A DNA stretch of 64,000 nucleotides from Mucilaginibacter ginsenosidivorax (GTDB lineage Bacteria > Bacteroidota > Bacteroidia > Sphingobacteriales > Sphingobacteriaceae). A program made the translations under genes and the position numbers. The notes under the pieces are model-generated. The model was not told where the DNA came from and searched no databases. It was given only the letters and a program-made list of their open reading frames with translations. Shown one piece after another: positions 1 to 64,000 of the stretch. Positions within the stretch are counted from its first letter, which is position 1. Each line of letters begins with the position of its first letter. Location: assembly GCF_007971525.1 (NCBI RefSeq), contig NZ_CP042437.1, positions 3,782,001-3,846,000 on the forward strand, written 5' to 3'.

Positions 1-478
1 CGGTGTTAACGGCTTTACGTAACAGGTAAACCATCCTGATGCGCACGCTTGGTTCCCTTACAATCTCGTCCAAAAAATGCGAATTATCTATATCCAGTAC
101 CACACTGTTGCCAACGTTGGCAGTAATATCTTTACGGATGGCTACTAATACCTCATCGCTGCCATCGGCTTTGGCCATATATATCCTTAAAGCAGCAATA
201 TTGCCAATATTATAATCCGATGGATCTTTTGACTGCAGCTTTGCCGATATAATACGAACTTCACTTATCCGGTTTGCATTATTGCCATCTTTGGTGAAAT
301 CCTGGTCGAAGCTGTTGGCCGTACTTATGGCGGTATGCGGCTGATCGATCGATGATGATGCCGGAATTACCAGGTTAGCCGTATAAGGGAACGTAGATTT
401 CATGATTGACTGCAGCATACCACAGCTTCCGAACAGGAAAATAGCGGCAAACAGAAAAAATGTATGTTTCTTCATCAT
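1..478 (-). CDS. Putative lipoprotein, C-terminal part outside window
   Basis: The reading frame opens at the ATG at 476-478 on the minus strand and stays open to the left edge, so about 159 residues are visible. The N-terminus has two Met, a basic stretch, a hydrophobic segment and a lipobox ending in LFGSCG, which predicts an SPII-processed lipoprotein. The remainder is soluble and mixed alpha/beta in character, with no motif I recognise. The next gene is divergent, so the gap of about 95 bp should hold both promoters. Function unknown. Confidence 0.75.
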   Translation of the reverse strand, partial: MMKKHTFFLFAAIFLFGSCGMLQSIMKSTFPYTANLVIPASSSIDQPHTAISTANSFDQDFTKDGNNANRISEVRIISAKLQSKDPSDYNIGNIAALRIYMAKADGSDEVLVAIRKDITANVGNSVVLDIDNSHFLDEIVREPSVRIRMVYLLRKAVNT

Positions 479-573
479 AATTTATCGCTGTAAGGTAATT
501 GTACATTACTACAATTACAAGTTTAATTGGTTTTATAGGTAATTTATACCTTGTATAAATATATTAAGATTTT

Positions 574-1143
574 ATGGAAACAAATGGTTTATTGCAAGTA
601 CTTAATAATATAAATATCCTAACACCGCAGATAAAAAGCCAGCTTGAGTCATATCTGGTTGAAGACCATTATGCTAAGAAATCCATCCTGTTAAAAGCAG
701 GACAGGTGTCGCAGCGAATTTATTTTGTAAAACAAGGCTTTACCAGGGCCTACTACCACAAAGGGGAAAGCGAATTTACCAGCTGGTTTATGGGAAAGGG
801 CGAAATTATAGTATCGGTTTATAGTTTCTTTTCCAGGAAGCCATCGTTCGAAAATATCCAGGTGTTGGAAGATAGCATATTGCAGTCCATTAATTGGGAT
901 CAACTGCAAAGTATTTATAAAAATCATCCGGAGTTTAATTTAACCGGCCGACTAATTACCGAGCAATACTACATCCGCAGCGAAGAGCGCGTCATTAACC
1001 TGCAAACACTTACCGCAAAACAGCGCTATGAAAACCTGTTATCCTCCTATCCCGACATTCTTCAGAAAGCATCCCTGGGGCAAATAGCATCATTTTTAAG
1101 TATTAAACAGGAAACCTTAAGTAGGATAAGAGCTAAAGGGTAA
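574..1143 (+). CDS. Crp/Fnr-family transcriptional regulator
   Basis: A 189-aa protein with the architecture of the Crp/Fnr family. An N-terminal cyclic-nucleotide-binding-like beta roll covers roughly residues 25-115 (AKKSILLKAGQ, RIYFVKQGFTRAYY). A long linking helix follows, and a C-terminal helix-turn-helix lies near residues 163-187 (LGQIASFLSIKQETLSRIRA). Bacteroidota carry many such short members, which usually lack the residues for cAMP or Fe-S binding; I see no Cys cluster here. The next gene, a hydroxylase/desaturase-family membrane protein, starts 73 bp downstream on the same strand and could be co-transcribed or be its target. The ligand is unknown. Confidence 0.88.
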   Translation: METNGLLQVLNNINILTPQIKSQLESYLVEDHYAKKSILLKAGQVSQRIYFVKQGFTRAYYHKGESEFTSWFMGKGEIIVSVYSFFSRKPSFENIQVLEDSILQSINWDQLQSIYKNHPEFNLTGRLITEQYYIRSEERVINLQTLTAKQRYENLLSSYPDILQKASLGQIASFLSIKQETLSRIRAKG

Positions 1144-1216
1144 CGTTTTTTGATATAAGTCAAAACTTATTGACCGGCCTGGCACCGAGATTTGATTTAA
1201 TCAAAAACATAAAACC

Positions 1217-1936
1217 ATGCTTTATATCATCTTCATTTGTTTCGCCGTTTGTTTCCTCATTGAAAAGCTTTCGCCGGGGTGGAAACTCCCTCAGGTGCCT
1301 ACCTGGACCATCAGAGTGCTTGCTATCAATTTTGTACAGTTACTCATTGTAGTTATTGCCGGTTATAGCTGGGAAAAATGGCTGTCAGGCTATTCTCTTT
1401 TCTTTCTGTCGCGCCATATGCCTAATTGGCTTGGCGGAGTGGTGGCTTACTTTATAGCAACTTTCATATTTTATTGGTGGCACAGGTGGCGCCATCAGAG
1501 TGATTTTTTATGGCGGCATTTTCATCAGATACACCACAGCGCGCAACGCATTGAAGTAATTACATCCTTTTATAAACACCCGCTCGAAATGATGGTTAAC
1601 TCCGTAATTGGCAGTTTACTGGTGTACACCCTGCTTGGCTTAAATCCCGAAGCCGGGGCTATTTATACCCTATGCACAGCCCTGGGCGAATTTTTTTATC
1701 ATACCAATATAAAAACACCAAAATGGATAGGCTATATTTTTCAACGGCCCGAAATGCACCGCATACATCACGAGTACGAAAAACACAGTAATAATTATGG
1801 CGATATTGTTTGGTGGGATATGTTATTTGGCACCTACAGCAATCCGCGAAACTTTACAACATCATGCGGATTTGATACCGACAAGGAGCTAAAACTCACC
1901 GAAATGCTGAAATTTAAGGACGTACATAAAATATAA
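1217..1936 (+). CDS. Sterol desaturase / fatty acid hydroxylase family membrane protein
   Basis: A 239-aa integral membrane protein with several hydrophobic segments in residues 1-85. It carries the histidine clusters of the fatty-acid-hydroxylase superfamily: HRWRH at 89-93, HQIHH at 103-107 and HRIHH at 181-185. In this family the histidines bind a di-iron centre that uses O2 to hydroxylate or desaturate lipids such as sterols, carotenoids and fatty acids. The substrate cannot be deduced. The gene follows a Crp/Fnr-like regulator on the same strand, so a small regulator-lipid modification unit is possible. The ATG at 1217 starts directly with the first membrane helix. Confidence 0.88.
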   Translation: MLYIIFICFAVCFLIEKLSPGWKLPQVPTWTIRVLAINFVQLLIVVIAGYSWEKWLSGYSLFFLSRHMPNWLGGVVAYFIATFIFYWWHRWRHQSDFLWRHFHQIHHSAQRIEVITSFYKHPLEMMVNSVIGSLLVYTLLGLNPEAGAIYTLCTALGEFFYHTNIKTPKWIGYIFQRPEMHRIHHEYEKHSNNYGDIVWWDMLFGTYSNPRNFTTSCGFDTDKELKLTEMLKFKDVHKI

Positions 1937-1960
1937 ATATTAATTCAAAAAAAACATTAA

Positions 1961-1986
1961 TTGTGTCGGTCAAAACTCTATCTTTG
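1961..1986 (+). promoter_or_regulatory. Candidate Bacteroidota-type promoter of carB
   Basis: A TATCTTTG box at 1979-1986 fits the Bacteroidota -7 consensus TAnnTTTG. A TTG at 1961-1963 could be the -33 element, although the 15-base spacing is a little short. It lies about 110 bp before the carB start codon. Confidence 0.5.
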
Positions 1987-2099
1987 CACCCCGACACTGA
2001 GGTCGGGATTTCTCGCCTTCAGTGCATAGGAAAAATCGTTTGCCGGCCGCAATGTCCGGTAACTTTTGACTTAGAACTTTTGATTTAAAAAAAAGCCCT

Positions 2100-4916
2100 A
2101 TGCCCAAAGATAATTCCATCAAATCCGTTCTGATCATCGGCTCTGGCCCCATCATTATTGGCCAGGCCTGCGAATTTGATTACGCCGGCTCGCAAGCCGC
2201 CCTTTCCCTTAAAGACGAAGGCATTTCCGTTTCCATTATCAACAGTAACCCCGCCACTATCATGACGGATAAAGTTATTGCCGATCATGTGTACCTGTTG
2301 CCCTTAACACCTGCCAGTATCGAACAGATACTCATCGAACAAAAGATCGACGCTGTATTGCCTACCATGGGTGGCCAAACCGCGTTAAACCTTTGTATCG
2401 AGGCAGATGAACAAGGGATATGGAAAAAATACGGTGTTAAAATTGTTGGTGTGGATATCGCCGCCATCGAAAAAACCGAAAACCGCGAAGCTTTTCGCCA
2501 GTTGATGGTTGATATTGGTGTAGGTGTTGCAACTTCAAAAATTGCCAATTCGTTTTTAGAAGGTAAAGAAGCTGCCCAGGAAATTGGTTTCCCGCTGGTT
2601 ATCCGCCCAAGCTATACACTTGGCGGTAAAGGCGCAGGCTTTGTACATAAAAAAGAGGATTTTGATGCCGCTTTAAGCCGTGGCCTGCAGGCATCGCCAA
2701 CCCACGAGGTTTTGGTTGAGCAAGCGGTTTTAGGCTGGAAAGAGTATGAGTTGGAGTTGTTGCGCGATAACAACGATAACGTGATTATCATCTGTTCTAT
2801 CGAAAACTTCGACCCAATGGGTATCCATACCGGCGACTCGATTACCGTGGCACCGGCCATGACTCTAAGCGACCGTTGTTACCAGGAAATGCGTAATCAG
2901 GCCATCAAAATGATGCGTGCCATTGGTAACTTTGCAGGTGGCTGTAACGTACAGTTTTCGGTTAACCCTGCCGATGAAGCCATCATTGCCATCGAAATTA
3001 ACCCACGCGTTTCGCGCTCATCGGCATTGGCATCTAAAGCAACCGGTTACCCAATCGCTAAAATTGCTGCTAAGCTGGCCATAGGTTATAACCTTGATGA
3101 AATAGAAAACCAGATCACAAAAACAACTTCGGCCTATTTTGAGCCTACTTTGGACTATGTGATTGTAAAAATACCTCGCTGGAACTTTGATAAATTCAAA
3201 GGCGCCAACCGTGAGCTTGGCCTGCAAATGAAATCGGTAGGCGAGGTAATGGGTATTGGCCGCAGCTTTATTGAGGCTTTGCAAAAAGCCTGTCAGAGTT
3301 TAGAGATAGGCCGGGCAGGTTTAGGCGCCGATGGCCGCCAAAGCCGCAACCTGGAAGAAATTATGTACAGCCTGGAACACCCAAGCTGGGACAGGTTATT
3401 CCATATTTACGATGCGTTGAGCCTTGGTGTACCAATTGAATCTGTACGTAAAGTAACCAAGATCGATCGCTGGTTCCTGAACCAGATTATGGATGTGGTT
3501 AACTTAGAGAACGAACTGCGCCGCTACTCACTGAACAATATCCCTGAGGACTTCCTGTTCACCCTAAAACAAAAAGGCTTCTCGGATACACAGATAGCCT
3601 ACATTTTAGGTAACGTTACCGAGGAAGATGTATACCAGCGCCGCAAGGCATTAGGCATCAAACGCGTGTACAAAATGGTTGATACCTGCGCTGCCGAGTT
3701 CCCTGCTAAAACACCTTACTACTACTCCACTTACGAAGGCGAGAACGAATCTGTATCGTCTGATAAAAAGAAGATCATCGTATTAGGATCGGGCCCTAAC
3801 CGCATTGGCCAGGGTATCGAGTTCGACTACAGCTGCGTTCACGGGTTATTAGCCGCTAAAGAATCGGGCTTTGAAGCCATCATGGTTAACTGTAACCCTG
3901 AAACGGTTTCAACCGACTTTAACATGGCCGATAAACTGTACTTTGAGCCGGTTTACTGGGAGCACGTTCGCGAGATTATTGAACTTGAAAAACCTTACGG
4001 TGTAATTGTTCAGTTGGGTGGCCAAACCGCTCTTAAAATGGCCGAAAAAATGCACCAGCATGGCATCAAAATCATAGGCACATCCTTCAACGATATGGAT
4101 ATTGCCGAAGACCGTGGCCGTTTTAGCGATCTGTTAAAAGATTTAGATATTCCTTACCCCAAATATGGTGTTGCTGAAAGCGCTGAAGAAGCTCTTGAGG
4201 TTGCACATCATGTAGGTTACCCGGTTTTGGTTCGTCCAAGCTACGTATTAGGCGGTCAGGGCATGAGCATTGTGATTAATGACGAGGATTTAGAGAAAGC
4301 TGTTGTGAGCTTGCTTAAAAACCTGCCAGGCAACCGCGTACTGATCGACCACTTCCTTGACCGTGCTGCCGAGGCCGAGTCTGACTCGATAAGCGATGGC
4401 GACGATGTGCACATTGTTGGTATGATGGAACATATCGAGCCGGCTGGTATCCACTCAGGCGACTCGTTCGCGGTATTGCCTCCGTTCGATCTGTCGGACA
4501 ATGTGATCAGCCAGATGGAAGAGTATACAGAGAAAATTGCCAGGGCGTTAAATGTGCGCGGATTATTAAATATCCAGTTCGCCATTAAAAACGACCAGGT
4601 GTATGTGATTGAAGCCAACCCGCGCGCATCACGTACGGTGCCGTTTATAGCTAAAGCTTACGATGTACCTTACATCAACATAGCAGCTAAAGTAATGCTG
4701 GGTGTAAATAAATTAAAAGACTTCACCATCGAACGCAAACTTTGGGGCTATGCCATCAAAGAGCCGGTGTTCTCTTTTGATAAATTCCCTGAAGTAAACA
4801 AGGAATTAGGCCCTGAAATGAAATCGACAGGAGAGGCGATACGCTTTATCCCTAACCTGCAAGACCCATATTTCCGTCACCTGTACAAAGAGAAATCGAT
4901 GTACCTGAGCCGGTAG
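2100..4916 (+). CDS. carB: Carbamoyl-phosphate synthase large subunit, short form
   Basis: A 938-aa protein with the duplicated organisation of CarB: two carbamate-kinase-like/ATP-grasp halves. The nucleotide-binding starts are visible near residue 15 (SGPIIIGQACEFDYAGSQ) and near residue 563 (SGPNRIGQGIEFDYSC), and the ATP-grasp signature VIRPSYTLGGKG recurs as VRPSYVLGGQG. The enzyme makes carbamoyl phosphate from bicarbonate, ATP and ammonia delivered by CarA, for pyrimidine and arginine synthesis. E. coli CarB has about 1073 residues; this one ends after the second synthetase half (YKEKSMYLSR), so the C-terminal MGS-like allosteric domain is absent. I believe this short form is usual in related Bacteroidota. 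No carA lies next to it. Confidence 0.96.
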   Translation: MPKDNSIKSVLIIGSGPIIIGQACEFDYAGSQAALSLKDEGISVSIINSNPATIMTDKVIADHVYLLPLTPASIEQILIEQKIDAVLPTMGGQTALNLCIEADEQGIWKKYGVKIVGVDIAAIEKTENREAFRQLMVDIGVGVATSKIANSFLEGKEAAQEIGFPLVIRPSYTLGGKGAGFVHKKEDFDAALSRGLQASPTHEVLVEQAVLGWKEYELELLRDNNDNVIIICSIENFDPMGIHTGDSITVAPAMTLSDRCYQEMRNQAIKMMRAIGNFAGGCNVQFSVNPADEAIIAIEINPRVSRSSALASKATGYPIAKIAAKLAIGYNLDEIENQITKTTSAYFEPTLDYVIVKIPRWNFDKFKGANRELGLQMKSVGEVMGIGRSFIEALQKACQSLEIGRAGLGADGRQSRNLEEIMYSLEHPSWDRLFHIYDALSLGVPIESVRKVTKIDRWFLNQIMDVVNLENELRRYSLNNIPEDFLFTLKQKGFSDTQIAYILGNVTEEDVYQRRKALGIKRVYKMVDTCAAEFPAKTPYYYSTYEGENESVSSDKKKIIVLGSGPNRIGQGIEFDYSCVHGLLAAKESGFEAIMVNCNPETVSTDFNMADKLYFEPVYWEHVREIIELEKPYGVIVQLGGQTALKMAEKMHQHGIKIIGTSFNDMDIAEDRGRFSDLLKDLDIPYPKYGVAESAEEALEVAHHVGYPVLVRPSYVLGGQGMSIVINDEDLEKAVVSLLKNLPGNRVLIDHFLDRAAEAESDSISDGDDVHIVGMMEHIEPAGIHSGDSFAVLPPFDLSDNVISQMEEYTEKIARALNVRGLLNIQFAIKNDQVYVIEANPRASRTVPFIAKAYDVPYINIAAKVMLGVNKLKDFTIERKLWGYAIKEPVFSFDKFPEVNKELGPEMKSTGEAIRFIPNLQDPYFRHLYKEKSMYLSR

Positions 4917-5017
4917 TTTGTAGTCCAAAGTATTAAGTCCAAAGTTAGAAGTAATAAATCGGACTTAAGACTTGAGGCTCAGAACTTAAGACTTGACAGT
5001 GTTTAATAGCTAATAAC

Positions 5018-5047
5018 AATTGCCTGTAGCCCCGGTTACAGGCAATT
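5018..5047 (+). terminator. Hairpin after carB
   Basis: An 11-bp perfect stem (AATTGCCTGTA paired with TACAGGCAATT) encloses an 8-base GC-rich loop. It lies about 100 bp after the carB stop and just before the next gene. It is followed only by TTTA, so termination may be weak. It could instead act in the leader of the following gene. Confidence 0.5.
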
Positions 5048-5048
5048 T

Positions 5049-5747
5049 ATGGTTAAATTTAGTTGCTATAGTTTGAAAGTTAATTTAAATAATAACCAGG
5101 CATTCAACCTTAATAGTGTTGATCCTGATGATTTAGGTGACGTTCTTGTAAAAATTGAAAGATCATTTAATATCAGTTTCGAAGATACATCTGTACGGGA
5201 TGTAAAAACCTTCGGTAAACTTTGCGATATTGTTGTTGAAAAGATAAAACATGTAAACAACGAAAGCTGCACCACTCAACAGGCATTTTACAAAATCAGG
5301 AATGCCATTAACTGCACCATTACCGCCCCAAGGGAATTGGTAAAACCCCAAACCCGGCTCGAAGACATTTTTCCGCGCGATAACCGTATCGTAGTTATTA
5401 ATGAGATTGAACGGGAAATGGGTTTTCAGCTTAATTTACTGCAGCCCAAACAAGGTGTAATTGCCGCTTTTGCCTTTATATTGGCGGCATCCTTGGCCGG
5501 CTTTTTCTTTCAGCCTGTAATAGCCGCTTTTGGCCTGGCAATTGCTCTTTCGGGATTTGCCCTTGCTGGCAGGTTTGGAAAAGAACTGAAAGTAAAAACC
5601 CTGGGTGACCTGGCCGAAAAAGTGGCAAGGGAACATTACCTTAAATGCAGGCGCGATGCTGCAACAGTGAACCGCGCCGAAGTAGCACAAAAAGTAAAAG
5701 ACCTTTTTACTAACGAACTGCACCTAACCACTGGTATAAACTCATAA
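5049..5747 (+). CDS. Membrane protein with ACP-like N-terminal region
   Basis: A 232-aa protein of unknown function. Residues about 20-75 (DPDDLGDVLVKIERSFNISF and the following TFGKLCDIVVEKI) have the helix pattern of an acyl-carrier-protein fold, but I see no DSL-type serine for phosphopantetheine. Two hydrophobic segments near residues 135-170 would form a helical hairpin in the membrane. A second short ACP-like helix pattern follows (KTLGDLAEKVAREHY). Comparable architectures occur in Bacteroidota as uncharacterised proteins. The ATG at 5049 abuts the carB hairpin, and a slightly later start is possible. Confidence 0.6.
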   Translation: MVKFSCYSLKVNLNNNQAFNLNSVDPDDLGDVLVKIERSFNISFEDTSVRDVKTFGKLCDIVVEKIKHVNNESCTTQQAFYKIRNAINCTITAPRELVKPQTRLEDIFPRDNRIVVINEIEREMGFQLNLLQPKQGVIAAFAFILAASLAGFFFQPVIAAFGLAIALSGFALAGRFGKELKVKTLGDLAEKVAREHYLKCRRDAATVNRAEVAQKVKDLFTNELHLTTGINS

Positions 5748-5810
5748 CGCTAAATTTAATTAGCGACATAAGTATTTTTTGTTTTTTACGTTATTGTAAT
5801 AACATGATGA

Positions 5811-5840
5811 AAGCCCCCGGCATTAAGGGGCTTTTGTTGT
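5811..5840 (+). terminator. Rho-independent terminator
   Basis: AAAGCCCCC and GGGGCTTTT form a stem around CGGCATTAA, followed by TGTTGTTTT. It sits about 60 bp after the stop of the ACP-like membrane protein gene and before the next gene on the same strand. Confidence 0.75.
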
Positions 5841-5857
5841 TTTAATACAACTACCTT

Positions 5858-6343
5858 ATGAACGCTGCCTGCAAAGCCTTAACGTCCATCCTTGCATCCT
5901 GTTGCCTCATTTTTACTGTACATGGCGCCAAAGCCCAGGCTAAATTTGCTATTGGAGGCGGTGGGGCATTAAGCTACTCCAAAGAAAACATGCCCGGCTA
6001 TGGAATTGTAGGTCAGGGCGAGTTAAGATTAAATAACTTTTTGAGCATTACACCATCCGTTGGTATCGAGGCGCCTTACCTGGCATATGCCAGTCTTGTA
6101 GCCAGGATATACGTTACTCCTCAATTATACCTGCATGCCGGTGGCTTTGTGAATGCCGAAGGCGAGGTGTTTAGCGAGACAGGGGGTGGTGGCACAGCTG
6201 GTATAGGATATATGGTGATGACCACAACACATCAAACTATCGATTTAAACTTTCACGCCGATATCAAAAACAATAACAACAGATCGTTAAGCATTTTCGG
6301 TATGCGGCTTATTTACAGTTATTCGTTTACAAGGCTAAAGTAA
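5858..6343 (+). CDS. Secreted outer-membrane-barrel-like protein, unknown function
   Basis: A 161-aa protein with an N-terminal signal sequence (hydrophobic residues 8-24, probable cleavage after the Ala at KAQA). The rest alternates short beta strands with turns (LRLNNFLSITPSVGIEAPYL, ARIYVTPQLYLHAGGF) and ends in aromatic-rich strands (LIYSYSFTRLK). This is typical of small eight-stranded outer-membrane barrels in Bacteroidota. The family and function are not recognised. It follows a terminator, so it is probably transcribed alone, and it is convergent with the next gene. Confidence 0.7.
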   Translation: MNAACKALTSILASCCLIFTVHGAKAQAKFAIGGGGALSYSKENMPGYGIVGQGELRLNNFLSITPSVGIEAPYLAYASLVARIYVTPQLYLHAGGFVNAEGEVFSETGGGGTAGIGYMVMTTTHQTIDLNFHADIKNNNNRSLSIFGMRLIYSYSFTRLK

Positions 6344-6363
6344 TAAGCGCAAAGCCGGCAAGG

Positions 6364-6828
6364 CTATTTATCAACCATTAGCCCCTTTACCTCAAACGTA
6401 ACCGCCCGCTTAGGATCGGTTTTTACCTTGTGCTGCTTTTTACCGCTTACTGTATCGCCCGCCAGGTGTTGCAGGTCATCGGCAATAAACATTTTTTCGG
6501 CAACGCCTTCCATAATTACGGTACGGCCAGCTAACTGGGCAGGTAGTATAACATTGTAATTTTTAAAGTGAGCTGCCATTATTTTGCCGCCACCCGCGTC
6601 TACATCAAACCAGCCGCCTTTTTCTTTGGTCACTTTTATAATCTTACCCTCAATGGTGGTGCTTATCCTGGTCTTTTTGCCCATAAATTCTTCCAGCTTA
6701 TTAGCAGGCATCATGGCAATGGTATCTGGCTTTTGGCCGTAAACCATACCATGGGGTAGGGGTATGTGCTTTTGGGCAAATACCATCGCAGGCATTAGTA
6801 TCGCAATTAATAATGTGGGTATTTTCAT
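6364..6828 (-). CDS. DUF4920-like secreted protein
   Basis: A 154-aa protein with a signal peptide (MKIPTLLIAILMPAMVFAQ). The central region reads ISTTIEGKIIKVTKEKGGWF, then HFKNYNVILPAQLAGRTVIMEG. This matches the layout I associate with DUF4920, a small OB-like beta domain of exported Bacteroidota proteins. Family members often carry cysteines in the segment before the Gly-Trp; here that segment is KEKGGW with no cysteine, so a metal-binding role is unlikely. A Lys-rich tail follows. It is convergent with the preceding gene, and its promoter must lie in the AT-rich 6829-7084 region. Confidence 0.72.
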   Translation of the reverse strand: MKIPTLLIAILMPAMVFAQKHIPLPHGMVYGQKPDTIAMMPANKLEEFMGKKTRISTTIEGKIIKVTKEKGGWFDVDAGGGKIMAAHFKNYNVILPAQLAGRTVIMEGVAEKMFIADDLQHLAGDTVSGKKQHKVKTDPKRAVTFEVKGLMVDK

Positions 6829-7084
6829 ACTTATAGCTTGTTTTTACATAACACCATAGCCTGTAAAATGTTGCATATTTACTTTAAGGGCCTATTACTG
6901 TTACATTTTGTGGTTATTGGCCGTATTATATTCACTTTAAACTCATTTATTTTTATTCAATTTGTAACCGGCTTTTATTTAAGTGTTAATGAATGTTAAA
7001 ATATTCGTTTTAGGTAATAAGCTTTGTCAAGTTGTTTATTTTTACAGCTGATAATACCGTGCTCATTAATTCATATTACTTCAA

Positions 7085-8461
7085 ATGAACAAAAATCTTA
7101 CTAATTCCATCCTGTTTGCGGCAGTAGTGTTTACTATTGCTTTAACCCAGGCAGGGTGTGTTAAAAGCAATAATCCTACTCCTGGCGTAGTGCCTGTTAT
7201 ATCCACCACTGATGTGGTTAAAGATGCTGCCGATACCAGCGCCCATAGCGGTGGTTTTATTACCGAAGCGCTTACTTATGCCGTATCAACCTATGGCGTG
7301 TGCTGGAGTGCAACAAACCCAACCCCAACTACAGCCGATTCAAAAACTGCCGATTCTGTTAACTATTTAAGCTATGCCAGTAAAATGAAAGGCTTAAAAA
7401 TTAACACCAAATATTATGTACGTGCCTATGCCACCAATTCTGTTGGTACCGGCTATGGTAAAGTTGTGGAATTTACTACCGGCGCCGATTTGACATCGAA
7501 GGTAGGCACCGTGACCACATTTGCCGGTAATAGTATTGCCGGCTTTGTTGATGCTACAGGTGATGCTGCGTCTTTTTACAGTCCGCAAGGTATCACCATC
7601 GGCAGTACAGGTACCATTTATATTGCCGATGCTTTCAATAGCGCCATCAGAACAGTTACTACCGGCGGTACGGTAAACACATTAACCGGTAACGGAACTA
7701 TTGGATACATAGACGGCTCATTAGCCGATGCCCGTTTTTATGCACCGCAAAGTTTGGTAACTGATGCCGCGGGTAACATTTATGTAGCCGATTTCAGCAA
7801 CAACATTATCCGCAAAATAACTCCGGCCGGTGTGGTAAGCACCCTGGCAGGCAGCGGAACCGCAGGTTATGACGACGGAACAGGTGCAGCTGCCACATTT
7901 AACAACCCCCGCGGTATTGTGATTGACGGCTCTGGTAACCTTTACGTAGCCGACAGGGGGAATAACCTGATCCGCAAGGTTACACCGGCTGGTGTGGTAA
8001 CAACATTTGCCGGCAACAGGGGAGCAGCCTGGGTTAATAATACTACCGCTACCAGCGCCTCATTTAACAAGCCATCGGGCCTGGCTATAAATGCGGCCGG
8101 CGATATTTATGTGGCCGACGCGCTAAACTATTCCATCCGCAAAATAACAGCTGCTGGTGTAGTGAGTACCTACCTTGGCGATCCAAAACACAAGGTTATT
8201 GGTTCGCCAGTGGCATTAACATTTGATGCCAAAGGGAACCTTTTTATTGCCGACCAAACCGGCCGTGTATTTGAAATTACTACCGATAAGGTTTTATTAC
8301 CATTGGCCGGCCTTAGCGCCACGGCGGGCTTTGCCGAAGGTAGCGGTACAAGTGCCTTGTTTGCATCGCCACAGGGCGTAGCTGCAGATGCAAGCGGCAA
8401 CCTATACGTAACCGACTCGGGCAACAATCGTATCCGTAAAATTGTATTGCCTGCTTTATAG
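7085..8461 (+). CDS. NHL-repeat lipoprotein with an FnIII-like domain
   Basis: A 458-aa lipoprotein: a hydrophobic leader ends in LTQAGC. An immunoglobulin/FnIII-like domain occupies about residues 35-130 and ends in YYVRAYATNSVGTGYG and VVEFTTG. Five or six NHL beta-propeller blades follow, each with the repeated pattern of a Gly-rich turn, then GNLYVADRGNNLIRKVTPAG-type strands. NHL propellers are surface interaction domains or lyase scaffolds. No catalytic residues are evident, so a cell-surface binding role is inferred. The gene stands alone between an AT-rich upstream region and the convergent radA. Confidence 0.85.
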   Translation: MNKNLTNSILFAAVVFTIALTQAGCVKSNNPTPGVVPVISTTDVVKDAADTSAHSGGFITEALTYAVSTYGVCWSATNPTPTTADSKTADSVNYLSYASKMKGLKINTKYYVRAYATNSVGTGYGKVVEFTTGADLTSKVGTVTTFAGNSIAGFVDATGDAASFYSPQGITIGSTGTIYIADAFNSAIRTVTTGGTVNTLTGNGTIGYIDGSLADARFYAPQSLVTDAAGNIYVADFSNNIIRKITPAGVVSTLAGSGTAGYDDGTGAAATFNNPRGIVIDGSGNLYVADRGNNLIRKVTPAGVVTTFAGNRGAAWVNNTTATSASFNKPSGLAINAAGDIYVADALNYSIRKITAAGVVSTYLGDPKHKVIGSPVALTFDAKGNLFIADQTGRVFEITTDKVLLPLAGLSATAGFAEGSGTSALFASPQGVAADASGNLYVTDSGNNRIRKIVLPAL

Positions 8462-8558
8462 ATAGGTGAAAGGATAAAGGCGAAAGGTAAAAGGTAGCTG
8501 CGTTTGCGGTATGCCTCAATGATGTGAATCAACCAGCGAAGCAAGGTTGATTCACCTT

Positions 8559-10028
8559 TCACCCAAACAATTGCCCAAATACCTCTTCGATGCTGCTTAC
8601 TATTTTAATATCGATATCGTAGCGGGATAGGTCCATGCGCTTTTTATCCTGTCCGCCGGATGGGAGGTTATACTTAGAGATAAATATCTGGTTAAAGCCC
8701 AGTTTTTGTGCCTCGGCAATGCGTTGCTCTACACGGTTAACGGCCCTTATCTCACCCGACAGGCCAATTTCGCCGGCAAAACAGGTTTTAAAGGGGATAG
8801 GCATATCTTCATGAGACGATATAATGGCCGCAGCCAGGCCCAGATCGATAGCCGGATCTTCTACCCTGATACCGCCCGTAATATTCAGGAACACATCTTT
8901 AGCCGCAAGCCTGAAGCCACAGCGTTTTTCCAGTACAGCCAGCAGCATGCTCATCCGTTTGGTATCAAAGCCCGTCGCCGTACGTTGCGGGGTACCGTAG
9001 GCTGATGCGCTTACCAATGCCTGGGTTTCTATCAGCATGGGCCTCATGCCCTCTAAAGTGGCCGATATGGTGATGCCGCTCAGCGGTTCGTCGCGGTGCG
9101 ATAGCAGGATCTCGGAAGGGTTGGATACTTCCCGCAGCCCTTCGCCCATCATTTCGTAAATGCCCAACTCAGATGCCGAGCCAAAACGGTTTTTTATCGT
9201 GCGCAGGATGCGGTAAACATGGTGCCTGTCGCCTTCAAATTGCAGCACTGTATCAACCATGTGTTCCAGTATTTTAGGGCCGGCAATTGCGCCGTCTTTG
9301 GTAATATGCCCTATCAGGAATACCGGGGTCGAGGTTTCTTTGGCAAAGCGCAGCATTTCGGCGGTACACTCCCGTACCTGCGATACGCTCCCCGGGGTGG
9401 ATTCAATGTGCGATGAATGCAGGGTTTGGATAGAATCTATCACCACCAAATCGGGCTCCAGCGCCTCTATTTGCTTAAATATGTTTTGGGTAGATGTTTC
9501 GCAAAGTACATAGCAGGAGCCTCCGATTTCGGATTTCGGATGTTCGATTTCGGATTTAGAATTCAGAATTTGATTTTTAGCATTTCCCCCGTCGGGGGCT
9601 AATCTTTCCGCTCTCATCTTAATCTGCCTTTCACTTTCCTCGCCCGATACATAAAGCACCTTCAGTTTCGGCATATTTAGCGCCAGTTGCAGCATTAGGG
9701 TTGATTTACCTATACCAGGCTCTCCGCCAATAAGCACCAGCGAACCAGCTACTATACCACCCCCCAAAACACGGTTAAATTCCTTATCCGGCGTAAGTAC
9801 CCTGTCTTCTTCGTTAAAAGTAATATCTGCTACCTGCACGGGCTTGTTGGCGCGTTGCTGGGTATTGGATGTTACCTTCCAGGTGGGTACAGCATTGCTG
9901 GCGTTGCCCTTTTCTATAATTTCTTCTACAAAAGTATTCCATTGCTGGCACGATGGGCATTTGCCCAACCATTTGGGCGATTCGAAGCCGCAGCTTTGGC
10001 AGAAATAGGCAATTTTAGTTTTGGCCAT
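8559..10028 (-). CDS. radA: DNA repair protein RadA (Sms) with an in-frame insert
   Basis: A 489-aa RadA. It has an N-terminal zinc finger (Cys10, 13, 24, 27), a RecA-like ATPase with Walker A GGEPGIGKST, the RadA signature KNRFG, and a C-terminal Lon-like S5 domain (GGIRVEDPAIDLGLAAAI). RadA drives branch migration and processing of recombination intermediates. Residues about 147-169 (sequence 9521-9590) are a low-complexity insert read from repeats of CCGAAATC-type words. They sit between MRAERLAPDGG and SCYVLCETSTQNIF, where other RadA proteins are contiguous as far as I recall. The insert is in frame and the flanking motifs are intact, so the protein is probably functional. Confidence 0.95.
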   Translation of the reverse strand: MAKTKIAYFCQSCGFESPKWLGKCPSCQQWNTFVEEIIEKGNASNAVPTWKVTSNTQQRANKPVQVADITFNEEDRVLTPDKEFNRVLGGGIVAGSLVLIGGEPGIGKSTLMLQLALNMPKLKVLYVSGEESERQIKMRAERLAPDGGNAKNQILNSKSEIEHPKSEIGGSCYVLCETSTQNIFKQIEALEPDLVVIDSIQTLHSSHIESTPGSVSQVRECTAEMLRFAKETSTPVFLIGHITKDGAIAGPKILEHMVDTVLQFEGDRHHVYRILRTIKNRFGSASELGIYEMMGEGLREVSNPSEILLSHRDEPLSGITISATLEGMRPMLIETQALVSASAYGTPQRTATGFDTKRMSMLLAVLEKRCGFRLAAKDVFLNITGGIRVEDPAIDLGLAAAIISSHEDMPIPFKTCFAGEIGLSGEIRAVNRVEQRIAEAQKLGFNQIFISKYNLPSGGQDKKRMDLSRYDIDIKIVSSIEEVFGQLFG

Positions 10029-10525
10029 GGAGATTCAGATATGCAGATTTTAAATTTCAGATATGCAGATGATGCAATTTGCATTGTATATACAAATATG
10101 CCAATAAGTTTACTTGTTTGCTAATTTATTTAGTAATTATTGTTGGCGCTCTTTATTTTAGACCCGCGAATACGTATGTAATTAAAAACGATTTAGCAAA
10201 GAACTGTTTAACATACCGTAGACTGGCTGGTAAATAGCTGCCCCATGTAAGCAATAATCCAGGAAAAAACGGATAGTGATGCCCTAACTATTTCCCCTAT
10301 AAAAAACATACAGCTTCCAAAGAATATAACATCGGGATAATGCCAGTTAAAGAGGCTTTAATGACTTTGTCGCATTATACCCTTAATTTGTCATAAACCG
10401 GGCTAGCGGCAATGGTATTTATCTTATAGCTTTGTTTTTGGACAAAATGATAACCGGGAGTAGCCGTTATCATCACAAATAATTAACTATTTTTAAACCA
10501 ACCTAAAAACACCGCTTACCCATCC
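10029..10525. other. Gene-free region between radA and DUF1569 gene
   Basis: This stretch of about 500 bp has no convincing coding frame on either strand. Near radA it holds short repeated words (ATTCAGATATGCAGATTT and variants) of the kind found in several gaps of this window. A TAGCTTTG box at 10427-10434 could serve the gene at 10526. Confidence 0.5.
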
Positions 10526-10969
10526 ATGAAAACCATTTTTGACAAAGCCACCCGTGCCGAAATTATTGACCGTATAGGCACCCTCAACGAAAGCAGCACC
10601 GCTCAATGGGGCAAAATGACCGTTTACCAGATGCTGAAACATTGCAGCCTATGGGAAGAAATGGTATTGGGTAAAACTATGTACAAACAATCGTTCATTG
10701 GGAAGCTGTTTGGCAAAATGGCCTTGAAAGGCATGCTAAAAGACGATAGCCCTGTCAAAAAAAACATGCCTACTGTGCCCGGGTTTAACATTACCGGCAC
10801 GGGCGACGTGGAGGCCGAAAAAGCCAAATGGATAGAACTGATACATGAGGAAGAAAATTTTGCCAATCACAATTTTGTACACCCTTTTTTTGGCAAAATG
10901 ACCAAAGAGCAAATAGGCTGCTTTGCCTACAAACACATTGATCATCATTTGAGGCAGTTTGGCGCATAA
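10526..10969 (+). CDS. DUF1569 (DinB-like) protein
   Basis: A 147-aa cytoplasmic protein with the layout of DUF1569, a four-helix family related to DinB. The N-terminus reads FDKATRAEIIDRIGTLNESS, then WGKMTVYQMLKHCSLWEEM. The C-terminus holds HPFFGKMTKEQIGCFAYKHI and then DHHLRQFG. Conserved histidines (KHC, FVHPFFG, KHIDHHLRQ) could coordinate a metal, as in DinB-fold enzymes. The biological role is not known. It appears to be a single-gene unit with its own upstream region. Confidence 0.8.
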   Translation: MKTIFDKATRAEIIDRIGTLNESSTAQWGKMTVYQMLKHCSLWEEMVLGKTMYKQSFIGKLFGKMALKGMLKDDSPVKKNMPTVPGFNITGTGDVEAEKAKWIELIHEEENFANHNFVHPFFGKMTKEQIGCFAYKHIDHHLRQFGA

Positions 10970-11021
10970 ACGTTGTTTCCCGATGACTTGTGTACTGGCG
11001 GGTATCCGGCGGCTTTCCTGA

Positions 11022-11090
11022 GGTACGAAGGATCTATCAGCCGTGCACGACCGATAGAAAAGTTCGCGAATAGATCCTTCACTACGTTCA
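11022..11090. repeat. Palindromic intergenic repeat
   Basis: GAAGGATCTAT at 11027-11037 is perfectly repeated in inverted form as ATAGATCCTTC at 11070-11080. The outer CTGA/TTCAG words extend the symmetry. It lies in the gap between a DUF1569 gene and a convergent gene, and resembles the REP-like elements scattered through Sphingobacteriaceae genomes. Confidence 0.6.
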
Positions 11091-11234
11091 GGATGACAGT
11101 TCTCTTATTGTATGTCATTCCCCCTTCAGAATTTCACGAAATTTTACAACTCAGTATGACAGTCTTCTTTACAATGTATTTCCCCTTGTCAACTTTGGGA
11201 ATCCTTACGACTCGGGGCAACTTTTTAGGGTATA

Positions 11235-12242
11235 TTATTCCTGCTCCGGTTTCTTTGGCAGGGTTTTTATATTGAATTTGGGCTTGTAGGCAGGTTTTGC
11301 GGCCGGCGTTTCCTGGGTGGGTTCATCGGCGCTTGCTTCGGGTTGTGATGGTGTAACTGGCCCGGCGGGCACTTCCGGTGCTGGGGTTGCCTCCTCTTCT
11401 GCAATTGGTTTCGGCTTCATCATGGCCGCGTTGAAACGGGGCTTAAATCCCGGCTTTGCAGCGGGTGTTGCCGTGGGTTCAACAGGCATTTCTTCTTTTT
11501 CTTCCGGTTTTTCTGCAGTGGGCTCAGTTCCTTCAACGGGTTTTGGCTTCATCATGGCCGCGTTAAACCGTGGCTTAAAGCCTGACTTGGCAATAGGCGT
11601 TTCGGGGGCTGCTGCTATTGGTTGTTCTTTTACTTCCGGCGTATCGGCAGGGGCTTCGCTTTCTTCGGTAGGCTTTGGTTTTACCATTGCTGCATTAAAC
11701 CGTGGTTTAAAACCAGCGGGCTTGGTAGCAGGCGTTTCTGTGGGCGGTGTAACTCCTCCATCGGCAACATCCGGCTTTTGTTCAATAGCGCCTGCGCCTT
11801 CAGCCGCTTTGGGTCTTACCATGCCCGGGTTAAAACGCGGCTTAAATGCCGGTTTGGGTGCTGTATTTTCTGTTGGCGTTGATGCTTCTGCGGGTTTTGT
11901 TTCTTCAATTGCTTCGTCAACTGGTTTTGGTGGTACCGCTGTAGCCCTGAATTTTGGTGTAAACCCAATTTTAGGTGGCGGCGTGTTGCCGGGCTCTATC
12001 AGGCTTTCGGTAATAGTTTGCTCGGCCAATGGGTTGGCAATGTGAACCCGTTCGGTTTTAACTTCAGGCGCTAAAGGGAACCGGCGCCTTAATTTATTAA
12101 ACCAGTATTTTTTGCTATGGTCAAAACTTTTCTCGCCCATTTGCTCAAAGTGGTCTTTAAATTCCGAAAACAACAATCCCTCGGCCACTTGTAAAGCAGC
12201 AAGGTCAATTCTTTTCTTTTTAAAAAACTCTTCGAATAGCAT
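11235..12242 (-). CDS. Pro/Ala/Glu-rich repeat protein with conserved N-terminus
   Basis: A 335-aa protein of unknown function. Residues 1-60 form a charged helical domain (EEFFKKKRIDLAALQVAEGL, then FSEFKDHFEQMGEKSF) that looks structured. From about residue 85 on it is low-complexity, with six spaced copies of a basic motif related to GFKPRFNAAMMKPKP, separated by Glu/Pro/Thr/Ala linkers. No signal peptide is seen, so it is cytoplasmic. The repeats could be tandem binding sites for a nucleic acid or an acidic partner, but this is only inferred. A DUF2442-like gene lies upstream on the same strand, about 90 bp away. Confidence 0.7.
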   Translation of the reverse strand: MLFEEFFKKKRIDLAALQVAEGLLFSEFKDHFEQMGEKSFDHSKKYWFNKLRRRFPLAPEVKTERVHIANPLAEQTITESLIEPGNTPPPKIGFTPKFRATAVPPKPVDEAIEETKPAEASTPTENTAPKPAFKPRFNPGMVRPKAAEGAGAIEQKPDVADGGVTPPTETPATKPAGFKPRFNAAMVKPKPTEESEAPADTPEVKEQPIAAAPETPIAKSGFKPRFNAAMMKPKPVEGTEPTAEKPEEKEEMPVEPTATPAAKPGFKPRFNAAMMKPKPIAEEEATPAPEVPAGPVTPSQPEASADEPTQETPAAKPAYKPKFNIKTLPKKPEQE

Positions 12243-12330
12243 AGGAATTAGATGTTAGAATCAAGAGCCAGGAATCAAGACAAATCGCCCGCATTCAAAA
12301 CTCTTGACTCCTGGTTCTTGTATCTTGACT

Positions 12331-12546
12331 CTATAAAGTCACGTCCACATCCAATTGATTAAAATGGATGCCTTTATCTGTTTGTTTCCAGTCTTCGCGT
12401 TCTTCATCAGTAGCGTTCATCAGCTTAGGAAACCACTCCAGCGGAAAAGCTTGTTGCTTACCATCGGGTTTTTCAACAAAAAGCAGGCCGTTAGCAAAGC
12501 TTACCTTTACTTTTTTTTCTTCCTTACGTGAACTGAATAGTGGCAT
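12331..12546 (-). CDS. Small DUF2442-like protein
   Basis: A 71-aa protein. Its order of a short strand pair (VKVSFANGLLFVEKPDGKQQ), the FPLEWFPKLMNATDEERE segment and a closing GIHFNQLDVDV strand fits DUF2442, a small family whose members bind DNA or act as antitoxin-like partners in some cases. No toxin gene is adjacent. It lies between yebC and the Pro-rich repeat protein on the same strand, each separated by about 90-110 bp filled with repeated words. Confidence 0.7.
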   Translation of the reverse strand: MPLFSSRKEEKKVKVSFANGLLFVEKPDGKQQAFPLEWFPKLMNATDEEREDWKQTDKGIHFNQLDVDVTL

Positions 12547-12654
12547 GTTTTTTATTTTGAGAATTTGAAAATGAAAAAGCGCTATTGATTTGAAAATTAT
12601 TACCTTATCAAACCATCTTCAAATTTTCAAATCCTCAAATTTTCAAATCAAACC

Positions 12655-13380
12655 TTACTCCGCCATATTATGGTACACCGCCTGTACGTCGTCGTCCTCT
12701 TCCAAACGGTCAATCAGTTTCATGATATCAACAACCTGTTCTTCGGTTACTTCGTGGAAAGATTGCGGTACGCGCTCCAGTTTGGCCGATTTTACTTCAA
12801 CTCCGGCTTCTTCCAGGGCTTTCTGCATTTTTCCAAAATCTTCAAACGCAGTGTGGATAACGCCGATATCCTTTCCTTCTTCATCTGCTTCAACAAACAG
12901 GTCTTCCAGGCCGGCATCAATCAGTTCAAACTCTAATTCTTCCAGGTCGCGGTCGCCCGGCTCAAAGGTAAATACCGATTTGCGGGTGAAAATAAAATCC
13001 AACGAGCCGGTTTTCCCCAGCGAGCCGCCATATTTGGTAAAATAGCTGCGCACGTTGGCAACAGTACGGTTGGTATTATCGGTAGCTGTTTCAACCAAAA
13101 CAGCAACGCCATAAGGTGCATAGCCTTCATATACAAGCTCTTCGTAATCTTTTTCGTCGCGGCTGCTTGCACGTTTTATGGCGGCTTCCACGCGGTCTTT
13201 AGGCATATTTACTGCCTTGGCGTTTTGCACCGCGGTACGCAGGCGCGAGTTGGTATTTACATCGCCACCACCTGCTTTTACGGCCATTACAATTTCTTTC
13301 CCTAAACGGGTAAACTGCACCGCCATTTTGGCCCAGCGCTTAAACTTTCTTTCTTTGCGGAATTCAAATGCTCTTCCCAT
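12655..13380 (-). CDS. yebC: YebC/PmpR-family protein
   Basis: A 241-aa YebC-family protein. It begins MGRAFEFRKERKFKRWAKMA and has the conserved NMPKDRVEAAIKRA and EGYAPYGVAVLVE segments. The acidic C-terminal domain ends in RLEEDDDVQAVYHN. Members were described as transcriptional regulators and more recently as translation factors that help ribosomes through proline-rich stretches. The adjacent gene at 11235-12242 encodes a strongly Pro-rich protein, which may be coincidence. The length is typical and all family blocks are present. Confidence 0.94.
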   Translation of the reverse strand: MGRAFEFRKERKFKRWAKMAVQFTRLGKEIVMAVKAGGGDVNTNSRLRTAVQNAKAVNMPKDRVEAAIKRASSRDEKDYEELVYEGYAPYGVAVLVETATDNTNRTVANVRSYFTKYGGSLGKTGSLDFIFTRKSVFTFEPGDRDLEELEFELIDAGLEDLFVEADEEGKDIGVIHTAFEDFGKMQKALEEAGVEVKSAKLERVPQSFHEVTEEQVVDIMKLIDRLEEDDDVQAVYHNMAE

Positions 13381-13434
13381 AACTTTTTTAGTTCATTGTT
13401 AAGGTTCATGGTTTACGGCTGCTGCCATAAAAAA

Positions 13435-13468
13435 GAACCCGTTGTATGCCTTGTTATACAGCGGGTTC
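13435..13468 (-). terminator. Hairpin with T-run upstream of yebC
   Basis: GAACCCG and CGGGTTC close a stem extended by GTTGTAT/ATACAGC-type pairing, with CTTTTTTA after it on the minus strand. It lies 55 bp before yebC, so it would end a short upstream transcript or act as a leader hairpin. No gene is seen upstream on that strand. Confidence 0.4.
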
Positions 13469-13652
13469 AAATATAATATTGTTTTTTTTAACGGCTGAAT
13501 AAAAATCCAGAATTGGGTGTGTCCTTTTTTGTGTTGTAAGGGGATCATTATGTAACCCCGAGCACCGCATGAGCCACCGGGATTGTCGGCCTCCCGCCTA
13601 AATAAAAAACAAAATCATGTAACGATAATAGCGCAGCCTATGTCTTATAGTT

Positions 13653-16106
13653 ATGATGAAACCGATACGATTATTTCTGTTGCCCTTATTCACGTTATTA
13701 CTATTCAACTTTGTACAGGCGCAAACGCCGGGTGCCAGAATTTCAGGATTTATTTTAGATGATACTAAGAAACCACTTGATGGCGCAACCGTTATTTTAC
13801 TTGCCGCAAAAGATTCAAGCGTGGTAAGCACCCAGCTTGTTAACCCGGATGGTGGCTTCGTATTTAAAAATGTAAAGGATAATACCTACCTTATTAAGGC
13901 TACTTATATTGGTTATAAAACTTACCAAAGCATTCCCGTGATTGTAAACCAGCAAAAACCGGTTAATTTGCCCCCGTTTATTTTATCGCTGGCAGGCAAA
14001 AGGTTAAATGAGGTAGCAATAACTGCCAAAAAATCATATGTACAACAAAAAATTGACCGTACCGTGGTTAACGTTGGTGCATTGATATCAAACACAGGAG
14101 CCAGCGCTTTAGAGGTATTGGCAAAAACACCCGGCGTACAGGTAGATGCCGAAGGCAATATTACTTTTAAGGGAAAAAGCGGAGTAATGGTGATGATTGA
14201 TGATAAACCAACCTATCTTTCGGCTGCAAACCTTGCAACTTACCTGCGTTCGTTACCGTCATCGTCATTAGACCAGATAGAACTGATGGATAACCCGCCG
14301 GCCAAATATGATGCCGCGGGAAATGCGGGCGTTATTAATATAAAAACAAAAAAAAATACCACCCGGGGATTTAACGCCGTGGTTTCGGCAAATTACGCAC
14401 TTGGTTTTTATGGCCGTACAGATGAAAGCATCAACATGAATTATCGGGTAGATAAAATTAATATTTTTGCCAACCTTGCTTATAACAAGCAAAAAACTTT
14501 CAGACGGCTGGAAATTGACCGCGATTATTTTGACGCCAATGGAGATAGAACCTCTTCTTTAAAAGACATCTCCTATTTCAGGCCCTCCGGTAACAACACC
14601 AATATTAAAGCCGGAATGGACTTCTACTCATCGCCAAAAACTACATGGGGTTTGGTATTTACAGGGGATATATCGCGTGACCACGACAGCAGCCCGGTAT
14701 ACAGCTTATTATATGGCAAAAGTGGCGGGTTGGATTCAACCATAAATACCCTGAATACATCCACCAATAAGTTTGACAGCAAGGGTATAAACCTAAACTA
14801 TACCCATAAGTTTGATAGCACAGGCCGTACACTTACATTCGACCTGGATTATATCCACGATGCCGCCGGCAGCAACCAACTGTTTGTAAACAATACCTTT
14901 TTGCCCGATGGCACGTTAACAAATTCACAAACGCTGACTGATAATTTGCCATCCACCATCAACATTTACTCGGCAAAGGCCGATTACGCCCATCCGCTTA
15001 AGGGCAAAGCCAAGCTGGAGGCCGGGGTTAAAAGCAGCTATGTAAGTACAGATAACGCGGCCAATTATTTTAACGTGGTTGATAATGTAAGCACTATTGA
15101 TTACAACAACACCAACCGGTTTTTATATAAAGAAAACATAAATGCAGGTTATGTTAATTTCAACAAAACCCTGGGCCGGTTTTCATTACAAACCGGCTTG
15201 CGGGCCGAGAATACCAACGGATCGGGCCATCAGTTGGGGAATGCCCAAAAGGCCGATTCATCGTTTGTTAAACATTATACCAACTTGTTCCCAACGGCGT
15301 ATTTTTCTTACAACCTGGATACAGCCGGCCACAATGTGCTGGTTATGTCGTATGGCCGCCGCATTGGAAGGCCCAGCTACGGAAGCTTAAATCCGTTTAC
15401 GTTTTTTGTAGATAAGTTCACGTATTTTTCGGGCAACCCTTTTCTTAAATCGCAGTTTACCGATAATTATAAGCTGGCCTATAGTTTCAAAAGCCTTTTT
15501 ACCGTTGCGCTTGCCTATAATTACACTACCGATGTTCAGGGCGAAACCATTCACAACAGCAACAACGTGTTCATCAGCACCCAGGGTAACATAGGGCGCC
15601 AAAAAACAATCAACCTGTCGGCCAACAGCAACTTTCAGCCGGCCAAATGGTGGTCGGTTAACTTATATGCCGAGGTTTATAAAAATACTTACCAGGGGGC
15701 GTTTTACACCGGGTACCTTAATCAATCGCAATACACATTTTCGGGCAATGGCAACAACCAGTTCACCATATCCAAAACATGGAGCGCCGAATTAAGTGGT
15801 TTTTATGATAACGGGGGCACATACGGCCAGTTTGTTGTACTACCCAAGGGAATGCTTAATGCTGCCATTCAGAAAAAAATATTGAACAATAAAGGTACTA
15901 TTAAGTTAAATGCGCGCGATATTTTTCACACGTTCAGGCCAAGTGGCACCATTACTAATATTGTGGGCGCCAATGCAAACTTTCATAACTTTTTAGATAC
16001 CAGGGTAGCCACACTTGCATTTACCTATAGCTTTGGTAAGCTAACCAACACACCCCAAAAACGTGATACCGGCGGCGCCGAGAGCGAACAAGGCAGGGCG
16101 CATTAA
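13653..16106 (+). CDS. TonB-receptor-like outer membrane beta-barrel protein
   Basis: An 817-aa outer-membrane protein. It has a signal peptide (LFLLPLFTLLLFNFVQAQ) and a CarboxypepD_reg beta-sandwich at about 25-110 (ARISGFILDDTKKPLDGATV). A plug-like region covers about 115-230 (NTGASALEVLAKTPGVQVDA, then MDNPPAKYDAAGNAGVINIK), and the large barrel ends in LAFTYSFGKL. This is the layout of Bacteroidota OMP_b-brl_3 proteins, which are related to TonB-dependent receptors. No SusD partner follows, so it is not a classic polysaccharide locus. The last 15 residues are polar and would be periplasmic. Confidence 0.88.
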   Translation: MMKPIRLFLLPLFTLLLFNFVQAQTPGARISGFILDDTKKPLDGATVILLAAKDSSVVSTQLVNPDGGFVFKNVKDNTYLIKATYIGYKTYQSIPVIVNQQKPVNLPPFILSLAGKRLNEVAITAKKSYVQQKIDRTVVNVGALISNTGASALEVLAKTPGVQVDAEGNITFKGKSGVMVMIDDKPTYLSAANLATYLRSLPSSSLDQIELMDNPPAKYDAAGNAGVINIKTKKNTTRGFNAVVSANYALGFYGRTDESINMNYRVDKINIFANLAYNKQKTFRRLEIDRDYFDANGDRTSSLKDISYFRPSGNNTNIKAGMDFYSSPKTTWGLVFTGDISRDHDSSPVYSLLYGKSGGLDSTINTLNTSTNKFDSKGINLNYTHKFDSTGRTLTFDLDYIHDAAGSNQLFVNNTFLPDGTLTNSQTLTDNLPSTINIYSAKADYAHPLKGKAKLEAGVKSSYVSTDNAANYFNVVDNVSTIDYNNTNRFLYKENINAGYVNFNKTLGRFSLQTGLRAENTNGSGHQLGNAQKADSSFVKHYTNLFPTAYFSYNLDTAGHNVLVMSYGRRIGRPSYGSLNPFTFFVDKFTYFSGNPFLKSQFTDNYKLAYSFKSLFTVALAYNYTTDVQGETIHNSNNVFISTQGNIGRQKTINLSANSNFQPAKWWSVNLYAEVYKNTYQGAFYTGYLNQSQYTFSGNGNNQFTISKTWSAELSGFYDNGGTYGQFVVLPKGMLNAAIQKKILNNKGTIKLNARDIFHTFRPSGTITNIVGANANFHNFLDTRVATLAFTYSFGKLTNTPQKRDTGGAESEQGRAH

Positions 16107-16713
16107 GTGGTCTGTCTGCCTGGGAATTTCCAATGCTATTAAGTTAAGAGAAATATTAAAAAGTTTATTTCGCACAAAGACGCCGGGACGGTAAGAAAAG
16201 TTAAAAAGATGACCACACTTTGGTGAGTTGTCTTATACGTGTTCCGAAGAGATAAAAAGTGGGGGAACGTGCGATTCCTTCCTTGGGGAAGGAGGAGGTA
16301 GGGGTTAAATCAGGAGTAAACAGGCGCATTTACGGCCACGCGGCGATACCCCTCCGTGGGGCGACTGTGTGTACACATCTTTTTAGTTAAATAAAGTTGT
16401 CATTTCGAACGAGCCAGAGGTGGAATTGAGTAGGCGGGGCGAGGAGAAATTCGACGCTTTTCATCACAACGGCCTTTTCGAAGTGCTGGGTGTAGAAGAT
16501 TTCTCCTCGTTCCTCGTTCGAAATGACAAAAGTGCCATTCTATAGTAGAATGAAAAGATGTGGGTACATGGTAGCCTCCCGTGGGGAGGGAACTAAAAAT
16601 CTTTCGAACACTCATAGAGACAACTCCAACAACAGCTGGAGGGAAACCCTGGGCACGGAAACCTACCACAAACCTTTCGCCTTTTACCTTTATCCTTTTG
16701 CCTACAGAATCCC
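16107..16713. other. Gene-free repeat-rich gap
   Basis: This 600-bp gap between a barrel-protein gene and a convergent dehydrogenase gene has no credible coding frame. It contains words of the type CCTTCCTTGGGGAAGG and CCTCCGTGGGG plus the 133-bp palindromic repeat listed separately. It looks like a landing zone for REP-like elements. Confidence 0.6.
16397..16529. repeat. 133-bp palindromic REP/MITE-like element
   Basis: A perfect 17-bp inverted repeat, TTGTCATTTCGAACGAG at 16397-16413 and its complement at 16513-16529, bounds a 99-bp interior. The interior itself has GGAGAAAT / ATTTCTCC pairing. The ends match intergenic palindromes I associate with Sphingobacteriaceae chromosomes. Confidence 0.75.
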
Positions 16714-17667
16714 CTAAAGCACCCGCTTCAAATTGTCCAGCATATCGGCGGTCATTTTGGGCAGGTCGTATTCCAGTTTCCAGCCCCAGTCTTGCTGTGC
16801 GCTGCTGTCGTCAATTGATTTGGGCCAGCTATCGGCAATGGCTTGGCGTGGGTCGGTATCTGTATAGCTTATCTCGAACGCGGGGATGTGCTTTTTAATT
16901 TCTTGGGCCAGTTGCGTTGGCGTAAAGCTGATGCCGGCCAGATTGTATGACGAGCGGATTTTAATTTGCCCGGCCGGTGCATCCATGAGGCTGATGGTAG
17001 CCCTGATGGCATCTTCCATATACATCATTGGTAGGGCGGTATCTGCCGAAAGGAAGCTTTCGTATTTGCCAGTCTTTAATGCCTCGTGAAATATGTGCAC
17101 CGCGTAATCTGTGGTGCCACCACCGGGCGAGGCCTTCCAGCCGATAAGGCCAGGGTAGCGGATGCTGCGCACATCAACACCATATTTTTCAAAATAATAC
17201 TCGCACCAGCGTTCGCCGGCCAGTTTGCTAAAGCCATATACCGTGTTGGGGTCCATTACACAATACTGAGGCGTATTGTACTGCGGCGAGTGCGGGCCAA
17301 AAACAGCAATAGAGCTTGGCCAAAATACTTTGGCAGTTTTAAACTCTACAGCAAAATCAAGCACGTGGATAAGCCCCGTCATGTTTAAATCCCAGGCCAT
17401 TTTTGGCTTTTTTTCGCCTACGGCCGATAGGATGGCAGCCAGCAGGTAAACCTGGGTGGGGCGGTGTTTATCAAATATGTGGTGCAGGTTATGTTTATCA
17501 AGCACATTTACAATTTCAAAGGGGCCGCTGTTGCGGATGGCGTAGGTAGGATCGTTAATATCGGAGGCGATTACATTTTCGGCACCGTGAATGCCGCGTA
17601 ATGCCATAACCAATTCGGTACCAATTTGACCATTGGCACCAATCACTAAAATTTTTTCAGTCATCAA
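16714..17667 (-). CDS. NAD-dependent epimerase/dehydratase, likely SDR-type L-threonine 3-dehydrogenase
   Basis: A 317-aa extended short-chain dehydrogenase. It has the Rossmann motif VIGANGQIGTEL (GxxGxxG) near residue 8. The catalytic Ser and Tyr-x3-Lys appear in VFWPSSIAVFG and VYGFSKLAGE, followed by RYPGLIGWKASPGGGTTDYA. The last segment is characteristic of the SDR-type threonine dehydrogenases that oxidise L-threonine to 2-amino-3-ketobutyrate with NAD+. A UDP-sugar epimerase is less likely because of this motif. No kbl (glycine acetyltransferase) gene is adjacent. It is transcribed towards the repeat-rich gap. Confidence 0.85.
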   Translation of the reverse strand: MMTEKILVIGANGQIGTELVMALRGIHGAENVIASDINDPTYAIRNSGPFEIVNVLDKHNLHHIFDKHRPTQVYLLAAILSAVGEKKPKMAWDLNMTGLIHVLDFAVEFKTAKVFWPSSIAVFGPHSPQYNTPQYCVMDPNTVYGFSKLAGERWCEYYFEKYGVDVRSIRYPGLIGWKASPGGGTTDYAVHIFHEALKTGKYESFLSADTALPMMYMEDAIRATISLMDAPAGQIKIRSSYNLAGISFTPTQLAQEIKKHIPAFEISYTDTDPRQAIADSWPKSIDDSSAQQDWGWKLEYDLPKMTADMLDNLKRVL

Positions 17668-17892
17668 CTTTTAGTTTTGGCAAATGTAGGAATTTGCCTG
17701 AAAAATTAACCCTTACTTAAGCTGTTTACGCAAACGATTGATCAAAATAGTATCAGGTTGCCAGGGCAAGTATTAAGTCGCAAGTATCAAGTATTAAGAC
17801 AGCAGTTGAAGGTCCGAATCAAAAAAGTCTTGATACTCCCCTTAACGTAGTAAAAACAAGTCGAGATTCCAGTTCGCTGTGGCCCCATGCTG

Positions 17893-18672
17893 TTACATCA
17901 AAATTTCGCCGATGGAGTAGGTGCGGGCGGTGCCGCTTATCAATACCCTGTCGCCCTGGTCAATGCAAAACAATTTGCCAAGCCGGGCCGATAGTTGTTG
18001 TGCCTGCATCTCTTTTTTGTTTAACCTCTCGGCCCAAAAAGGGATGAGCGAACAGTGTGCCGATCCGGTTACCGGGTCTTCAAGGATGAGGGCCTGCGGT
18101 GTAAAAAAGCGAGATACAAAATCGCAGTGATCGCCTTTTGCCGTAACTACCACGCCACCGGGATCAAGATTTACCTGGTCAAACAGCTGGCGGTTCAGGG
18201 TTATGTTGCGCACATCGGCTTCGCTTTCATAAACCAGCACGTAGTCCCTTGCCTTAAGTACCTCTTTTGGCTGGATGCCTAATGACTGGCTAATCAGCTC
18301 AGGTAATACTGCGGGGGCAGGCTTTCTCGACGGAAAATCGAGCGTATATATCCCTTTTTTAGCAGTCACTATTAACTCGCCGCTCAGGGTGCGGAAAATT
18401 ATTTTATCAGTTGGGTAATTTAAAATAGTAATAATGGCGTGCGCGGCAGCCAGCGTTGCATGCCCACACAGGTCCATCTCAATCTCGGGCGTAAACCAGC
18501 GCAGGAGAAAATGATCGCCGCGGTCAATAAAAAAAGCAGTTTCGGCAACGGCGTTTTCCTGCGTAATTCTTAGCAGCAGCTCATCAGCCGGCCAAACCGT
18601 AAGTGGCACCACGCAGGCCGGGTTACCACCAAACAAAGTATCAGTAAAAGCATCAATCTGGTAAAGTTTCAT
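17893..18672 (-). CDS. PhzF-family isomerase-like protein
   Basis: A 259-aa protein with the PhzF signature start (YQIDAFTDTLFGGNPACVV), the conserved Glu44 in QENAVAETAFF that acts as the general acid/base in PhzF, the ATLAAAHAI segment, and the DPVTGSAHCSLIPFW motif near the C-terminus. The family has two diaminopimelate-epimerase-like halves. In this family most chromosomal members are of unknown substrate and do not make phenazines; no other phenazine gene is present. Both flanking gaps hold short repeated words (TATCAAGTATTAAG types). Confidence 0.9.
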   Translation of the reverse strand: MKLYQIDAFTDTLFGGNPACVVPLTVWPADELLLRITQENAVAETAFFIDRGDHFLLRWFTPEIEMDLCGHATLAAAHAIITILNYPTDKIIFRTLSGELIVTAKKGIYTLDFPSRKPAPAVLPELISQSLGIQPKEVLKARDYVLVYESEADVRNITLNRQLFDQVNLDPGGVVVTAKGDHCDFVSRFFTPQALILEDPVTGSAHCSLIPFWAERLNKKEMQAQQLSARLGKLFCIDQGDRVLISGTARTYSIGEILM

Positions 18673-18904
18673 TTTTTGTTAGCTGCTTGGTATCAAGTAT
18701 GAGGACAGACCCTTACATCCGTAAAATTAGGATCTTTTGGCTGTTTGTTAACACGGGATAAGCATCGGTTTACAACTATTCTGAAAAAAATCCCCTCCAA
18801 AAAAGTCTTGATACTTAAAACACAATACCTGATACTGCCCGTTAATATGCAACAATTTTGATTTATCGCGTTATAAAAGAAGTTTTTTGCTTTATTTTGT
18901 TTTT

Positions 18905-19927
18905 ATGTTAAAAACCAGACTTGCCCTGCTTTTATTAGCATCGATAGCCTGCAGCACATCGGTAAGCGCCCAGCAAACCGATTCGCTGAAAAAGGACACC
19001 GTTAAAATTGATACCGCGCAGATTAATAAATTACGCATCAATTCGCGCCCAAATTCCATCCCTACCAGGGTTAGGCCAATCCAGATAACACGCGAGCAAT
19101 TGCCTGTTAGTATGCTAGATTATAAGGTTATCCATTGGAAAAAGGCAGTTACTTTCGGGTTGAATTTTAGCCAGTCGGCCTTTACCAGTAACTATAGCGC
19201 CGGTGGCGTAAACTCGGTAGCCCTGGGTACAAACTTTATATACCACACCGAGTACAACAAAGCCCCATTCAGTTATGTATCCGAGCTTAACCTTACCTAT
19301 GGCGTTGCCAAAAACAAAGGCCAGGGAAAACGTAAAACTAACGACAGGATTTACTTTGATAATAAGGTAGCCTCGCAGTTATCTAAGCACTGGTACCTTT
19401 TCGGCGCGTTAACGTTTGAGTCGCAGTTCGACAAGGGCTTTAACTATGTTGACCAGGGTAACGGGCGTTTTGATGCCCAGCAGATCTCGAATTTTATGGC
19501 GCCGGGATATTTAACCGAGTCGTTGGGTTTGGAGTATAAGCCAGCCCCTTATTTTGATTTACGTTTAGGTACCGGTACCGCAAGGCAAACATTTGTTTTA
19601 GATAAAAGTATCCGCCGCTTTCAAACCGATAATTACGGTGTAGATACCAACAAAACTGTAAAAAACGATTTGGCATTTCAAATGGTAGCGCTGTTTGATA
19701 AGGATTTGATGAAAAACATCCACCTGAATACGCGCTATGCATTGTTCATCCCGTATGGGCAGTCGCTTAAATATGTTACCCACCGTGTCGACGCTGTATT
19801 ATCAGCCCGGGTAAACCGTTTAATCAATGTTACTATCAACGGTACGCTATTATATGATCAGCATACCTCAAAAGATGCGCAGGCTACAGAGGGTTTGGCG
19901 CTGGGGATGTTGTACAGGTTCCCGTAG
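18905..19927 (+). CDS. DUF3078 outer-membrane protein
   Basis: About 340 residues from the ATG at 18905. An in-frame ATG at 18887 would add six residues ahead of the signal peptide, so the later start is preferred. A signal peptide (LALLLLASIACSTSVSAQ) precedes a linker, then a beta-rich domain opening with HWKKAVTFGLNFSQSAFTSN and SAGGVNSVALG. These segments are the marks of DUF3078, a Bacteroidota family of predicted outer-membrane barrels of unknown function. The strands end with an aromatic terminus (GMLYRFP) as barrels do. It lies just upstream of ffh with 155 bp between. Confidence 0.85.
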   Translation: MLKTRLALLLLASIACSTSVSAQQTDSLKKDTVKIDTAQINKLRINSRPNSIPTRVRPIQITREQLPVSMLDYKVIHWKKAVTFGLNFSQSAFTSNYSAGGVNSVALGTNFIYHTEYNKAPFSYVSELNLTYGVAKNKGQGKRKTNDRIYFDNKVASQLSKHWYLFGALTFESQFDKGFNYVDQGNGRFDAQQISNFMAPGYLTESLGLEYKPAPYFDLRLGTGTARQTFVLDKSIRRFQTDNYGVDTNKTVKNDLAFQMVALFDKDLMKNIHLNTRYALFIPYGQSLKYVTHRVDAVLSARVNRLINVTINGTLLYDQHTSKDAQATEGLALGMLYRFP

Positions 19928-20050
19928 CAGTCATTGGTGAAAATTGGGTACTGTGGGTTTGTTATCTTATAAAAAAGCACGGCCTTTTTGTCGATTTTGC
20001 CAGATCAAAAACGGCGTATACATCTGTCTTAAAATTAACTTTCAAAATCA

Positions 20051-20058
20051 TACCTTTG
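20051..20058 (+). promoter_or_regulatory. Candidate -7 box (TACCTTTG) of ffh
   Basis: TACCTTTG fits the Bacteroidota TAnnTTTG -7 element and lies 25 bp before the ffh start codon. No clear TTG -33 element is seen at the expected distance, so the call is tentative. Confidence 0.4.
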
Positions 20059-20082
20059 TAACCTCAAAACTGGGATATTACA

Positions 20083-21411
20083 ATGTTTGAAAATCTTTCG
20101 GATAAACTCGACAGGGCCTTTAAGGTACTGAAGGGGCAAGGAACTATTACTGAGATAAACGTGGCCGAAACCATGAAGGAAATCCGCAAGGCCCTTCTTG
20201 ATGCCGACGTAAACTATAAAACCGCCAAAGCATTTACTGATGATGTAAGGCAAAAAGCACTGGGTAATAATGTATTAACGGCCATATCGCCAGGCCAGTT
20301 GCTTACCAAGCTTATGAACGATGAGCTTACCGAGCTTATGGGTGGTACCACTGCCGAACTGGAAATAAAAGCTTCGCCAACCATTATTCTGATCGCAGGC
20401 TTAAACGGTGCGGGTAAAACAACTTTTACCGGCAAGCTGGCCAATTATCTTAAAACACAAAAAAATAAAAAGCCTTTACTGGTTGCCGATGATATTTATC
20501 GCCCCGCGGCTATTGATCAGCTGGAGGTATTAGGCCAGCAAATTGGCGTACCCGTATATTCAAACCGCGATTCAAAAGACCCTGTAGCTATTGCCCGTGA
20601 AGGTATTGCCCTGGCCAAACAAAATGGCCATAATATAGTGATTATTGATACCGCCGGCCGCCTTGCTATTGACGAGGCCATGATGGTGGAAATTGAGCAG
20701 GTAAAAAGCGCGGTAAAACCACACGAGATATTATTTGTAGTTGACTCGATGACCGGTCAGGATGCCGTAAACACCGCTAAAGTGTTTAACGACAGGCTTG
20801 ATTTTACCGGCGTAGTATTAACCAAGCTTGATGGTGATACTCGTGGTGGTGCTGCCTTATCTATTAAATCGGTTGTAAATAAACCTATTAAGTTTATAGG
20901 TACCGGCGAAAAAATGGAAGCACTTGATGTTTTCCACCCCGATCGTATGGCATCCCGTATCCTGGGCATGGGCGACGTGGTTTCGTTGGTTGAGCGCGCC
21001 CAGCAGCAGTTTGATGAGAAGGAAGCTGCCGAACTACAAAAGAAGATCCGCAAAAATAAATTTGATTTTAACGATTTTTATAGCCAGATACAACAGATCA
21101 AAAAAATGGGTAACATGAAGGATCTGATGGGCATGATACCGGGTGTTGGCAAAATGATGAAGGATGTGGAAGTTGATGATAACGCTTTTAAAGCCATTGA
21201 GGCCATCATACAGTCAATGACCCCGTTTGAAAAATCCAACCCCGAAACTATTAATCAAAGCCGCCGTAACCGTATAGCCAGGGGTTCCGGAACCGATTTA
21301 GCCGAAGTAAACCGGTTAATGAAGCAGTTTGATGATATGAAAAAGGTGATGAAACAAATGAGCAATCCCGCCGCCATGGCCAGTATGATGCGCCGGATGC
21401 CAAAAATGTAA
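20083..21411 (+). CDS. ffh: Signal recognition particle protein Ffh
   Basis: A 442-aa SRP54 GTPase. An N domain covers about residues 1-90. The G domain has GLNGAGKTT near residue 105, DTAGR and TKLDGDTRGG. The methionine-rich M domain (GNMKDLMGMIPGVGKMMKDV, then MKQMSNPAAMASMMRR) binds signal peptides and 4.5S RNA. It targets nascent membrane and secretory proteins to FtsY and SecYEG. Length and motifs are complete. A strong terminator follows, so it is probably monocistronic. Confidence 0.97.
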   Translation: MFENLSDKLDRAFKVLKGQGTITEINVAETMKEIRKALLDADVNYKTAKAFTDDVRQKALGNNVLTAISPGQLLTKLMNDELTELMGGTTAELEIKASPTIILIAGLNGAGKTTFTGKLANYLKTQKNKKPLLVADDIYRPAAIDQLEVLGQQIGVPVYSNRDSKDPVAIAREGIALAKQNGHNIVIIDTAGRLAIDEAMMVEIEQVKSAVKPHEILFVVDSMTGQDAVNTAKVFNDRLDFTGVVLTKLDGDTRGGAALSIKSVVNKPIKFIGTGEKMEALDVFHPDRMASRILGMGDVVSLVERAQQQFDEKEAAELQKKIRKNKFDFNDFYSQIQQIKKMGNMKDLMGMIPGVGKMMKDVEVDDNAFKAIEAIIQSMTPFEKSNPETINQSRRNRIARGSGTDLAEVNRLMKQFDDMKKVMKQMSNPAAMASMMRRMPKM

Positions 21412-21446
21412 TTCCGCATAGCCCTGAGGGCGTTTTTAAATATTGT

Positions 21447-21477
21447 AAAGCCCCCTGGTAATTTACCGGGGGGCTTT
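21447..21477 (+). terminator. Rho-independent terminator after ffh
   Basis: AAAGCCCCCTGGTA pairs with TACCGGGGGGCTTT across a short loop, 35 bp after the ffh stop. It is followed by GTAGTTT rather than a long T-run. Confidence 0.75.
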
Positions 21478-21696
21478 GTAGTTTACAGGCCTGTTACATT
21501 GCTGCACAGTATGTTGCTCAATTCTTGATATGTGGTCATTTGATAATTGCTTAATGTAGTTTTTTCTATACAAAAAAGCCGGGTTGTTTAATGTATTCCG
21601 GTTTTAATTGGCCAGTGGCATACCATTTGTCTATGTAATGTCATGGAGCCGGCTTAGTAATCCGGCATATAACCATAAACTTAATAGATAGATATT

Positions 21697-22467
21697 ATGA
21701 AAACGTTAGTTAAATCAGTATTATTCACAGCAGCTTTATTCGCCGCAAAATCAGGCATTGCACAGGTTAACGTGGGTGCAGCAACAGCAACAAAAATTGT
21801 TACCCAAACTGCATTACCATCTGTAAACGCGGCTACTGTAGCTCAAAAAGCCGCAGCAACAACTACCAATATCACCAACCAGGCAGCCGCACAGGCTCAA
21901 AATGCAGCGGCGCGCACCGCTGCCCAAACCCAGGCAGCAACCACAGCGGCAGCGGTACAATCGCAAACAGCAGCAAGCCAGGCCGCCAACGTAAGTGGAA
22001 CCGTTAACACCGCCGCAACAACAAATGCCGATGTAGCAGTTAATAACGCCAACACTGCCGCAAACCTTGCAGGTTCGGGTAACGTAGGTGGTTCGGTATC
22101 AGCAGATAAGGCAGCAACTGCCGCAGGTAGCGCATTTACTGCATCAAAAGATGCCGCAAATAATGCCTCGGCTGATGTTAAAGCTAAGGCAAATGATGTT
22201 GCAGCAAAAGCTACTGCAGCCAAAGCCGCTTCGGTTAATAGAGCTTCTGCAGTAGGCAAAAAGGCTATAACTGCCAGGAAAAGCGTGAGTGTTAGCAGCA
22301 CCGGAAGTTTAAATGCATCTGGTAGTTCGGCTACAACTACAAAAAGCACCAAAGCAAGCTTATCACACAACGGCTCATCTGCAACCACAGTAAAAGCAGG
22401 TAAAAAAAGCGCAACAGTTAGCGCATCGGGTAGCAGTTCAACTAAAGTTAGCGCTGCTAAACAGTAA
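21697..22467 (+). CDS. Secreted Ala/Thr/Asn/Gln-rich low-complexity protein
   Basis: A 256-aa protein with a signal peptide (SVLFTAALFAAKSGIAQ) followed by almost pure Ala, Thr, Asn, Gln, Ser and Val (AAQTQAATTAAAVQSQTAAS). The C-terminal 80 residues shift to Lys/Ser-rich repeats (SATTTKSTKASLSHNGSSAT). It has no recognisable fold. The helix-forming Ala-rich part and basic tail suggest an extended coil or surface polymer-binding protein; this is inference. It has its own upstream region and a strong terminator, which supports real expression. Confidence 0.65.
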   Translation: MKTLVKSVLFTAALFAAKSGIAQVNVGAATATKIVTQTALPSVNAATVAQKAAATTTNITNQAAAQAQNAAARTAAQTQAATTAAAVQSQTAASQAANVSGTVNTAATTNADVAVNNANTAANLAGSGNVGGSVSADKAATAAGSAFTASKDAANNASADVKAKANDVAAKATAAKAASVNRASAVGKKAITARKSVSVSSTGSLNASGSSATTTKSTKASLSHNGSSATTVKAGKKSATVSASGSSSTKVSAAKQ

Positions 22468-22493
22468 CATTAAATTATAACAATGTAATTAGC

Positions 22494-22517
22494 AAAAGGG
22501 CCGTTAGCGGCCCTTTT
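22494..22517 (+). terminator. Rho-independent terminator
   Basis: A perfect 10-bp stem, AAAAGGGCCG and CGGCCCTTTT, with a TTAG loop, follows the Ala-rich protein gene and is trailed by GTTGATTT. Confidence 0.85.
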
Positions 22518-22555
22518 GTTGATTTAAAACATAAGCCAGGCACATCAAATCGTTT

Positions 22556-23497
22556 ATGAAAAAACTTAAACTTATCGCACTGCTTACTATTATGGGCAGT
22601 TGCACCGCCTCATTTGCACAACAAACCGTTACCGATACTGCGTCCAAAAAACCACAGGTGAAGGAGTTATTTGTAAATGCCGGGATACAATATATATCTA
22701 ACCTAACCTACGCCGGGCGCCGCGATGAAAGCAGTGTGCCATTGTTACTACCATCACTGACATTGGTGAGCAAGCATGGGTTTTTCCTGAGCGCAATAGG
22801 TTATTTTGATTTAAACGGGTCAAAATCAGGCGCCGAAGGGCTGAGTGTTACGCCAGGCTATGTTTTTGGCTTTGATAATAAAAAGTATTATGGCGGTACC
22901 ATATCGGCCACCAAATTTTTTATCACCGGCAGCAGTCCTATCATCTTATCGTCTTTTAATGCCACCGTTGATGCTTCGTTGTACGCCAACCCAGATAATA
23001 TTGTAAAGCTTAGCATTGGCGGCAGTTACCGTTTTGATAAAAATAACAAGAATGACATCATCAATACTGCCGAGCTATCTAAGGAAATATTCGTGGTTAA
23101 AACCGGGGCTACCAAATTAAATGGCCTTAAATTTACACCAACAGCGTCATTGTATGCCGGTACACAATCGTTTTACCAAACCTACTATACCCAATCGCAG
23201 GTAACCCGGTCGGTAGAGTCGCCCCAAAAACAAACGCCTATCAATATCCTGTTCCCTAATCAGCCCAAGCAAACCATTATTACTCAAACCGTAACACAGG
23301 AAAATCAAAAGGAAGTGAGGAAATACCAGCTGCTTGCCTTTAGCGGATCGATGCCGGTTACTTACGTTATAAACAAAGTGCAGATAGTTTTTACACCATA
23401 CCTTATAAAACCATTTAACCAGGTTGATTATTTGAGTAATACGTCAAAAAACGGCCTTTACTTTTTGTTTTCGGCCGGAGCAAGTGTAACTTTTTAA
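22556..23497 (+). CDS. Outer-membrane-barrel-like protein, unknown function
   Basis: A 313-aa exported protein. The signal peptide (MKKLKLIALLTIMGSCTASFAQ) contains a Cys but is followed by AQ, so SPI cleavage is more likely than lipidation. The mature part is rich in alternating beta strands (FFLSAIGYFDLNGSKSGAEG, YYGGTISATKFFITG) and ends in LYFLFSAGASVTF, an aromatic C-terminal strand typical of outer-membrane barrels. I do not recognise a named family. It lies between two + strand genes with separate upstream regions. Confidence 0.7.
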   Translation: MKKLKLIALLTIMGSCTASFAQQTVTDTASKKPQVKELFVNAGIQYISNLTYAGRRDESSVPLLLPSLTLVSKHGFFLSAIGYFDLNGSKSGAEGLSVTPGYVFGFDNKKYYGGTISATKFFITGSSPIILSSFNATVDASLYANPDNIVKLSIGGSYRFDKNNKNDIINTAELSKEIFVVKTGATKLNGLKFTPTASLYAGTQSFYQTYYTQSQVTRSVESPQKQTPINILFPNQPKQTIITQTVTQENQKEVRKYQLLAFSGSMPVTYVINKVQIVFTPYLIKPFNQVDYLSNTSKNGLYFLFSAGASVTF

Positions 23498-23586
23498 TAT
23501 AATTGCGTTTTTTCTCACGTAAAAATATTAACATATGGTTTTAAATGCTGTGGTTTTTTATAAACTTCGCATTTAAACCGTTTTGT

Positions 23587-25197
23587 ATGCGTTCCATCCT
23601 CTACTATAAAAAACTATTTCCTGTAGCTTTTACCTTTTTTGCGTTATCTGCCCATGCCCAGGTTCCCGGTTCGGCTATCGATGTGCAGCACTACAATTTT
23701 GCATTACAGCTTAACGACGATAACAATAATATAAAAGGCGAGGCCACCGTAGCCATAAAATTTATAAAGGATGCTGCCTCCTTTAGCCTGAACCTGGTAA
23801 AAAAGAATGCCGCTGGCAAAGGGATGACTGTATCAGCAGTAACCGAAAATGGCAAAAGCCTTAAATTTGAACAGGATAGCGATATTGTTAAAATATACAC
23901 GCAGGTTAAAGCCCCCAGCAGGCATAGCTTTGTGATTAGCTATGAAGGCATACCTGCCGATGGATTGATCATATCTACCAATAACTTTGGTCACCGCACT
24001 TTTTTTGGCGATAACTGGCCAAACCGGGCACATAACTGGCTTCCCTGTGTTGACGACCCTGCAGATAAAGCAGCCGTTGATTTTGAAGTAACCGCGCCCG
24101 ATCATTACCAGGTGGTAGCCAACGGTTTGCAACTGGAAGAGAAAACATTAGATAATCACCTGAAACTTACCCACTGGCAAGAAAATGTGGTGCTGCCTAC
24201 CAAAGTTATGGTTATAGGCGTTGCCGAATTTGCCATTGACCACCCCGGCGATGTAAGCGGTATCCCGGTTTATACCTATGTGTTTCCCGAAAACAAGGAT
24301 GCCGGATTTAAGAACTATGCTATCGCCAAAGATATATTGCCTTTTTTTATCAAAAAAGTTGGCCCTTACAGTTATGAGAAACTGGCCAACGTACAATCGA
24401 AAACCATATTTGGCGGGATGGAAAATGCAAGCGCGATATTTTATTTCGAAGAGTCGGTAACCAGCAAAGGCATAGAAGAGTTAATGGCGCACGAAATAGC
24501 CCACCAATGGTTTGGCGACGGCGCAAGCGAAAAAAACTTTGCCCACTTATGGTTAAGCGAAGGATTTGCCACTTACATGACCAACCTGTACCTCGAAAAT
24601 AAATATGGTGCCGATACCTTAAAAAAGCGGTTAATTGAGGACAGGCAAACCGTTATTGATTTTGAAAAGAAAAGGCTGAGCCCAGTGGTTGATACCGCTG
24701 TAAAAGATAAATACATGCAATTGCTAAACGCCAACAGTTACCAAAAGGGCGGTTGGGTATTGCATATGCTAAGGCGTAAACTTGGGGATGTTATATTTTG
24801 GAAAGGCGTAAGTAATTATTACACCATGTATAACGGCCGCAACGCCAATACAGCCGACCTATGTGCTGTGATGGAAAAAGCCAGCGGCCAAAACCTAAAG
24901 CCATTTTTTAAACAATGGTTAAGAACGGCTGGCCACCCGGATTTGAAAATAACATGGATGCAGCGCGCAAATAGTTCTGTTGTTGAAATATCGGTAACGC
25001 AAAAGCAGGCATCCATTTATGAGTTCCCGTTGGAGTTTACGGTTAACGGCAAGCCCTTCACCCTTAATATAAAAAATAAAGAAACCGGGCTTAAAGTGCC
25101 GGTGGCAACCAGCGATGCCAAGGTGGTAGTGTTGGTTGACCCTAACGTTAATTTACTGGCATCTTTTAGCCTGGAAGGTATTACTGTGCAAAAGTAA
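23587..25197 (+). CDS. M1-family metallopeptidase
   Basis: About 536 residues from the ATG at 23587, which begins a good signal peptide (YKKLFPVAFTFFALSAHAQ). A frame start at 23545 would place 14 extra hydrophobic residues in front. It has the gluzincin motif HEIAHQWFGD near residue 302 with the third zinc ligand in WLSEGFATY, and the substrate-binding block GGMENASAIFYFEES. M1 enzymes are aminopeptidases; this one is exported and probably periplasmic. The N-terminal beta domain and the C-terminal helical part are shorter than in PepN. Confidence 0.92.
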   Translation: MRSILYYKKLFPVAFTFFALSAHAQVPGSAIDVQHYNFALQLNDDNNNIKGEATVAIKFIKDAASFSLNLVKKNAAGKGMTVSAVTENGKSLKFEQDSDIVKIYTQVKAPSRHSFVISYEGIPADGLIISTNNFGHRTFFGDNWPNRAHNWLPCVDDPADKAAVDFEVTAPDHYQVVANGLQLEEKTLDNHLKLTHWQENVVLPTKVMVIGVAEFAIDHPGDVSGIPVYTYVFPENKDAGFKNYAIAKDILPFFIKKVGPYSYEKLANVQSKTIFGGMENASAIFYFEESVTSKGIEELMAHEIAHQWFGDGASEKNFAHLWLSEGFATYMTNLYLENKYGADTLKKRLIEDRQTVIDFEKKRLSPVVDTAVKDKYMQLLNANSYQKGGWVLHMLRRKLGDVIFWKGVSNYYTMYNGRNANTADLCAVMEKASGQNLKPFFKQWLRTAGHPDLKITWMQRANSSVVEISVTQKQASIYEFPLEFTVNGKPFTLNIKNKETGLKVPVATSDAKVVVLVDPNVNLLASFSLEGITVQK

Positions 25198-25253
25198 TAA
25201 GCTTGTGACTATCTGCTAAATAAATCGACAGCCCTATTGATTTATAAAATTTT

Positions 25254-25292
25254 ATAATTATCATTGTGTAATACCTACACAATGATAATTAT
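25254..25292. terminator. Perfect 17-bp hairpin after the peptidase gene
   Basis: ATAATTATCATTGTGTA and its exact complement flank the five-base loop ATACC, 56 bp after the M1 peptidase stop. The stem is AT-rich and symmetrical, so it could act in either direction or be a protein site. Confidence 0.6.
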
Positions 25293-25378
25293 TGGCTTAT
25301 CGCCCAAAAATCATGGTAATGGTATACGTTATTCAGCTCCCGGATAATTCATAACCAATTATATTAAACCAGATAACC

Positions 25379-27007
25379 ATGAATAAAAACTCAACATTTT
25401 GGGCTTTGCTGGCCATTTGCCTGCTGCCATTATTTGGCTACAGCCAAAGCAGCGATGCCGTTATTGCCGGCGAAAACGTAGCCGTAACCAGTACCGATGC
25501 CGGGCAGGTACGCGGGTACATCCACAACGGCACCTTTAATTACAAAGGTATACCTTATGCAACTGCCAAACGTTTTATGGCGCCCGAAAAGCCCGCCCCG
25601 TGGCAGGGTGTTCGCGCATCGCTGGTATATGGCGCTGTTTGCCCTATCGACCCGACCACCACTGTTAACGACCCTATCGAGTTTAGCTTTCAGCACAACT
25701 GGGGTTATATGAACGAGGATTGCCTGAAGCTGAATGTTTGGACGCCTGGCATTAACGACCAAAAGAAACGCCCTGTAATGGTTTGGCTGCATGGCGGTGG
25801 TTTTGCAGCCGGTTCGGCCATTGAACTGCCTTCTTATGATGGCGAAAACCTGAGCAAAAAAGGTGATGTTGTTGTGGTATCCATTAACCATCGTTTAAAC
25901 CTGTTGGGCTTTTTAAACCTATCGGCCTATGGCGATAAATATAAATCGTCGGCCAATGTGGGCATGATGGATATTGTGGCCGCCCTGCAATGGGTAAAAC
26001 AAAACATTGCCAGCTTTGGTGGCGATCCGGATAACGTAACCATTTTTGGCCAGTCGGGCGGCGGCGGCAAGGTTACTACGTTAATGGCGGCACCATCAGC
26101 AAAAGGCTTGTTCCATAAAGCTATTGTGCAAAGCGGCAGTTACCAGTCAAAATTTATGGATAACGATGTATCAAAAAGAATTGGCGCGGCTATGCTGGAA
26201 GTATTGAACCTGCAGCCAAACCAGGCAGATTCGTTACAAACCATATCATATGAGCGCCTGAGCGCGGCCGCAAAAAAAGCTTTACCTAAAGTTGCCCAGC
26301 AATTAAAAGCCGAAGGCAAGCCCGTTGCCGGTTTTGGCCTTGGCTGGGAACCTGTTAACGATGGTGTGTTTTTGCCTTACCAGTTGAATGACCCTGCCGC
26401 TGCCGAATTATCAAAAAATATTCCCTTACTGGTAGGCTCAACCAAAACCGAGTTTATGGCCTCGCTGATAAACCCGGCTATCCGTAACTTTAGCATGGAT
26501 GATGTTAAAAGCTACCTGCAAAAAAAATATGCCGATAAAACAGATGCCTACATGGCCGAGGTTTTAAAAGCCTATCCGGGCACGGTAAAACCATCCGATT
26601 ATCTGGATATTGATTTGGCAACCTTCAGGCCCGGTGTTATCCGCCAGGCCAATGCAAAATCGGCAGTAGCGGGCGCGGCCCCGGTTTATATGTATATGTT
26701 TACCTGGCAGTCGCCAGTGGCCGATGGCATGTTTAAATCTATCCATTGTATCGATATCTGTTTTGAGTTTGACAACATTAAACGCTGCGAAGAAATGACC
26801 GGTGGTGGTAAGGATGCCTATGCCTTAGCCAATAAAATGAGCCAGGCCTGGATAAATTTTGCCCATACCGGCAACCCAAATGCCAAAGGCTTGCCCAACT
26901 GGCCTGCTTACACCGCCCAAAACGGCGCGGCTATGTTGTTTGATAACAAGGCTGAAGTAAAATACCATCATGATGCTGCCTTGCTTCAAATGGCTTCGGC
27001 AAAATAA
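25379..27007 (+). CDS. Type-B carboxylesterase/lipase family protein
   Basis: A 542-aa exported alpha/beta-hydrolase. It has a signal peptide (WALLAICLLPLFGYSQ), the oxyanion-hole segment PVMVWLHGGGFAAGS, the nucleophile elbow FGQSGGGGK with Ser near residue 225, and the EDCLKLNVWTP signature of the carboxylesterase type-B family. The usual elbow is GESAGG; here it is GQSGGG, a known variant among bacterial members. The likely catalytic His is in FDNIKRCEEMTGGG or nearby, and cannot be fixed by eye. It hydrolyses carboxylic esters; the substrate is unknown. Confidence 0.9.
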   Translation: MNKNSTFWALLAICLLPLFGYSQSSDAVIAGENVAVTSTDAGQVRGYIHNGTFNYKGIPYATAKRFMAPEKPAPWQGVRASLVYGAVCPIDPTTTVNDPIEFSFQHNWGYMNEDCLKLNVWTPGINDQKKRPVMVWLHGGGFAAGSAIELPSYDGENLSKKGDVVVVSINHRLNLLGFLNLSAYGDKYKSSANVGMMDIVAALQWVKQNIASFGGDPDNVTIFGQSGGGGKVTTLMAAPSAKGLFHKAIVQSGSYQSKFMDNDVSKRIGAAMLEVLNLQPNQADSLQTISYERLSAAAKKALPKVAQQLKAEGKPVAGFGLGWEPVNDGVFLPYQLNDPAAAELSKNIPLLVGSTKTEFMASLINPAIRNFSMDDVKSYLQKKYADKTDAYMAEVLKAYPGTVKPSDYLDIDLATFRPGVIRQANAKSAVAGAAPVYMYMFTWQSPVADGMFKSIHCIDICFEFDNIKRCEEMTGGGKDAYALANKMSQAWINFAHTGNPNAKGLPNWPAYTAQNGAAMLFDNKAEVKYHHDAALLQMASAK

Positions 27008-27028
27008 AAATCTGAAAGTTTAATAATA

Positions 27029-27057
27029 TAACGGCTGCCTTTTGGTGGCCGTTTTTG
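27029..27057 (+). terminator. Rho-independent terminator after the esterase gene
   Basis: AACGGCTGCC and GGTGGCCGTT form a stem around TTTT, followed by TTTGGTT. It lies about 22 bp after the esterase stop codon. Confidence 0.6.
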
Positions 27058-27239
27058 GTTACCAGGAAGATTACGCAATAAAGTTTATTGTTATTGATTG
27101 AACGCAAATTTTTAAACGGCGAATTTGAAAAATCTGGAATTTTTACATAATATAATTTTGTAATTTGCGTTACCAGCCAAACAATCCATTCCAATGGATC
27201 GTTTAACTACCAACTATTAACCTTTAAACCATTAGCATC

Positions 27240-27629
27240 ATGAACACAGCAGCAATTAAATCCATGTATGTAACCGCTTACAGATGGAACGCCAGAAATT
27301 TCGGACAAGGTGGCCTACCCAAATTTAACTCGCTTTTTGGCGTTAGTTTCCTGTTAATCCTTTTGCTAACCAATCTGCTGATGTTTACCCAGCTTTGCTT
27401 ACACCAAAAATGGTTTAATATTAACCAGGTAACCGCAACCGTAATGCTTTTGGCAGCCTCGGGCGCGCTGTTGCTTAATTATTTTATACTGCTAAACAAC
27501 GGCCGGTTTAAAAAATGGAATATTGCATTTGAAAAACTGAGCAAAAACCACCAAAAAATATGGTCAATTATGCTGATGGCCTATGCGGTGGTATCCTGCA
27601 TCTTTTTCCTGTTTGTAAACACCATCTGA
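27240..27629 (+). CDS. Small membrane protein, three predicted helices
   Basis: A 129-aa protein of unknown family with hydrophobic segments near residues 33-54, 61-85 and 105-127 (FLLILLLTNLLMFTQLCL, VTATVMLLAASGALLLNYFI, IMLMAYAVVSCIFFLFV). The loops are basic. A TAATTTTG box at 27153-27160 could be its promoter. No partner gene is adjacent. Confidence 0.65.
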   Translation: MNTAAIKSMYVTAYRWNARNFGQGGLPKFNSLFGVSFLLILLLTNLLMFTQLCLHQKWFNINQVTATVMLLAASGALLLNYFILLNNGRFKKWNIAFEKLSKNHQKIWSIMLMAYAVVSCIFFLFVNTI

Positions 27630-27904
27630 TCATTTAAAAATATCATGCTGGTTTTGACCTTGTTGCGCATATGGCAACAAAAATTTAACAGCCAGGTTAT
27701 TTTACAATTATGCTAATTACATGAATTGTGCGTTATTTTGCATTACCTGCTGGTAGTACTGGTGTCGTGTCGGCGATAAATTGACGGATAGTCTTTAGCC
27801 CAAAGTTTTAAGTTCTAAGCAAAAAAAGAAAAAAATCAACTTTAGACTTACGACTAAGTACTGTTGACTTAACAATAGCAGGTAATATAAAGCATACCAT
27901 AACC

Positions 27905-28558
27905 ATGAAAGTGATCACAAAATTTAGCTGTCTTATTGCCTTAGTTATCTGCAACTCGGTAAATGTTGCCGTGGCACAAACCAAAGCCGACGTGTTTAAT
28001 CCAAAAGTACCGGTTACCTGGCTGGGAATGGACTTTTCGCAGGCAAGATTTATTGGCTCTGAAGCGGCATACAAGGCATCGGGCGAACTATTGAACTCCG
28101 AGTTTGTTGGTAAATTTATCCCGGCCTGGGCAAACCTGTTTATAACCGAGCCAAAAACATATAACGTGCCCCGTGCGTCGCACCGCGATAGTGTACACTT
28201 TGATTTTAAAGTTACCGAAGCTGTGAACAACGCCATCACCAAAAACTTTTTTACCGAGAAACCAAGTGACTTTAGCACACTTAAAGAGAAAGACATTGTT
28301 GATTTGGTAAAGAATTACGATTTCCAGGGGCAGAAAGGCCTCGGGATGATGATGTTTATTGAAGGAATGAATAAGGCTACCCATGAGGCTGGTGCCTGGG
28401 TAACCTTTGTAAACATGACCGATAAAACAGTTTTGTTTACCGTTTATAAAACCGGCAACAGCCGTGGTTTTGGCTTCCGCAACTATTGGGCACATTCGTG
28501 GTACAACATCCTGAAAGATTTTGCCAGCGATTTTGACACGTATAAACAACGGTCATAA
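27905..28558 (+). CDS. Secreted protein of unknown function
   Basis: A 217-aa exported protein with a signal peptide (MKVITKFSCLIALVICNSVN and then VAVAQ). The mature part is mixed alpha/beta (VTWLGMDFSQARFIGSEAAY, WVTFVNMTDKTVLFTVYKTG) and ends with FRNYWAHSWYNILKDFASDF. I recognise no named domain. A strong terminator follows. The opposite strand also has a long open frame here, but the signal peptide, stop position and terminator favour the + strand. Confidence 0.7.
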   Translation: MKVITKFSCLIALVICNSVNVAVAQTKADVFNPKVPVTWLGMDFSQARFIGSEAAYKASGELLNSEFVGKFIPAWANLFITEPKTYNVPRASHRDSVHFDFKVTEAVNNAITKNFFTEKPSDFSTLKEKDIVDLVKNYDFQGQKGLGMMMFIEGMNKATHEAGAWVTFVNMTDKTVLFTVYKTGNSRGFGFRNYWAHSWYNILKDFASDFDTYKQRS

Positions 28559-28568
28559 GTATTAGCAG

Positions 28569-28592
28569 CGGCGCCCAATAGGCGCCGTTTTT
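28569..28592 (+). terminator. Rho-independent terminator
   Basis: CGGCGCC and GGCGCCG form a perfect stem around CAATA and are followed by TTTTTGTTTT, 10 bp after the stop of the preceding gene. Confidence 0.85.
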
Positions 28593-28673
28593 GTTTTAGG
28601 CACATTTTTATGTTCCTTTTATCTTGTGACACATAAAAATTTTTATCTTACGCTTTGAACAAACTTTATCATC

Positions 28674-29728
28674 GTGTTAGTTAAAACTTTTGGCAGTGCG
28701 GTTTATGGGATACAGGCTATCACCATTACGGTTGAGGTAAATATAGCAGCGGGTACTAAATATTTTATTGTGGGCCTGCCGGATGTGGCTATTAAAGAAA
28801 GCTATTTTCGTATTGATTCGGCACTAAAAAATTGCAATTTCAGGATGCCGCGCCAGCAGGTAGTGGTAAATATGGCTCCGGCTGATATAAAAAAAGAAGG
28901 CTCGTCATATGACCTAACCATTGCTACCGCCGTGTTAGCCGCATCGGGTCAGTTGGATGCCGAAGAACTGGATAAGTATATTATTATGGGCGAACTATCA
29001 CTTGATGGCAGCTTGCAACCCATCAAAGGCGCGTTGCCCATCGCCATACAGGCCCGTAAAGATGGTTTCAAGGGCTTTATCCTCCCCAAACAAAACGCCC
29101 GCGAGGCCGCTATTGTAAATGACCTGGAGGTTTATGGTGTTGAAAGTATCAAAGAAGTGGTAGGTTTTTTTAATGGCGATGTAAAGCTTGAACCTGTAAT
29201 TGTAAACACCCGTGAGGAATTTTACGACAGCCTGTGCAACTACGACAGCGACTTTAGCGAAGTGCGCGGACAGGAAAATATCAAACGCGCGCTGGAAATT
29301 GCAGCCGCGGGCGGCCATAATGTCATCCTGATAGGTCCGCCGGGAGCCGGCAAAACCATGCTGGCCCGCAGGTTGCCATCCATTTTACCCCCACTCAGTT
29401 TATATGAGGCCTTAGAGACCACCAAAATCCACTCCGTTGCCGGTAAGCTTGCCGCTGCCGATGCGCTGGTTACTATTAGGCCCTTCAGGAGTCCGCACCA
29501 TACCATCAGCGACGTAGCCCTTGTGGGCGGCGGAAGTAACCCCGCCCCCGGCGAAATTTCGCTGGCCCACAATGGTGTTTTATTCCTGGATGAATTGCCA
29601 GAGTTTAAACGCAGCGCCCTGGAAGTAATGCGCCAGCCGCTTGAAGAACGCCGCGTAACCATTTCAAGGGCGAAGTTTACGGTTGATTATCCATCAAGCT
29701 TTATGTTGGTGGCGAGTATGAATCCTTG
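28674..29728 (+). pseudogene. comM: comM/yifB-type Mg-chelatase ATPase, 5' part (interrupted)
   Basis: The first 351 codons and two bases of codon 352 of a ComM/YifB-type gene, starting at GTG 28674 ([20 protein letters not shown]). It has the Lon-like N-terminal domain, the Mg-chelatase AAA+ Walker [21 protein letters not shown], and Walker B in [14 protein letters not shown]. The conserved run MLVASMNPC is then cut by the mobile element; the local frame ends 12 codons later in element sequence. ComM promotes branch migration in natural transformation in other bacteria. Joined to 47323-47806 it would encode a 512-aa protein, the usual family length. Confidence 0.95.
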
Positions 29729-31197
29729 TTCGACCGTACACTATTCTCCGCGTTTAGCGGGATAGAGGGGGCATAGGCCAGGGTGATGGTGATGTCTTCC
29801 CTATCAATTTCAATCGCCTTGGTGATGGTTTCCACGATGCCGCGCTTCTGCTCAAACGGCAGTTGCGCCCACTGGTCATACAGCGTCCTGATTTCCGACA
29901 CCACGATCTCGCTCGACATCATCTGAATGGTGCGAACGTCGATTTCCGCTTCCAGTTCCGGCCGCCGCGCATCCATTTGCAAGATACGCTCCTCGACCGG
30001 CTTGAACTTTTCGGCAAACAATTCCTTGGTCATTTCGCCATTCAGGCGCATGGCAAGCATGTCGTCGGCCTGCCTGGAAAGCCTTGCGCGGTCCTTTTTC
30101 AGCGCTTCGAGCAGGGTTTTCTTTTCCTGCAATTCCTGGTCGGTGGCCTCCACGTACGTCGCATGGTTAATGCCGCTCAGGTAGTCCCGCAGATAGCTCT
30201 GGTATATCTCGTCAAGGTCGGCGACCGTTATGCGGTTCTTGCACTTCTTGCAGACGTACGTCTTGGAGTTGTGGTACACGTACATGGTATTGCCGCAAAC
30301 ACAGTGGACATAGCCTGATAAGAGATACACGGCTTTGGGGCCTTTCGGCTTTTGCAATCCCTCCTGCATGTCGAGAATGGCGTTGCACTCGTCCCACAGC
30401 TCCCTTGAAACGATTGCCGGACAGGGCAGAATAATCCATTCCGATTGCGGTTTGATTGACCAGGCTTTGCCGTCCCCCCGGCTTTTGGTGTAGTTGGCGC
30501 GGCGCTCGCCCTTGGCGGCGCTGTCGCGCAATAACCGCATGACTGTTTGGCGGGTGAATATTGAACCGTTGCGGGTTCTGTACCCCGCGTCGTTGAGCGC
30601 CTTGGCGGTGGTGAGCTTTCGCTGGTGCCTCACGAACAGCTCGTACATCAGCTTGCGGATTGGCGCTTCTGCCTCATCAATCACCAACTCATTGCCCTGC
30701 CACCGGTAGCCGAAGGACGCCTGGCCGCCCAGCGGCTTTCCCATCCTCGCGCGGATCGGCACGGAGGCCGCGACGCGGCTGGCGATCTCCTCGCGCTCCC
30801 ACTGCGCCATCGCGGCGATCATGGTGTAGAAGAGGCGGCCGGCGGGGGTGCTGGTGTCGATGCTTTCAGACAGTGATATTAGGTCTGCATTGCAAGCCCG
30901 GAAGATCTCGGCGAACTCCAATAGCTCCTTGGTGTTCCGGGCGAGGCGCGCAAGCTTGGAGAATACCAGGCCGGTGATGTGGCCGCTCCTGATGTCTGCC
31001 AGCATCCGTTTTGTCTCGGGCTGCTGCATGACGGACTTGCCGCTCACCGCATCAAGGCGGTACACCTCGACGACCTGCCAGCCGTCCTTGGAGCTGATGT
31101 ACCAGCGGGCGCGCTGCTCGTGGTGTTCGGGGCTTTCGTCCTGCACCTGCATGTCCGTGCTTACGCGAATAAAGATGCCTACGCGTTTTGTTTCCAT
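29701..31197 (-). CDS. Large serine integrase, integrated (truncated) form
   Basis: In the integrated state this frame encodes 498 residues. It has a catalytic resolvase domain with Ser13 (FIRVSTDMQ) and the arginine-rich block [16 protein letters not shown], a recombinase domain at about 150-290, a zinc ribbon (CVCGNTMY and VCKKCKN), a coiled coil at about 370-440 and a C-terminal helix region. It lies at the left end of the element and reads out through attL. Its last eight codons and the stop come from antisense comM (KDSYSPPT). In the excised circle the frame would instead run through attP into the HTH frame at 47321-46857, giving 644 residues. It is the obvious integrase for this insertion. 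Confidence 0.93.
29707..29748 (+). other. attL junction of the integrated element (core TG at 29727-29728)
   Basis: The left side is comM sequence ending in ATGAATCCT, the core is TG, and the right side is the element arm TTCGACCGTACAC. Only TG is common to attL and attR, as expected for the two-base overlap of serine integrases. Confidence 0.85.
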
Positions 31198-31238
31198 TTT
31201 TAATGGGGGTTAATTGTGAAAGACCGGGTTGCTTAAAG

Positions 31239-31382
31239 TTAGAAAATAGAGCGCAGCAATGCAATGAGTGCGACAATCGCGGTAAACAATCCATTGAGTA
31301 CGACATACGCTATTGAGAGTATGAGCGTTGCGCCGAAGATGAACTTCAGCAGGTGATCTGCTTTTTTAAAAGGAACTGACAT
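31239..31382 (-). CDS. 47-aa small membrane protein upstream of the integrase
   Basis: A short frame from the ATG at 31382 encodes SVPFKKADHLLKFIFGATLI followed by two hydrophobic stretches (LILSIAYVVL and FTAIVALIALL). One or two membrane segments with a basic N-terminus are likely. It is co-directional with the integrase, whose start codon lies 41 bp downstream, so co-transcription is probable. No family is recognised. A small membrane protein ahead of an integrase could be a regulator or a holin-like remnant, but neither can be shown. Confidence 0.5.
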   Translation of the reverse strand: MSVPFKKADHLLKFIFGATLILSIAYVVLNGLFTAIVALIALLRSIF

Positions 31383-31442
31383 ATGTTTTATGGTTTCCTT
31401 TTATTGTATGGAAGTGGTGAGGGGGATGGTAGTGGATCGAAG

Positions 31443-31458
31443 TTGCGCTTTAGCGTAA
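31443..31458. promoter_or_regulatory. Operator-like dyad in divergent promoter region
   Basis: TTGCGCT and AGCGTAA form an imperfect dyad (6 of 7 positions) with two bases between the arms. It sits between the leftward integrase unit and the rightward XRE gene at 31499, a good place for the XRE protein to bind. The functional link is inferred. Confidence 0.35.
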
Positions 31459-31498
31459 ATTTAATCTACTTATAGTAAAATAGCTTTCGATATATCTT

Positions 31499-31753
31499 AT
31501 GAGGGTGGATTACCAACATCGAAAATATCCAAATCGTTTGAGGGTTGTTCGCAACAGCCTGGGGTATTCACAAAGGCACGTAATAAAAATACTCGGATTA
31601 ACGAGAATAGCTTTGCTTTCTGAATGGGAAAATGAGAAGAAGATGCCACATAGCATTCATCTTATCAAGCTTTGCATTCTCTATAAAAAGTCCACTCGGG
31701 AACTATACCCGGAGTATTACCAACGGGTAGCGGAGCAAATGAAAGTACTGTAA
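31499..31753 (+). CDS. XRE-type helix-turn-helix protein
   Basis: An 84-aa protein with a Cro/CI-type HTH: LRVVRNSLGYSQRHVIKILG followed by LTRIALLSEWENEKKMPHSI. The pattern NRLRVVRNSLGYSQ...SEWENEKKMP matches the first to fourth helices of XRE regulators. It is transcribed away from the integrase unit, and the intervening gap contains an operator-like dyad. It is the natural candidate to control integrase expression, as in many integrative elements, but this is inferred from position only. Confidence 0.85.
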   Translation: MRVDYQHRKYPNRLRVVRNSLGYSQRHVIKILGLTRIALLSEWENEKKMPHSIHLIKLCILYKKSTRELYPEYYQRVAEQMKVL

Positions 31754-31829
31754 CAGTTTCGACGGAAACTATACATTAAATAGTTAGCGAATAGCTTTAT
31801 AAAGTATGTTTTTTTGTTGCGTCCATATA

Positions 31830-31880
31830 TTGGCGCCGCCAACGTACGTACGTTTTTAAAAAAAATTAACGTACGTACGT
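31830..31880. repeat. Cluster of three perfect dyads including twin ACGTACGTACGT palindromes
   Basis: TTGGCG-C-CGCCAA at 31830-31842 abuts ACGTACGTACGT at 31842-31853. An identical ACGTACGTACGT lies at 31869-31880. The two 12-mers are 27 bp apart centre to centre, separated by an A/T-only spacer. This lies in the 196-bp gap between the XRE gene and the gene at 31950. It may be an operator array, an origin or a transfer site. Confidence 0.7.
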
Positions 31881-31949
31881 AGCTGTGCCAATTCAATTTA
31901 TAAGAATAATAAATCATGAGTTCTTTATATAAAAAAATTAAAAAGTGAT

Positions 31950-32186
31950 ATGTTCAGTCCGAAAGAACTGAAAATCGCACATGAGTTAGCGGAGGCGTTG
32001 AACGATGAAAAGTCGCTCGCGTTCTATCTCTCATGTGCACAAAAGTACCCCACGGAGTTTTTGATGGATACGCTCACCTATGTGGTGAGCAGACCAGCAC
32101 ACACCGTGCGCACTACTCGTGCGCGACTGTTCACCAGCATTATCACTAAATCCCCGTACTACGCCAATGATCGTATTTGGGATTAG
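31950..32186 (+). CDS. Small helical protein, unknown function
   Basis: A 78-aa cytoplasmic protein, predicted mostly helical (FSPKELKIAHELAEALNDEK, SLAFYLSCAQKYPTEFLMDT). The basic C-terminal part (HTVRTTRARLFTSIITK) could touch DNA. It overlaps the next gene by 20 bp in another frame, which points to translational coupling. I recall similar short proteins in Bacteroidota mobile elements but cannot name a family. Confidence 0.65.
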   Translation: MFSPKELKIAHELAEALNDEKSLAFYLSCAQKYPTEFLMDTLTYVVSRPAHTVRTTRARLFTSIITKSPYYANDRIWD

Positions 32187-32649
32187 TATCGGTACAACAC
32201 GGTCCGGAATTTGTATTATGAAGGATAGAGTGCTATTTCGAGCGCAAATCCGCACTAACATGTCTCCGTGGTCTGATGAAAAGTTGATTAAAATTATTAA
32301 CAGTTATCGGGAGTATGTTGTAAAATATAGTCCGCAAGCGATAGTAGTTAAGGTGCCACCGGTAGTACACCACTCTCCTGAAATTAAAATTATCATGGCC
32401 GAAATCGGATTGCTCGCAAAAAAACATGGTTGTGAATTTGACTTCATCACCAAAGACGAGTTAAAAGAGGCCACTAATACCGATAATACTCAGTCATTAA
32501 TTGAACGTACAGTGCTACTGTACCCCGAACTTAACGAGGTTTTTGAGCGAGGCCCTAAATCCTATCTATATTACCAGCGGTTATATGAGGCGGTATTATC
32601 CGCTCGTATCTATGAGGAATGGGCACGAATAAAAGAAGTTCAGGAATAA
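32167..32649 (+). CDS. RuvC/RNase H-fold-like protein
   Basis: About 160 residues if started at ATG 32167 (MIVFGISIGTTRSGICIMKD). An in-frame ATG at 32119 would extend it inside the upstream gene. The opening strand with FGISIGTTRSG resembles the first beta strand of RuvC-like and actin-like folds, where an Asp is normally found (GIDxG); here it is ISIGTT, so the metal-binding Asp is missing. The middle strand AIVVKVPP followed by a long helix also fits the fold. The role is unknown; a catalytically altered Holliday-junction resolvase relative is one possibility. Confidence 0.55.
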   Translation: MIVFGISIGTTRSGICIMKDRVLFRAQIRTNMSPWSDEKLIKIINSYREYVVKYSPQAIVVKVPPVVHHSPEIKIIMAEIGLLAKKHGCEFDFITKDELKEATNTDNTQSLIERTVLLYPELNEVFERGPKSYLYYQRLYEAVLSARIYEEWARIKEVQE

Positions 32650-32669
32650 TTAAATAGTATAGTAAAAAT

Positions 32670-32696
32670 AAAGCGGGGCGTTAGCTCCGCTTTTTA
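32670..32696 (+). terminator. Rho-independent terminator
   Basis: AAAGCGGGGC pairs with GCTCCGCTTT (one G-U pair) around GTTA and is followed by TTAAATC. It ends the 31950-32649 two-gene unit. Confidence 0.75.
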
Positions 32697-33206
32697 AATC
32701 AACAGACAAAATAAATTCGCCAAAAGGTATTCTCTTTCTTTATTACTAATCGCTGATAATCACTACTCCTTTTTATATAATTAAAATGCCAATTGACTTT
32801 GTAGGCAATTGTCAATGTGTGTCATTTGTAGTAGAAATGTAATCTTGAAAATCAAGCCTTATTTATTAAGGAAAAACAATTCTTTGTTAGTAAATTTATG
32901 TGTGTCATCGGAAGTTTACCCACAAAAAAACGCGGAGCCACCGTTACAGCGGTGTGCGAACTTACACTAAAACAGAAAGGAGGTCTTCAACTTACACCAC
33001 TTATCAATTTTTCAAATTTCTTAAATCACAGGAAAATTGAAAGATCGATTATGTATCTAACTTATATCGTTGTAGTTAAGCATGATGATATTTGACTGTA
33101 AATAAATCCCGATTGCACTGTCAAGTGATCTCCTAAAGGGCAGAGGTCACTTGATGATAGCTTAACAAGTGCCCTATTACTTCACCCTACATAAAGGAGA
33201 ATAATT
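32697..33206. other. AT-rich gap without a supported gene
   Basis: No convincing gene is seen in these 510 bp. A 65-codon frame at 32898-33095 has no family resemblance and no upstream signal. An imperfect hairpin at 33121-33154 (TCAAGTGATCT with AGGTCACTTGA) precedes the short gene at 33207. Confidence 0.5.
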
Positions 33207-33347
33207 ATGAAAACTTATCTTAACGTCTATTTCGAACAAGGTGTCGAAATAAGACCCAAAGCCTTAAAAGACAAAAATAATGAGCAGGGCTGCTTCGAAC
33301 TCGCTTCGTTCAAGGAACTGGGGGCGATTAACAAAATGGATAGCTAA
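33207..33347 (+). CDS. 46-aa small protein with strong ribosome binding site
   Basis: The ATG at 33207 is preceded by AAAGGAGAATAATT, one of the few clear Shine-Dalgarno sequences in the window. The 46 residues (KTYLNVYFEQGVEIRPKALK and on, ending GAINKMDS) resemble no family I know. It overlaps, in another frame, the first 23 codons assigned to the membrane protein that starts at 33280. Either this is a leader peptide coupled to that gene or the membrane protein starts later. Confidence 0.45.
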   Translation: MKTYLNVYFEQGVEIRPKALKDKNNEQGCFELASFKELGAINKMDS

Positions 33348-33885
33348 TTTTTCGGCAATTGTAGCTATACTGACTTTTTTACTGATATATCTGGTTGTTC
33401 CTGACTTCAAATCAATGTCGGATCAATTAATTGTGGCTAAGTACGAACACGGAAAATTTGTATTCTGGCGAAACCTTGATTTAGAAATTTTAGGAGGAGG
33501 TGATTCGTACATCCAAATGAGTGCTTTGGTTGTGAACACCGAGAATCTTGATACGTGTCGATTTCTTTCTTCCGAAAGCTTCAATGATGGTATTTATCAC
33601 GAATTCCGTTCTATCAAAGTAGGCAATCAAAATATTGCGGGACATTTTAAGTTTACCCCAGATGTTCGAAATTCTATGGTTGCGAAAGATGGAATTAGTT
33701 ACAAAATAACGTTTAAGTATGACTTAACTTATAAGTTTCTATTTTTTACAAGACATAAATCAATGACCGAACGCTTTATTTTCGTTCTGCCAGCCCACAA
33801 AATATACCGGAGTGGTAAAGCGATATCAAGCCGAAATAATTACTTAAACGGTACTCCAGTACGTTTAGTAAATATTGAAAATTAA
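33280..33885 (+). CDS. Membrane-anchored protein, unknown function
   Basis: Up to 201 residues with one hydrophobic segment near residues 23-42 (WIANFSAIVAILTFLLIYLV) and a beta-rich remainder that should face the periplasm. The start is uncertain because the first 23 codons overlap the 46-aa frame at 33207. It contains no recognised domain. Its layout, one N-terminal helix plus a beta domain, resembles the two proteins at 37438 and 38452 in the same element, but the sequence similarity is not obvious. Confidence 0.55.
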   Translation: MSRAASNSLRSRNWGRLTKWIANFSAIVAILTFLLIYLVVPDFKSMSDQLIVAKYEHGKFVFWRNLDLEILGGGDSYIQMSALVVNTENLDTCRFLSSESFNDGIYHEFRSIKVGNQNIAGHFKFTPDVRNSMVAKDGISYKITFKYDLTYKFLFFTRHKSMTERFIFVLPAHKIYRSGKAISSRNNYLNGTPVRLVNIEN

Positions 33886-33939
33886 GACGAAATAGCTGAC
33901 CACGTTAGAGTTACAAATAAGTAGAGGTCTATTTATACT

Positions 33940-34143
33940 ATGAACTTTTTGCATAGTAATATTTTTATTATTTGCAGAGCGATCATTAGATTAATTATAT
34001 GTATATATATAATTTTCTCGTTGATAGCTTATGGAAAGATCTACGTTATAACTACAGAAACCATTCTTCTCTTAATTCTTTCCATTGATCTTATTGTTTT
34101 AATTATAGAAACCTTTATTTATCGGCTTCATAATACAAAATGA
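33940..34143 (+). CDS. Two-helix small membrane protein
   Basis: A 67-aa protein made of two hydrophobic helices (IFIICRAIIRLIICIYIIFS, TILLLILSIDLIVLIIETFI) joined by a short loop with a basic residue. It has no family assignment. It follows the membrane-anchored protein gene by 54 bp on the same strand and is convergent with the second recombinase. It could be a small membrane toxin, but no antitoxin RNA is evident. Confidence 0.5.
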   Translation: MNFLHSNIFIICRAIIRLIICIYIIFSLIAYGKIYVITTETILLLILSIDLIVLIIETFIYRLHNTK

Positions 34144-34212
34144 GCCTTACCCTTTCTTACTTTAAATTGAGGCTTAAGGGCCAGCAAATGCAAATTTTAT
34201 CCCTTCTAAAAA

Positions 34213-35859
34213 CTACTGTCTTTCTGATTTCAAAAAAAGGTTCCGAACTTCCTTTAATTGGGAGCACATAAACGGAGAATAGAGAAAACTTTTGATTTTA
34301 GCTTTATTTTTCAACGACAAGGCAGGTCCGAACTCTAACAATAGCGTATTTACCTCTTTCGCGATCTCGCTAAGCGGGAATATCCATTTTGAATTGGTTA
34401 AATCAAGCTTTCTTTCATTTACTATCAAGTCCGAACCTAACTCCAGCAGAATCTCTCTTTTGCTTTCGGGCCAGCTGTTTTTAAACCGCCAAGGTGCGTA
34501 TATGGCAAGATCAATTAGTTTATCAGCAGCCTCTATCCAGGCCGGTGAATCGGCACTGCTTTCCGTTATCAACTCTGATAAACGATGTTTTTCCTCGTTT
34601 AATTCAATTCTTTTTTCCCGAAACTCGTCGTCGGTTATTAGTTCGGCGGAACGCATGTCGATCAATCCATTTATTTTTTTCTGAACCTGTTCAAGCGCCA
34701 CCCTATTCGCATCGCCTAAGCCATCCGCGTTGTTTTTCTGCCTAACTTCGTTCTCGTGCCGAACCCAATCCATCAGATGTTCGTGCATCGATTCGGGCAT
34801 TTGTATTGCAGACAGGATGTTTTCAATGTCTTGACTGATGGCAGCCTCGGTGATCGGCCGCTGCGAACAGGCACCTTTCCGCTTCGTGCATTTATAATAT
34901 ATGTATTGATGCACGTTGCCGTTCTTCTGCCGCTTTACCTTCAGTTCCCCGGTCATTGCGCAGCCGCACCTGCCGCACCGCAACGAGCAGCCGCCATAGC
35001 TGAAGTAATGGTGGGCAGGGCGGGGGTTGTCGGGCCTGCGAAACATCCGCTGTACCCGGTCAAATTCCGCTTTTGTAATCATCGGCTTGTGGATTCCCTT
35101 GTATATGCTGCCACTCCTTTTTGGCCACTCATACTCACCGTAATAGAAGGTGTTGTGAAAGATGCTGTATGCGGTGGATAGGGCTGGCTTTTGGCCGGCG
35201 GCGTTGCGCAGGCCCCATTTGTTGATTGCGATGTTGATGATTTGGGTTGGCGTATGCGTTCTTGCCAACAACGCCTCCCACATCTTGCGTACGACAGGAA
35301 ACGCAATTGGGTCAATTTCTCGCTTTCTCGCACCCTTTATGCCGCCCTTATCAGGAAGATACCCCAATGGCGGACGCCCCGGAAAAATGCCAAGCTGTGC
35401 GCACTTGGTCATTCCGGCCTTTACGTCCAACGCCTTGTTGTCGTTTTCAAATTTCGCCTGTAGGCAGTGAAAGCCGAGCATGAAAATATCCATCGGATTG
35501 TTTCGATAAACGTGGCTCTCCGTCACTATTTCCCTGAGTCGGCCGGTATCGAAGAGGTTTATAATGTCGCCGATGTCAACGGAGTTTCTCGAAAGCCGGT
35601 GCGGCGCCCATGTTACGATGCCGTTAACTTTCCCAGCCTTGATCTGCCTTATAAGTGAATTGAAGCCAGGTCTACCCGGTCGCTTTGCGGACTTCTTTTC
35701 TTCTATAGTTTCGACAACATTGAGATTGTGACTATTCCGTAAACGATCAAGTACATCCCGCTGACTGCTTAACGAGAGTACTTGTTTTTCCTTATCATCG
35801 GTAGATTTGCGCAAATATTCCGCATACCGAATAGTTGTATTGGTTTCATTTTTCATCAT
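34213..35859 (-). CDS. Second large serine recombinase
   Basis: A 548-aa large serine recombinase. The resolvase domain has Ser19 (YAEYLRKSTDD), the SLSSQRDVLDRL helix and WAPHRLSRNSVDIG. A recombinase domain covers about 170-300. A zinc ribbon has CGRCGCAMTG and YYKCTKRKGACSQ, and a coiled coil follows at about 385-440 with a C-terminal tail. It is only distantly similar to the integrase at 29701 and lies in the middle of the element, not at an end. It may act on the interleaved inverted repeats just upstream (35873-35985), resolve element multimers, or be the integrase of an older nested element. Confidence 0.9.
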   Translation of the reverse strand: MMKNETNTTIRYAEYLRKSTDDKEKQVLSLSSQRDVLDRLRNSHNLNVVETIEEKKSAKRPGRPGFNSLIRQIKAGKVNGIVTWAPHRLSRNSVDIGDIINLFDTGRLREIVTESHVYRNNPMDIFMLGFHCLQAKFENDNKALDVKAGMTKCAQLGIFPGRPPLGYLPDKGGIKGARKREIDPIAFPVVRKMWEALLARTHTPTQIINIAINKWGLRNAAGQKPALSTAYSIFHNTFYYGEYEWPKRSGSIYKGIHKPMITKAEFDRVQRMFRRPDNPRPAHHYFSYGGCSLRCGRCGCAMTGELKVKRQKNGNVHQYIYYKCTKRKGACSQRPITEAAISQDIENILSAIQMPESMHEHLMDWVRHENEVRQKNNADGLGDANRVALEQVQKKINGLIDMRSAELITDDEFREKRIELNEEKHRLSELITESSADSPAWIEAADKLIDLAIYAPWRFKNSWPESKREILLELGSDLIVNERKLDLTNSKWIFPLSEIAKEVNTLLLEFGPALSLKNKAKIKSFLYSPFMCSQLKEVRNLFLKSERQ

Positions 35860-35872
35860 TTAAAGGGGGGCA

Positions 35873-35985
35873 AAGCCCAAAAAAGGGGCAATCACGACCA
35901 ATCTTAAGTAGCTACACAAAAGACGGTGATTGCCCCATTTTTGGGCTTAAAATCGGTCGATATCAATTGTCTTTTGCGTAGCTAC
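35873..35985. repeat. Interleaved inverted repeats between the 58-aa gene and recombinase 2
   Basis: Three words appear in the order A-B-C and then again, each inverted, in the same order. A is 35873-35895 with its complement at 35926-35948 (22 of 23 match). B is 35895-35902 with 35952-35959 (7 of 8). C is 35908-35924 with 35969-35985 (16 of 17). Hairpins A and C cannot nest, so the RNA or single strand would form a pseudoknot-like or alternative structure. The last word overlaps the stop codon of the 58-aa gene. Confidence 0.85.
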
Positions 35986-36158
35986 GGCCATTCTATCATA
36001 TTTTTGTATTCAGGAGGAATGGGTGCCAAATACAGCACTCGATACAATCTTCGTAACCGGGAAAGCTTTTCCGCTGCCTCTCCTTTTGACAGCACAACGT
36101 TGTACTCCTTGGCAAAAAGATCGATGAATGTTTGTAAATCGCGGTCGCTTATTTCCAT
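35982..36158 (-). CDS. 58-aa small protein paired with recombinase 2
   Basis: The frame starts at ATG 36158 and encodes EISDRDLQTFIDLFAKEYNV, then VLSKGEAAEKLSRLRRLYRV and a short tail. It is helical and charged. I recall a frequent small protein of the type ISDEDLKKFIEIY...LSxEEA next to serine recombinases in Candidate Phyla Radiation and other mobile elements, and this fits that pattern. It is co-directional with the recombinase at 34213-35859, 122 bp upstream, with a complex inverted repeat between them. It may be a recombination accessory or directionality protein; this is inferred. Confidence 0.65.
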   Translation of the reverse strand: MEISDRDLQTFIDLFAKEYNVVLSKGEAAEKLSRLRRLYRVLYLAPIPPEYKNMIEWP

Positions 36159-36190
36159 AGCTACATAATCTCATCGATCAAAAAAATGAG

Positions 36191-36234
36191 GTAGTACATC
36201 ATTTTTACGATTTTGCGTATATACGATCTACTAC
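36191..36234. promoter_or_regulatory. Dyad in the divergent promoter region of the ATPase and 58-aa gene
   Basis: GTAGTACATC at 36191-36200 is inverted as GATCTACTAC at 36225-36234 (9 of 10). A perfect CGTATATACG palindrome at 36216-36225 touches the right arm. It lies between divergent genes and looks like an operator. Confidence 0.4.
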
Positions 36235-36266
36235 AAAATAAATTGGGCGTTAGCTATTGTTAAAGC

Positions 36267-37430
36267 ATGCACGACCCCAAGCCATTCACCCCGATAGGAA
36301 AGACCAACTTCCGCGACCACAACCGCGTCTTCGGCATCAAGCCCGCTGATCGCCTGCACCACATCTTTTGCCTGGGCAAGACCGGCATGGGCAAATCTCA
36401 TTTGCTCATCAACATGGCGGTCGATGACATGCACAAGGGATACGGGATATGCGTGCTTGACCCGCACAGCGATACGGTAGAAGCGGTATTTAAGAAGGTA
36501 CCCGAACACCGCAAAAAGGACGTTATCTATTTCGACGCGACCAACCGCGCCAGCCTGCCAGCCTTTAACCCGCTGGCTGACGTTCCCGACCACCAGCGGC
36601 AGTTAGTAGCCTCCGAAATGATTACCACGTTCAAGCGGCTCTTTTCGACCTCGTGGGGCGACAAGCTGGAATACGTGCTGCGCTTTGCCATCACCACGCT
36701 GCTGGAATACCCCGGTGCCACGTTGTTAGACATAGCAAAACTGCTAACAGATCCTGCATTTCGCTCAAAGGTTTTGCTTCAAGCGCAGAACCCCTATACC
36801 AAATTCTTTTGGCTCAATGAATACAATCTGTATTCTGCCAGTATGCAGGCCAGTACTATTCAGCCCATATTGAATAAGGTGGGAGTACTGCTTGCCAACG
36901 ACACCTTGCGCGGCATCTTCGGGCAACCACAAGGTATTTCATTTGAGCAGTGTATGAATGAGCAAAAGATTGTATTAGTGAATCTTTCCAAAGGAGAGAT
37001 TGGGGAAGATGTGGCAACCGTACTTGGCAGCTTTATCATTACGAGCATACAGAACGCGGCCATGCGCCGAGCATCCATCCCGATAACAGAGCGCAGGCGC
37101 TTCTATGTCTTCATAGACGAAGCGCAGCACTTCGTCTCGACCTCCTTTGCCGCGATGCTCCCGCAGGTGCGAAAGTTCGGCCTGGGCCTGTTTTTGGCCA
37201 ACCAGCACCTTGACCAGCTGGAAGCGGACACCCGAAGCGCCATCCTTGCCAACTTCGGCACGCTGATCGTCTTTCGGGTCGGGCTTGAAGACGCGAAGGC
37301 GATGGAAAGGCTTTTTTACCCTGTGTTCACGTACGACGACTTTGTCAGCCTGCCCAAGTATCATATCTACCTGAAGCTGCTGATTGACGGGGCGGAGAGC
37401 AAGGGGTTTAGCGCGGTGACAATGATTTAG
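36267..37430 (+). CDS. TraD/HerA-like DNA translocase ATPase, short paralogue
   Basis: A 387-aa ATPase with Walker A GKTGMGKS at residues 37-44 and Walker B YVFIDEAQHF near 282. It has the arginine-finger-like segment FRVGLEDAKAMERLF and ends NLxKYxIYLKL-like (LPKYHIYLKLLIDGAES). It matches the type IV coupling/HerA group of hexameric ATPases that pump DNA. It consists of the motor alone, without membrane helices or the all-alpha domain of VirD4. Its core is clearly paralogous to the ATPase at 39743 (shared segments VLDPHxD and FSTSWGD). Similar stand-alone motors are, to my recollection, common in Candidate Phyla Radiation genomes. Confidence 0.82.
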   Translation: MHDPKPFTPIGKTNFRDHNRVFGIKPADRLHHIFCLGKTGMGKSHLLINMAVDDMHKGYGICVLDPHSDTVEAVFKKVPEHRKKDVIYFDATNRASLPAFNPLADVPDHQRQLVASEMITTFKRLFSTSWGDKLEYVLRFAITTLLEYPGATLLDIAKLLTDPAFRSKVLLQAQNPYTKFFWLNEYNLYSASMQASTIQPILNKVGVLLANDTLRGIFGQPQGISFEQCMNEQKIVLVNLSKGEIGEDVATVLGSFIITSIQNAAMRRASIPITERRRFYVFIDEAQHFVSTSFAAMLPQVRKFGLGLFLANQHLDQLEADTRSAILANFGTLIVFRVGLEDAKAMERLFYPVFTYDDFVSLPKYHIYLKLLIDGAESKGFSAVTMI

Positions 37431-37437
37431 GATAAAA

Positions 37438-38139
37438 TTAATTTACACTGACTGCGGCAATAGCAATTGCTTCCGAATCCCCAGGCTTTAAATTACCGAT
37501 ATCGTATCCACTGTCCGACAATAGACTTGATACGCTAAATGGTTTTACGTGTGATAAACAATCTTTTCTCTGTGCTGTTTCCTGTAATCTGATTTCTAAA
37601 ATGTTATCAGAATATATCTTTACAGAATCAGAAAGGTAAATATTATTGCCAACAATTATTCTTCCGTAAATAGTAGTGATATGACCCTGAGAATCGGTGC
37701 CGTAATCCATATTTGCTAAAACATCCTTTGCTTCAAAGATTCCGGTGTTTTTGTATTGCATTAAAATTGTTAGCACGTCATTCTTTACAGCGTTTACTTC
37801 TTTTCCAAAGCATTCCCCGTCTTTTAGTATTTTACACCCACCAGTCGTACTATTGATAATAGTTAGTAAGGGCAACTGGTTGGTCTGGGGATCAAACTTT
37901 ATTGGATGCGTGTTATTGGCAAGCCAGTTTTTGTAATTTATGGTATCAGAATCTATAGTTGAATTTAGTGAATCAATCTGATTCTCTATCGAGTCAATTT
38001 GATCTTTCATTTGCCCCTTATTTCTTTCGTAGGAATAAGGGCCAAAATAATTCCCGAAGGCAACCCCCACTGTAACTACCGCCAGCATCTGACTTAGCTT
38101 ACCAAAAATGCTCCAAAATCCGTTTTCGATGTTTTCCAT
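37438..38139 (-). CDS. Membrane-anchored DUF11-like protein, copy 1
   Basis: A 233-aa protein with an N-terminal hydrophobic helix (LSQMLAVVTVGVAFGNYFG), a charged coiled segment (MKDQIDSIENQIDSLNSTID) and a beta-sandwich-like domain. The domain contains VLTILMQYKNTGIFEAKDVL, the pattern of DUF11-type repeats (a strand, then YxNTG), and ends GYDIGNLKPGDSEAIAIAAV. The ending matches that of the gene at 38452 (DISIGDLKGNGQGAIILRLK), so the two are probably paralogues. It converges on the short ATPase gene, with 7 bp between their stop codons. The role is unknown; a cell-surface part of the element is inferred. Confidence 0.65.
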   Translation of the reverse strand: MENIENGFWSIFGKLSQMLAVVTVGVAFGNYFGPYSYERNKGQMKDQIDSIENQIDSLNSTIDSDTINYKNWLANNTHPIKFDPQTNQLPLLTIINSTTGGCKILKDGECFGKEVNAVKNDVLTILMQYKNTGIFEAKDVLANMDYGTDSQGHITTIYGRIIVGNNIYLSDSVKIYSDNILEIRLQETAQRKDCLSHVKPFSVSSLLSDSGYDIGNLKPGDSEAIAIAAVSVN

Positions 38140-38156
38140 TTTTATAAATAAAATCC

Positions 38157-38351
38157 CTACTTGAGGGATTTGATGGTTAAGTTCATTTTAGTTGGACTCA
38201 TTATATTTGCTTTTAGATAAATACTAATTGCCAAAAAAATGGTCATTAATGTGTCGTTATTGGTGTGTACTCTAATATTATAAAAAACGTAAAAACAAAG
38301 AACTAACTGGCTAAAACTTAATAAGTTTAAAAATGACTGTTTATTAATCAT
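38157..38351 (-). CDS. Possible 64-aa membrane protein
   Basis: A short frame with two hydrophobic segments (FLNLLSFSQLVLCFYVFY, TLMTIFLAISIYLKANI). It lies between the two DUF11-like protein genes on the same strand, directly after a 24-bp perfect hairpin in the direction of transcription. No family is recognised, and composition alone could explain the frame, so the call is weak. Confidence 0.35.
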   Translation of the reverse strand: MINKQSFLNLLSFSQLVLCFYVFYNIRVHTNNDTLMTIFLAISIYLKANIMSPTKMNLTIKSLK

Positions 38352-38356
38352 CGTTT

Positions 38357-38411
38357 TGGATTTAATGGTTACCTGAGGCGTCGGTAACGCCTCAGGTAAC
38401 CATTAAATCCA
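38357..38411. repeat. Long perfect hairpin (23-bp stem)
   Basis: A 23-bp word at 38358-38380 (beginning GGATTTAATGG, ending CTGAGGCG) is exactly inverted at 38388-38410, with a seven-base loop that can close one further pair. No T-run follows on either strand, so it is not a typical terminator. It follows the DUF11-like gene at 38452 on the minus strand. Confidence 0.85.
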
Positions 38412-38451
38412 TTTGGTAAATAATAGCATATTTATGATTATTTGTCAATAA

Positions 38452-39153
38452 TTATTTCTCAATACCGGCCTTGAGTCTTAAAATAATTGCCCCTTGCCCA
38501 TTGCCTTTTAAATCACCAATGGAAATATCGGAGTTATTAGCTACTATCTGGTAGTCATCTATATGTTTATACCCCAGGCTATCTACTATTTTCCAACTAC
38601 CTTGCCCAATGAGCAGTTCAAGAAAATTGCAGTTGTGTAAGTAAGCCTTCGCTATACCGCGTTGAATGACTATGCCGTTAGATTTCGCCTTCGCTTCAAA
38701 TAATGCAGAATGGGAGAGTTTTTTTACTGACAAATTAAGCGTAACGTTTTTAACGGTAACTGGGCTCCGATTATGATAATGGATTTCGACAGCCAATGTA
38801 TCACCATTATAAATGTCTGTTTCTTTTTTCCAACAGCCGTTTTCAGTTCCTTCCTCGCATTTATGTCTTGTGTCGTTTGCTACATCAACAAGGCCAATTC
38901 GGTTTATATCTTTTCTTGCAACACTTAAGTGATATTTATCAAAATAGAGGTCATTGGTCTTTTGTAGCTTGTAAAAATCATGCAAAAATTCAAGATGCCC
39001 CCTTTTATACTCCAAAGATTCTTTTTGACTTATTAAATCTTTGGTATCAGCCTTGGTAAATGAAATCAACCAGCCAGTAATTACAGATACAACGAGCAGG
39101 ACGATTGCGAACGGCAAGTTCAATAGCTTAAATATATTTTTAATTTTTGCCAT
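38452..39153 (-). CDS. Membrane-anchored DUF11-like protein, copy 2
   Basis: A 233-aa protein, the same length as the one at 37438. It has an N-terminal membrane helix (LPFAIVLLVVSVITGWLISF), a coiled segment (DLISQKESLEYKRGHLEFLH) and a beta domain with TLAVEIHYHNRSPVTVKNVT, the strand-YxN pattern of DUF11-like domains. It ends DISIGDLKGNGQGAIILRLK, which parallels the end of copy 1. Cysteines in HKCEEGTENGCWK parallel GGCKILKDGECFGK in copy 1, suggesting a conserved disulfide outside the cytoplasm. It is divergent from the 39288 gene. The function is unknown. Confidence 0.65.
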   Translation of the reverse strand: MAKIKNIFKLLNLPFAIVLLVVSVITGWLISFTKADTKDLISQKESLEYKRGHLEFLHDFYKLQKTNDLYFDKYHLSVARKDINRIGLVDVANDTRHKCEEGTENGCWKKETDIYNGDTLAVEIHYHNRSPVTVKNVTLNLSVKKLSHSALFEAKAKSNGIVIQRGIAKAYLHNCNFLELLIGQGSWKIVDSLGYKHIDDYQIVANNSDISIGDLKGNGQGAIILRLKAGIEK

Positions 39154-39287
39154 GTGATAGTTCTCGGTTCTAAGCGAAGTTAGTTTGTAACTAAAGATAA
39201 TCGGTGCATTTTAAAAAAACAACATGTTTGCATATTAAATATTTTCTAAATAGCTTTATATCAATACAAAACCTAAATCAAAGCACC

Positions 39288-39746
39288 ATGTCAAAACCAG
39301 TCACCCACAGCCATTCCTATCAGCATTTCGAGGATTTGCAGCTCTCCGCGAAGGATTTCTACGCGGCCCTCGAGGCCCGCATTGCCTCGTATCAGTTTCC
39401 GGACGTCGAATGCAGGGTCGTGGAAAGGCACGAGGATTCCATCCTGTCCTCCAAGCGCCAGTACTTGCAAATCGAGCATCACTATCTGAGCTATCTCGTC
39501 TGCGCCGCCCCGTTCGGCAGGAGCTTCTTCATCAGCTGGTACCTGGAACAGAGCGAGGACGGCTTCACCCTTGCACTGCGCAAGATACCCATCCTGCGCT
39601 GGCTGGTACCGAGCGAGAAGACATACTATCAGATTGACAGCGAGCTGATGTTCAAGAACAGCATTGAAAATATCGTTAAAGCAGCGGTACACAAGTTAAT
39701 GGTCGAGCACGGCTATAGGCAGCCCGACATTGAGCTGGCCGAATGA
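39288..39746 (+). CDS. Unknown protein coupled to the large ATPase
   Basis: About 152 residues from ATG 39288 (SKPVTHSHSYQHFEDLQLSA); a start at 39204 would add 28 residues of no clear quality. The body has mixed strands and helices (YLQIEHHYLSYLVCAAPFGR, SFFISWYLEQSEDG) and no membrane segment or known motif. Its stop codon overlaps the start of the next gene in the sequence ATGATG, so the two are translationally coupled. It is therefore probably a partner of the 981-aa ATPase. The coding sequence is markedly GC-rich compared with the flanking 38,000 region. Confidence 0.65.
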   Translation: MSKPVTHSHSYQHFEDLQLSAKDFYAALEARIASYQFPDVECRVVERHEDSILSSKRQYLQIEHHYLSYLVCAAPFGRSFFISWYLEQSEDGFTLALRKIPILRWLVPSEKTYYQIDSELMFKNSIENIVKAAVHKLMVEHGYRQPDIELAE

Positions 39747-42688
39747 TGGCGACCTCTATTGCGCAACAGCTCACTGCCAACTTCTATGAGGGGGAACGGC
39801 ACGGCCGCGGCTGGCACGCGGCCGACCATATCGTTGACCTTGAACCGCCATTTTCTCCCTTTAGGGGACACGAGATTGCTCTGCCCTATATTGATGACGG
39901 CAGGCGCCATACGGCGCTAAGCACCTTTGCCAGCTGGTTTAAATCAGAGCAAACGGTATCAATACCACCTGTTGTTAAAGATACTATTGCTGCATACCCC
40001 GATACTGACGAGGAACCAGTATTGGTGACCTATGCCGTAACCCTCGCCAGGCACTTCGTGCCAAGGCCGGAGGCGATAGAGCACTGCCTGACGATGCTGG
40101 CCTCGGTCACCCTGCCCGTTTCGTTCGAGCTGATCGCGCAGGCAGCAGCGATAGCGATACAGGTCACCTGCCGCGAGGCCAATGCCGCCTTTGTCTATAC
40201 CCAATTAACAGCATACTTTCCCGAAGTGGCAATCCTTTCCTCCGATATCGATGTATTAGCAGAGTGCGTACAAAATGCAGCTGCAGTCTATGCCGTTGAT
40301 CTCGGGATAGAGGATGAATATATGCGTCCCATTAATACATTTGGCAAAAGTGTTCTTGATCCATATACAGCACTCTTTAGTACCTTCAATCAGCTGCGTG
40401 GCAACGAGGCCGCTGTGGTGCAGGTACTGTTTTGCGGCGTGCAGAACGCCTGGGCCGAAAGCATCGTTGCGTCAGTCAGCGACGAGCGGGGTGGGTCATT
40501 TTTTATCGATGCGCCGGAAATGCCTCATCTTGCAAGAGAGAAAGTATCCCGGCCACTGCTCGGGGCAGCGATTCGCATAGCCGCATTCGCGGACGATATC
40601 GACGATGCGGGCGTCCTGTTGCAGCACAGCACGCTGGCGCTCGTTGTGGCCTCAGCCAGCCCCCATAACGCGCTGGCGGCACTGCATACCCCCGCGTACA
40701 CCATCGAGCAGCGGCTGGGCGATCTCGTCATGAGGCAAACGCACCGGGTCGGCATGCTGCTCAATACAAAGGAACTGGCAACGTTTGTGCACTTTCCACC
40801 TGTCCAATTATCAAAAAAGCTGCTGCCCAGCCACACCACCACCAAGCGCGCCCCAAGCTACCTTTTCAACCAGTCTTATATATTAGGCATGAATGAGCAT
40901 CAGCGCCAAAGCGTTGAAGTCGGGATCGATACCAGCCAGCGCCTGAAGCACCTGCACATTATCGGCGGTACCGGCATGGGAAAGTCAACGCTTCTGCACA
41001 GCCTCATCAGCCAGGACATCGCGCAAGGCACCGGCTGCTGCGTGTTGGACCCGCACGGCGACCTGATCGATACCGTACTGAAATCCATTCCACCGGAGCG
41101 CATTCATGACGTGGTACTGATCGACCCGTCGGACAGCGGCTATCCGGTTGGATTGAACATCCTGCAAGCCCATAGCGACATTGAGCGGGAACTGCTGGCC
41201 TCGGACCTGGTGGCACTGTTTAAGCGCTTTAGTACGTCATGGGGCGACCAGCTTCATAGTGTGCTTGCTAATGCTATCATGGCATTTTTATACAACACCA
41301 AGCCGGGGCATATTGGGGACTTGCGCAAATTCCTGATTGAACCCGCATTTCGCGCAACAACCCTGCACACCTGCACCGACGAGGAACTCGTCTACTACTG
41401 GCACAAAGAATACCCGCTATTGAAAACCTCCTCCATCGGCTCAATATTAACGAGACTTGATAGCTTTTTGCGCCCGAAAAGCATCCGCGCCATGGTCTGC
41501 CAGCATCAGGGGTTGGACTTTCATGAATTAATGAACGGCAGCAAGATCGTACTGGTCAAGCTCGCCCAAGGATTAATTGGAGGCGATAATAGCTATCTGT
41601 TAGGTGCTTTGATTGTATCCAAACTACAGCAGGCCGCCCTGGCCCGGCAGCAGCTGACTGCTGCCGCCCGCACACCGTTTTTCTGCTACATCGACGAGTT
41701 TCACCATTTTATAACGCCCTCGCTCAATACTATTTTGAGCGGTGCCCGAAAGTATGGCTTGGGACTGATTTGCGTACACCAGGACATGCAGCAATTGCAG
41801 CGTGTCGATAGCGATATTGCCAGTTCGCTCATGTCCAATGCCGGTACCCGCATCTGCTTCAGGCTGGGCGACACCGATGCCAAGCGGATGCAGGAGGGGT
41901 TTAGCGGCTTTAATGCAGAAGATTTCCAAAATTTGAATATTGGTGCAGCTATTGCACGGGTCAATACCGCCGATGCCGATTTTAATCTCTCTGTGATCCC
42001 CACAGCCCCGCACCATGAAGATTACGGCACCGACATTATTGCTGCCTCGCGAAATCAGTACAGTGTTCCTATAGCCCCGAATACAGCTATCCCGCCGCCA
42101 ACACCACCAATTGAACCAAGCCCGATACCACCACCGCCTCCAACGGCACCATCACCAACCGTTGCCCCAAGGCAAAGGAAGGCGGTACACGGGCAAAAGC
42201 CGGATACCGAGCACCGGTATTTGCAGAACTTTATCAAAACGATGGGCGAGCAGCACGGCTACAGGGCAAATATCGAGGTGCCGACAAGGGACGGCAAGGG
42301 ACAGATTGACGTGCTACTCTCAAAAGATCATGAAACTGTTGCCTTTGAGGTATCAATCAATACCGATGCCGAATGGGAGATACACAATATCGGTAAGTGC
42401 CTGGCTGACGGCTGTACCATGGTGGTATTGTGCTCGGGGAGCGCAAGAAAGCTCATGCAGGTCAGGCAGAAGGTGCAGCAGGCCTTTCCACCTGCTGAGC
42501 AGGCAAAAATTCATCTCCTAAGCCCCGACGAGCTGCCGCAGTTTTTCAACGCCGCGCAAGCAGCAACGCCGCCGGTGCCGGCAGTGTCAACCATGAAGGG
42601 GTATCGGGTGAAGGTGAAGTATGATCAAGTCAATGCCAACGGTGACGCACAAAATGTGATTGAGAGAATCATTAGGGGCGGAAAATAG
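39743..42688 (+). CDS. Large TraD/HerA-like ATPase with nuclease-like C-terminal domain
   Basis: A 981-aa protein in three parts. Residues 1-390 form a domain I do not recognise. Residues about 395-770 are a DNA-translocase motor with Walker A GGTGMGKST near 409 and Walker B FFCYIDEFHHF near 650. A proline-rich linker (about 780-806) leads to a C-terminal domain of about 110 residues with GYRANIEVPT, GQIDVLL, then VAFEVSINTD. This order, a strand with Asp, then a strand with Glu-x-(Lys), resembles PD-(D/E)XK nucleases, but Ser replaces the catalytic Lys. The motor is paralogous to that at 36267. Without a relaxase nearby, transfer of double-stranded DNA or a defence role are both open. Confidence 0.8.
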   Translation: MMATSIAQQLTANFYEGERHGRGWHAADHIVDLEPPFSPFRGHEIALPYIDDGRRHTALSTFASWFKSEQTVSIPPVVKDTIAAYPDTDEEPVLVTYAVTLARHFVPRPEAIEHCLTMLASVTLPVSFELIAQAAAIAIQVTCREANAAFVYTQLTAYFPEVAILSSDIDVLAECVQNAAAVYAVDLGIEDEYMRPINTFGKSVLDPYTALFSTFNQLRGNEAAVVQVLFCGVQNAWAESIVASVSDERGGSFFIDAPEMPHLAREKVSRPLLGAAIRIAAFADDIDDAGVLLQHSTLALVVASASPHNALAALHTPAYTIEQRLGDLVMRQTHRVGMLLNTKELATFVHFPPVQLSKKLLPSHTTTKRAPSYLFNQSYILGMNEHQRQSVEVGIDTSQRLKHLHIIGGTGMGKSTLLHSLISQDIAQGTGCCVLDPHGDLIDTVLKSIPPERIHDVVLIDPSDSGYPVGLNILQAHSDIERELLASDLVALFKRFSTSWGDQLHSVLANAIMAFLYNTKPGHIGDLRKFLIEPAFRATTLHTCTDEELVYYWHKEYPLLKTSSIGSILTRLDSFLRPKSIRAMVCQHQGLDFHELMNGSKIVLVKLAQGLIGGDNSYLLGALIVSKLQQAALARQQLTAAARTPFFCYIDEFHHFITPSLNTILSGARKYGLGLICVHQDMQQLQRVDSDIASSLMSNAGTRICFRLGDTDAKRMQEGFSGFNAEDFQNLNIGAAIARVNTADADFNLSVIPTAPHHEDYGTDIIAASRNQYSVPIAPNTAIPPPTPPIEPSPIPPPPPTAPSPTVAPRQRKAVHGQKPDTEHRYLQNFIKTMGEQHGYRANIEVPTRDGKGQIDVLLSKDHETVAFEVSINTDAEWEIHNIGKCLADGCTMVVLCSGSARKLMQVRQKVQQAFPPAEQAKIHLLSPDELPQFFNAAQAATPPVPAVSTMKGYRVKVKYDQVNANGDAQNVIERIIRGGK

Positions 42689-42713
42689 CGTTAATGGGCA
42701 AGGCCGGATAAGT

Positions 42714-42962
42714 TCATTTTGAAGCAATCGGCCTTTCCGGCAGGAAGTCTCGCGGGCTGCATCCGAAGATGACCGCAAGGCTGTTAAGCTGGTCAAGGCT
42801 GTACTTGCTCACGTGCCTCGGGCTCTCTATCTGGCCGATGAACGCGTCGGACAGGTCGAGCATCGCGCCGAGCCGCGCCTGGCTGATCCCGCGCGCCGTG
42901 CGCAGGCGCTTGATCTCGCCGATCACGTATAGGTCTATCTCGCTCTTGGGCTGTCCGCGCAT
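42714..42962 (-). CDS. XRE-family helix-turn-helix regulator
   Basis: An 82-aa protein with a full Cro/CI-type HTH: IGEIKRLRTARGISQARLGA, then MLDLSDAFIGQIESPRHVSK, then YSLDQLNSLAVIFGCSPRDF. It is convergent with the large ATPase gene (25 bp between stops) and divergent from the lipoprotein gene at 43064. The coding sequence is unusually GC-rich, like the next two genes, which suggests that this three-gene block came from a different donor than the AT-rich part of the element. Confidence 0.85.
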   Translation of the reverse strand: MRGQPKSEIDLYVIGEIKRLRTARGISQARLGAMLDLSDAFIGQIESPRHVSKYSLDQLNSLAVIFGCSPRDFLPERPIASK

Positions 42963-43063
42963 GGGGGCAAGTAAGCGAAGCGGCGCAACAATTTCACCAA
43001 GAAATACTTGGTATTTTCATTTCGGTTCCGTACCTTGGCTGGAAAGCTTAGCCCCTCGCAACC

Positions 43064-43366
43064 ATGAAGAGAAACCCTACCCCCAAGCGGGCCCTCGCCC
43101 TCGCGGCGCTCCTGTGCCTGTCGTCACTGTCCTGCCAAAAGAAGTACTGCTGGAAGTGCGCGGCCTTCCAGTACCGTGGCTACACCCCGAAAGACCCCTC
43201 CGTCCCGTTCCACAAGCCCACGGAGCAGTGGGACACGACGAGGTACGAGGTGTGCGACAAGACGGCCGTCGAGATCAAGGACGAGACGAACCAGTCGGTG
43301 AACACGAACAAGCTGGAAGGGCAGTACTTCGTGCACTACACGCTGAAAAAGGAGTGCGGGAGGTAG
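43064..43366 (+). CDS. Small Cys-containing lipoprotein
   Basis: A 100-aa protein with a basic start, a hydrophobic segment and a lipobox LSSLSC, giving a predicted lipoprotein of about 75 residues. The mature part has a CWKC motif (KKYCWKCAAF) and two further cysteines (VCDKT, KKECGR). The CWKC pair could form a redox-active or structural disulfide. No family is recognised. It sits between two XRE regulators. A longer overlapping frame in the same strand is a GC-skew artefact. Confidence 0.7.
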   Translation: MKRNPTPKRALALAALLCLSSLSCQKKYCWKCAAFQYRGYTPKDPSVPFHKPTEQWDTTRYEVCDKTAVEIKDETNQSVNTNKLEGQYFVHYTLKKECGR

Positions 43367-43410
43367 CACGCGGGCCGCAAACTACGCCAGCTAACCCCTA
43401 TATTCGCACC

Positions 43411-43671
43411 ATGAGTGGCACAAGTAAGGAAACCAAAGACAGGACGAAGCGGCTGCTTTCGGCGCGGCTGAAAGCACTGCGCGCGGAGCGAAACATGACG
43501 CAGGCGGCGCTGTCCGCATCGTCGGGCGTGAGCGTCGGGCAGATACGAAAAATGGAGGCGGGGAGCTCGGATTCCACGATGAGGACTGTCGAAAGGCTGT
43601 CCGAGGCGCTCGGCATTCTGCCGAACGAGTTCCTGTCGGGTTTTGGCGCGCCAGCCGACGAGGCCCAATAA
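43411..43671 (+). CDS. XRE-family helix-turn-helix regulator
   Basis: An 86-aa protein from ATG 43411, with an HTH of the XRE type: RLLSARLKALRAERNMTQAA, then LSASSGVSVGQIRKMEAGSS, then TVERLSEALGILPNEFLSGF. An open frame extends far upstream without a stop because of the high GC content, but the family homology begins here. It follows the lipoprotein gene by 44 bp on the same strand and may regulate it. Confidence 0.82.
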   Translation: MSGTSKETKDRTKRLLSARLKALRAERNMTQAALSASSGVSVGQIRKMEAGSSDSTMRTVERLSEALGILPNEFLSGFGAPADEAQ

Positions 43672-44063
43672 AAAAGCATGTCGCAAGTCCCACGGTCGGG
43701 CGTCTCGCCCGCTTTGTGGCGGGTTACTCATAACCTATTCGGAAATGGTCTTGTCCTGTAACTCACTACAATACGATAGCAACTATGGCATGTGGAAAAA
43801 TAGTACCGGCATTTCACGGTCGACCCTTAAATACGCAACGTCCTAATTTTACCAAACGGAAATACCGGAGTCTTTAAAACACTGTTGATAAGCGCGGGAG
43901 CGCAGTAAAAAGCGTCCTCATGCGAGATAGGAGCTGTCCTACCATCCAATAGGCTGTGTCACCGAGTTCATTCTTTGGCCAGAGCGGGGTGCGGAAACGT
44001 TTACCCGTTAAATGAGGAGTTTACTAATAGTTAACTATTGCCTGAAAGTGACATTAACTTTCG
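43672..44063. other. Gap without a supported gene
   Basis: About 390 bp with no credible coding frame. A GGGCG-TCT-CGCCC hairpin near 43702-43714 follows the XRE gene and could help end its transcript. The rest is of mixed composition and unexplained. Confidence 0.45.
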
Positions 44064-44155
44064 TATCTTTGACATTCAAGCAGGCACCTCGCCTGCATTG
44101 TGATAAGGTTTAGGTTTACAAGGGCCGGGTGCGAGACTTCGGCCCTTGTTATTTA
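44064..44155 (+). ncRNA. Candidate small RNA with promoter and terminator
   Basis: A TATCTTTG box at 44064-44071 (TAnnTTTG type), with TTG at 44038-44040 upstream, is followed after a few bases by a perfect hairpin GCAGGC-ACCTC-GCCTGC at 44080-44096. A terminator-like hairpin CAAGGGCCG / CGGCCCTTG follows at 44119-44148, trailed by TTATTTAA. The predicted transcript is about 75-80 nt with no coding frame. It could be a regulatory RNA of the element, or merely a promoter and terminator of unrelated units. Confidence 0.45.
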
Positions 44156-44186
44156 ATAGTAGCTTTTGCAGAAAGCACTTTATGGT

Positions 44187-44216
44187 AAAGCCCTCGATAA
44201 CAATATCAAGGGCTTT
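44187..44216. terminator. Hairpin after the AAA ATPase gene
   Basis: AAAGCCCTCGATA pairs with TATCAAGGGCTTT (one wobble) around ACAA. It lies 30 bp beyond the stop of the leftward AAA ATPase gene and can serve either strand. Confidence 0.6.
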
Positions 44217-44246
44217 AGACTTTATTTAAAGCATAAATTGCCAAAA

Positions 44247-46790
44247 CTAACTAAAAATCGTTCTTAGTTTTTTAAATGTCTCAAAATCCGTCTTAAGTTC
44301 CTGTAATGTAGGCTCGTTGTGTATTTCCATCGGATTGCTATGGCCTTTTATATATCCGCAGCAACGTTCAAATAGCTCGTTTAATTGCTCTTTATTGCTA
44401 TCGAGGAGTTGACCGTTAATCTTAATAAATTGCGTTAACGCTACATTTTTTTGATAACGCCTAACAGTGTTGTTCAATATTTCATTTTCGACGCAAAGTT
44501 CAATAGCTGATCGTAAGTAGCCATATCCATCTTCCGCCATTTCGGCTTCAGGACGACTTTTTGCGCTACTCAACAAGATATTTATTTTTCCGATATATGA
44601 TTTGACTGAATTTACCTCTTCAGCATTGGATATAATTCCAGTCTCCTCATGTTCATTTCGTGAGTTGTAAAACGTTAAATCTATTCCTTTGTATTGTGGC
44701 TTATCACGGAAATAAAACAGGCTATTAAATAAGAGTATACTGTGGGTAAATATGATTACCTGACGATCTTTGGATAGCGCTATTGCCCGCCTTGAATAAT
44801 CATCAATCAAATGATGGTCGAGACTATTAACAGGATCATCAAAAATCACCGTGGATTTTGAGTTATCAAGCTGTAATTCAGTAAGAAATTCTGACAGGGC
44901 AATTGCTTTTTGTTCGCCTTCGCTTAAAATTTCAGTTAACAAATGAGACTTAACACGCTGTTGCACTTTAGAGTTGCCTCTATCTGTCGCAAAATTCAAA
45001 TCAATGTTAAGATGTGATTTTCTGAACGCCGCTAATTCAGTTTTGAAAATGGCATTAAAATTCTGCCTTACCAACTCTTCTCTTGCTTCTGTCGTTTTGA
45101 TGCTAATAGATCGCGTGTTGAAAGCATTTTGATTTTTGTTTAGGATGTCTATTTTTTTTAGATTTTCTATCGTAGTTGTAATATTAGTTAAATGATCAGT
45201 CAGGATCTTTCTATCTTTCAGTTCATTAATTTCTATAGTAATTTGGCGCTCTTTTGTTGCAATATTAGCTAAATCACTTTCTCTGCTGTTAAGTTCTTTA
45301 GCCAGAGCTTGCTTCTTTTCCTCGAATGCAGTTAGGAGAGTTGAATACTTAAGGGGTAAATCTCCATTTGGGATATTATCATCAGTAACAGCTTTTTTTA
45401 ATGAGGACAAGGTATTATTGTATTCTATTAGTTCTTGCGGTTGTTTGATAGTGCCTTCGTCATCATATCCCCAAGATGCCTGGGCTAATTTTATAGCTCC
45501 GTCAACATATGTCATTTGCGCTTTGAAATGATTTCTGCTCGCTGACAACTGATTTATTTGTTGCTGGGTCGTATCGTTGAGTAGGACACGATAATTTGCA
45601 AGTAATTCTTTCGCTGGTGTATCTAAATTTTGCTGACAGTAAATACAAACGTCGCTTTCTGCCGGATAATTACTTTTGGCTAATAGTTTCAAATAAGCAT
45701 CTGCGGCGGTAATAAAAGATAAAAATTGAGCACTTGAATATTGCTCTATTGAAAACGATGAGACGATTTCACTAAGTCCTCGCTGTGATTGTTTTTGCAA
45801 CACTGCAATATCTGTAATGGTCTTATGCTGTTCTTGCCAAGTCTTGTTATTAATAATGGATTCCGCTTTTCGTATCTTTGTTAGACTATTTTCAATATCT
45901 GAAATTTTTAATTTTAACTCTCTTATTGTGGCTTCTATTAAAGCCTTGTTCAAGCCTGTTAGTTCCTTAGTTTTTGCTATTAAACGTTGGTTATGTCCAT
46001 CATCAAAGCCCGCCAATATTGTTAGTTCACTTACTACTGTTTTTGATGAAAGTTTGCTGATAGCAGAGTGTTGTGGCGTTCCGGGCAGAAATAGTGCAAG
46101 CCAATCAGTGACTGGCAGTTTTTGCTTTTCGGTATTAATTAACTGGGCTAGCGCATTTAATTCATCTGTTACCAAACCAAACAACTCGAACCCTATTGGT
46201 GTAACGACGAGTTGGCGATCAGATAATGAAATTGCAACGCAATGATTATTGAAAACCGATATAGTATCGAGGTCATTGCAACGGTTGCTTCCAGTCCAAG
46301 TAAATGATTGGTGGGTTCCATTAGTTTCAAAATCTATCTTAGCTGATTTAGGTGGTTTTGTTGGGTTGTATATATTGGGATGAATAGTGCCGCTGGTTTC
46401 ATAGCTAAATCCCAATGCTTTTAAGATTCTGCTGTAACCTGTTTTTCCTGTGCCGTTTTCTCCGTAGATGACAGTTAAGTTTGGCGAAAAACCAATGGTT
46501 TGATCCTTTGCCAATCTGTTCACTCCGGTCACTTCTGATAATCGTGATATTTTTACCGACTTAGATGATATTGAATAAGGGGGCTTAGATATCGCAAGCG
46601 GTGGAAGACCCGAAAACAATTTTATAGATTGTAAAAAGTACTGAAAAATTGTAACTCTTTCTTGCTGAGAGAGGCATCCAGAAGAAGATAGGATATTTCT
46701 TAAAAGAAGCTTTGCCCATATTCCCTGGTTTTCTGCCCATTCCCAAAGGAAATCAATTACTTCTTTTTTCGAGTTTGTTGTTGATGTCAT
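44247..46790 (-). CDS. AAA_13-type ATPase, PrrC/RloC-like candidate
   Basis: An 847-aa SMC/ABC-like ATPase. It has Walker A GENGTGKT near residue 110, a long central coiled coil (about 270-590) interrupted by a zinc-hook-like CIYC near 381, the ABC signature LSEGEQKA near 620, and Walker B TVIFDDPVNSLD near 645. This is the AAA_13 layout shared with the anticodon nucleases PrrC and RloC. After the motor lies a C-terminal domain with YLRSAIE (Arg-x3-Glu near 758-762) and a later His in IKGHSN near 816. These are reminiscent of, but not proof of, the R-E-H nuclease triad. A defence or competition role is inferred. It lies at the right end of the element. Confidence 0.75.
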   Translation of the reverse strand: MTSTTNSKKEVIDFLWEWAENQGIWAKLLLRNILSSSGCLSQQERVTIFQYFLQSIKLFSGLPPLAISKPPYSISSKSVKISRLSEVTGVNRLAKDQTIGFSPNLTVIYGENGTGKTGYSRILKALGFSYETSGTIHPNIYNPTKPPKSAKIDFETNGTHQSFTWTGSNRCNDLDTISVFNNHCVAISLSDRQLVVTPIGFELFGLVTDELNALAQLINTEKQKLPVTDWLALFLPGTPQHSAISKLSSKTVVSELTILAGFDDGHNQRLIAKTKELTGLNKALIEATIRELKLKISDIENSLTKIRKAESIINNKTWQEQHKTITDIAVLQKQSQRGLSEIVSSFSIEQYSSAQFLSFITAADAYLKLLAKSNYPAESDVCIYCQQNLDTPAKELLANYRVLLNDTTQQQINQLSASRNHFKAQMTYVDGAIKLAQASWGYDDEGTIKQPQELIEYNNTLSSLKKAVTDDNIPNGDLPLKYSTLLTAFEEKKQALAKELNSRESDLANIATKERQITIEINELKDRKILTDHLTNITTTIENLKKIDILNKNQNAFNTRSISIKTTEAREELVRQNFNAIFKTELAAFRKSHLNIDLNFATDRGNSKVQQRVKSHLLTEILSEGEQKAIALSEFLTELQLDNSKSTVIFDDPVNSLDHHLIDDYSRRAIALSKDRQVIIFTHSILLFNSLFYFRDKPQYKGIDLTFYNSRNEHEETGIISNAEEVNSVKSYIGKINILLSSAKSRPEAEMAEDGYGYLRSAIELCVENEILNNTVRRYQKNVALTQFIKINGQLLDSNKEQLNELFERCCGYIKGHSNPMEIHNEPTLQELKTDFETFKKLRTIFS

Positions 46791-46849
46791 GGTTTAAGTT
46801 TATAAAAGGTTGAGTAAATGTAATAATATTATATTAATTGAAACATAAA

Positions 46850-46870
46850 AACACCCCTATAAGGGGTGTT
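46850..46870 (-). terminator. Terminator at the end of the HTH frame
   Basis: AACACCCCT and AGGGGTGTT form a 9-bp stem overlapping the stop codon at 46857-46859, followed on the minus strand by TTTATGTTT. In the circular form this would end the integrase-HTH transcript. Confidence 0.75.
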
Positions 46871-47321
46871 GAGGGAAGCGATTAGGTAGATTTTGCCAAA
46901 TCGTTTCAATAAGTTGTCTTGTGCTTAGGTACACCACTGGCTTCCCGTACTCCCATCGCTTCACCGCATCAACGGATACTGCTAAGCGGTTTGCGCACTG
47001 CTTGAAGTTAAGCCCATAGCAGTATCGTATCTGCTTCAATTTCCCGGCAAGACTTTCGGTTTCGTGGTCAAAGGGATAATAGCCGAGAAAGGAAATGATT
47101 GCCGGGTAATGGTGGATTTGCGGTAGGGTACGTTCATTTTCCCAATAGGTGAGTGTGTCTTCCGAGACACACAGTTGTTTCGCAATATCCTTTTGCAATA
47201 GCTTGCTTTCTATCCGTTTCTTTCTGATATGCTCGCCAATCGTTTGCGGATCGTCTTCATAGTGTTTCGTTCCACGATTTTTGAATACATTCGTGCATGG
47301 GAGAAACGTGTACGGATGAAT
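46857..47321 (-). CDS. Double-HTH 3' part of the integrase gene, stranded by integration
   Basis: The frame is open from the attR core to the stop at 46857 (154 codons) and contains no ATG or GTG; the first possible start is a TTG at 47198, which would cut into the domain. It encodes two tandem Cro/CI-like HTH units. The first is TIGEHIRKKRIESKLLQKDI with SEDTLTYWENERTLPQIHHY. The second is LAGKLKQIRYCYGLNFKQCA with SVDAVKRWEYGKPVVYLSTR. When the element ends are joined, this frame is in phase with the integrase (codons V-R-S-N-I-H-P), giving a 644-residue fusion. In the chromosome it is probably silent or read from a non-standard start. Confidence 0.8.
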   Translation of the reverse strand: MHPYTFLPCTNVFKNRGTKHYEDDPQTIGEHIRKKRIESKLLQKDIAKQLCVSEDTLTYWENERTLPQIHHYPAIISFLGYYPFDHETESLAGKLKQIRYCYGLNFKQCANRLAVSVDAVKRWEYGKPVVYLSTRQLIETIWQNLPNRFPQHPL

Positions 47322-47342
47322 GCCCTTGTGGCTACTATAACC
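47301..47342 (+). other. attR junction of the integrated element (core TG at 47321-47322)
   Basis: The left side is the element arm ending GTGTACGGATGAA, then TG, then comM sequence CCCTTGTGGC. The element arm is the imperfect inverse of the attL arm (16 of 20 positions). Confidence 0.85.
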
Positions 47343-47806
47343 ATCCCGAAAAAGAATGTATTTGCCCGCCGGGAATGGTGCAAAAATACTTAAGCAAGAT
47401 ATCGGGCCCGTTGCTGGACAGGATAGACTTGCACGTGGAAGTTACCCCGGTAAATTTCAACGAGCTATCGTCAGACAGGCTGGCCGAAAAAAGTGAAAAC
47501 ATCCGCGAACGCGTAATCAAAGCCCGCGAAATTCAGATTGAACGTTTTGGTAACCGCCCCGATTTACATGCCAACGCCCAAATGAGCCCCCAGATGGTGC
47601 GCGACCTGTGTAAAATAGATACCGCCGGCCAAACCCTGCTGAAAAAAGCCATGGAAAAACTTGGCCTGAGCGCCCGCGCCTATGACCGCATCCTGAAAGT
47701 AGCCCGCACCATTGCCGACCTTGCCACCAGTGAAGAAATTAAACTGGAACACCTGGCCGAAGCTATCCATTTCAGGAGTTTGGACAGAGAAGGATGGGCG
47801 GGGTAG
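47323..47806 (+). pseudogene. comM: comM/yifB-type gene, 3' part (interrupted)
   Basis: This is the continuation of the gene at 28674: the last base of codon 352, then PCGYYNHPEKECICPPGMVQ and the Mg-chelatase C-terminal domain (SGPLLDRIDLHVEVTPVNF, LGLSARAYDRILKVARTIAD). It is in frame with the 5' part once the element is removed. A local ATG at 47297 inside the element could start a short product, but a functional ComM is not expected while the element is in place. Confidence 0.95.
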
Positions 47807-47903
47807 CTATAGTTAAGACGAGACCTTAAAACATGGTAATCAGATTCAGAGACTTCAAACAGCATCATTTTATTTGACATTCTTAAATTTAATAAAAAAC
47901 AAT

Positions 47904-47934
47904 AAAGCCCCGCAATATTGCTATTGACGGGGCT
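47904..47934 (-). terminator. Rho-independent terminator of the 50465-47970 operon
   Basis: AAGCCCCG and CGGGGCTT form a stem around 15 bases, followed on the minus strand by TATTGTTTTTTATT. It lies 36 bp beyond the stop of the lipoprotein gene. Confidence 0.85.
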
Positions 47935-47969
47935 TCTCCCCTAATTATTAACCTAACGGCCAATTTCTT

Positions 47970-49757
47970 TTAATGACAGCGCACGCTAAATTTAGCGGTG
48001 ATGTTTAACGTATTGCTGCCTACATCATAAATAGCGGTGCCATTGATGCCGCTTGCTGATGGTAAAGTGAAGTTTCGGGGTGCCATGGTAAACACCGATG
48101 ATTGGTACCACAAGTAGCTGTTGTAGGCGTACATATAATATTGGTCGCCATTAAATAATTTGATGCTGTATTTGCCCCTGCTGCCGGTAATGCCGGTGCC
48201 AAAAGCATACTGGATAACGCCACGGCTTACGTAGGCGTAAGTCCATGCGTTTTGATTAAGCTGCGCCGCGCCAATATCGTAAAGGAAAAACCATCCCGAA
48301 GGCAGCAGGTTGATGTTTTTATTGCTGCAAAAGCCCTGCATATTAAGGGTAACATTGATGAGCGACGGCGTAGCCGGGCTGCCAAAATTTAAATCGACAG
48401 AACCCTGGCTGCATGGATTAAACAAGCCGGTTTCGGCAAGTATAGGTAGCCGCGGGTTAAGGTATAAGTTAAAACTGCTGATAACAACCTTACATTGCGC
48501 AATGCTGGGCACATACGGAAATACTACCACATCGCCATCGTGTACAAATTCGCCATGGGCGCCGGCCAGGTATTGGTTGTTTGGTGTAACTATGGTTACA
48601 TCATAAACACCGCTGTTGCCTGCGCCGCAATGAATGCGTACGGTAAGCGGTGTAAAACAAGTGCCGTATGGGTGCCCGGCTACCGCCCAACTCCAATCAA
48701 GGTTAAAGCAGCACAGATGCGATGTTTCAAAATTGGCTGTAAGGTTGCCGTTGCCATCATTGGCTATGGTAACATCGCCCTCGCTTTTCCATTGCCCGGT
48801 TTCTTCGGTAAGGCTCCATAGCGGCACGGTGTCTCCGGCTTTAATATTATTGCCGGTAATAAAGTTTGTGGTGTTAGGATTCAACTTCATGCTCACCTGT
48901 ATGGGCTGCGAAAAATGCCTTACCTGTGTACCTGCAGCCGACATTTTAATGGATAACAAACCGGCCGATACAAAGTTGATGGCATTACCACCATTAACCT
49001 GGTTGCCTGCCTTATCGATAACGTTGGTAGGGCTAAAGCCCCCGGGGAACGCTCCGTACGAAGTGGTAGAAACGGCGCTGAAATCAACAATATTTGATGT
49101 TAGCTGTGATGCGTTTATAGCCGAGCCATCTGCATCAAGCATTTGTGTGCCGGGTAATATTTTAACCTGCGCGGTTTCAACCATACCCGACCGTTGTGGC
49201 AGGTTAAGGGTTGCACCTGCCGATACACCGTTTGCTAAAGGTGTTGTGGATGCCAAAACAGATGTGCCCGCGGGAGGGTTGGCGTATTCAACCACGCCAA
49301 CATCAACAATTTTCGCGCTATCTGTGGTAATGGTAACGGTTTGGGTGATGGGCGCATAGCCCGGAATATCGGCAGATACATTGAATGTTACCGGCGACGA
49401 AGCCGAGGGTGCTGCATTGGCGGTAAGCGACAGGGGTAAAAAACCATGCGATGCCTTAAAATCGCTGGTCGAGCCTCCGTCCATTTGCACCAGCGCGGCA
49501 TCCTTGCCGGTTATTTTAACATCAAAATCGCCGGGCTGATTGCTTGAAGTTGCGTTGGCATTGGCAAAACGCAATAATACAGGCGCTTTGGTAAGCGTGG
49601 TTTCGTTAATGGTGAGCGCTATGCCCTCATTAGGTTTTCGGCAACTATTTAAGGTTAGTACCAATACCAGGCACGCTATCATTAAAAAAATATTAATAAA
49701 TGCGCCGCCCTGTTTTGCCGGGCCAATTTGTGAGTGTAGTTTAAAGGTGTTTTTCAT
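47970..49757 (-). CDS. Large lipoprotein of unknown function
   Basis: A 595-aa protein with a basic start, a hydrophobic segment (INIFLMIACLVLVLTLNSC) and a lipobox Cys. The mature protein is made of beta-sandwich-like modules. A PVTFNVSADIPGYAPITQTV module and a region around VPLWSLTEETGQWKSEGDVT recall the carboxypeptidase-regulatory/CILP-like architecture of Bacteroidota lipoproteins. Six or more cysteines in the C-terminal half could pair outside the cell. It follows the barrel-protein gene at 49767 by only 9 bp, so the two are an operon and may form a surface complex. Confidence 0.72.
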   Translation of the reverse strand: MKNTFKLHSQIGPAKQGGAFINIFLMIACLVLVLTLNSCRKPNEGIALTINETTLTKAPVLLRFANANATSSNQPGDFDVKITGKDAALVQMDGGSTSDFKASHGFLPLSLTANAAPSASSPVTFNVSADIPGYAPITQTVTITTDSAKIVDVGVVEYANPPAGTSVLASTTPLANGVSAGATLNLPQRSGMVETAQVKILPGTQMLDADGSAINASQLTSNIVDFSAVSTTSYGAFPGGFSPTNVIDKAGNQVNGGNAINFVSAGLLSIKMSAAGTQVRHFSQPIQVSMKLNPNTTNFITGNNIKAGDTVPLWSLTEETGQWKSEGDVTIANDGNGNLTANFETSHLCCFNLDWSWAVAGHPYGTCFTPLTVRIHCGAGNSGVYDVTIVTPNNQYLAGAHGEFVHDGDVVVFPYVPSIAQCKVVISSFNLYLNPRLPILAETGLFNPCSQGSVDLNFGSPATPSLINVTLNMQGFCSNKNINLLPSGWFFLYDIGAAQLNQNAWTYAYVSRGVIQYAFGTGITGSRGKYSIKLFNGDQYYMYAYNSYLWYQSSVFTMAPRNFTLPSASGINGTAIYDVGSNTLNITAKFSVRCH

Positions 49758-49766
49758 GGTGATATT

Positions 49767-50465
49767 TTATCTGATTCGTAAATTAAAATTGAGCTGAACA
49801 ACAGGCATCCATCGGTAGCCCTGCATGTTTTTATTGAACTGTATGTTATTAGCGTCGTTATCTGATAGCAGCTTTGTACCCGTAAATGACGTGCCGGGGC
49901 TGGATAAGTAATAGCTGCCAACATCAACGTTTACATTTAAAAGCTGCCCGGGGAATCCTTTAAAAAGGGCAATGCCAAGGTAAGGCGCCACGCCTTTCCA
50001 GGTTACATCGGCCTGCAGCACACCAATCTGGTCTTTGGTGAGCGATTGGCTCCCGATGTTATATCCGCCCATGGGCGAAATAAGAGCAGTTGCCTTGCCT
50101 TGTGTAATGTATGAGGCGCCGCCAACCAGGCGGATGCTGTTGGTATTAAAAGGTGAATAATCGGCCAGTAAATGAACATTGGAGAAACTGGTTGAAAACT
50201 GGCCCTGTACCGCGAAGCCAAAGAAATGGAAGTCTTTATTTTTGCTTACCGGGATGATGCCAAAACCAAGCCGACCCGATAGTCTGGGTAAAAACCCATA
50301 TTTTACGTCGGCGCCTATGCCCTGGCTGCCAACAAGTACCTGTACGGATATGGGCGAAACAAACTGTGCGGCATTGCCGGTTACCGGGCTTTCGGTATTG
50401 ATTTGCTGGGCATAGGCGGCAATGTAAAAAAGCATTGTTAAAAGTGTGGAGATAAAGTTTTTCAT
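49767..50465 (-). CDS. Outer-membrane-barrel-like protein, operon with the lipoprotein
   Basis: A 232-aa exported protein with a signal peptide (FISTLLTMLFYIAAYAQ). The mature part has regular beta strands with turn glycines (ADVKYGFLPRLSGRLGFGII, VQGQFSTSFSNVHLLADYSP) and ends WMPVVQLNFNLRIR, a typical last strand of a barrel. No family is recognised. Nine base pairs separate it from the lipoprotein gene downstream, and a 26-aa membrane peptide gene may lie just upstream. Co-expression suggests a shared envelope function. Confidence 0.72.
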   Translation of the reverse strand: MKNFISTLLTMLFYIAAYAQQINTESPVTGNAAQFVSPISVQVLVGSQGIGADVKYGFLPRLSGRLGFGIIPVSKNKDFHFFGFAVQGQFSTSFSNVHLLADYSPFNTNSIRLVGGASYITQGKATALISPMGGYNIGSQSLTKDQIGVLQADVTWKGVAPYLGIALFKGFPGQLLNVNVDVGSYYLSSPGTSFTGTKLLSDNDANNIQFNKNMQGYRWMPVVQLNFNLRIR

Positions 50466-50476
50466 AGGTATTGCGT

Positions 50477-50557
50477 TTAATAGGTGTTTTTATTTTGCCG
50501 TGTAAGCGCTGTGATGCATATGAGCATTATGGCTATTGTTACAAGGATATATTCCAT
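50477..50557 (-). CDS. Possible 26-aa membrane peptide
   Basis: The ATG at 50557 opens a frame of 26 codons: MEYILVTIAIMLICITALTR plus a polar tail. It is a single hydrophobic helix with a positively charged end. It lies 11 bp upstream of the barrel-protein start on the same strand, so it could be the first gene of that operon. Because it is very short, chance cannot be excluded. Confidence 0.4.
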   Translation of the reverse strand: MEYILVTIAIMLICITALTRQNKNTY

Positions 50558-50766
50558 GGTTATGGGGTTTAAAATGTGTTAGCTGTTTATGTATATTGTA
50601 CCGTTTAATACGGCCCTTTGCCGGTTTCTGCAGCGTTGCTTTTTGCGGCTTTTTTTGGTTGTTTTTAACGATACAATTTTATGGGACGGCTGCAAGGCAC
50701 ACAATACAAAGCTGTTGGTATTTTTTAAAGCCGTAATAAAACATAGGTTTACAAGTAATTAGTACG

Positions 50767-51408
50767 ATGGAAATGACAACTGAAAAACTATCAGTGATCA
50801 TAGCAGATGATCATACATTATTTATAAACGGGCTTAGCATGCTGTTGCAAAATGAGCCGGATATCGAGATTATGAATATAGCGGCCAACGGCAAAGAGGT
50901 GTTGGGGTTGTTACATACCCATACGCCCACACTTGTGCTGCTTGATATTAATATGCCGGGCATTAATGGCTTCGAAGTACTTAAACGGATAAAAGCTTAC
51001 TATCCAAAAATTAAGGTGGTGATGCTATCTACCTATAACGAAGAGCACCTGATTGAAAAGGCAAAGGCCACCGGCGCCGATGGTTACCTGTTTAAAAATA
51101 CCGAAAAAGATGAGCTGTTGCGGGTAATGCGCCTGGTAGCCCAGGGGCAGCAATGCTTTCCGTACAAGCCGCCGGTTGTTAACTCAACATTTGATGACAC
51201 CGATCCATTTTTAAAGCAATTCCAGCTTACAAAACGGGAAACCGAACTACTGCAGTTTATTAAGCAGGATTATACCAACCAGCAAATGGCCAACCACCTG
51301 CACCTGAGCATTTATACGGTTGAAACCCACCGAAAAAACATTATGCAAAAGCTAAACCTGAAAAATCCCGTGGAGCTTACCAAGTTTATATTGCAGTATA
51401 ATTTGTAA
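50767..51408 (+). CDS. NarL/FixJ-type response regulator
   Basis: A 213-aa two-component response regulator. The receiver domain spans residues 8-125, with the acidic pair in IIADDHTLF, phospho-acceptor Asp60 (LVLLDINMPG) and conserved Lys in GYLFKNTEK. The LuxR-type HTH is at the C-terminus (LTKRETELLQFIKQDYTNQQ, then MANHLHLSIYTVETHRKNIM). It should activate transcription after phosphorylation by a histidine kinase, but no kinase gene is adjacent. It is divergent from the envelope operon at 47970-50557, which is a plausible target. Confidence 0.93.
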   Translation: MEMTTEKLSVIIADDHTLFINGLSMLLQNEPDIEIMNIAANGKEVLGLLHTHTPTLVLLDINMPGINGFEVLKRIKAYYPKIKVVMLSTYNEEHLIEKAKATGADGYLFKNTEKDELLRVMRLVAQGQQCFPYKPPVVNSTFDDTDPFLKQFQLTKRETELLQFIKQDYTNQQMANHLHLSIYTVETHRKNIMQKLNLKNPVELTKFILQYNL

Positions 51409-51484
51409 TGTGGGGGCTGATAAAATTTTGAAAATTCTGAAGTAAGAAGAGGCCGTAAAAAAGGGAATTCTAACGCTATAACAT

Positions 51485-51823
51485 TTAGTATAGATATACT
51501 TCATAGATGCCCAAGTCATCGTTCGATAAAAATTGATTAATGTCTTGTTTTAGAAGAATTAATAATTCAGCGATCTTTTGAGTTCCAACGTTGCCGGTGC
51601 GCAACCAAATTACTTTAGGAGGATGGGAGTAAAGATTTTGTAATTCGCAAAAATCCTCGTCAAAAGTTAAAATTGTGTAGTTGTTTGTTTTAGCGAATTG
51701 CCAGATCATAAAATCGCTTAAACGGTGGTTTGCCCGGATTTCATTTGTAGGGAGAATCTCCCAATCTGATAAGAGTTTCTTTAAACGCCATGAAATATTT
51801 TCGTCAGCGATGAGCCGTATCAT
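51485..51823 (-). CDS. DUF5615 PIN-like toxin candidate
   Basis: A 112-aa protein with the DUF5615 pattern of PIN-like proteins. It opens IRLIADENISWRLKKLL (an acidic pair after the first strand), has LSDFMIWQFAKTNNYTILTF followed by DEDFCELQ, and VIWLRTGNVGTQKIAELL. The acidic residues Asp and Glu in the first strand and the Asp in TFDEDF match the metal site of PIN-type RNases. It overlaps the upstream DUF433 gene by 4 bp, the standard arrangement of this toxin-antitoxin-like module. Confidence 0.88.
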   Translation of the reverse strand: MIRLIADENISWRLKKLLSDWEILPTNEIRANHRLSDFMIWQFAKTNNYTILTFDEDFCELQNLYSHPPKVIWLRTGNVGTQKIAELLILLKQDINQFLSNDDLGIYEVYLY

Positions 51824-52053
51824 GCCACTTTAATTATTCGCTCTTTGTTAGCTGCATAAGCAAGGCATGCAAATATGGCTTCGGATGTTAGTTGTGGGAA
51901 ATCGCTTAGAATTTCCTCATAACTCAAGCCAGATGCCAGCCATTGCAAAACATCATATACAGAAATTCGCGTACCCTTAATAACTGGTTTGCCAAACCTT
52001 ATTTCGGGGTTAAATTCAAGATATTCTTTATAATCAATTGGCTGCATATACAA
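51820..52053 (-). CDS. DUF433 antitoxin candidate
   Basis: A 77-aa protein with the DUF433 signature: a strand, then IRFGKPVIKGTRISVYDVLQ, then WLASGLSYEEILSDFPQLTS and EAIFACLAYAANKE. DUF433 proteins are small winged-helix or HTH proteins, often encoded directly before a DUF5615 PIN-like protein, and are thought to act as antitoxins. The 4-bp ATGA overlap indicates translational coupling. Confidence 0.88.
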   Translation of the reverse strand: MYMQPIDYKEYLEFNPEIRFGKPVIKGTRISVYDVLQWLASGLSYEEILSDFPQLTSEAIFACLAYAANKERIIKVA

Positions 52054-52084
52054 ATTTACCTAAATTGTCATCAAATCCCATCAC

Positions 52085-52543
52085 ATGAAAAAGATATTCT
52101 TTTTAAGCATCATCCTTTTTGGATCCTTTAAAACCTTTGCACAGCAAACTGATAATGAGGCCGTAAAACAAACCATTAACACCATGTTTGATGCTATGCG
52201 CAAAGGCGATAGCACCATGTTGCGTTCGACTTTTCATAAAAATATTGTTTTTGAAGGTGTAGCCAATAAAAAGGATGGCACTGTTGAGCTCGAGGTGGAA
52301 AACCCCAATGATTTTATAAAAGCCGTAGGCACGCCGCACAAAGAAATATGGGATGAGCAGATAACCTTTAACGACATAAAAATAGATGGCGACCTGGCCA
52401 GCGTTTGGACACCTTACAAATTTTACCTGGGCAAAACCTTTAGCCATTGCGGGGTTGATGTTTTCCAACTCATGCGTACCGCGGCGGGCTGGAAAATTAT
52501 TTATGTTGTTGATACCCGTAGGAAAGGTAATTGCCCGGAATGA
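52085..52543 (+). CDS. Secreted NTF2-like (SnoaL/DUF4440-type) protein
   Basis: A 152-aa exported protein with a signal peptide (KKIFFLSIILFGSFKTFAQ). The body begins with the long helix of the NTF2-like fold (AVKQTINTMFDAMRKGDSTM), then the strands LRSTFHKNIVFEGV and FNDIKIDGDLASVWTPYKFY, and ends WKIIYVVDTRRKGNCPE. The conical fold often binds small hydrophobic ligands. The specific function is unknown. It is divergent from the DUF433/DUF5615 pair. Confidence 0.78.
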   Translation: MKKIFFLSIILFGSFKTFAQQTDNEAVKQTINTMFDAMRKGDSTMLRSTFHKNIVFEGVANKKDGTVELEVENPNDFIKAVGTPHKEIWDEQITFNDIKIDGDLASVWTPYKFYLGKTFSHCGVDVFQLMRTAAGWKIIYVVDTRRKGNCPE

Positions 52544-52560
52544 TCTTCATAAAAGAATAG

Positions 52561-53304
52561 ATGAGAGAGAAGAGATTATGGGTGCAAATTAACCGCAGAT
52601 CGGTGGAGGAGCCGATAGATTTTGTACGATGTTCCAACCTGGTAGGTAACCTGTTTACTTTCAAATTGCCACCGATTATCGTAAAGGGAATAAGAAAAGT
52701 AAATATTGACTTCGCCAACCATGATGATGCATTGCTGATAGGGGGACTCGATAGCATTTTAACGATCGTGGAAACATTTCCATTTGACTTATTCGATACG
52801 GCTGATTTGCATGGAAAGATTGCATTATTAGCTGATAGAACTTATAAATGCTTAATGCTTGTTTACCAACACCTCAACTTAGATGTAGAACAGTTAAATA
52901 TTGGATACAAAAAAATACTGGATGATGATTTTGTTTTGACCCACATTTTATTCGGTGGGCCAAAACAAAACAGAAACCGAAGTATTAAAGCCACGGTAAA
53001 AGCAGATTTTCTTATTGATTATACTTCAGTAAATATCATTTTCCTAAATAAAAAGGATATTGTTATCAATGAAATTCCATTGTTTAAAACAATACCGGGC
53101 TGGCTATTCTATAGCCTGTTACTAAAGACGTGTAAATGGATTGACGGCGAAACATTTGAGATGTCTAACGGTAGTAAAGAGATTAACTTCCGAGTCAACA
53201 TTAACAGGCAAATAACTATGCACTACCTGCCTGTTAACAGAGATGTTGACGGTATAAAGGAAGAAATTCAATTCCTTACTTTGGAGAGTTACTTTGACCT
53301 TTAA
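52561..53304 (+). CDS. Unknown 247-aa protein
   Basis: A 247-aa cytoplasmic protein, 17 bp after the NTF2-like gene. The fold looks alpha/beta with several amphipathic strands (VKADFLIDYTSVNIIFLNKK), and no cysteine-rich or catalytic motif stands out. Its composition (rich in Ile, Asn, Lys) is more AT-biased than its neighbours, which suggests acquisition. An immunity-like or phage-defence accessory protein is possible but unsupported. Confidence 0.6.
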   Translation: MREKRLWVQINRRSVEEPIDFVRCSNLVGNLFTFKLPPIIVKGIRKVNIDFANHDDALLIGGLDSILTIVETFPFDLFDTADLHGKIALLADRTYKCLMLVYQHLNLDVEQLNIGYKKILDDDFVLTHILFGGPKQNRNRSIKATVKADFLIDYTSVNIIFLNKKDIVINEIPLFKTIPGWLFYSLLLKTCKWIDGETFEMSNGSKEINFRVNINRQITMHYLPVNRDVDGIKEEIQFLTLESYFDL

Positions 53305-53323
53305 ACTATAAGTAATGCCTTAA

Positions 53324-53875
53324 TTAAAGCGCTCCGAGTTTTAACATCCCATAAAACAAGCCTGAGCAATGCATGGCTTGTTTTATTTTATTATCAAGCA
53401 GCAATTGTTTTATCTCTTCGATAGTATACTCTTCTACAATAAGCTCTTCATGATCATCCAATTCCTGTCCCTGTACTTTTTTACCTCCTTTGGTAAAATA
53501 GGTAAAGGTTTGGTTATTGGCGGTTGATGGGTTGCCGTATACGGTACAAATCAGTTCAAATTCATCAAACTGGTAGCCGGTTTCTTCCAGCAGTTCGCGG
53601 CGGATGGCATGGACGGGTTCTTCCCCGGGGTCAACCACGCCTCCCGGAATTTCGAGCGAAATAATATCGGCAGCATGGCGGTATTGCGTTACCATTAATA
53701 TTTTATTGTCTTCGGTTACCGCTACCGCATTAACCCAGCTTGGGTATTCTAAAACATAGTAGTCTTCAACAATTCGTTTATCAGGCATTTCGCAGCGGTC
53801 AACCCGTAACGTAGCCCATGGGCCTTTATGTATGTAAGTAGATGATAGTAGTTTCCAGGTTAAATCCTTACTCAT
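53324..53875 (-). CDS. NUDIX hydrolase, ADP-ribose pyrophosphatase-like
   Basis: About 183 residues from the ATG at 53875; an earlier start at 53959 would overlap the upstream gene deeply. The Nudix box is complete: GGVVDPGEEPVHAIRRELLE followed by ETGY (G-x5-E-x7-REUxEExGU). The flanking strands LMVTQYRHAADIISLEIPGG resemble the ADP-ribose pyrophosphatase group, which hydrolyses ADP-ribose and related nucleoside diphosphates. The start overlaps the preceding gene by 8 bp, so the two are coupled. Confidence 0.9.
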   Translation of the reverse strand: MSKDLTWKLLSSTYIHKGPWATLRVDRCEMPDKRIVEDYYVLEYPSWVNAVAVTEDNKILMVTQYRHAADIISLEIPGGVVDPGEEPVHAIRRELLEETGYQFDEFELICTVYGNPSTANNQTFTYFTKGGKKVQGQELDDHEELIVEEYTIEEIKQLLLDNKIKQAMHCSGLFYGMLKLGAL

Positions 53876-54275
53876 AGTTTGTTTGTAGAAATTGATAGAT
53901 GGTATTACGCTTGTTAATGTTTTCAAATGATTGCCGGTGATATTGTTGCTCCAGCACATCGTAAACTAACAAAATCTTTTTAAATGAAAGCAAAAGTTCG
54001 GCATTTGCTGTAAAGGGCAGGCTATAAATGTATAGTAATTGCGCTAAGGCATCCAGTTTGTCGGCACTGTAATTTTCATTTTCAAGCAATAACTTAAAAG
54101 CATCAATGTCAAGCTCAAGTATTTCATGAAGCTTAATATTGTACTCATTTAAAAGTGTGCTATCAGCAAGTTTTATAAACTCATCGGTTTTACCAGCCTC
54201 CTTAAAACCCAACAGCCGGGCAATAACCAAAGCCATTTTTTCTAATTCGGTTAGTATATAGTCTTTCCTATACAT
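53868..54275 (-). CDS. Small helical protein upstream of the NUDIX gene
   Basis: A 135-aa all-helical cytoplasmic protein (MYRKDYILTELEKMALVIAR, LLGFKEAGKTDEFIKLADST). The opening resembles the DUF6483-type proteins known from Firmicutes, which also begin MYRKDYI. The function is unknown. It overlaps the NUDIX gene by 8 bp and is transcribed with it. Confidence 0.65.
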   Translation of the reverse strand: MYRKDYILTELEKMALVIARLLGFKEAGKTDEFIKLADSTLLNEYNIKLHEILELDIDAFKLLLENENYSADKLDALAQLLYIYSLPFTANAELLLSFKKILLVYDVLEQQYHRQSFENINKRNTIYQFLQTNYE

Positions 54276-54298
54276 GAGTTTAATAATTCAATAAATAA

Positions 54299-54345
54299 AT
54301 TGCAGCTCAAATCAATAATTCAGTCATTCACTAAATCAATAATTA
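54299..54345. repeat. Intergenic repeated words shared with 55689-55737
   Basis: TTGCAGCTCAAATCAATAAT and the following TTCAGTCATTCA occur here and again near 55689-55730. Both copies lie in gaps around the TPM/LemA operon, downstream and inside it. Confidence 0.6.
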
Positions 54346-54349
54346 AAAC

Positions 54350-55147
54350 CTACCAGCTGCCGCTTGATCCACCGCCGCCGCCACTGCCGCCGCCGAAACC
54401 GCCAAAGCCACCACCACCGCCTCCGCTTCCTCCGGAGAAACCGCCCCAGTCGCTTCCGCTGCTACGGCCACTGCCGCCAAGCATGCTTCCGGCTAAAAAC
54501 CACCAGAAAGGGCTTGCGCCACCCCTGCGGTCGATAATTTGCCGGCCGCCACCACCGCCGCGGTTACGAAATATGATGATTAATATAACAACTACTATCA
54601 CAATCAGGATGATGATACCTGCACCATCTCCGCCGGTGCTTTGGTCGTTTTCCTGTGGTTCGGCCTTGAATTCGCCTTTGGTGGCTTTTATAATATCAGT
54701 GGTTGCAGCATCCAGTCCGCCATAATAGTCGCCCGCTTTAAAATGGGGCTTCATATCATCCTGTATAATGCGCTGGGTGAGCACATCGGGCAATGGTCCT
54801 TCGGCGCCATAACCCGTTTGGATGGCCATTTTACGGTCGTTTATAGCAACAATTACCAGGATGCCGTTGTTCTTTTCTTTTTGGCCAATACCCCACTTGC
54901 GCAGCAGTTGCTGCCCATAGTCGTTAATGTCGTAACTGCCGGTTGATTTCATAATTACCACAGCTACCTGGGTTGATGTAGAATCGTTAAAAGCAACCAG
55001 TTTGCTTTCCAGCTTTTGCTTATCATCGGCCGATAAAGTATTGGTATAATCGGTAACCAGCGTGGCCGACCGTTCCGGAAAATCCTGTGCGAACGCCATC
55101 GCGGAGCAAAACAGCAGGCTAAAAAATACAGTGAGTTTTTTAAACAT
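54350..55147 (-). CDS. TPM-domain membrane protein with Gly-rich tail
   Basis: A 265-aa protein with a signal peptide (LTVFFSLLFCSAMAFAQ), then a TPM domain at about 22-165 (ATLVTDYTNTLSADDKQKLE, then GILVIVAINDRKMAIQTGYG and EGPLPDVLTQRIIQDDMKP). A membrane helix follows near 182-200 (GAGIIILIVIVVVILIIIF). The tail is a Gly/Ser-rich cytoplasmic segment, the YgcG-type architecture. TPM proteins accompany LemA genes. They have been linked to membrane stress and photosystem repair in other groups, but their role here is unknown. It is the last gene of the LemA-TPM-TPM unit. Confidence 0.87.
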   Translation of the reverse strand: MFKKLTVFFSLLFCSAMAFAQDFPERSATLVTDYTNTLSADDKQKLESKLVAFNDSTSTQVAVVIMKSTGSYDINDYGQQLLRKWGIGQKEKNNGILVIVAINDRKMAIQTGYGAEGPLPDVLTQRIIQDDMKPHFKAGDYYGGLDAATTDIIKATKGEFKAEPQENDQSTGGDGAGIIILIVIVVVILIIIFRNRGGGGGRQIIDRRGGASPFWWFLAGSMLGGSGRSSGSDWGGFSGGSGGGGGGFGGFGGGSGGGGGSSGSW

Positions 55148-55159
55148 GGGGTTTATAGT

Positions 55160-55591
55160 TTATTCGCCATCCATAAAGGCAATATCATCGGGCAGTTCGT
55201 TAACATCACCTGCATGGTGCGGGAAGTATTTTTGCAGTTGTTCGCCGGCAATTTGCAGGCCGGTTACAATACCTTCAACAATATCGCCGTATTTAAAATG
55301 CTGCAGCATATCCTCTTTGGTTGTATCCCAAAAATCGGCAGGCACAACCTGGTTAATGCCGGCATCGCCAATAATGGCAAACTTCCGGTCAACAGTGGCC
55401 ACATATATCAACACCCCATGCCTGAGGGCTGTTTTATGCATATTTAGCTGAAAAAAATATTTAGCTGCCCGGTCAAGCACATCCTCGCTGCATTTTTTTT
55501 CGATACAAACTCGTATCTCGCCACTGCTGCGGTTTTCGGCCTGTTCAATAGCTTTACGGATGCGTTGCTGTTCTTCTTCGTTAAATACCAT
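55160..55591 (-). CDS. TPM-domain protein, cytoplasmic form
   Basis: A 143-aa protein without signal peptide, consisting only of the TPM domain: FNEEEQQRIRKAIEQAENRS, then GEIRVCIEKKC, HGVLIYVATVDRKFAIIGDA and GIVTGLQIAGEQLQKYFP. It lies 12 bp upstream of the membrane TPM gene and 141 bp downstream of lemA. In this conserved trio the short TPM protein may act inside the cell while the other is membrane-bound. The activity is not established. Confidence 0.87.
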   Translation of the reverse strand: MVFNEEEQQRIRKAIEQAENRSSGEIRVCIEKKCSEDVLDRAAKYFFQLNMHKTALRHGVLIYVATVDRKFAIIGDAGINQVVPADFWDTTKEDMLQHFKYGDIVEGIVTGLQIAGEQLQKYFPHHAGDVNELPDDIAFMDGE

Positions 55592-55732
55592 TTTAATTAT
55601 TGAATTATTGAATGGGAAAAATTATTGAGTTGATGAATTATAGTTTAATTGATGATTTTCAGTTGTGTATCGATGCATGAAATCGAGGATTGCAGCTCAA
55701 ATCAATAATTCAATAATTCAGTCATTCAATAA

Positions 55733-56314
55733 TTAGTTAAATTCCACCTTCGGTGCTTTCTCGCTTCCGGGTTCGGCGGTGAAATATCCTTTTTCGGAGA
55801 AGCCAAACATTTTGGCGGTAATGTTGGCCGGGAACGAACGGATTTTAGAATTATATTCCATTACAGCATCGTTAAAATCCTTACGGGATACGTTGATCCT
55901 GTTTTCGGTGCCTTCCAGCTGAACGGATAGGTCACGAAAGTTTTCGTTCGCCTTTAAATCCGGATATTTTTCTGTTACAACCAACAGCCTGCCAATGGCC
56001 GAACTTAACTCGCCCTGCGATGACTGGAACGCTTTGATAGATTCGGGCGTAAGTTTTGTAGGATCAACCTGCACCGATGTTGCTTTAGCGCGGGCTTCTA
56101 TTACTGCGGTTAATGTGCTTTTTTCAAAGTTAGCGGCGCCTTTAACCGTATTAACCAGATTGGGTATCAGATCGCTGCGGCGCTGGTAATCGCTTTGTAC
56201 GGTACCCCATTTAGCTTTAACGGTTTCATCGAGCTTAACCATGCTGTTATAGCTGCATGAACTTAAGCTCATGGCTGCTACTGCAATTAATATTACTGAA
56301 AGTAACTTTTTCAT
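55733..56314 (-). CDS. lemA: LemA-family protein
   Basis: A 193-aa LemA-family protein. A signal-like or lipoprotein leader (LLSVILIAVAAMSLSSCS) precedes a long helical domain with the conserved YNSMVKLDETVKAKWGTVQS, then YQRRSDLIPNLVNTVKGAAN and VSRKDFNDAVMEYNSKIRSF followed by PANITAKMFGF. The leader ends in SSC, so lipidation is likely. LemA proteins are of unclear function and are often encoded with TPM proteins, as here. It is the first gene of the unit. Confidence 0.92.
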   Translation of the reverse strand: MKKLLSVILIAVAAMSLSSCSYNSMVKLDETVKAKWGTVQSDYQRRSDLIPNLVNTVKGAANFEKSTLTAVIEARAKATSVQVDPTKLTPESIKAFQSSQGELSSAIGRLLVVTEKYPDLKANENFRDLSVQLEGTENRINVSRKDFNDAVMEYNSKIRSFPANITAKMFGFSEKGYFTAEPGSEKAPKVEFN

Positions 56315-56501
56315 AGGTTGAAGTTGTTTTACAGGTGTGTTTTTGATTTAGATTACAAAACGCATACCGTTGTTACAATTGGTATGGTTTAGTGACATTA
56401 TGTCAAGGTACAGTTTTTATTACTGTAAGCGAAACATTTAACTGTTATAGCCTATATTTGAAGCTTAATATACTTTTTACCTGTTGACACTGACCCACAA
56501 A

Positions 56502-58793
56502 ATGAAGAAAACACTCTGCCTTTTTTTTACATGTATTTCGCTTGGTGCAGCCGCACAAACCAACGTTGCCGAAAAATTAGTACCATACGTAAACCCTATT
56601 ATAGGTACCCAGCGTATGGGGCACGTATACCCGGGCGCAACAGTTCCCTTTGGAATGGTACAATTGAGCCCGGAGACTGATACTCCCAGCTACGAGTTGA
56701 ACGGCAAATACAACCCCGATGTATATAAATACTGCGCCGGTTACCAATACGATGATAAAACCATAGTTGGCTTTAGCCATACCCATTTTAGCGGTACCGG
56801 CCACTCAGACCTGGGCGACTTTTTAATAATGCCAACCGTTGGCGCATTAAAGCTTAATCCCGGCACGGCTGATAAACCAGGCAGCGGTTACCGCTCGGCA
56901 TTTTCGCACAAGAACGAAGTGAGCCAGGCCAACTATTACAAAGTAAAACTGGACGAAAGCAATATTTTGGCCGAGATGACCACCAGTGCGCGTGTTGGTT
57001 TTCACCAGTACACGTTCCCTAAATCCGATCAATCGCATATCATATTAGATTTGATGGCGGGGATTTACAACTACCCGGATAAAAATGTGTGGACTTATTT
57101 AAGGGTCGTTAATGATAGCACCGTTGTAGGTTTCCGCCAAACCAATGGCTGGGCTCGCACCCGGTCGTTATATTTTGCCATGAGTTTTTCAAAGGCATTC
57201 TTTCAGCATGGCTACAAAAAGTACGATCAGCGCGAAGTATATGGTGGCTTTTGGGGCAAATTTAACCGGGTGAAAAACTTCCCCGAAATTGCGGGCAAGC
57301 AAATAAGGGCTTACTTTGATTTTAAAACCGAGGAGGGCGAAAAAATAAAGATCAAGTTTGCTTTATCGCCGGTGAGTATGGCTGGTGCGCTGAACAATAT
57401 GCAAACCGAGATACCTGGCTGGGATTTTGAAAAAGTAAAAGCCGACGGCCAGCAATTATGGGAAGCCGAACTGCATAAGATAGAGATAGCCGGTAATAAG
57501 GAAATAAAAGAGAACTTTTATACCGCTATGTACCATGCTATGATTAACCCTACGGTATATATGGATGCCGACGGGCAATATAAGGGCCTTGATCAAAATG
57601 TACACAAGGCGGAAGGATTTACCAATTATACCACTTTTTCGCTTTGGGATACCTACCGGGCGCTGCACCCGCTGTTCAATATTATTGAACCCAAAAGGAA
57701 TGCGGATATGGTGCAAAGCATGCTAGCCCATTTTGACCAAAGTCCGGAGCATATGCTGCCCATCTGGTCAAACTCAGGTAACGAGAATTGGTGTATGAGC
57801 GGGTACCACAGTGTAGCCGTACTGGCCGACGCCGTTGTAAAGGGAAATGTAAACTTTGATGCCAACAAGGCGCTGGATGCCTGCGTAGCCACTGCAAAGC
57901 ACCGCGATTATGAAGGTATAGGCGACTACATGGATAAAGGTTACATCCCCGATGAAAAAAGCGGCGTATCGGTATCATCAACCCTGGAGTATGCTTTTGA
58001 CGACTGGGCCATTGCCCAAATGGCTAAAAAGCTAAACCGTATGGATGTTTATAACGAATTTATCAAACGATCAGAAAATTATAAAAATGTATATGATAAG
58101 GCCGCGGGCTTTATGCGCCCCCGGCTGGCCGATGGCAGTTTCCGCCAAAAGTTTGACCCACTGAGCACCATCAATGAAGGATTTATTGAAGGCAACAGTT
58201 GGAACTATACCCTGTTTGCGCCACAGGATCCTAAAGGCCTGATAGCGCTGATGGGCGGCAACAAACGTTTTGTAGGTTACCTGGATTCGCTGTTTACCAT
58301 GAACCTGCCCGATAAATACTTTGCCGAAACGGAAGATATCACCCGCGATGGCATCATTGGCAACTATGTACATGGTAACGAACCATCGCACCACGTAGCT
58401 TATTTATATAACTGGACAGATAAGCCCTGGAAAACACAGGAACGCATAAGGATGATATTGCCACGTATGTACAAACCAACCCCGGATGGTTTGGGCGGTA
58501 ACGATGATACCGGCCAGATGAGCGCCTGGTACATTTTCAGCACGCTGGGGTTTTACCCGGTAGCACCTGGATCTGATCAGTATTCAATAGGTAGCCCGGC
58601 CGTGAATGGTGGCGTTATCAATTTGGATAATGGCAAAAAATTCACCATTAACGTAAAAAATCAGGGTGCCAAAAACGTGTATGTACAAAAAATAACGCTG
58701 AATGGTAAACCCCTGGATGGTTTATTTATTAGCCATGCCGATATCATGAATGGCGGCGAGATTACTTACTATATGAGCAGCAAGCATAAGTAG
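56502..58793 (+). CDS. GH92-family alpha-1,2-mannosidase
   Basis: About 763 residues from ATG 56502, which begins a good signal peptide (KKTLCLFFTCISLGAAAQ); a TTG at 56484 would add six residues. The GH92 signature is visible from the start: YVNPIIGTQRMGHVYPGATV, then PFGMVQLSPETDT, and later GFSHTHFSGTGHSDLGDF. Near the C-terminus GNDDTGQMSAWYIFSTLGFY carries the catalytic-region Asp and Gln of the family. GH92 enzymes are calcium-dependent exo-alpha-mannosidases that trim mannose from glycans. No SusCD pair adjoins it, so it is an isolated enzyme. Confidence 0.95.
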   Translation: MKKTLCLFFTCISLGAAAQTNVAEKLVPYVNPIIGTQRMGHVYPGATVPFGMVQLSPETDTPSYELNGKYNPDVYKYCAGYQYDDKTIVGFSHTHFSGTGHSDLGDFLIMPTVGALKLNPGTADKPGSGYRSAFSHKNEVSQANYYKVKLDESNILAEMTTSARVGFHQYTFPKSDQSHIILDLMAGIYNYPDKNVWTYLRVVNDSTVVGFRQTNGWARTRSLYFAMSFSKAFFQHGYKKYDQREVYGGFWGKFNRVKNFPEIAGKQIRAYFDFKTEEGEKIKIKFALSPVSMAGALNNMQTEIPGWDFEKVKADGQQLWEAELHKIEIAGNKEIKENFYTAMYHAMINPTVYMDADGQYKGLDQNVHKAEGFTNYTTFSLWDTYRALHPLFNIIEPKRNADMVQSMLAHFDQSPEHMLPIWSNSGNENWCMSGYHSVAVLADAVVKGNVNFDANKALDACVATAKHRDYEGIGDYMDKGYIPDEKSGVSVSSTLEYAFDDWAIAQMAKKLNRMDVYNEFIKRSENYKNVYDKAAGFMRPRLADGSFRQKFDPLSTINEGFIEGNSWNYTLFAPQDPKGLIALMGGNKRFVGYLDSLFTMNLPDKYFAETEDITRDGIIGNYVHGNEPSHHVAYLYNWTDKPWKTQERIRMILPRMYKPTPDGLGGNDDTGQMSAWYIFSTLGFYPVAPGSDQYSIGSPAVNGGVINLDNGKKFTINVKNQGAKNVYVQKITLNGKPLDGLFISHADIMNGGEITYYMSSKHK

Positions 58794-58892
58794 ATGTGCA
58801 GATGTGTAGATTTTCAGATGTGCAGATGAAGCGAATTTGAAAATTTGAGTATTTGAAGATTTGAAAATGATACTTTTTAACGGCTTCGGCGT

Positions 58893-59294
58893 ATGAATTG
58901 GAGAGTAACTTTAGGTGTATTATGCATGCTGATGGTCTTTGGTTCATGCGCCGAATCTTTTAAGCAGATTCCGCCGGATAAGTTTAATGATACGATCGCG
59001 AAACGAAAGGATATTAAAACATCCGACGAACTGATTAAAGCTTATTACCAGTACCGGCAGTATTACAGTGAAACCGATGCGAGGCCGCGATTGAACATCA
59101 CTTCAAGAAAACTGGATTCGGGCGACTATGAAATAACCGCTATAGACACCATTACCAATGACGATGCGTTGGCAGCCGAGAAGATTGTGATGATAGCCAC
59201 CCGGAAAGCTGAAACCTGGAAAGCTTTAGATATTAAATATAACTGGAAAGCCCGCGAAGGTTATGGCAGTTCAGAATGGGGAACCGGGAACTAA
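58893..59294 (+). CDS. Small lipoprotein, unknown function
   Basis: A 133-aa lipoprotein with leader and lipobox MLMVFGSC. The mature part is charged and helical at first (DDTI-type helix in PPDKFNDTIAKRKDIKTSDE), then beta-rich (RLNITSRKLDSGDYEITAID). No domain is recognised. It lies in a gap filled with words such as CAGATGTGTAGATTT (58795-58870) after the GH92 gene. Confidence 0.7.
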   Translation: MNWRVTLGVLCMLMVFGSCAESFKQIPPDKFNDTIAKRKDIKTSDELIKAYYQYRQYYSETDARPRLNITSRKLDSGDYEITAIDTITNDDALAAEKIVMIATRKAETWKALDIKYNWKAREGYGSSEWGTGN

Positions 59295-59329
59295 TTTTAT
59301 TTTGCCTGATTGGCCACCCCGCTAATCAG

Positions 59330-59352
59330 AACCCTCTCCTTTGGAGAGGGCA
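59330..59352. repeat. CCCTCTCC-TTT-GGAGAGGG palindrome
   Basis: A perfect 8-bp inverted repeat with a TTT centre followed by CAGGGTGAGG lies between the 58893 lipoprotein gene and the sigma-factor gene. Related words occur at 61085-61105 (CTCCCCCTTTAGGGGGAG) and near 60080 and 16280. Confidence 0.6.
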
Positions 59353-59370
59353 GGGTGAGGCTGGAGCTTT

Positions 59371-59937
59371 TTACGCGTAGCAATGCTCCTCGCGGGTAGT
59401 CAGTTTACTAATCATTTCTTTTAAGGCAGTGCGTGCACGGTGTAAAGTTGTACGCGACAGCAATTCACTCATCCCCAGCGATGTGCCAATTTCCTGGTGC
59501 GAATAGCCCTCAATGGCGTACATATTAAATACCGAGCGATAAGTTTTAGGCAGTTTTTGAATCAGTTTCATCAAATCCTTTGCCTCAAGTTCATTATCAT
59601 TATAAGCTTTGCTGATAGGCATATCACTATCGGCAGCAAAATCCTCAACCAACACAACGGGGCGTAACTTGCGGTAGCGCGAAATAGCCGCGTGCACCAT
59701 AATACGGCGCACCCAACCTTCCAGGCTGCCATCGCCACGGTAGTTTTGCATGTTCCTGAATATTTTTATGAAACCCTCTTGCAGTATATCCTGTGCTTCG
59801 TCTTTATCGGTAGCATAGCGCATGCAAACAGCCAGCATCCGCGATGCAAATAGTTTGTAAAATTGTTCCTGGCTTTTACGTTCGTTGCGTAAGCATCCTT
59901 CCCAAATTGTCTGTAAACGTTCGTCGGCAGTAGTCAT
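59371..59937 (-). CDS. ECF-type RNA polymerase sigma factor
   Basis: A 188-aa sigma-70 family protein of the extracytoplasmic-function group. Region 2 is at about 25-95 (FYKLFASRMLAVCMRYATDK, then DEAQDILQEGFIKIFRNMQN). Region 4 is at about 120-180 (LPKTYRSVFNMYAIEGYSHQ, then EIGTSLGMSELLSRTTLHRA). No anti-sigma gene follows directly, and no TonB-type receptor is adjacent, so its signal is unknown. A CCCTCTCC/GGAGAGGG palindrome lies just beyond its stop. Confidence 0.94.
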   Translation of the reverse strand: MTTADERLQTIWEGCLRNERKSQEQFYKLFASRMLAVCMRYATDKDEAQDILQEGFIKIFRNMQNYRGDGSLEGWVRRIMVHAAISRYRKLRPVVLVEDFAADSDMPISKAYNDNELEAKDLMKLIQKLPKTYRSVFNMYAIEGYSHQEIGTSLGMSELLSRTTLHRARTALKEMISKLTTREEHCYA

Positions 59938-60146
59938 TGTATTGTTTGTTTATTTGTGAAGCCTATGCCAATCCAAGTGCCATTTTGTAATTAATTGATT
60001 ATTAAATATTTATAAATTTGAGCTATTTTAAAACTGTTCGTTAGCGGACGGTTGATACGCACAGGCGAACACAAAGCTCCCTAACCCCCTGAAGGGGGAA
60101 CGATGGTTGGTGATACATTAAGAATAAAGGGCAATAAACTGGGGTA

Positions 60147-60641
60147 TCATAACCCGGGGAGATCAACTGCTATTCTCTTCGTTAATTCGTCGTAGAGATC
60201 ATAAGGGAATTCGCTTTTCCTGTACTTTGCAAAGTTTTTTTCCTGGAGTAAATAATAGGTCTTTTTCAATTGATAAAACCCAATAGTCAGAAACTGTTTT
60301 TGTTTGATTTCAAAGCTTACCAGTTCTGATTTATTGGATATAACTCCGGTTGCAAGGTCATAATCAAAATCAATAATTTTCACATCGAGTAAACGACGCT
60401 TGATTTTATTTCTAACAATGTGGACCTTAGTGCCTCCAGGTTCGCGTAGCCATTTAATGGTAACTTCTTCTTCATTATTTAATAATGACAATAGCAAACT
60501 GGTAAAATCATAAAAAGGATCGCTTAACGCCCCGGAAATTTCTATCTCATAGGCCTTTCGGTCAATATTAAGCAAAAACGTTGACCAACCATGTGGGTGT
60601 AGAATCAAGGAAAAGTCAATATCCATGGCAAATTCATGCAT
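60147..60641 (-). CDS. Unknown 164-aa protein
   Basis: A 164-aa cytoplasmic protein, beta-rich at first (DIDFSLILHPHGWSTFLLNI, then EEEVTIKWLREPGGTKVHIV) with a helical C-terminus (YDLYDELTKRIAVDLPGL). The first part resembles small immunity-like proteins attached to polymorphic toxins, but no toxin gene is nearby. It has AT-rich codon use and is flanked by gene-free regions, which suggests an orphan acquired gene. Confidence 0.55.
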   Translation of the reverse strand: MHEFAMDIDFSLILHPHGWSTFLLNIDRKAYEIEISGALSDPFYDFTSLLLSLLNNEEEVTIKWLREPGGTKVHIVRNKIKRRLLDVKIIDFDYDLATGVISNKSELVSFEIKQKQFLTIGFYQLKKTYYLLQEKNFAKYRKSEFPYDLYDELTKRIAVDLPGL

Positions 60642-61131
60642 TTTGTTTCAAATATAAAATAAGTCTGTACGCATCTAAATAGTTAACGGTGATAAGCTGT
60701 TATTTAATTATAGCTAATTGAATAAGCTTATAGCGCCGGGAAGATATAAGCATCAAACGGTACCTTGTTTTTATTGGCTGATCCCGGTTAAATGATCCAG
60801 GTGTCAAAGGGACTTGTGTTGGCCAACAACACCAACAAATATTTGGATGCGTCTAAATTGTGCAATCAGTTTAATGTTAACCATGATAAAATATAAAACA
60901 TTGATGATCAAATATTTATAAAAAATATATTTGAAATGTGTTAAGTTATGTTAACCCAATTAGATGCGTTTGCCCTGGCATCTTGTGGGGACAATTTAGC
61001 CCGTATCCAAACCTGTATAATTAACGCCTCTTCTTTGGTAGGGGTAATCAAATGAATTAGGCTCTAAAAAGGATATCAAAAAGTCTCCCCCTTTAGGGGG
61101 AGATTTAGAGGGGGCTTGGCCGCGTTTTTCT
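60642..61131. other. Gene-free AT-rich gap
   Basis: No coding frame or RNA gene could be supported in these 490 bp. The left two thirds are AT-rich. The right end holds a CTCCCCCTTTAGGGGGAG palindrome at 61085-61102 and leads into the promoter region of the gene at 61171. Confidence 0.5.
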
Positions 61132-61139
61132 TACCTTTG
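61132..61139 (+). promoter_or_regulatory. Candidate -7 box (TACCTTTG) of the 61171 operon
   Basis: TACCTTTG matches the TAnnTTTG consensus and lies 32 bp before the start codon. A TTG at 61116-61118 is rather close for a -33 element. Confidence 0.45.
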
Positions 61140-61170
61140 CCCTAATCCGGGATAAAAACCCGGCGACCGT

Positions 61171-62721
61171 ATGACAAAAGAAATTGAAATAGTATGCCCT
61201 CCCGGGCAACATGAAGATGAGATAGTGATTAAACGCCTTGCCGCGGCAGCCCTAAATATGCAGCCTCAAAAGTTATCGGCCGTAAAAGTGTTAAAACGAT
61301 CTATCGATGCTCGTGGCCGTAAAGTGGTTTACCGCATGATGGTGCAGGTGTTTATTGATGAACCGTATAATCCCGAAATTTTTACCATAAACTATCCCGA
61401 CGTGCAGTTTGGCCGCCCTGTTATCATAGTAGGTGCTGGCCCGGCGGGCATATTTGCTGCATTGCAATGCATTGAGCTGGGATTAAAACCCGTGATCCTG
61501 GAGCGGGGCAAAGATGTTAAACAACGCAGGCGCGATTTGGCCAATATTAATAAACAAGGCCTGGTTAACCCCGAATCAAATTATTGCTTTGGCGAGGGTG
61601 GGGCAGGTACCTACTCTGATGGTAAGTTGTACACCCGATCTACCAAGCGCGGCGATGTAAACCAGGTGCTTAAAATGTTTGTTGCCCATGGGGCAGATGA
61701 AGATATATTAATAGATGCCCGCCCGCATATTGGTACCAACAAGCTGCCCCAGATTATTACCGCTATGCGCGAAACGATATTGAATGCAGGCGGCGAGTTT
61801 TTGTTTGATACTAAAGTGACAGCCTTACTGGTTGAGTTTGGCAAAATAAAAGGCGTAAAACTGGCCAGCGGCGAAAAAATGACCGCCGATGCCGTGATCC
61901 TGGCAACGGGCCACTCGGCAAGGGATGTGTTTGAAATGCTGCATCATCAAAATATACTGATAGAAGCCAAGCCATTTGCTTTGGGTGTACGCATAGAGCA
62001 TCCGCAGGAAATAATTGACCGCGCCCAATACCATTGCGAAAACCGTGGTCCGGATTTGCCGCCATCCTATTATAATTTGGTTGAGCAGGTGGACGATAGA
62101 GGCGTATTCTCCTTCTGCATGTGCCCAGGCGGTATTATTGCTCCCTGTGCAACCGCCGAAAACGAAATTGTGGTAAACGGCTGGAGCCCGTCAAAACGGA
62201 ATAACCCATTTGCAAATTCAGGCACGGTAGTACAAATTAATATGGAAGATGTGGCCGGCGATGACGGCGATCCATTCAAGATGCTCAACTTTCAGCATGA
62301 GGTGGAGCGCGCCGCTTTTAAAGCTGGCGGCGGCAGCCTGGTTGCGCCGGGCCAGCGTATGGTCGATTTTGTGGAAGGGCGTTTGTCAAATGATCTGCCC
62401 GTAAACTCCTACCTGCCGGGCACAAAGAGTACCGAACTTAAGGAGGTGTTGCCCGGTTGGATTCATAAACGTTTGCAGAAGGCCTTGCCCGCTTTCGGCC
62501 GGAAGATGAAGGGCTATTATACCAACGAGGCGATTTTGGTGGGGGTAGAATCGCGCACATCATCGCCGGTAAAAATTCCCAGGGATAAAGAAACTTTGCA
62601 GCACCCACAAGTTAAAGGATTATTTCCGTGTGGCGAAGGGGCTGGTTATGCCGGTGGCATTATTTCTGCTGCTATTGATGGTGTTAACTGCGCGCTGGCC
62701 GCTTTAAAAATATTAGCATGA
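61171..62721 (+). CDS. FAD-dependent oxidoreductase (COG2509-like)
   Basis: A 516-aa flavoprotein. A short N-terminal ferredoxin-like domain (EIVCPPGQHEDEIVIKRLAA) precedes an FAD-binding Rossmann motif VIIVGAGPAGIFAALQCIEL near residue 85. Further blocks are NYCFGEGGAGTYSDGKLYTR, VILATGHSARDVFEMLH and a C-terminal CGEGAGYAGGIISAAIDGV that closes the FAD site. This is the uncharacterised dehydrogenase family often annotated as NAD(FAD)-utilising. The substrate is unknown. Its stop overlaps the next start by 4 bp (ATGA), so the three genes to 63561 are one operon. Confidence 0.9.
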   Translation: MTKEIEIVCPPGQHEDEIVIKRLAAAALNMQPQKLSAVKVLKRSIDARGRKVVYRMMVQVFIDEPYNPEIFTINYPDVQFGRPVIIVGAGPAGIFAALQCIELGLKPVILERGKDVKQRRRDLANINKQGLVNPESNYCFGEGGAGTYSDGKLYTRSTKRGDVNQVLKMFVAHGADEDILIDARPHIGTNKLPQIITAMRETILNAGGEFLFDTKVTALLVEFGKIKGVKLASGEKMTADAVILATGHSARDVFEMLHHQNILIEAKPFALGVRIEHPQEIIDRAQYHCENRGPDLPPSYYNLVEQVDDRGVFSFCMCPGGIIAPCATAENEIVVNGWSPSKRNNPFANSGTVVQINMEDVAGDDGDPFKMLNFQHEVERAAFKAGGGSLVAPGQRMVDFVEGRLSNDLPVNSYLPGTKSTELKEVLPGWIHKRLQKALPAFGRKMKGYYTNEAILVGVESRTSSPVKIPRDKETLQHPQVKGLFPCGEGAGYAGGIISAAIDGVNCALAALKILA

Positions 62722-63203
62722 CAATTTCCGAAAAATTGAGTACCGAATTGCAGAAGATACTATCGGGCGATGCCTGGTATGGTTCGCCTGTTTATGATAT
62801 AGTAGAAAGTATCAGCTTTGAGGCTGCATACGAAAAGCCGCCCGGCTCTGTCCATAATATAGCCGAAATTGTTTTACACATGATAGCCTGGACAGAGGAG
62901 GTGATGGACAGGATGAATGGCCTTACCGCCGGCATCCCCACCAGTGGCGACTGGCCCGAAACCGGCGCGCCCGACGAACAAAAATGGCAAAACTATGTTG
63001 ATGATTTAAAGCTGGTGAACGTAAATTTGATTGGTGTTATCCAGAACTTCCCGCAGGAACAATGGGGTGAGCCAATAAAAGACGAACGGAACCGCGAGAT
63101 GGGAACAGGTGTGAGCTATGAAGAATTGATTAACGGACTTATCCAGCATCATATTTACCACTCCGGCCAGATTGCTTTATTAAACAGGATAATCAATGGC
63201 TGA
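62718..63203 (+). CDS. DinB-family protein
   Basis: A 161-aa four-helix DinB-like protein. It contains PGSVHNIAEIVLHMIAWTEE (first metal His region) and YEELINGLIQHHIYHSGQIA (His-x3-His near the C-terminus), the usual triad of histidines for a metal. DinB proteins are putative metal-dependent thiol transferases or detoxification enzymes. The ATG overlaps the upstream stop by 4 bp and its own end overlaps the next gene by 8 bp. Confidence 0.9.
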   Translation: MTISEKLSTELQKILSGDAWYGSPVYDIVESISFEAAYEKPPGSVHNIAEIVLHMIAWTEEVMDRMNGLTAGIPTSGDWPETGAPDEQKWQNYVDDLKLVNVNLIGVIQNFPQEQWGEPIKDERNREMGTGVSYEELINGLIQHHIYHSGQIALLNRIING

Positions 63204-63561
63204 TAAAAAGACACTCATATTAGGAGCAACGCCCGATACCGGCCGGTACGCAAATCTTGCAGCCAACAGGTTGGTTGGTCATGGGCATAGCATAGTTAAT
63301 GTAGGCATAAAAACAGGCGAGGTTGCCGGTGTGCCTATCGAGAAGCCCGAAACCATTCATAATGATATAGATACCGTTACTTTGTATGTTGGCCCTCAAA
63401 ACCAGCCACCACTGTACGATTATATTTTGAATACACACCCCAAACGTATTATATTTAATCCCGGTACCGAAAATTCTGAACTCAGGCGCATGGCCAACGA
63501 AAAAGGAATTGAAACAGAGTATGCATGTACACTGGTGTTATTATCCATAGGGCAATATTAA
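63196..63561 (+). CDS. CoA-binding-domain protein
   Basis: A 121-aa protein of the CoA_binding_2 family. It opens with a Rossmann-like KKTLILGATPDTGRYANLAA, then NRLVGHGHSIVNVGIKTGEV, and later PKRIIFNPGTENSELRRMAN followed by EKGIETEYACTLVLL. Such small proteins bind CoA or a nucleotide; their roles are largely unknown. It is the third gene of a tightly coupled unit with the flavoprotein and the DinB protein. Confidence 0.9.
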   Translation: MADKKTLILGATPDTGRYANLAANRLVGHGHSIVNVGIKTGEVAGVPIEKPETIHNDIDTVTLYVGPQNQPPLYDYILNTHPKRIIFNPGTENSELRRMANEKGIETEYACTLVLLSIGQY

Positions 63562-63634
63562 AGGCCCCTAACTCCTAAATGGGGATTTGGAGTTTTGAAG
63601 TTTGGTTCTCCTACATTATCTTGGCTATATAGGC

Positions 63635-64000
63635 ATGAAATACCTTTACCTTTTATTCTGTTTATTCATATTATCTTGCGGTCATCCAAAACGTCATTAT
63701 ACTTTATCAGAATTAAGACATCGTCGTGATTGGATTGAGGAGTACTCGCTCAAGCATAAAAACGCGATGGTTGTTTTTGCTAAGGTTCCGGGGAAAACTC
63801 AATTGATAAAAGTAGTTAACGATAAATGGCCTGATGAAACAGAATATGCTTACAATGTTTTAAAGGATAGTTCAAATAACGTTATTCTGATTTACTCATC
63901 GCCAGTTAGTGAGAGTGGGGATTGGAATGTAGAACACAATCATTATTTTGATCCGGAAGGAAACACTTTTTTATTTGAAAGGCATGCAAGTGCTTTTAAT
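63635..64000 (+). CDS. Lipoprotein, C-terminal part outside window
   Basis: The frame starts at ATG 63635 and runs to the right edge (122 codons). The leader KYLYLLFCLFILSC is a short lipoprotein signal. The visible mature part is charged with a helix (LRHRRDWIEEYSLKHKNAMV) and then beta strands (NVILIYSSPVSESGDWNVEH). No family is recognised. Confidence 0.7.
   Translation, partial: MKYLYLLFCLFILSCGHPKRHYTLSELRHRRDWIEEYSLKHKNAMVVFAKVPGKTQLIKVVNDKWPDETEYAYNVLKDSSNNVILIYSSPVSESGDWNVEHNHYFDPEGNTFLFERHASAFN

Follow-up and report, generated by a model that had tools for sequence, protein, structure and literature searches.

What two paralogous motor ATPases do in a locus where no relaxase or secretion channel is recognised was the question raised by a stretch of 64,000 nucleotides (the window) from the soil-type bacterium Mucilaginibacter ginsenosidivorax (contig NZ_CP042437.1, positions 3,782,001 to 3,846,000). 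The original prediction was confined to the span 36267–42688 and proposed double-stranded DNA transfer, segregation or defence. That span was only part of a mobile island of 17.6 kb, about 29728 to 47322 of the window, inserted in comM/yifB. The island is a site-specific integrative element, which had been missed. Any of the three proposed roles may apply, and the new evidence points towards site-specific recombinases as the partners to which both motors are coupled.

An integrative element in comM

The junctions were placed by comparison with intact comM from five relatives. Apart from the motor genes and their partner, the island and its flanks contained the following features.

28674–29728, forward strand: 5' part of comM/yifB, the target gene (TIGR00368, 462.7 bits; PF01078, PF13541); the ORF extends into the island to 29765
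29718–29729, forward strand: attL, left junction, inside the Asn-Pro-Cys codons of comM; putative crossover at TG, 29727–29728
29701–31197, reverse strand: SR1, large serine recombinase at the left end, presumed integrase (PF00239, 1.9e-30; PF07508, 1e-15)
31499–31753, forward strand: 84-aa backbone protein, HTH-like by eye; cluster in 12/14 elements
31950–32186, forward strand: 78-aa backbone protein without a match in the Pfam scan; cluster in 11/14 elements
32119–32649, forward strand (ATG start probably 32167): p32119, possibly RNase H/YqgF-like (weak YqgF match only, 1vhx, E 0.015); in 13/14 elements
34213–35859, reverse strand: SR2, second large serine recombinase, inside the island and head-to-head with T387 (PF00239, 2.6e-20; PF07508, PF13408)
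35873–35948, no strand: inverted repeat between SR2 and T387 (23-nt arms, 96% complementary, 30 nt apart)
44247–46790, reverse strand: cargo AAA_13 protein of candidate defence family PDC-S06 (1243.6 bits over the full length)
46857–47294, reverse strand: HTH protein at the right end of the island (HTH_31, 7.5e-7); cluster in 7/14 elements
47297–47806, forward strand: ORF with the 3' part of comM/yifB (PF13335, 1.5e-35)
47319–47329, forward strand: attR, right junction; putative crossover at TG, 47321–47322

A comM fragment adjoined SR1 in 16 of the 17 SR1-bearing genomes of the genus, and comM fragments were likewise neighbours of element machinery in Bacteroidota, in one acidobacterial MAG (L053) and in another that is labelled as Proteobacteria (L038). 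The pattern of the inverted repeat between SR2 and T387 (z −8.1) occurred once in the genome, and similar sites were found at some other SR2-type loci.

The island resembled SCC elements in its Ccr-type serine recombinase, one preferred target gene, variable cargo and a tandem-like arrangement (genome G273). SCC elements target rlmH, whereas the target here was comM, and the backbone contained two T4SS-class motors. SR1 matched the CcrB model at 8.4e-38 but far under the cut-off, and no CcrA, CcrB or CcrC recombinase was found above the curated cut-off, the top score being 130.3 bits against 900 required. The islands of Acinetobacter comM (AbaR and others) are described in the cited part of PMC11472951 as carrying defence or resistance cargo, and a Tn7-like element is named there as comM-targeting. 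They were alike in comM insertion and cargo, and differed in that Tn7-like element, which stands against a serine recombinase with motors here.

The absence of a recognised relaxase or channel, on which the original prediction was built, was borne out in the proteins scanned. The PF03432 relaxase was found in 0/14 elements (the window's own and 13 related ones), PF13814 in 0/14 genomes by a search that had no positive control match, and no other relaxase family was among the matches listed. No secretion-channel (mating-pair formation) gene was recognised in the scanned element proteins of the window. The cargo Pfam scan of the 14 elements covered 192 of 215 ORFs of at least 120 aa, with the 25 commonest of 57 and of 56 families considered. 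Since no channel gene was recognised, transfer would need a machine from elsewhere.

The motors and their partner p152

36267–37430, forward strand: T387, bare VirD4/HerA-type motor ATPase, 387 aa, with GMGKS, VLDPHxD, FSTSWGD and IDE all present
39288–39746, forward strand: p152, 152 aa, with a 4-nt overlap with the T981 gene
39743–42688, forward strand: T981, 981 aa, composed of a VirB4-like N-domain (about 84–380), a TrwB/HerA-type motor (380–760) and a PD-(D/E)XK-like C-domain (820–940)

The paralogy of the two motors was confirmed: T387 was 39% identical to T981 across T981 residues 391–731 (E 5e-66), and all four motifs were present in both. Both had a motor like that of the VirD4/TrwB coupling proteins. 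Pfam TrwB_AAD_bind (PF10412) matched T387 and T981 at 2.7e-9 and 1.6e-13 (36.8 and 50.7 bits, cut-off 20.5), and the T981 motor aligned with TrwB with a Z of 26.6 over 371 residues. No hydrophobic segment over threshold was found in T387, T981 or p152 of the window by a simple hydropathy scan (not a dedicated predictor), nor did that scan reveal an N-terminal membrane anchor of VirD4/TrwB type in either motor. The FtsK family (PF01580, FtsK_SpoIIIE) matched T981 weakly (E 0.01, 15.7 bits, cut-off 24) and was not among the listed Pfam matches of T387. The TraB protein of actinomycete AICEs, a motor of the FtsK/HerA superfamily, moves DNA without a relaxase. The parallel that had been drawn with it is weak on these two counts, and the likeness is that of relaxase-free DNA movement by such a motor.

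The N-domain of T981, described at the outset as an unknown domain of 390 residues, was indeed present, but it resembled the VirB4 type in its predicted fold. A Foldseek search with predicted T981 gave, at the top, R388 secretion-complex chains (8rtd_O, E 5e-14, 823 columns) together with entries whose titles name TrwK/VirB4 (7o42, 7o43). Residues 81–765 aligned along 8rtd_O with a VIA Z of 16.3, and residues 89–768 along 7o42_E with a VIA Z of 16.0. The predicted fold, with N-domain and motor searched together, thus has a VirB4 N-domain followed by a RecA-like motor. The whole-chain r.m.s.d. from VirB4-type chains was 13.6–13.8 Å, which indicates that the domain placement in T981 differs from theirs. 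The sequence profile of the N-domain gave nothing below E 0.88 against the PDB. Patescibacterial (CPR) VirD4-like proteins from 38 loci shared the N-domain and motor, with 27–34% identity in the best segment. None of the 38 matches reached beyond T981 residue 811, which leaves the C-domain unmatched. In the three CPR loci inspected, the protein (852–853 aa) had a hydrophobic stretch at the start, and the neighbouring gene was dnaX-like by eye.

The nuclease-like C-domain was upheld at the level of topology. In the T981 model it was ordered as helix 820–837, strands 841–847, 854–861 and 864–871, helix 876–888 and strand 893–898 (pLDDT by block 86–95 over 821–900), and this predicted domain contains the alpha-beta-beta-beta-alpha-beta core of PD-(D/E)XK nucleases. 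Residues Glu845, Asp856 and Lys885 were present in 35/35 full-length relatives and Glu869 in 34/35. The proposed replacement of the catalytic lysine by serine was correct in that position 871 was Ser, Ala, Cys or Thr, and Lys in 0/35 relatives, but it overlooked the invariant Lys885 in the next helix. No profile match to solved nucleases identified the C-domain as one, the only hit being 6ahx (E 0.19).

The p152 protein is the ATG-started portion of a 180-aa GTG ORF. Its coupling to T981, also predicted, was found across the family: p152 was directly upstream in 38/38 pairs measured, with a spacing of −8 to +34 nt. TM-like hydrophobic segments were detected by the hydropathy scan in 18/36 p152 relatives, 17 of these 18 scoring 2.09 or more. 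The same scan flagged 4/19 T387 and 6/40 T981-family rows (scores 1.64–2.16) and is therefore not specific. In gene order, virB3 is directly upstream of virB4, a position that p152 shares relative to T981; a relation of p152 to VirB3 was looked for and none was found. T981 differs from VirB4/TrwK in its extra nuclease-like C-domain and its linkage to integrases, and no VirB6/8/9/10 gene was recognised.

Distribution and recombinase neighbours

Among 120 genomes of the genus, T981 was present in 14 (E ≤ 1e-150), SR1 in 17 (E ≤ 1e-60) and T387 in 19 (E ≤ 1e-90). Every T981 genome also contained SR1 and T387 (hypergeometric 1e-15 and 2e-14, values that ignore relatedness). Three SR1 genomes (G195, G225, G267) contained neither motor at these thresholds, which indicates that the motors are unneeded for integration.

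Co-variation was compared by Mantel tests over ten elements (15 pairs, uncorrected, SR2 left out). The strongest was that of T981 with SR1 (rho 0.73, p 0.0005) and of T387 with p32119 (0.68, p 0.006), followed by SR1 with p152 (0.66, p 0.002); the split into two modules was not clean. The p152–T981 correlation was weak (0.38, p 0.06), and SR1–T387 and T387–T981 gave 0.36 (p 0.0065) and 0.20 (p 0.09). Against the host gene comM, T981 gave 0.44 (p 0.0085) and SR1 0.38 (p 0.04). Because T387 occurred without T981 in 5/120 genomes and their best co-variation partners differed, T387 and T981 do not form one tight pair.

In 23 of 31 loci the closest divergent gene next to T387 encoded a site-specific recombinase, of the serine type in 19 and of the tyrosine type in 4, and T387 and a recombinase formed separable units (G180:C1, G162, G209, G210, G238, G223:C12). 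In six acidobacterial loci, and only there, the gene that followed T981, at −29 to +3 nt, encoded a relative of SR1 that lacks the catalytic domain and has an HTH_17-like tail (for L061 the distance was taken from an internal ATG at 1725).

Possible roles of the motors

As anatomy alone, T387 and T981 are very probably backbone ATPases of a comM-targeting serine-recombinase element with defence cargo. The island suggests an undescribed mode of DNA processing or movement, in which motors are tied to integrases and no conjugation machine is recognisable. We infer, tentatively and at a little under an even chance, that this is integrase-coupled, relaxase-free DNA processing that serves transfer. 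The sequence itself shows the element with its target site, which genes are conserved, that T387 neighbours recombinases and that T981 overlaps an empty-recombinase gene in Acidobacteria. Each ATPase would work with a site-specific recombinase and without a relaxase. SR1 would cut the island out as a circle of double-stranded DNA. With p152 holding it and recombinase-type DNA-binding domains directing it to the attachment site, T981 would move along the DNA and nick or cut it with the PD-(D/E)XK-like domain, and T387 would serve the second recombinase as its counterpart motor. The likeliest purpose would be to prepare or drive relaxase-free transfer of the island between cells through a channel apparently not element-encoded. 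ArdC proteins, found in 5/14 elements, are as expected for DNA entering a restricting recipient and count for transfer.

A bolder form, which we consider unlikely, is that an empty serine recombinase at the attachment site loads the VirB4-type motor-nuclease onto the island, so that this site would act as origin of transfer within a relaxase-free machine built around an integrase. If true, bacteria would have an equivalent of archaeal HerA/NurA-plus-VirB4 DNA exchange, used for spreading defence islands. A precedent for the main transfer reading is provided by the archaeal Ced/Ted systems, in which, according to the cited parts of PMC9905601 and PMC11868833, VirB4/HerA ATPases move DNA and no relaxase is known. 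CedB and CedD are each similar to a different portion of the VirB4 N-domain (PMC11868833), and pilins and a VirB6-like channel are present (PMC9905601). The island shares ATPases of this class and has no recognised relaxase, but its motors belong to an integrated island that encodes recombinases and no channel was recognised. NCBIfam CedD matched T981 (1.1e-8) and T387 (3.6e-7), both far under the cut-off.

The motors could instead act inside the cell like FtsK with XerCD, moving along the excised or integrated element in att alignment, recombination direction, dimer resolution or circle segregation, with no transfer between cells. The pairing of T387 with recombinases of two unrelated chemistries, its occurrence with a recombinase in separable units, the overlap of T981 with an empty recombinase gene and the lack of hydrophobic segments over threshold in the window proteins are in keeping with this. 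To our knowledge, however, large serine integrases require no motor; three SR1 genomes had none, recombination needs no nuclease-like domain, and the VirB4-like N-domain and the TM-like segments in half of the p152 relatives hint at a membrane. Such a role is improbable.

Slightly more doubtful is built-in defence or exclusion, in which motor-nucleases would attack incoming DNA of phages or of elements competing for the same attachment site. Several HerA-class motors are defence proteins, HerA-nuclease and HerA-SIR2 complexes were structural neighbours of the T981 motor, SIR2 and HerA genes adjoined one T387 unit, the island carries candidate defence cargo, and in PADLOC both motors matched mad8, a gene of MADS defence, better than any other model (4.8e-18, 1.4e-22). 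Among ten proteins compared with PADLOC, another mad model was matched by the PDC-S06 cargo alone (mad3, 6e-8), and two proteins of a second cargo set matched mad3 (best 7.4e-35). The motors nevertheless belong to the constant backbone while the defence genes vary between elements, T387 tracks recombinases, and p152 had 0 PADLOC matches.

It is very unlikely that T387 and T981 are coupling ATPases feeding the island to the relaxase and channel of a resident conjugative element. In favour of this role, PF03432 relaxases occurred elsewhere in 14/14 element-carrying genomes (carriers only were searched, hence no co-residence baseline), and relatives of the motors in a Bacillus and an Embleya plasmid adjoined replication-relaxation genes as well as genes whose annotation is PrgI or conjugal transfer. 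Against it, the island has no demonstrated oriT and its small backbone proteins no recognised relation to relaxosome proteins.

These findings bear on how integrative islands that lack a relaxase, which can include defence islands, pass from cell to cell. The candidate machinery consists of few parts: a motor-nuclease with its partner, a bare motor and two recombinases. The target gene may matter as well. comM encodes a natural-transformation helicase and helps cells recombine DNA taken up, and insertion of the island could also impede its own removal by transformation. For the Acinetobacter comM islands, the idea that comM disruption hinders island loss through transformation is discussed in the cited part of PMC11472951.

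Island in comM and its gene content

The island was seated within comM/yifB, and the two parts of this gene flanked it as separate ORFs. The comM gene was broken within the Asn-Pro-Cys-Pro-Cys-Gly codons when compared with five intact comM genes, and the crossover of the element likely occurred at a shared TG. The break and the shared TG, located against these intact genes, delimited an element of ~17.6 kb, from 29728 to 47322. The main features were as follows.

28674–29765: flanking ORF, 5' part of comM/yifB (TIGR00368, 462.7 bits)
36267–37430: T387, ORF of a 387-aa bare motor ATPase
39288–39746: p152, gene of a 152-aa protein, overlapping T981 by 4 nt
39743–42688: T981, ORF of a 981-aa protein with an N-domain, a motor and a nuclease-like C-domain
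47297–47806: flanking ORF, 3' part of comM/yifB (PF13335, 1.5e-35)

From left to right, the element contained SR1 (a large serine recombinase, the presumed integrase), small genes at 31499, 31950, and 32119, a 201-aa ORF, and a second large serine recombinase, SR2, placed head-to-head with T387. These were followed by two cargo genes, the p152–T981 pair, a small HTH-like gene, an AAA_13 protein, and a right-end HTH gene. The AAA_13 protein matched the candidate defence family PDC-S06 with 1243.6 bits, and no Rfam match was found within 28600–48000. It is strongly suggested that SR1 would excise the island and insert it at comM. In Acinetobacter, comM is already described as a target of defence-carrying islands (PMC11472951). 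Among the open-access papers listed (up to 10 to 15 per search), titles and abstract starts gave no description of an element like this one.

ORFs were clustered over 14 elements of the genus, several of which were incomplete at the right end. The near-constant set was composed of the recombinases and motors (14 elements), p32119 (the backbone protein at 32119–32649; 13), the 31499 gene (12), the 31950 protein (11), p152 and an HTH family not present in the window (10 each), and the right-end HTH gene (7), and the remaining clusters reached at most five elements. By profile, p152 was recognised in 11 elements, and the stretch ended before T981 in the other three. The p32119 protein showed a faint likeness to YqgF/RuvC resolvases (1vhx, E 0.015), with Gly-Ile-Ser at the position where the catalytic Asp would be expected.

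Of the 215 non-core ORFs with a length of 120 aa or more, 192 were scanned for cargo; 23 were left out, and five ORFs spanning stretch borders were dropped. Among the 25 commonest families per scan, matches were found to models of type II restriction-modification, CBASS-type cyclase and E1-E2, Gabija, AriA, and several PDC candidates. In five of the 14 elements, anti-restriction proteins of the ArdC type were also present. Statements on MADS (mad8) rest on PADLOC names, and a literature search on MADS terms was empty. A PF03432 relaxase was matched in all 14 genomes and within none of the 14 elements, as the original prediction of motors without a relaxase had it. Four of the 14 elements shared a cargo pair of very large ORFs of 1063–1232 and 1127–1633 aa (G165:C34:20023–28057 and G180:C11:257861–261244, with partners in G223:C6 and G265:C2), and in G162 and G180:C1 the T387 unit had ORFs of similar size beside it. 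The G180:C1 unit (L020:11643–15006) contained T387 and a recombinase without T981, and SIR2-domain and HerA-class genes stood side by side downstream, probably as a SIR2-HerA defence pair.

Distribution of the island genes

Among 120 genomes of the genus, SR1 was found in 17 (E ≤ 1e-60), T387 in 19 (E ≤ 1e-90), and T981 in 14 (E ≤ 1e-150). Both SR1 and T387 were present in all 14 T981 genomes, with hypergeometric values of 1e-15 and 2e-14, respectively, for related genomes that are not independent draws. A comM fragment adjoined SR1 in 16 of the 17 SR1 genomes, the exception being G180. Neither T387 nor T981 was detected in the SR1 genomes G195, G225, and G267 at the thresholds used or in the comM stretches read. 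The SR1 relatives of these three were 57–60% identical and seated in comM; therefore, a similar integrase and target are used by other backbones. T981-type or motor matches occurred in five of 201 genomes of a family-wide sample, all five belonging to the genus, and T981 occurred in seven of 395 genomes of a phylum-wide sample.

Other arrangements of comM were also observed. In L025, a Mucilaginibacter MAG, an apparently complete 513-aa comM (5839–7380, minus strand) lay ~2 kb before p152, with a comM fragment at the right edge (15501–16052), and an intact comM (185–1723) lay 7.5 kb upstream of p152 in L049. The extra copies are possibly replacement copies or an assembly effect. In G273:C24:37939–96999 and G274:C1:784892–805127, comM was broken twice, at the Asn-Pro-Cys site and near codon 283, where the break adjoined a distant serine recombinase. 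In G273, SR1 was present at both 50797 and 90006, an arrangement like that of a tandem composite. Since comM matches stopped at residues 281–286 in eight of the 120 genomes (G215, G236, G219, G274, G212, G273, G014, and G268), this region is suggested to be a second, separate insertion hotspot.

The relatives search of genome contigs was evaluated for the best 80 loci out of a larger number. In 42 of them (L021–L062), the match covered the greater part of T981 or reached well past the motor; these loci came from Bacteroidota, Acidobacteriota, an Anammoxibacter MAG, and a MAG labelled Proteobacteria. The other 38 (L063–L100) came from Patescibacteria or unassigned MAGs, and every match stopped at or before T981 residue 811. 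Three of these (L064, L072, and L077) encoded a T981 homologue of 852–853 aa without the C-domain, flanked by a 163–180-aa gene and a gene resembling dnaX by eye. Within the 42 loci, p152 was recognised upstream of T981 in 36; of the remaining six, L044, L046, L050, and L061 begin near a contig or stretch end, T981 is shortened in L033, and no p152 was found in L051. Fragments of comM were seen within 13 of the 42 stretches; many of the 42 stop short of the element's end. A viral origin was rejected: viral contigs searched with the T981 and T387 alignments gave no relative, and the 30 phage records matching T981 aligned in the motor only, at 22–26% identity.

Predicted structures of T981 and p152

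T387 and T981 shared 39% identity over T981 residues 391–731 (E 5e-66), and both were placed above the Pfam cut-off in the TrwB/HerA class, which bears out the shared motor proposed from the sequence. T981 was modelled by AlphaFold2 from a 40-row alignment (mean pLDDT 82.6, pTM 0.55) and was composed of three parts. In the predicted structure, residues 380–760 matched TrwB (Z 26.6, 371 residues, rmsd 4.2), and also DotL, DndH-C, VirB4, and HerA. Among the Foldseek matches of the model, R388 secretion-complex chains ranked first (8rtd_O, which we take to be TrwK; E 5e-14, 823 columns), and entries with TrwK/VirB4 in their titles came next (7o42_A, E 5e-11). With VIA, T981 81–765 was aligned with 8rtd_O 13–799 (Z 16.3, rmsd 13.8), and T981 89–768 with 7o42_E 34–800 (Z 16.0). 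The high rmsd indicates that the domains are differently placed in T981 and 8rtd_O. The N-domain, called unknown in the original prediction, thus has a predicted VirB4-like fold in the whole-protein model, and its sequence profile matched no solved structure below E 0.88.

The C-domain (residues 820–940) was modelled with the α-β-β-β-α-β order, which is the topology of PD-(D/E)XK enzymes. Residues Glu845, Asp856, Glu879, Asn882, and Lys885 were invariant in 35 full-length T981 relatives, and Glu869 was conserved in 34. The expected replacement of the canonical Lys by Ser held more broadly, position 871 being Ser, Ala, Cys, or Thr in these relatives. A shift of the Lys to the following helix is a variation within the PD-(D/E)XK superfamily, and the catalytic Lys of T981 may have moved in this way. 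By eye, the motif layout resembled that of replication-relaxation (PF13814) nucleases, of which the C-domain may be a fused form; viral contigs searched with one such protein gave no relative. The C-domain is likely an active, putative nuclease. A purely DNA-binding domain is a less favoured but tenable reading, and profile searches gave no match for either role.

The coupling of T981 to p152 extended beyond the overlap in the window: the spacing was −8 to +34 nt in each of the 38 measured pairs, and did not exceed 5 nt in 25 of them. The count leaves out L026, L029 (identical to L014), L033, L044, L046, L050, L051, and L061, which were cut, frameshifted, duplicate, or p152-less. The p152 model had a pLDDT of 89.8, and Foldseek gave no match at E ≤ 0.001. 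A kinase-associated domain reached the highest VIA Z, only 8.3, and was not interpreted. Profile matches to G-protein-coupled receptors (E 0.0012 at best) were ascribed to hydrophobic inserts of some rows and set aside. Hydrophobic segments above the threshold, N-terminal or as an internal insert, were present in 18 of 36 family members, and 17 of the 18 scored 2.09 or more; the simple hydropathy scan also flagged 4 of 19 T387 and 6 of 40 T981-family rows, at 1.64–2.16. Since half of the family carries such segments, p152 could serve as a membrane adaptor in certain hosts.

Recombinase–motor linkage and proposed working

In 28 of 31 loci, T387 had a divergent neighbour of 100 aa or more within 2.5 kb, the other loci being L148 (contig end), L051, and L060. 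Among the 28 neighbours, 19 had a serine-recombinase catalytic domain and four a tyrosine-recombinase domain; in a few loci (e.g. L045) another gene stood between T387 and the recombinase. T387 was constant while the chemistry of its partner recombinase changed.

T981 was also linked to a recombinase. In six acidobacterial loci (L046, L047, L050, L051, L052, and L061), the gene after T981 was an SR1 relative whose match started at SR1 residue 154–160. These relatives kept the DNA-binding domain of the recombinase together with its zinc-ribbon and C-terminal regions, but had neither the catalytic domain nor the stretch corresponding to the coiled coil of large serine recombinases. Three of them were tested by Pfam: PF07508 was matched, HTH_17 was matched at 4e-6 to 8e-5 (above its cut-off in one), and PF00239 was absent from all three. 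The tail was alike in all six. This empty-recombinase gene lay −29 to +3 nt from T981, L061 being counted from the internal ATG at 1725; its earlier called start would give −218 nt.

Distance correlations were calculated for ten genus elements (15 pairs, uncorrected), the remaining elements having a gene missing from the stretch covered or not being entered (G180). The strongest were SR1–T981 (rho 0.73, p 0.0005), T387–p32119 (0.68, p 0.006), and SR1–p152 (0.66, p 0.002). Weaker pairs were p152–T981 (0.38, p 0.06), SR1–T387 (0.36, p 0.0065), T387–T981 (0.20, p 0.09), and p32119–T981 (0.04), and the host gene comM correlated with T981 (0.44, p 0.0085), SR1 (0.38, p 0.04), and T387 (0.25, p 0.06). 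T387 and T981 as an inseparable pair were rejected given their weak correlation and the occurrence of T387 without T981 in G209, G210, G216, G238, and G248 (match cut in G248). Between the window and G292, identity was 87% for T387 and 53% for T981, a pattern resembling a module swap. From the recombinase neighbours of T387, the empty recombinase after T981, and the distance correlations, we conclude that one island combines two partly separable recombinase–motor modules.

An inverted repeat at 35873–35948, between SR2 and T387, had 23-nt arms and a 30-nt middle, folded far better than shuffles (z −8.1), and the pattern made from it occurred once in the 7.8-Mb genome. Some of the other loci that have an SR2-type neighbour carried related repeats, CCCAAAGNGGAGC...GCTCCNCTTTGGG with 27–31 nt between the arms. 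Such repeats were not seen at G116, G223:C6, G263, and G265, taken by length and clustering to have tyrosine recombinases. With 20 shuffles per locus, three of these four were below the shuffle maxima and the fourth barely above (10 against 9), so that a T387 loading site is not favoured, but a strong repeat was likewise absent at several other loci (G162, G209, G238, and L038). Possible roles of the repeat at 35873–35948 are an attachment site of SR2 itself and a leader hairpin.

Three other explanations are live: that the motors assist recombination, that they serve defence, and that the island is mobilised with the assistance of an ICE. The preferred reading is DNA transport. T981 combines a motor with a nuclease-like domain and is paired with p152, and in Acidobacteria also with an empty recombinase that would be expected to bind att DNA. 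A precedent by analogy is found in the archaeal Ced/Ted systems, which have VirB4/HerA-class ATPases with no relaxase known, HerA-NurA being proposed as the maker of the strand (PMC9905601, PMC11868833). T981 and T387 would share with them this class of ATPase without a known relaxase. By this reading of transport, T981 would cut or nick near the attachment site and pump DNA, with export or import as the most likely purpose, through a channel that would come from the cell because none was recognised in the element.
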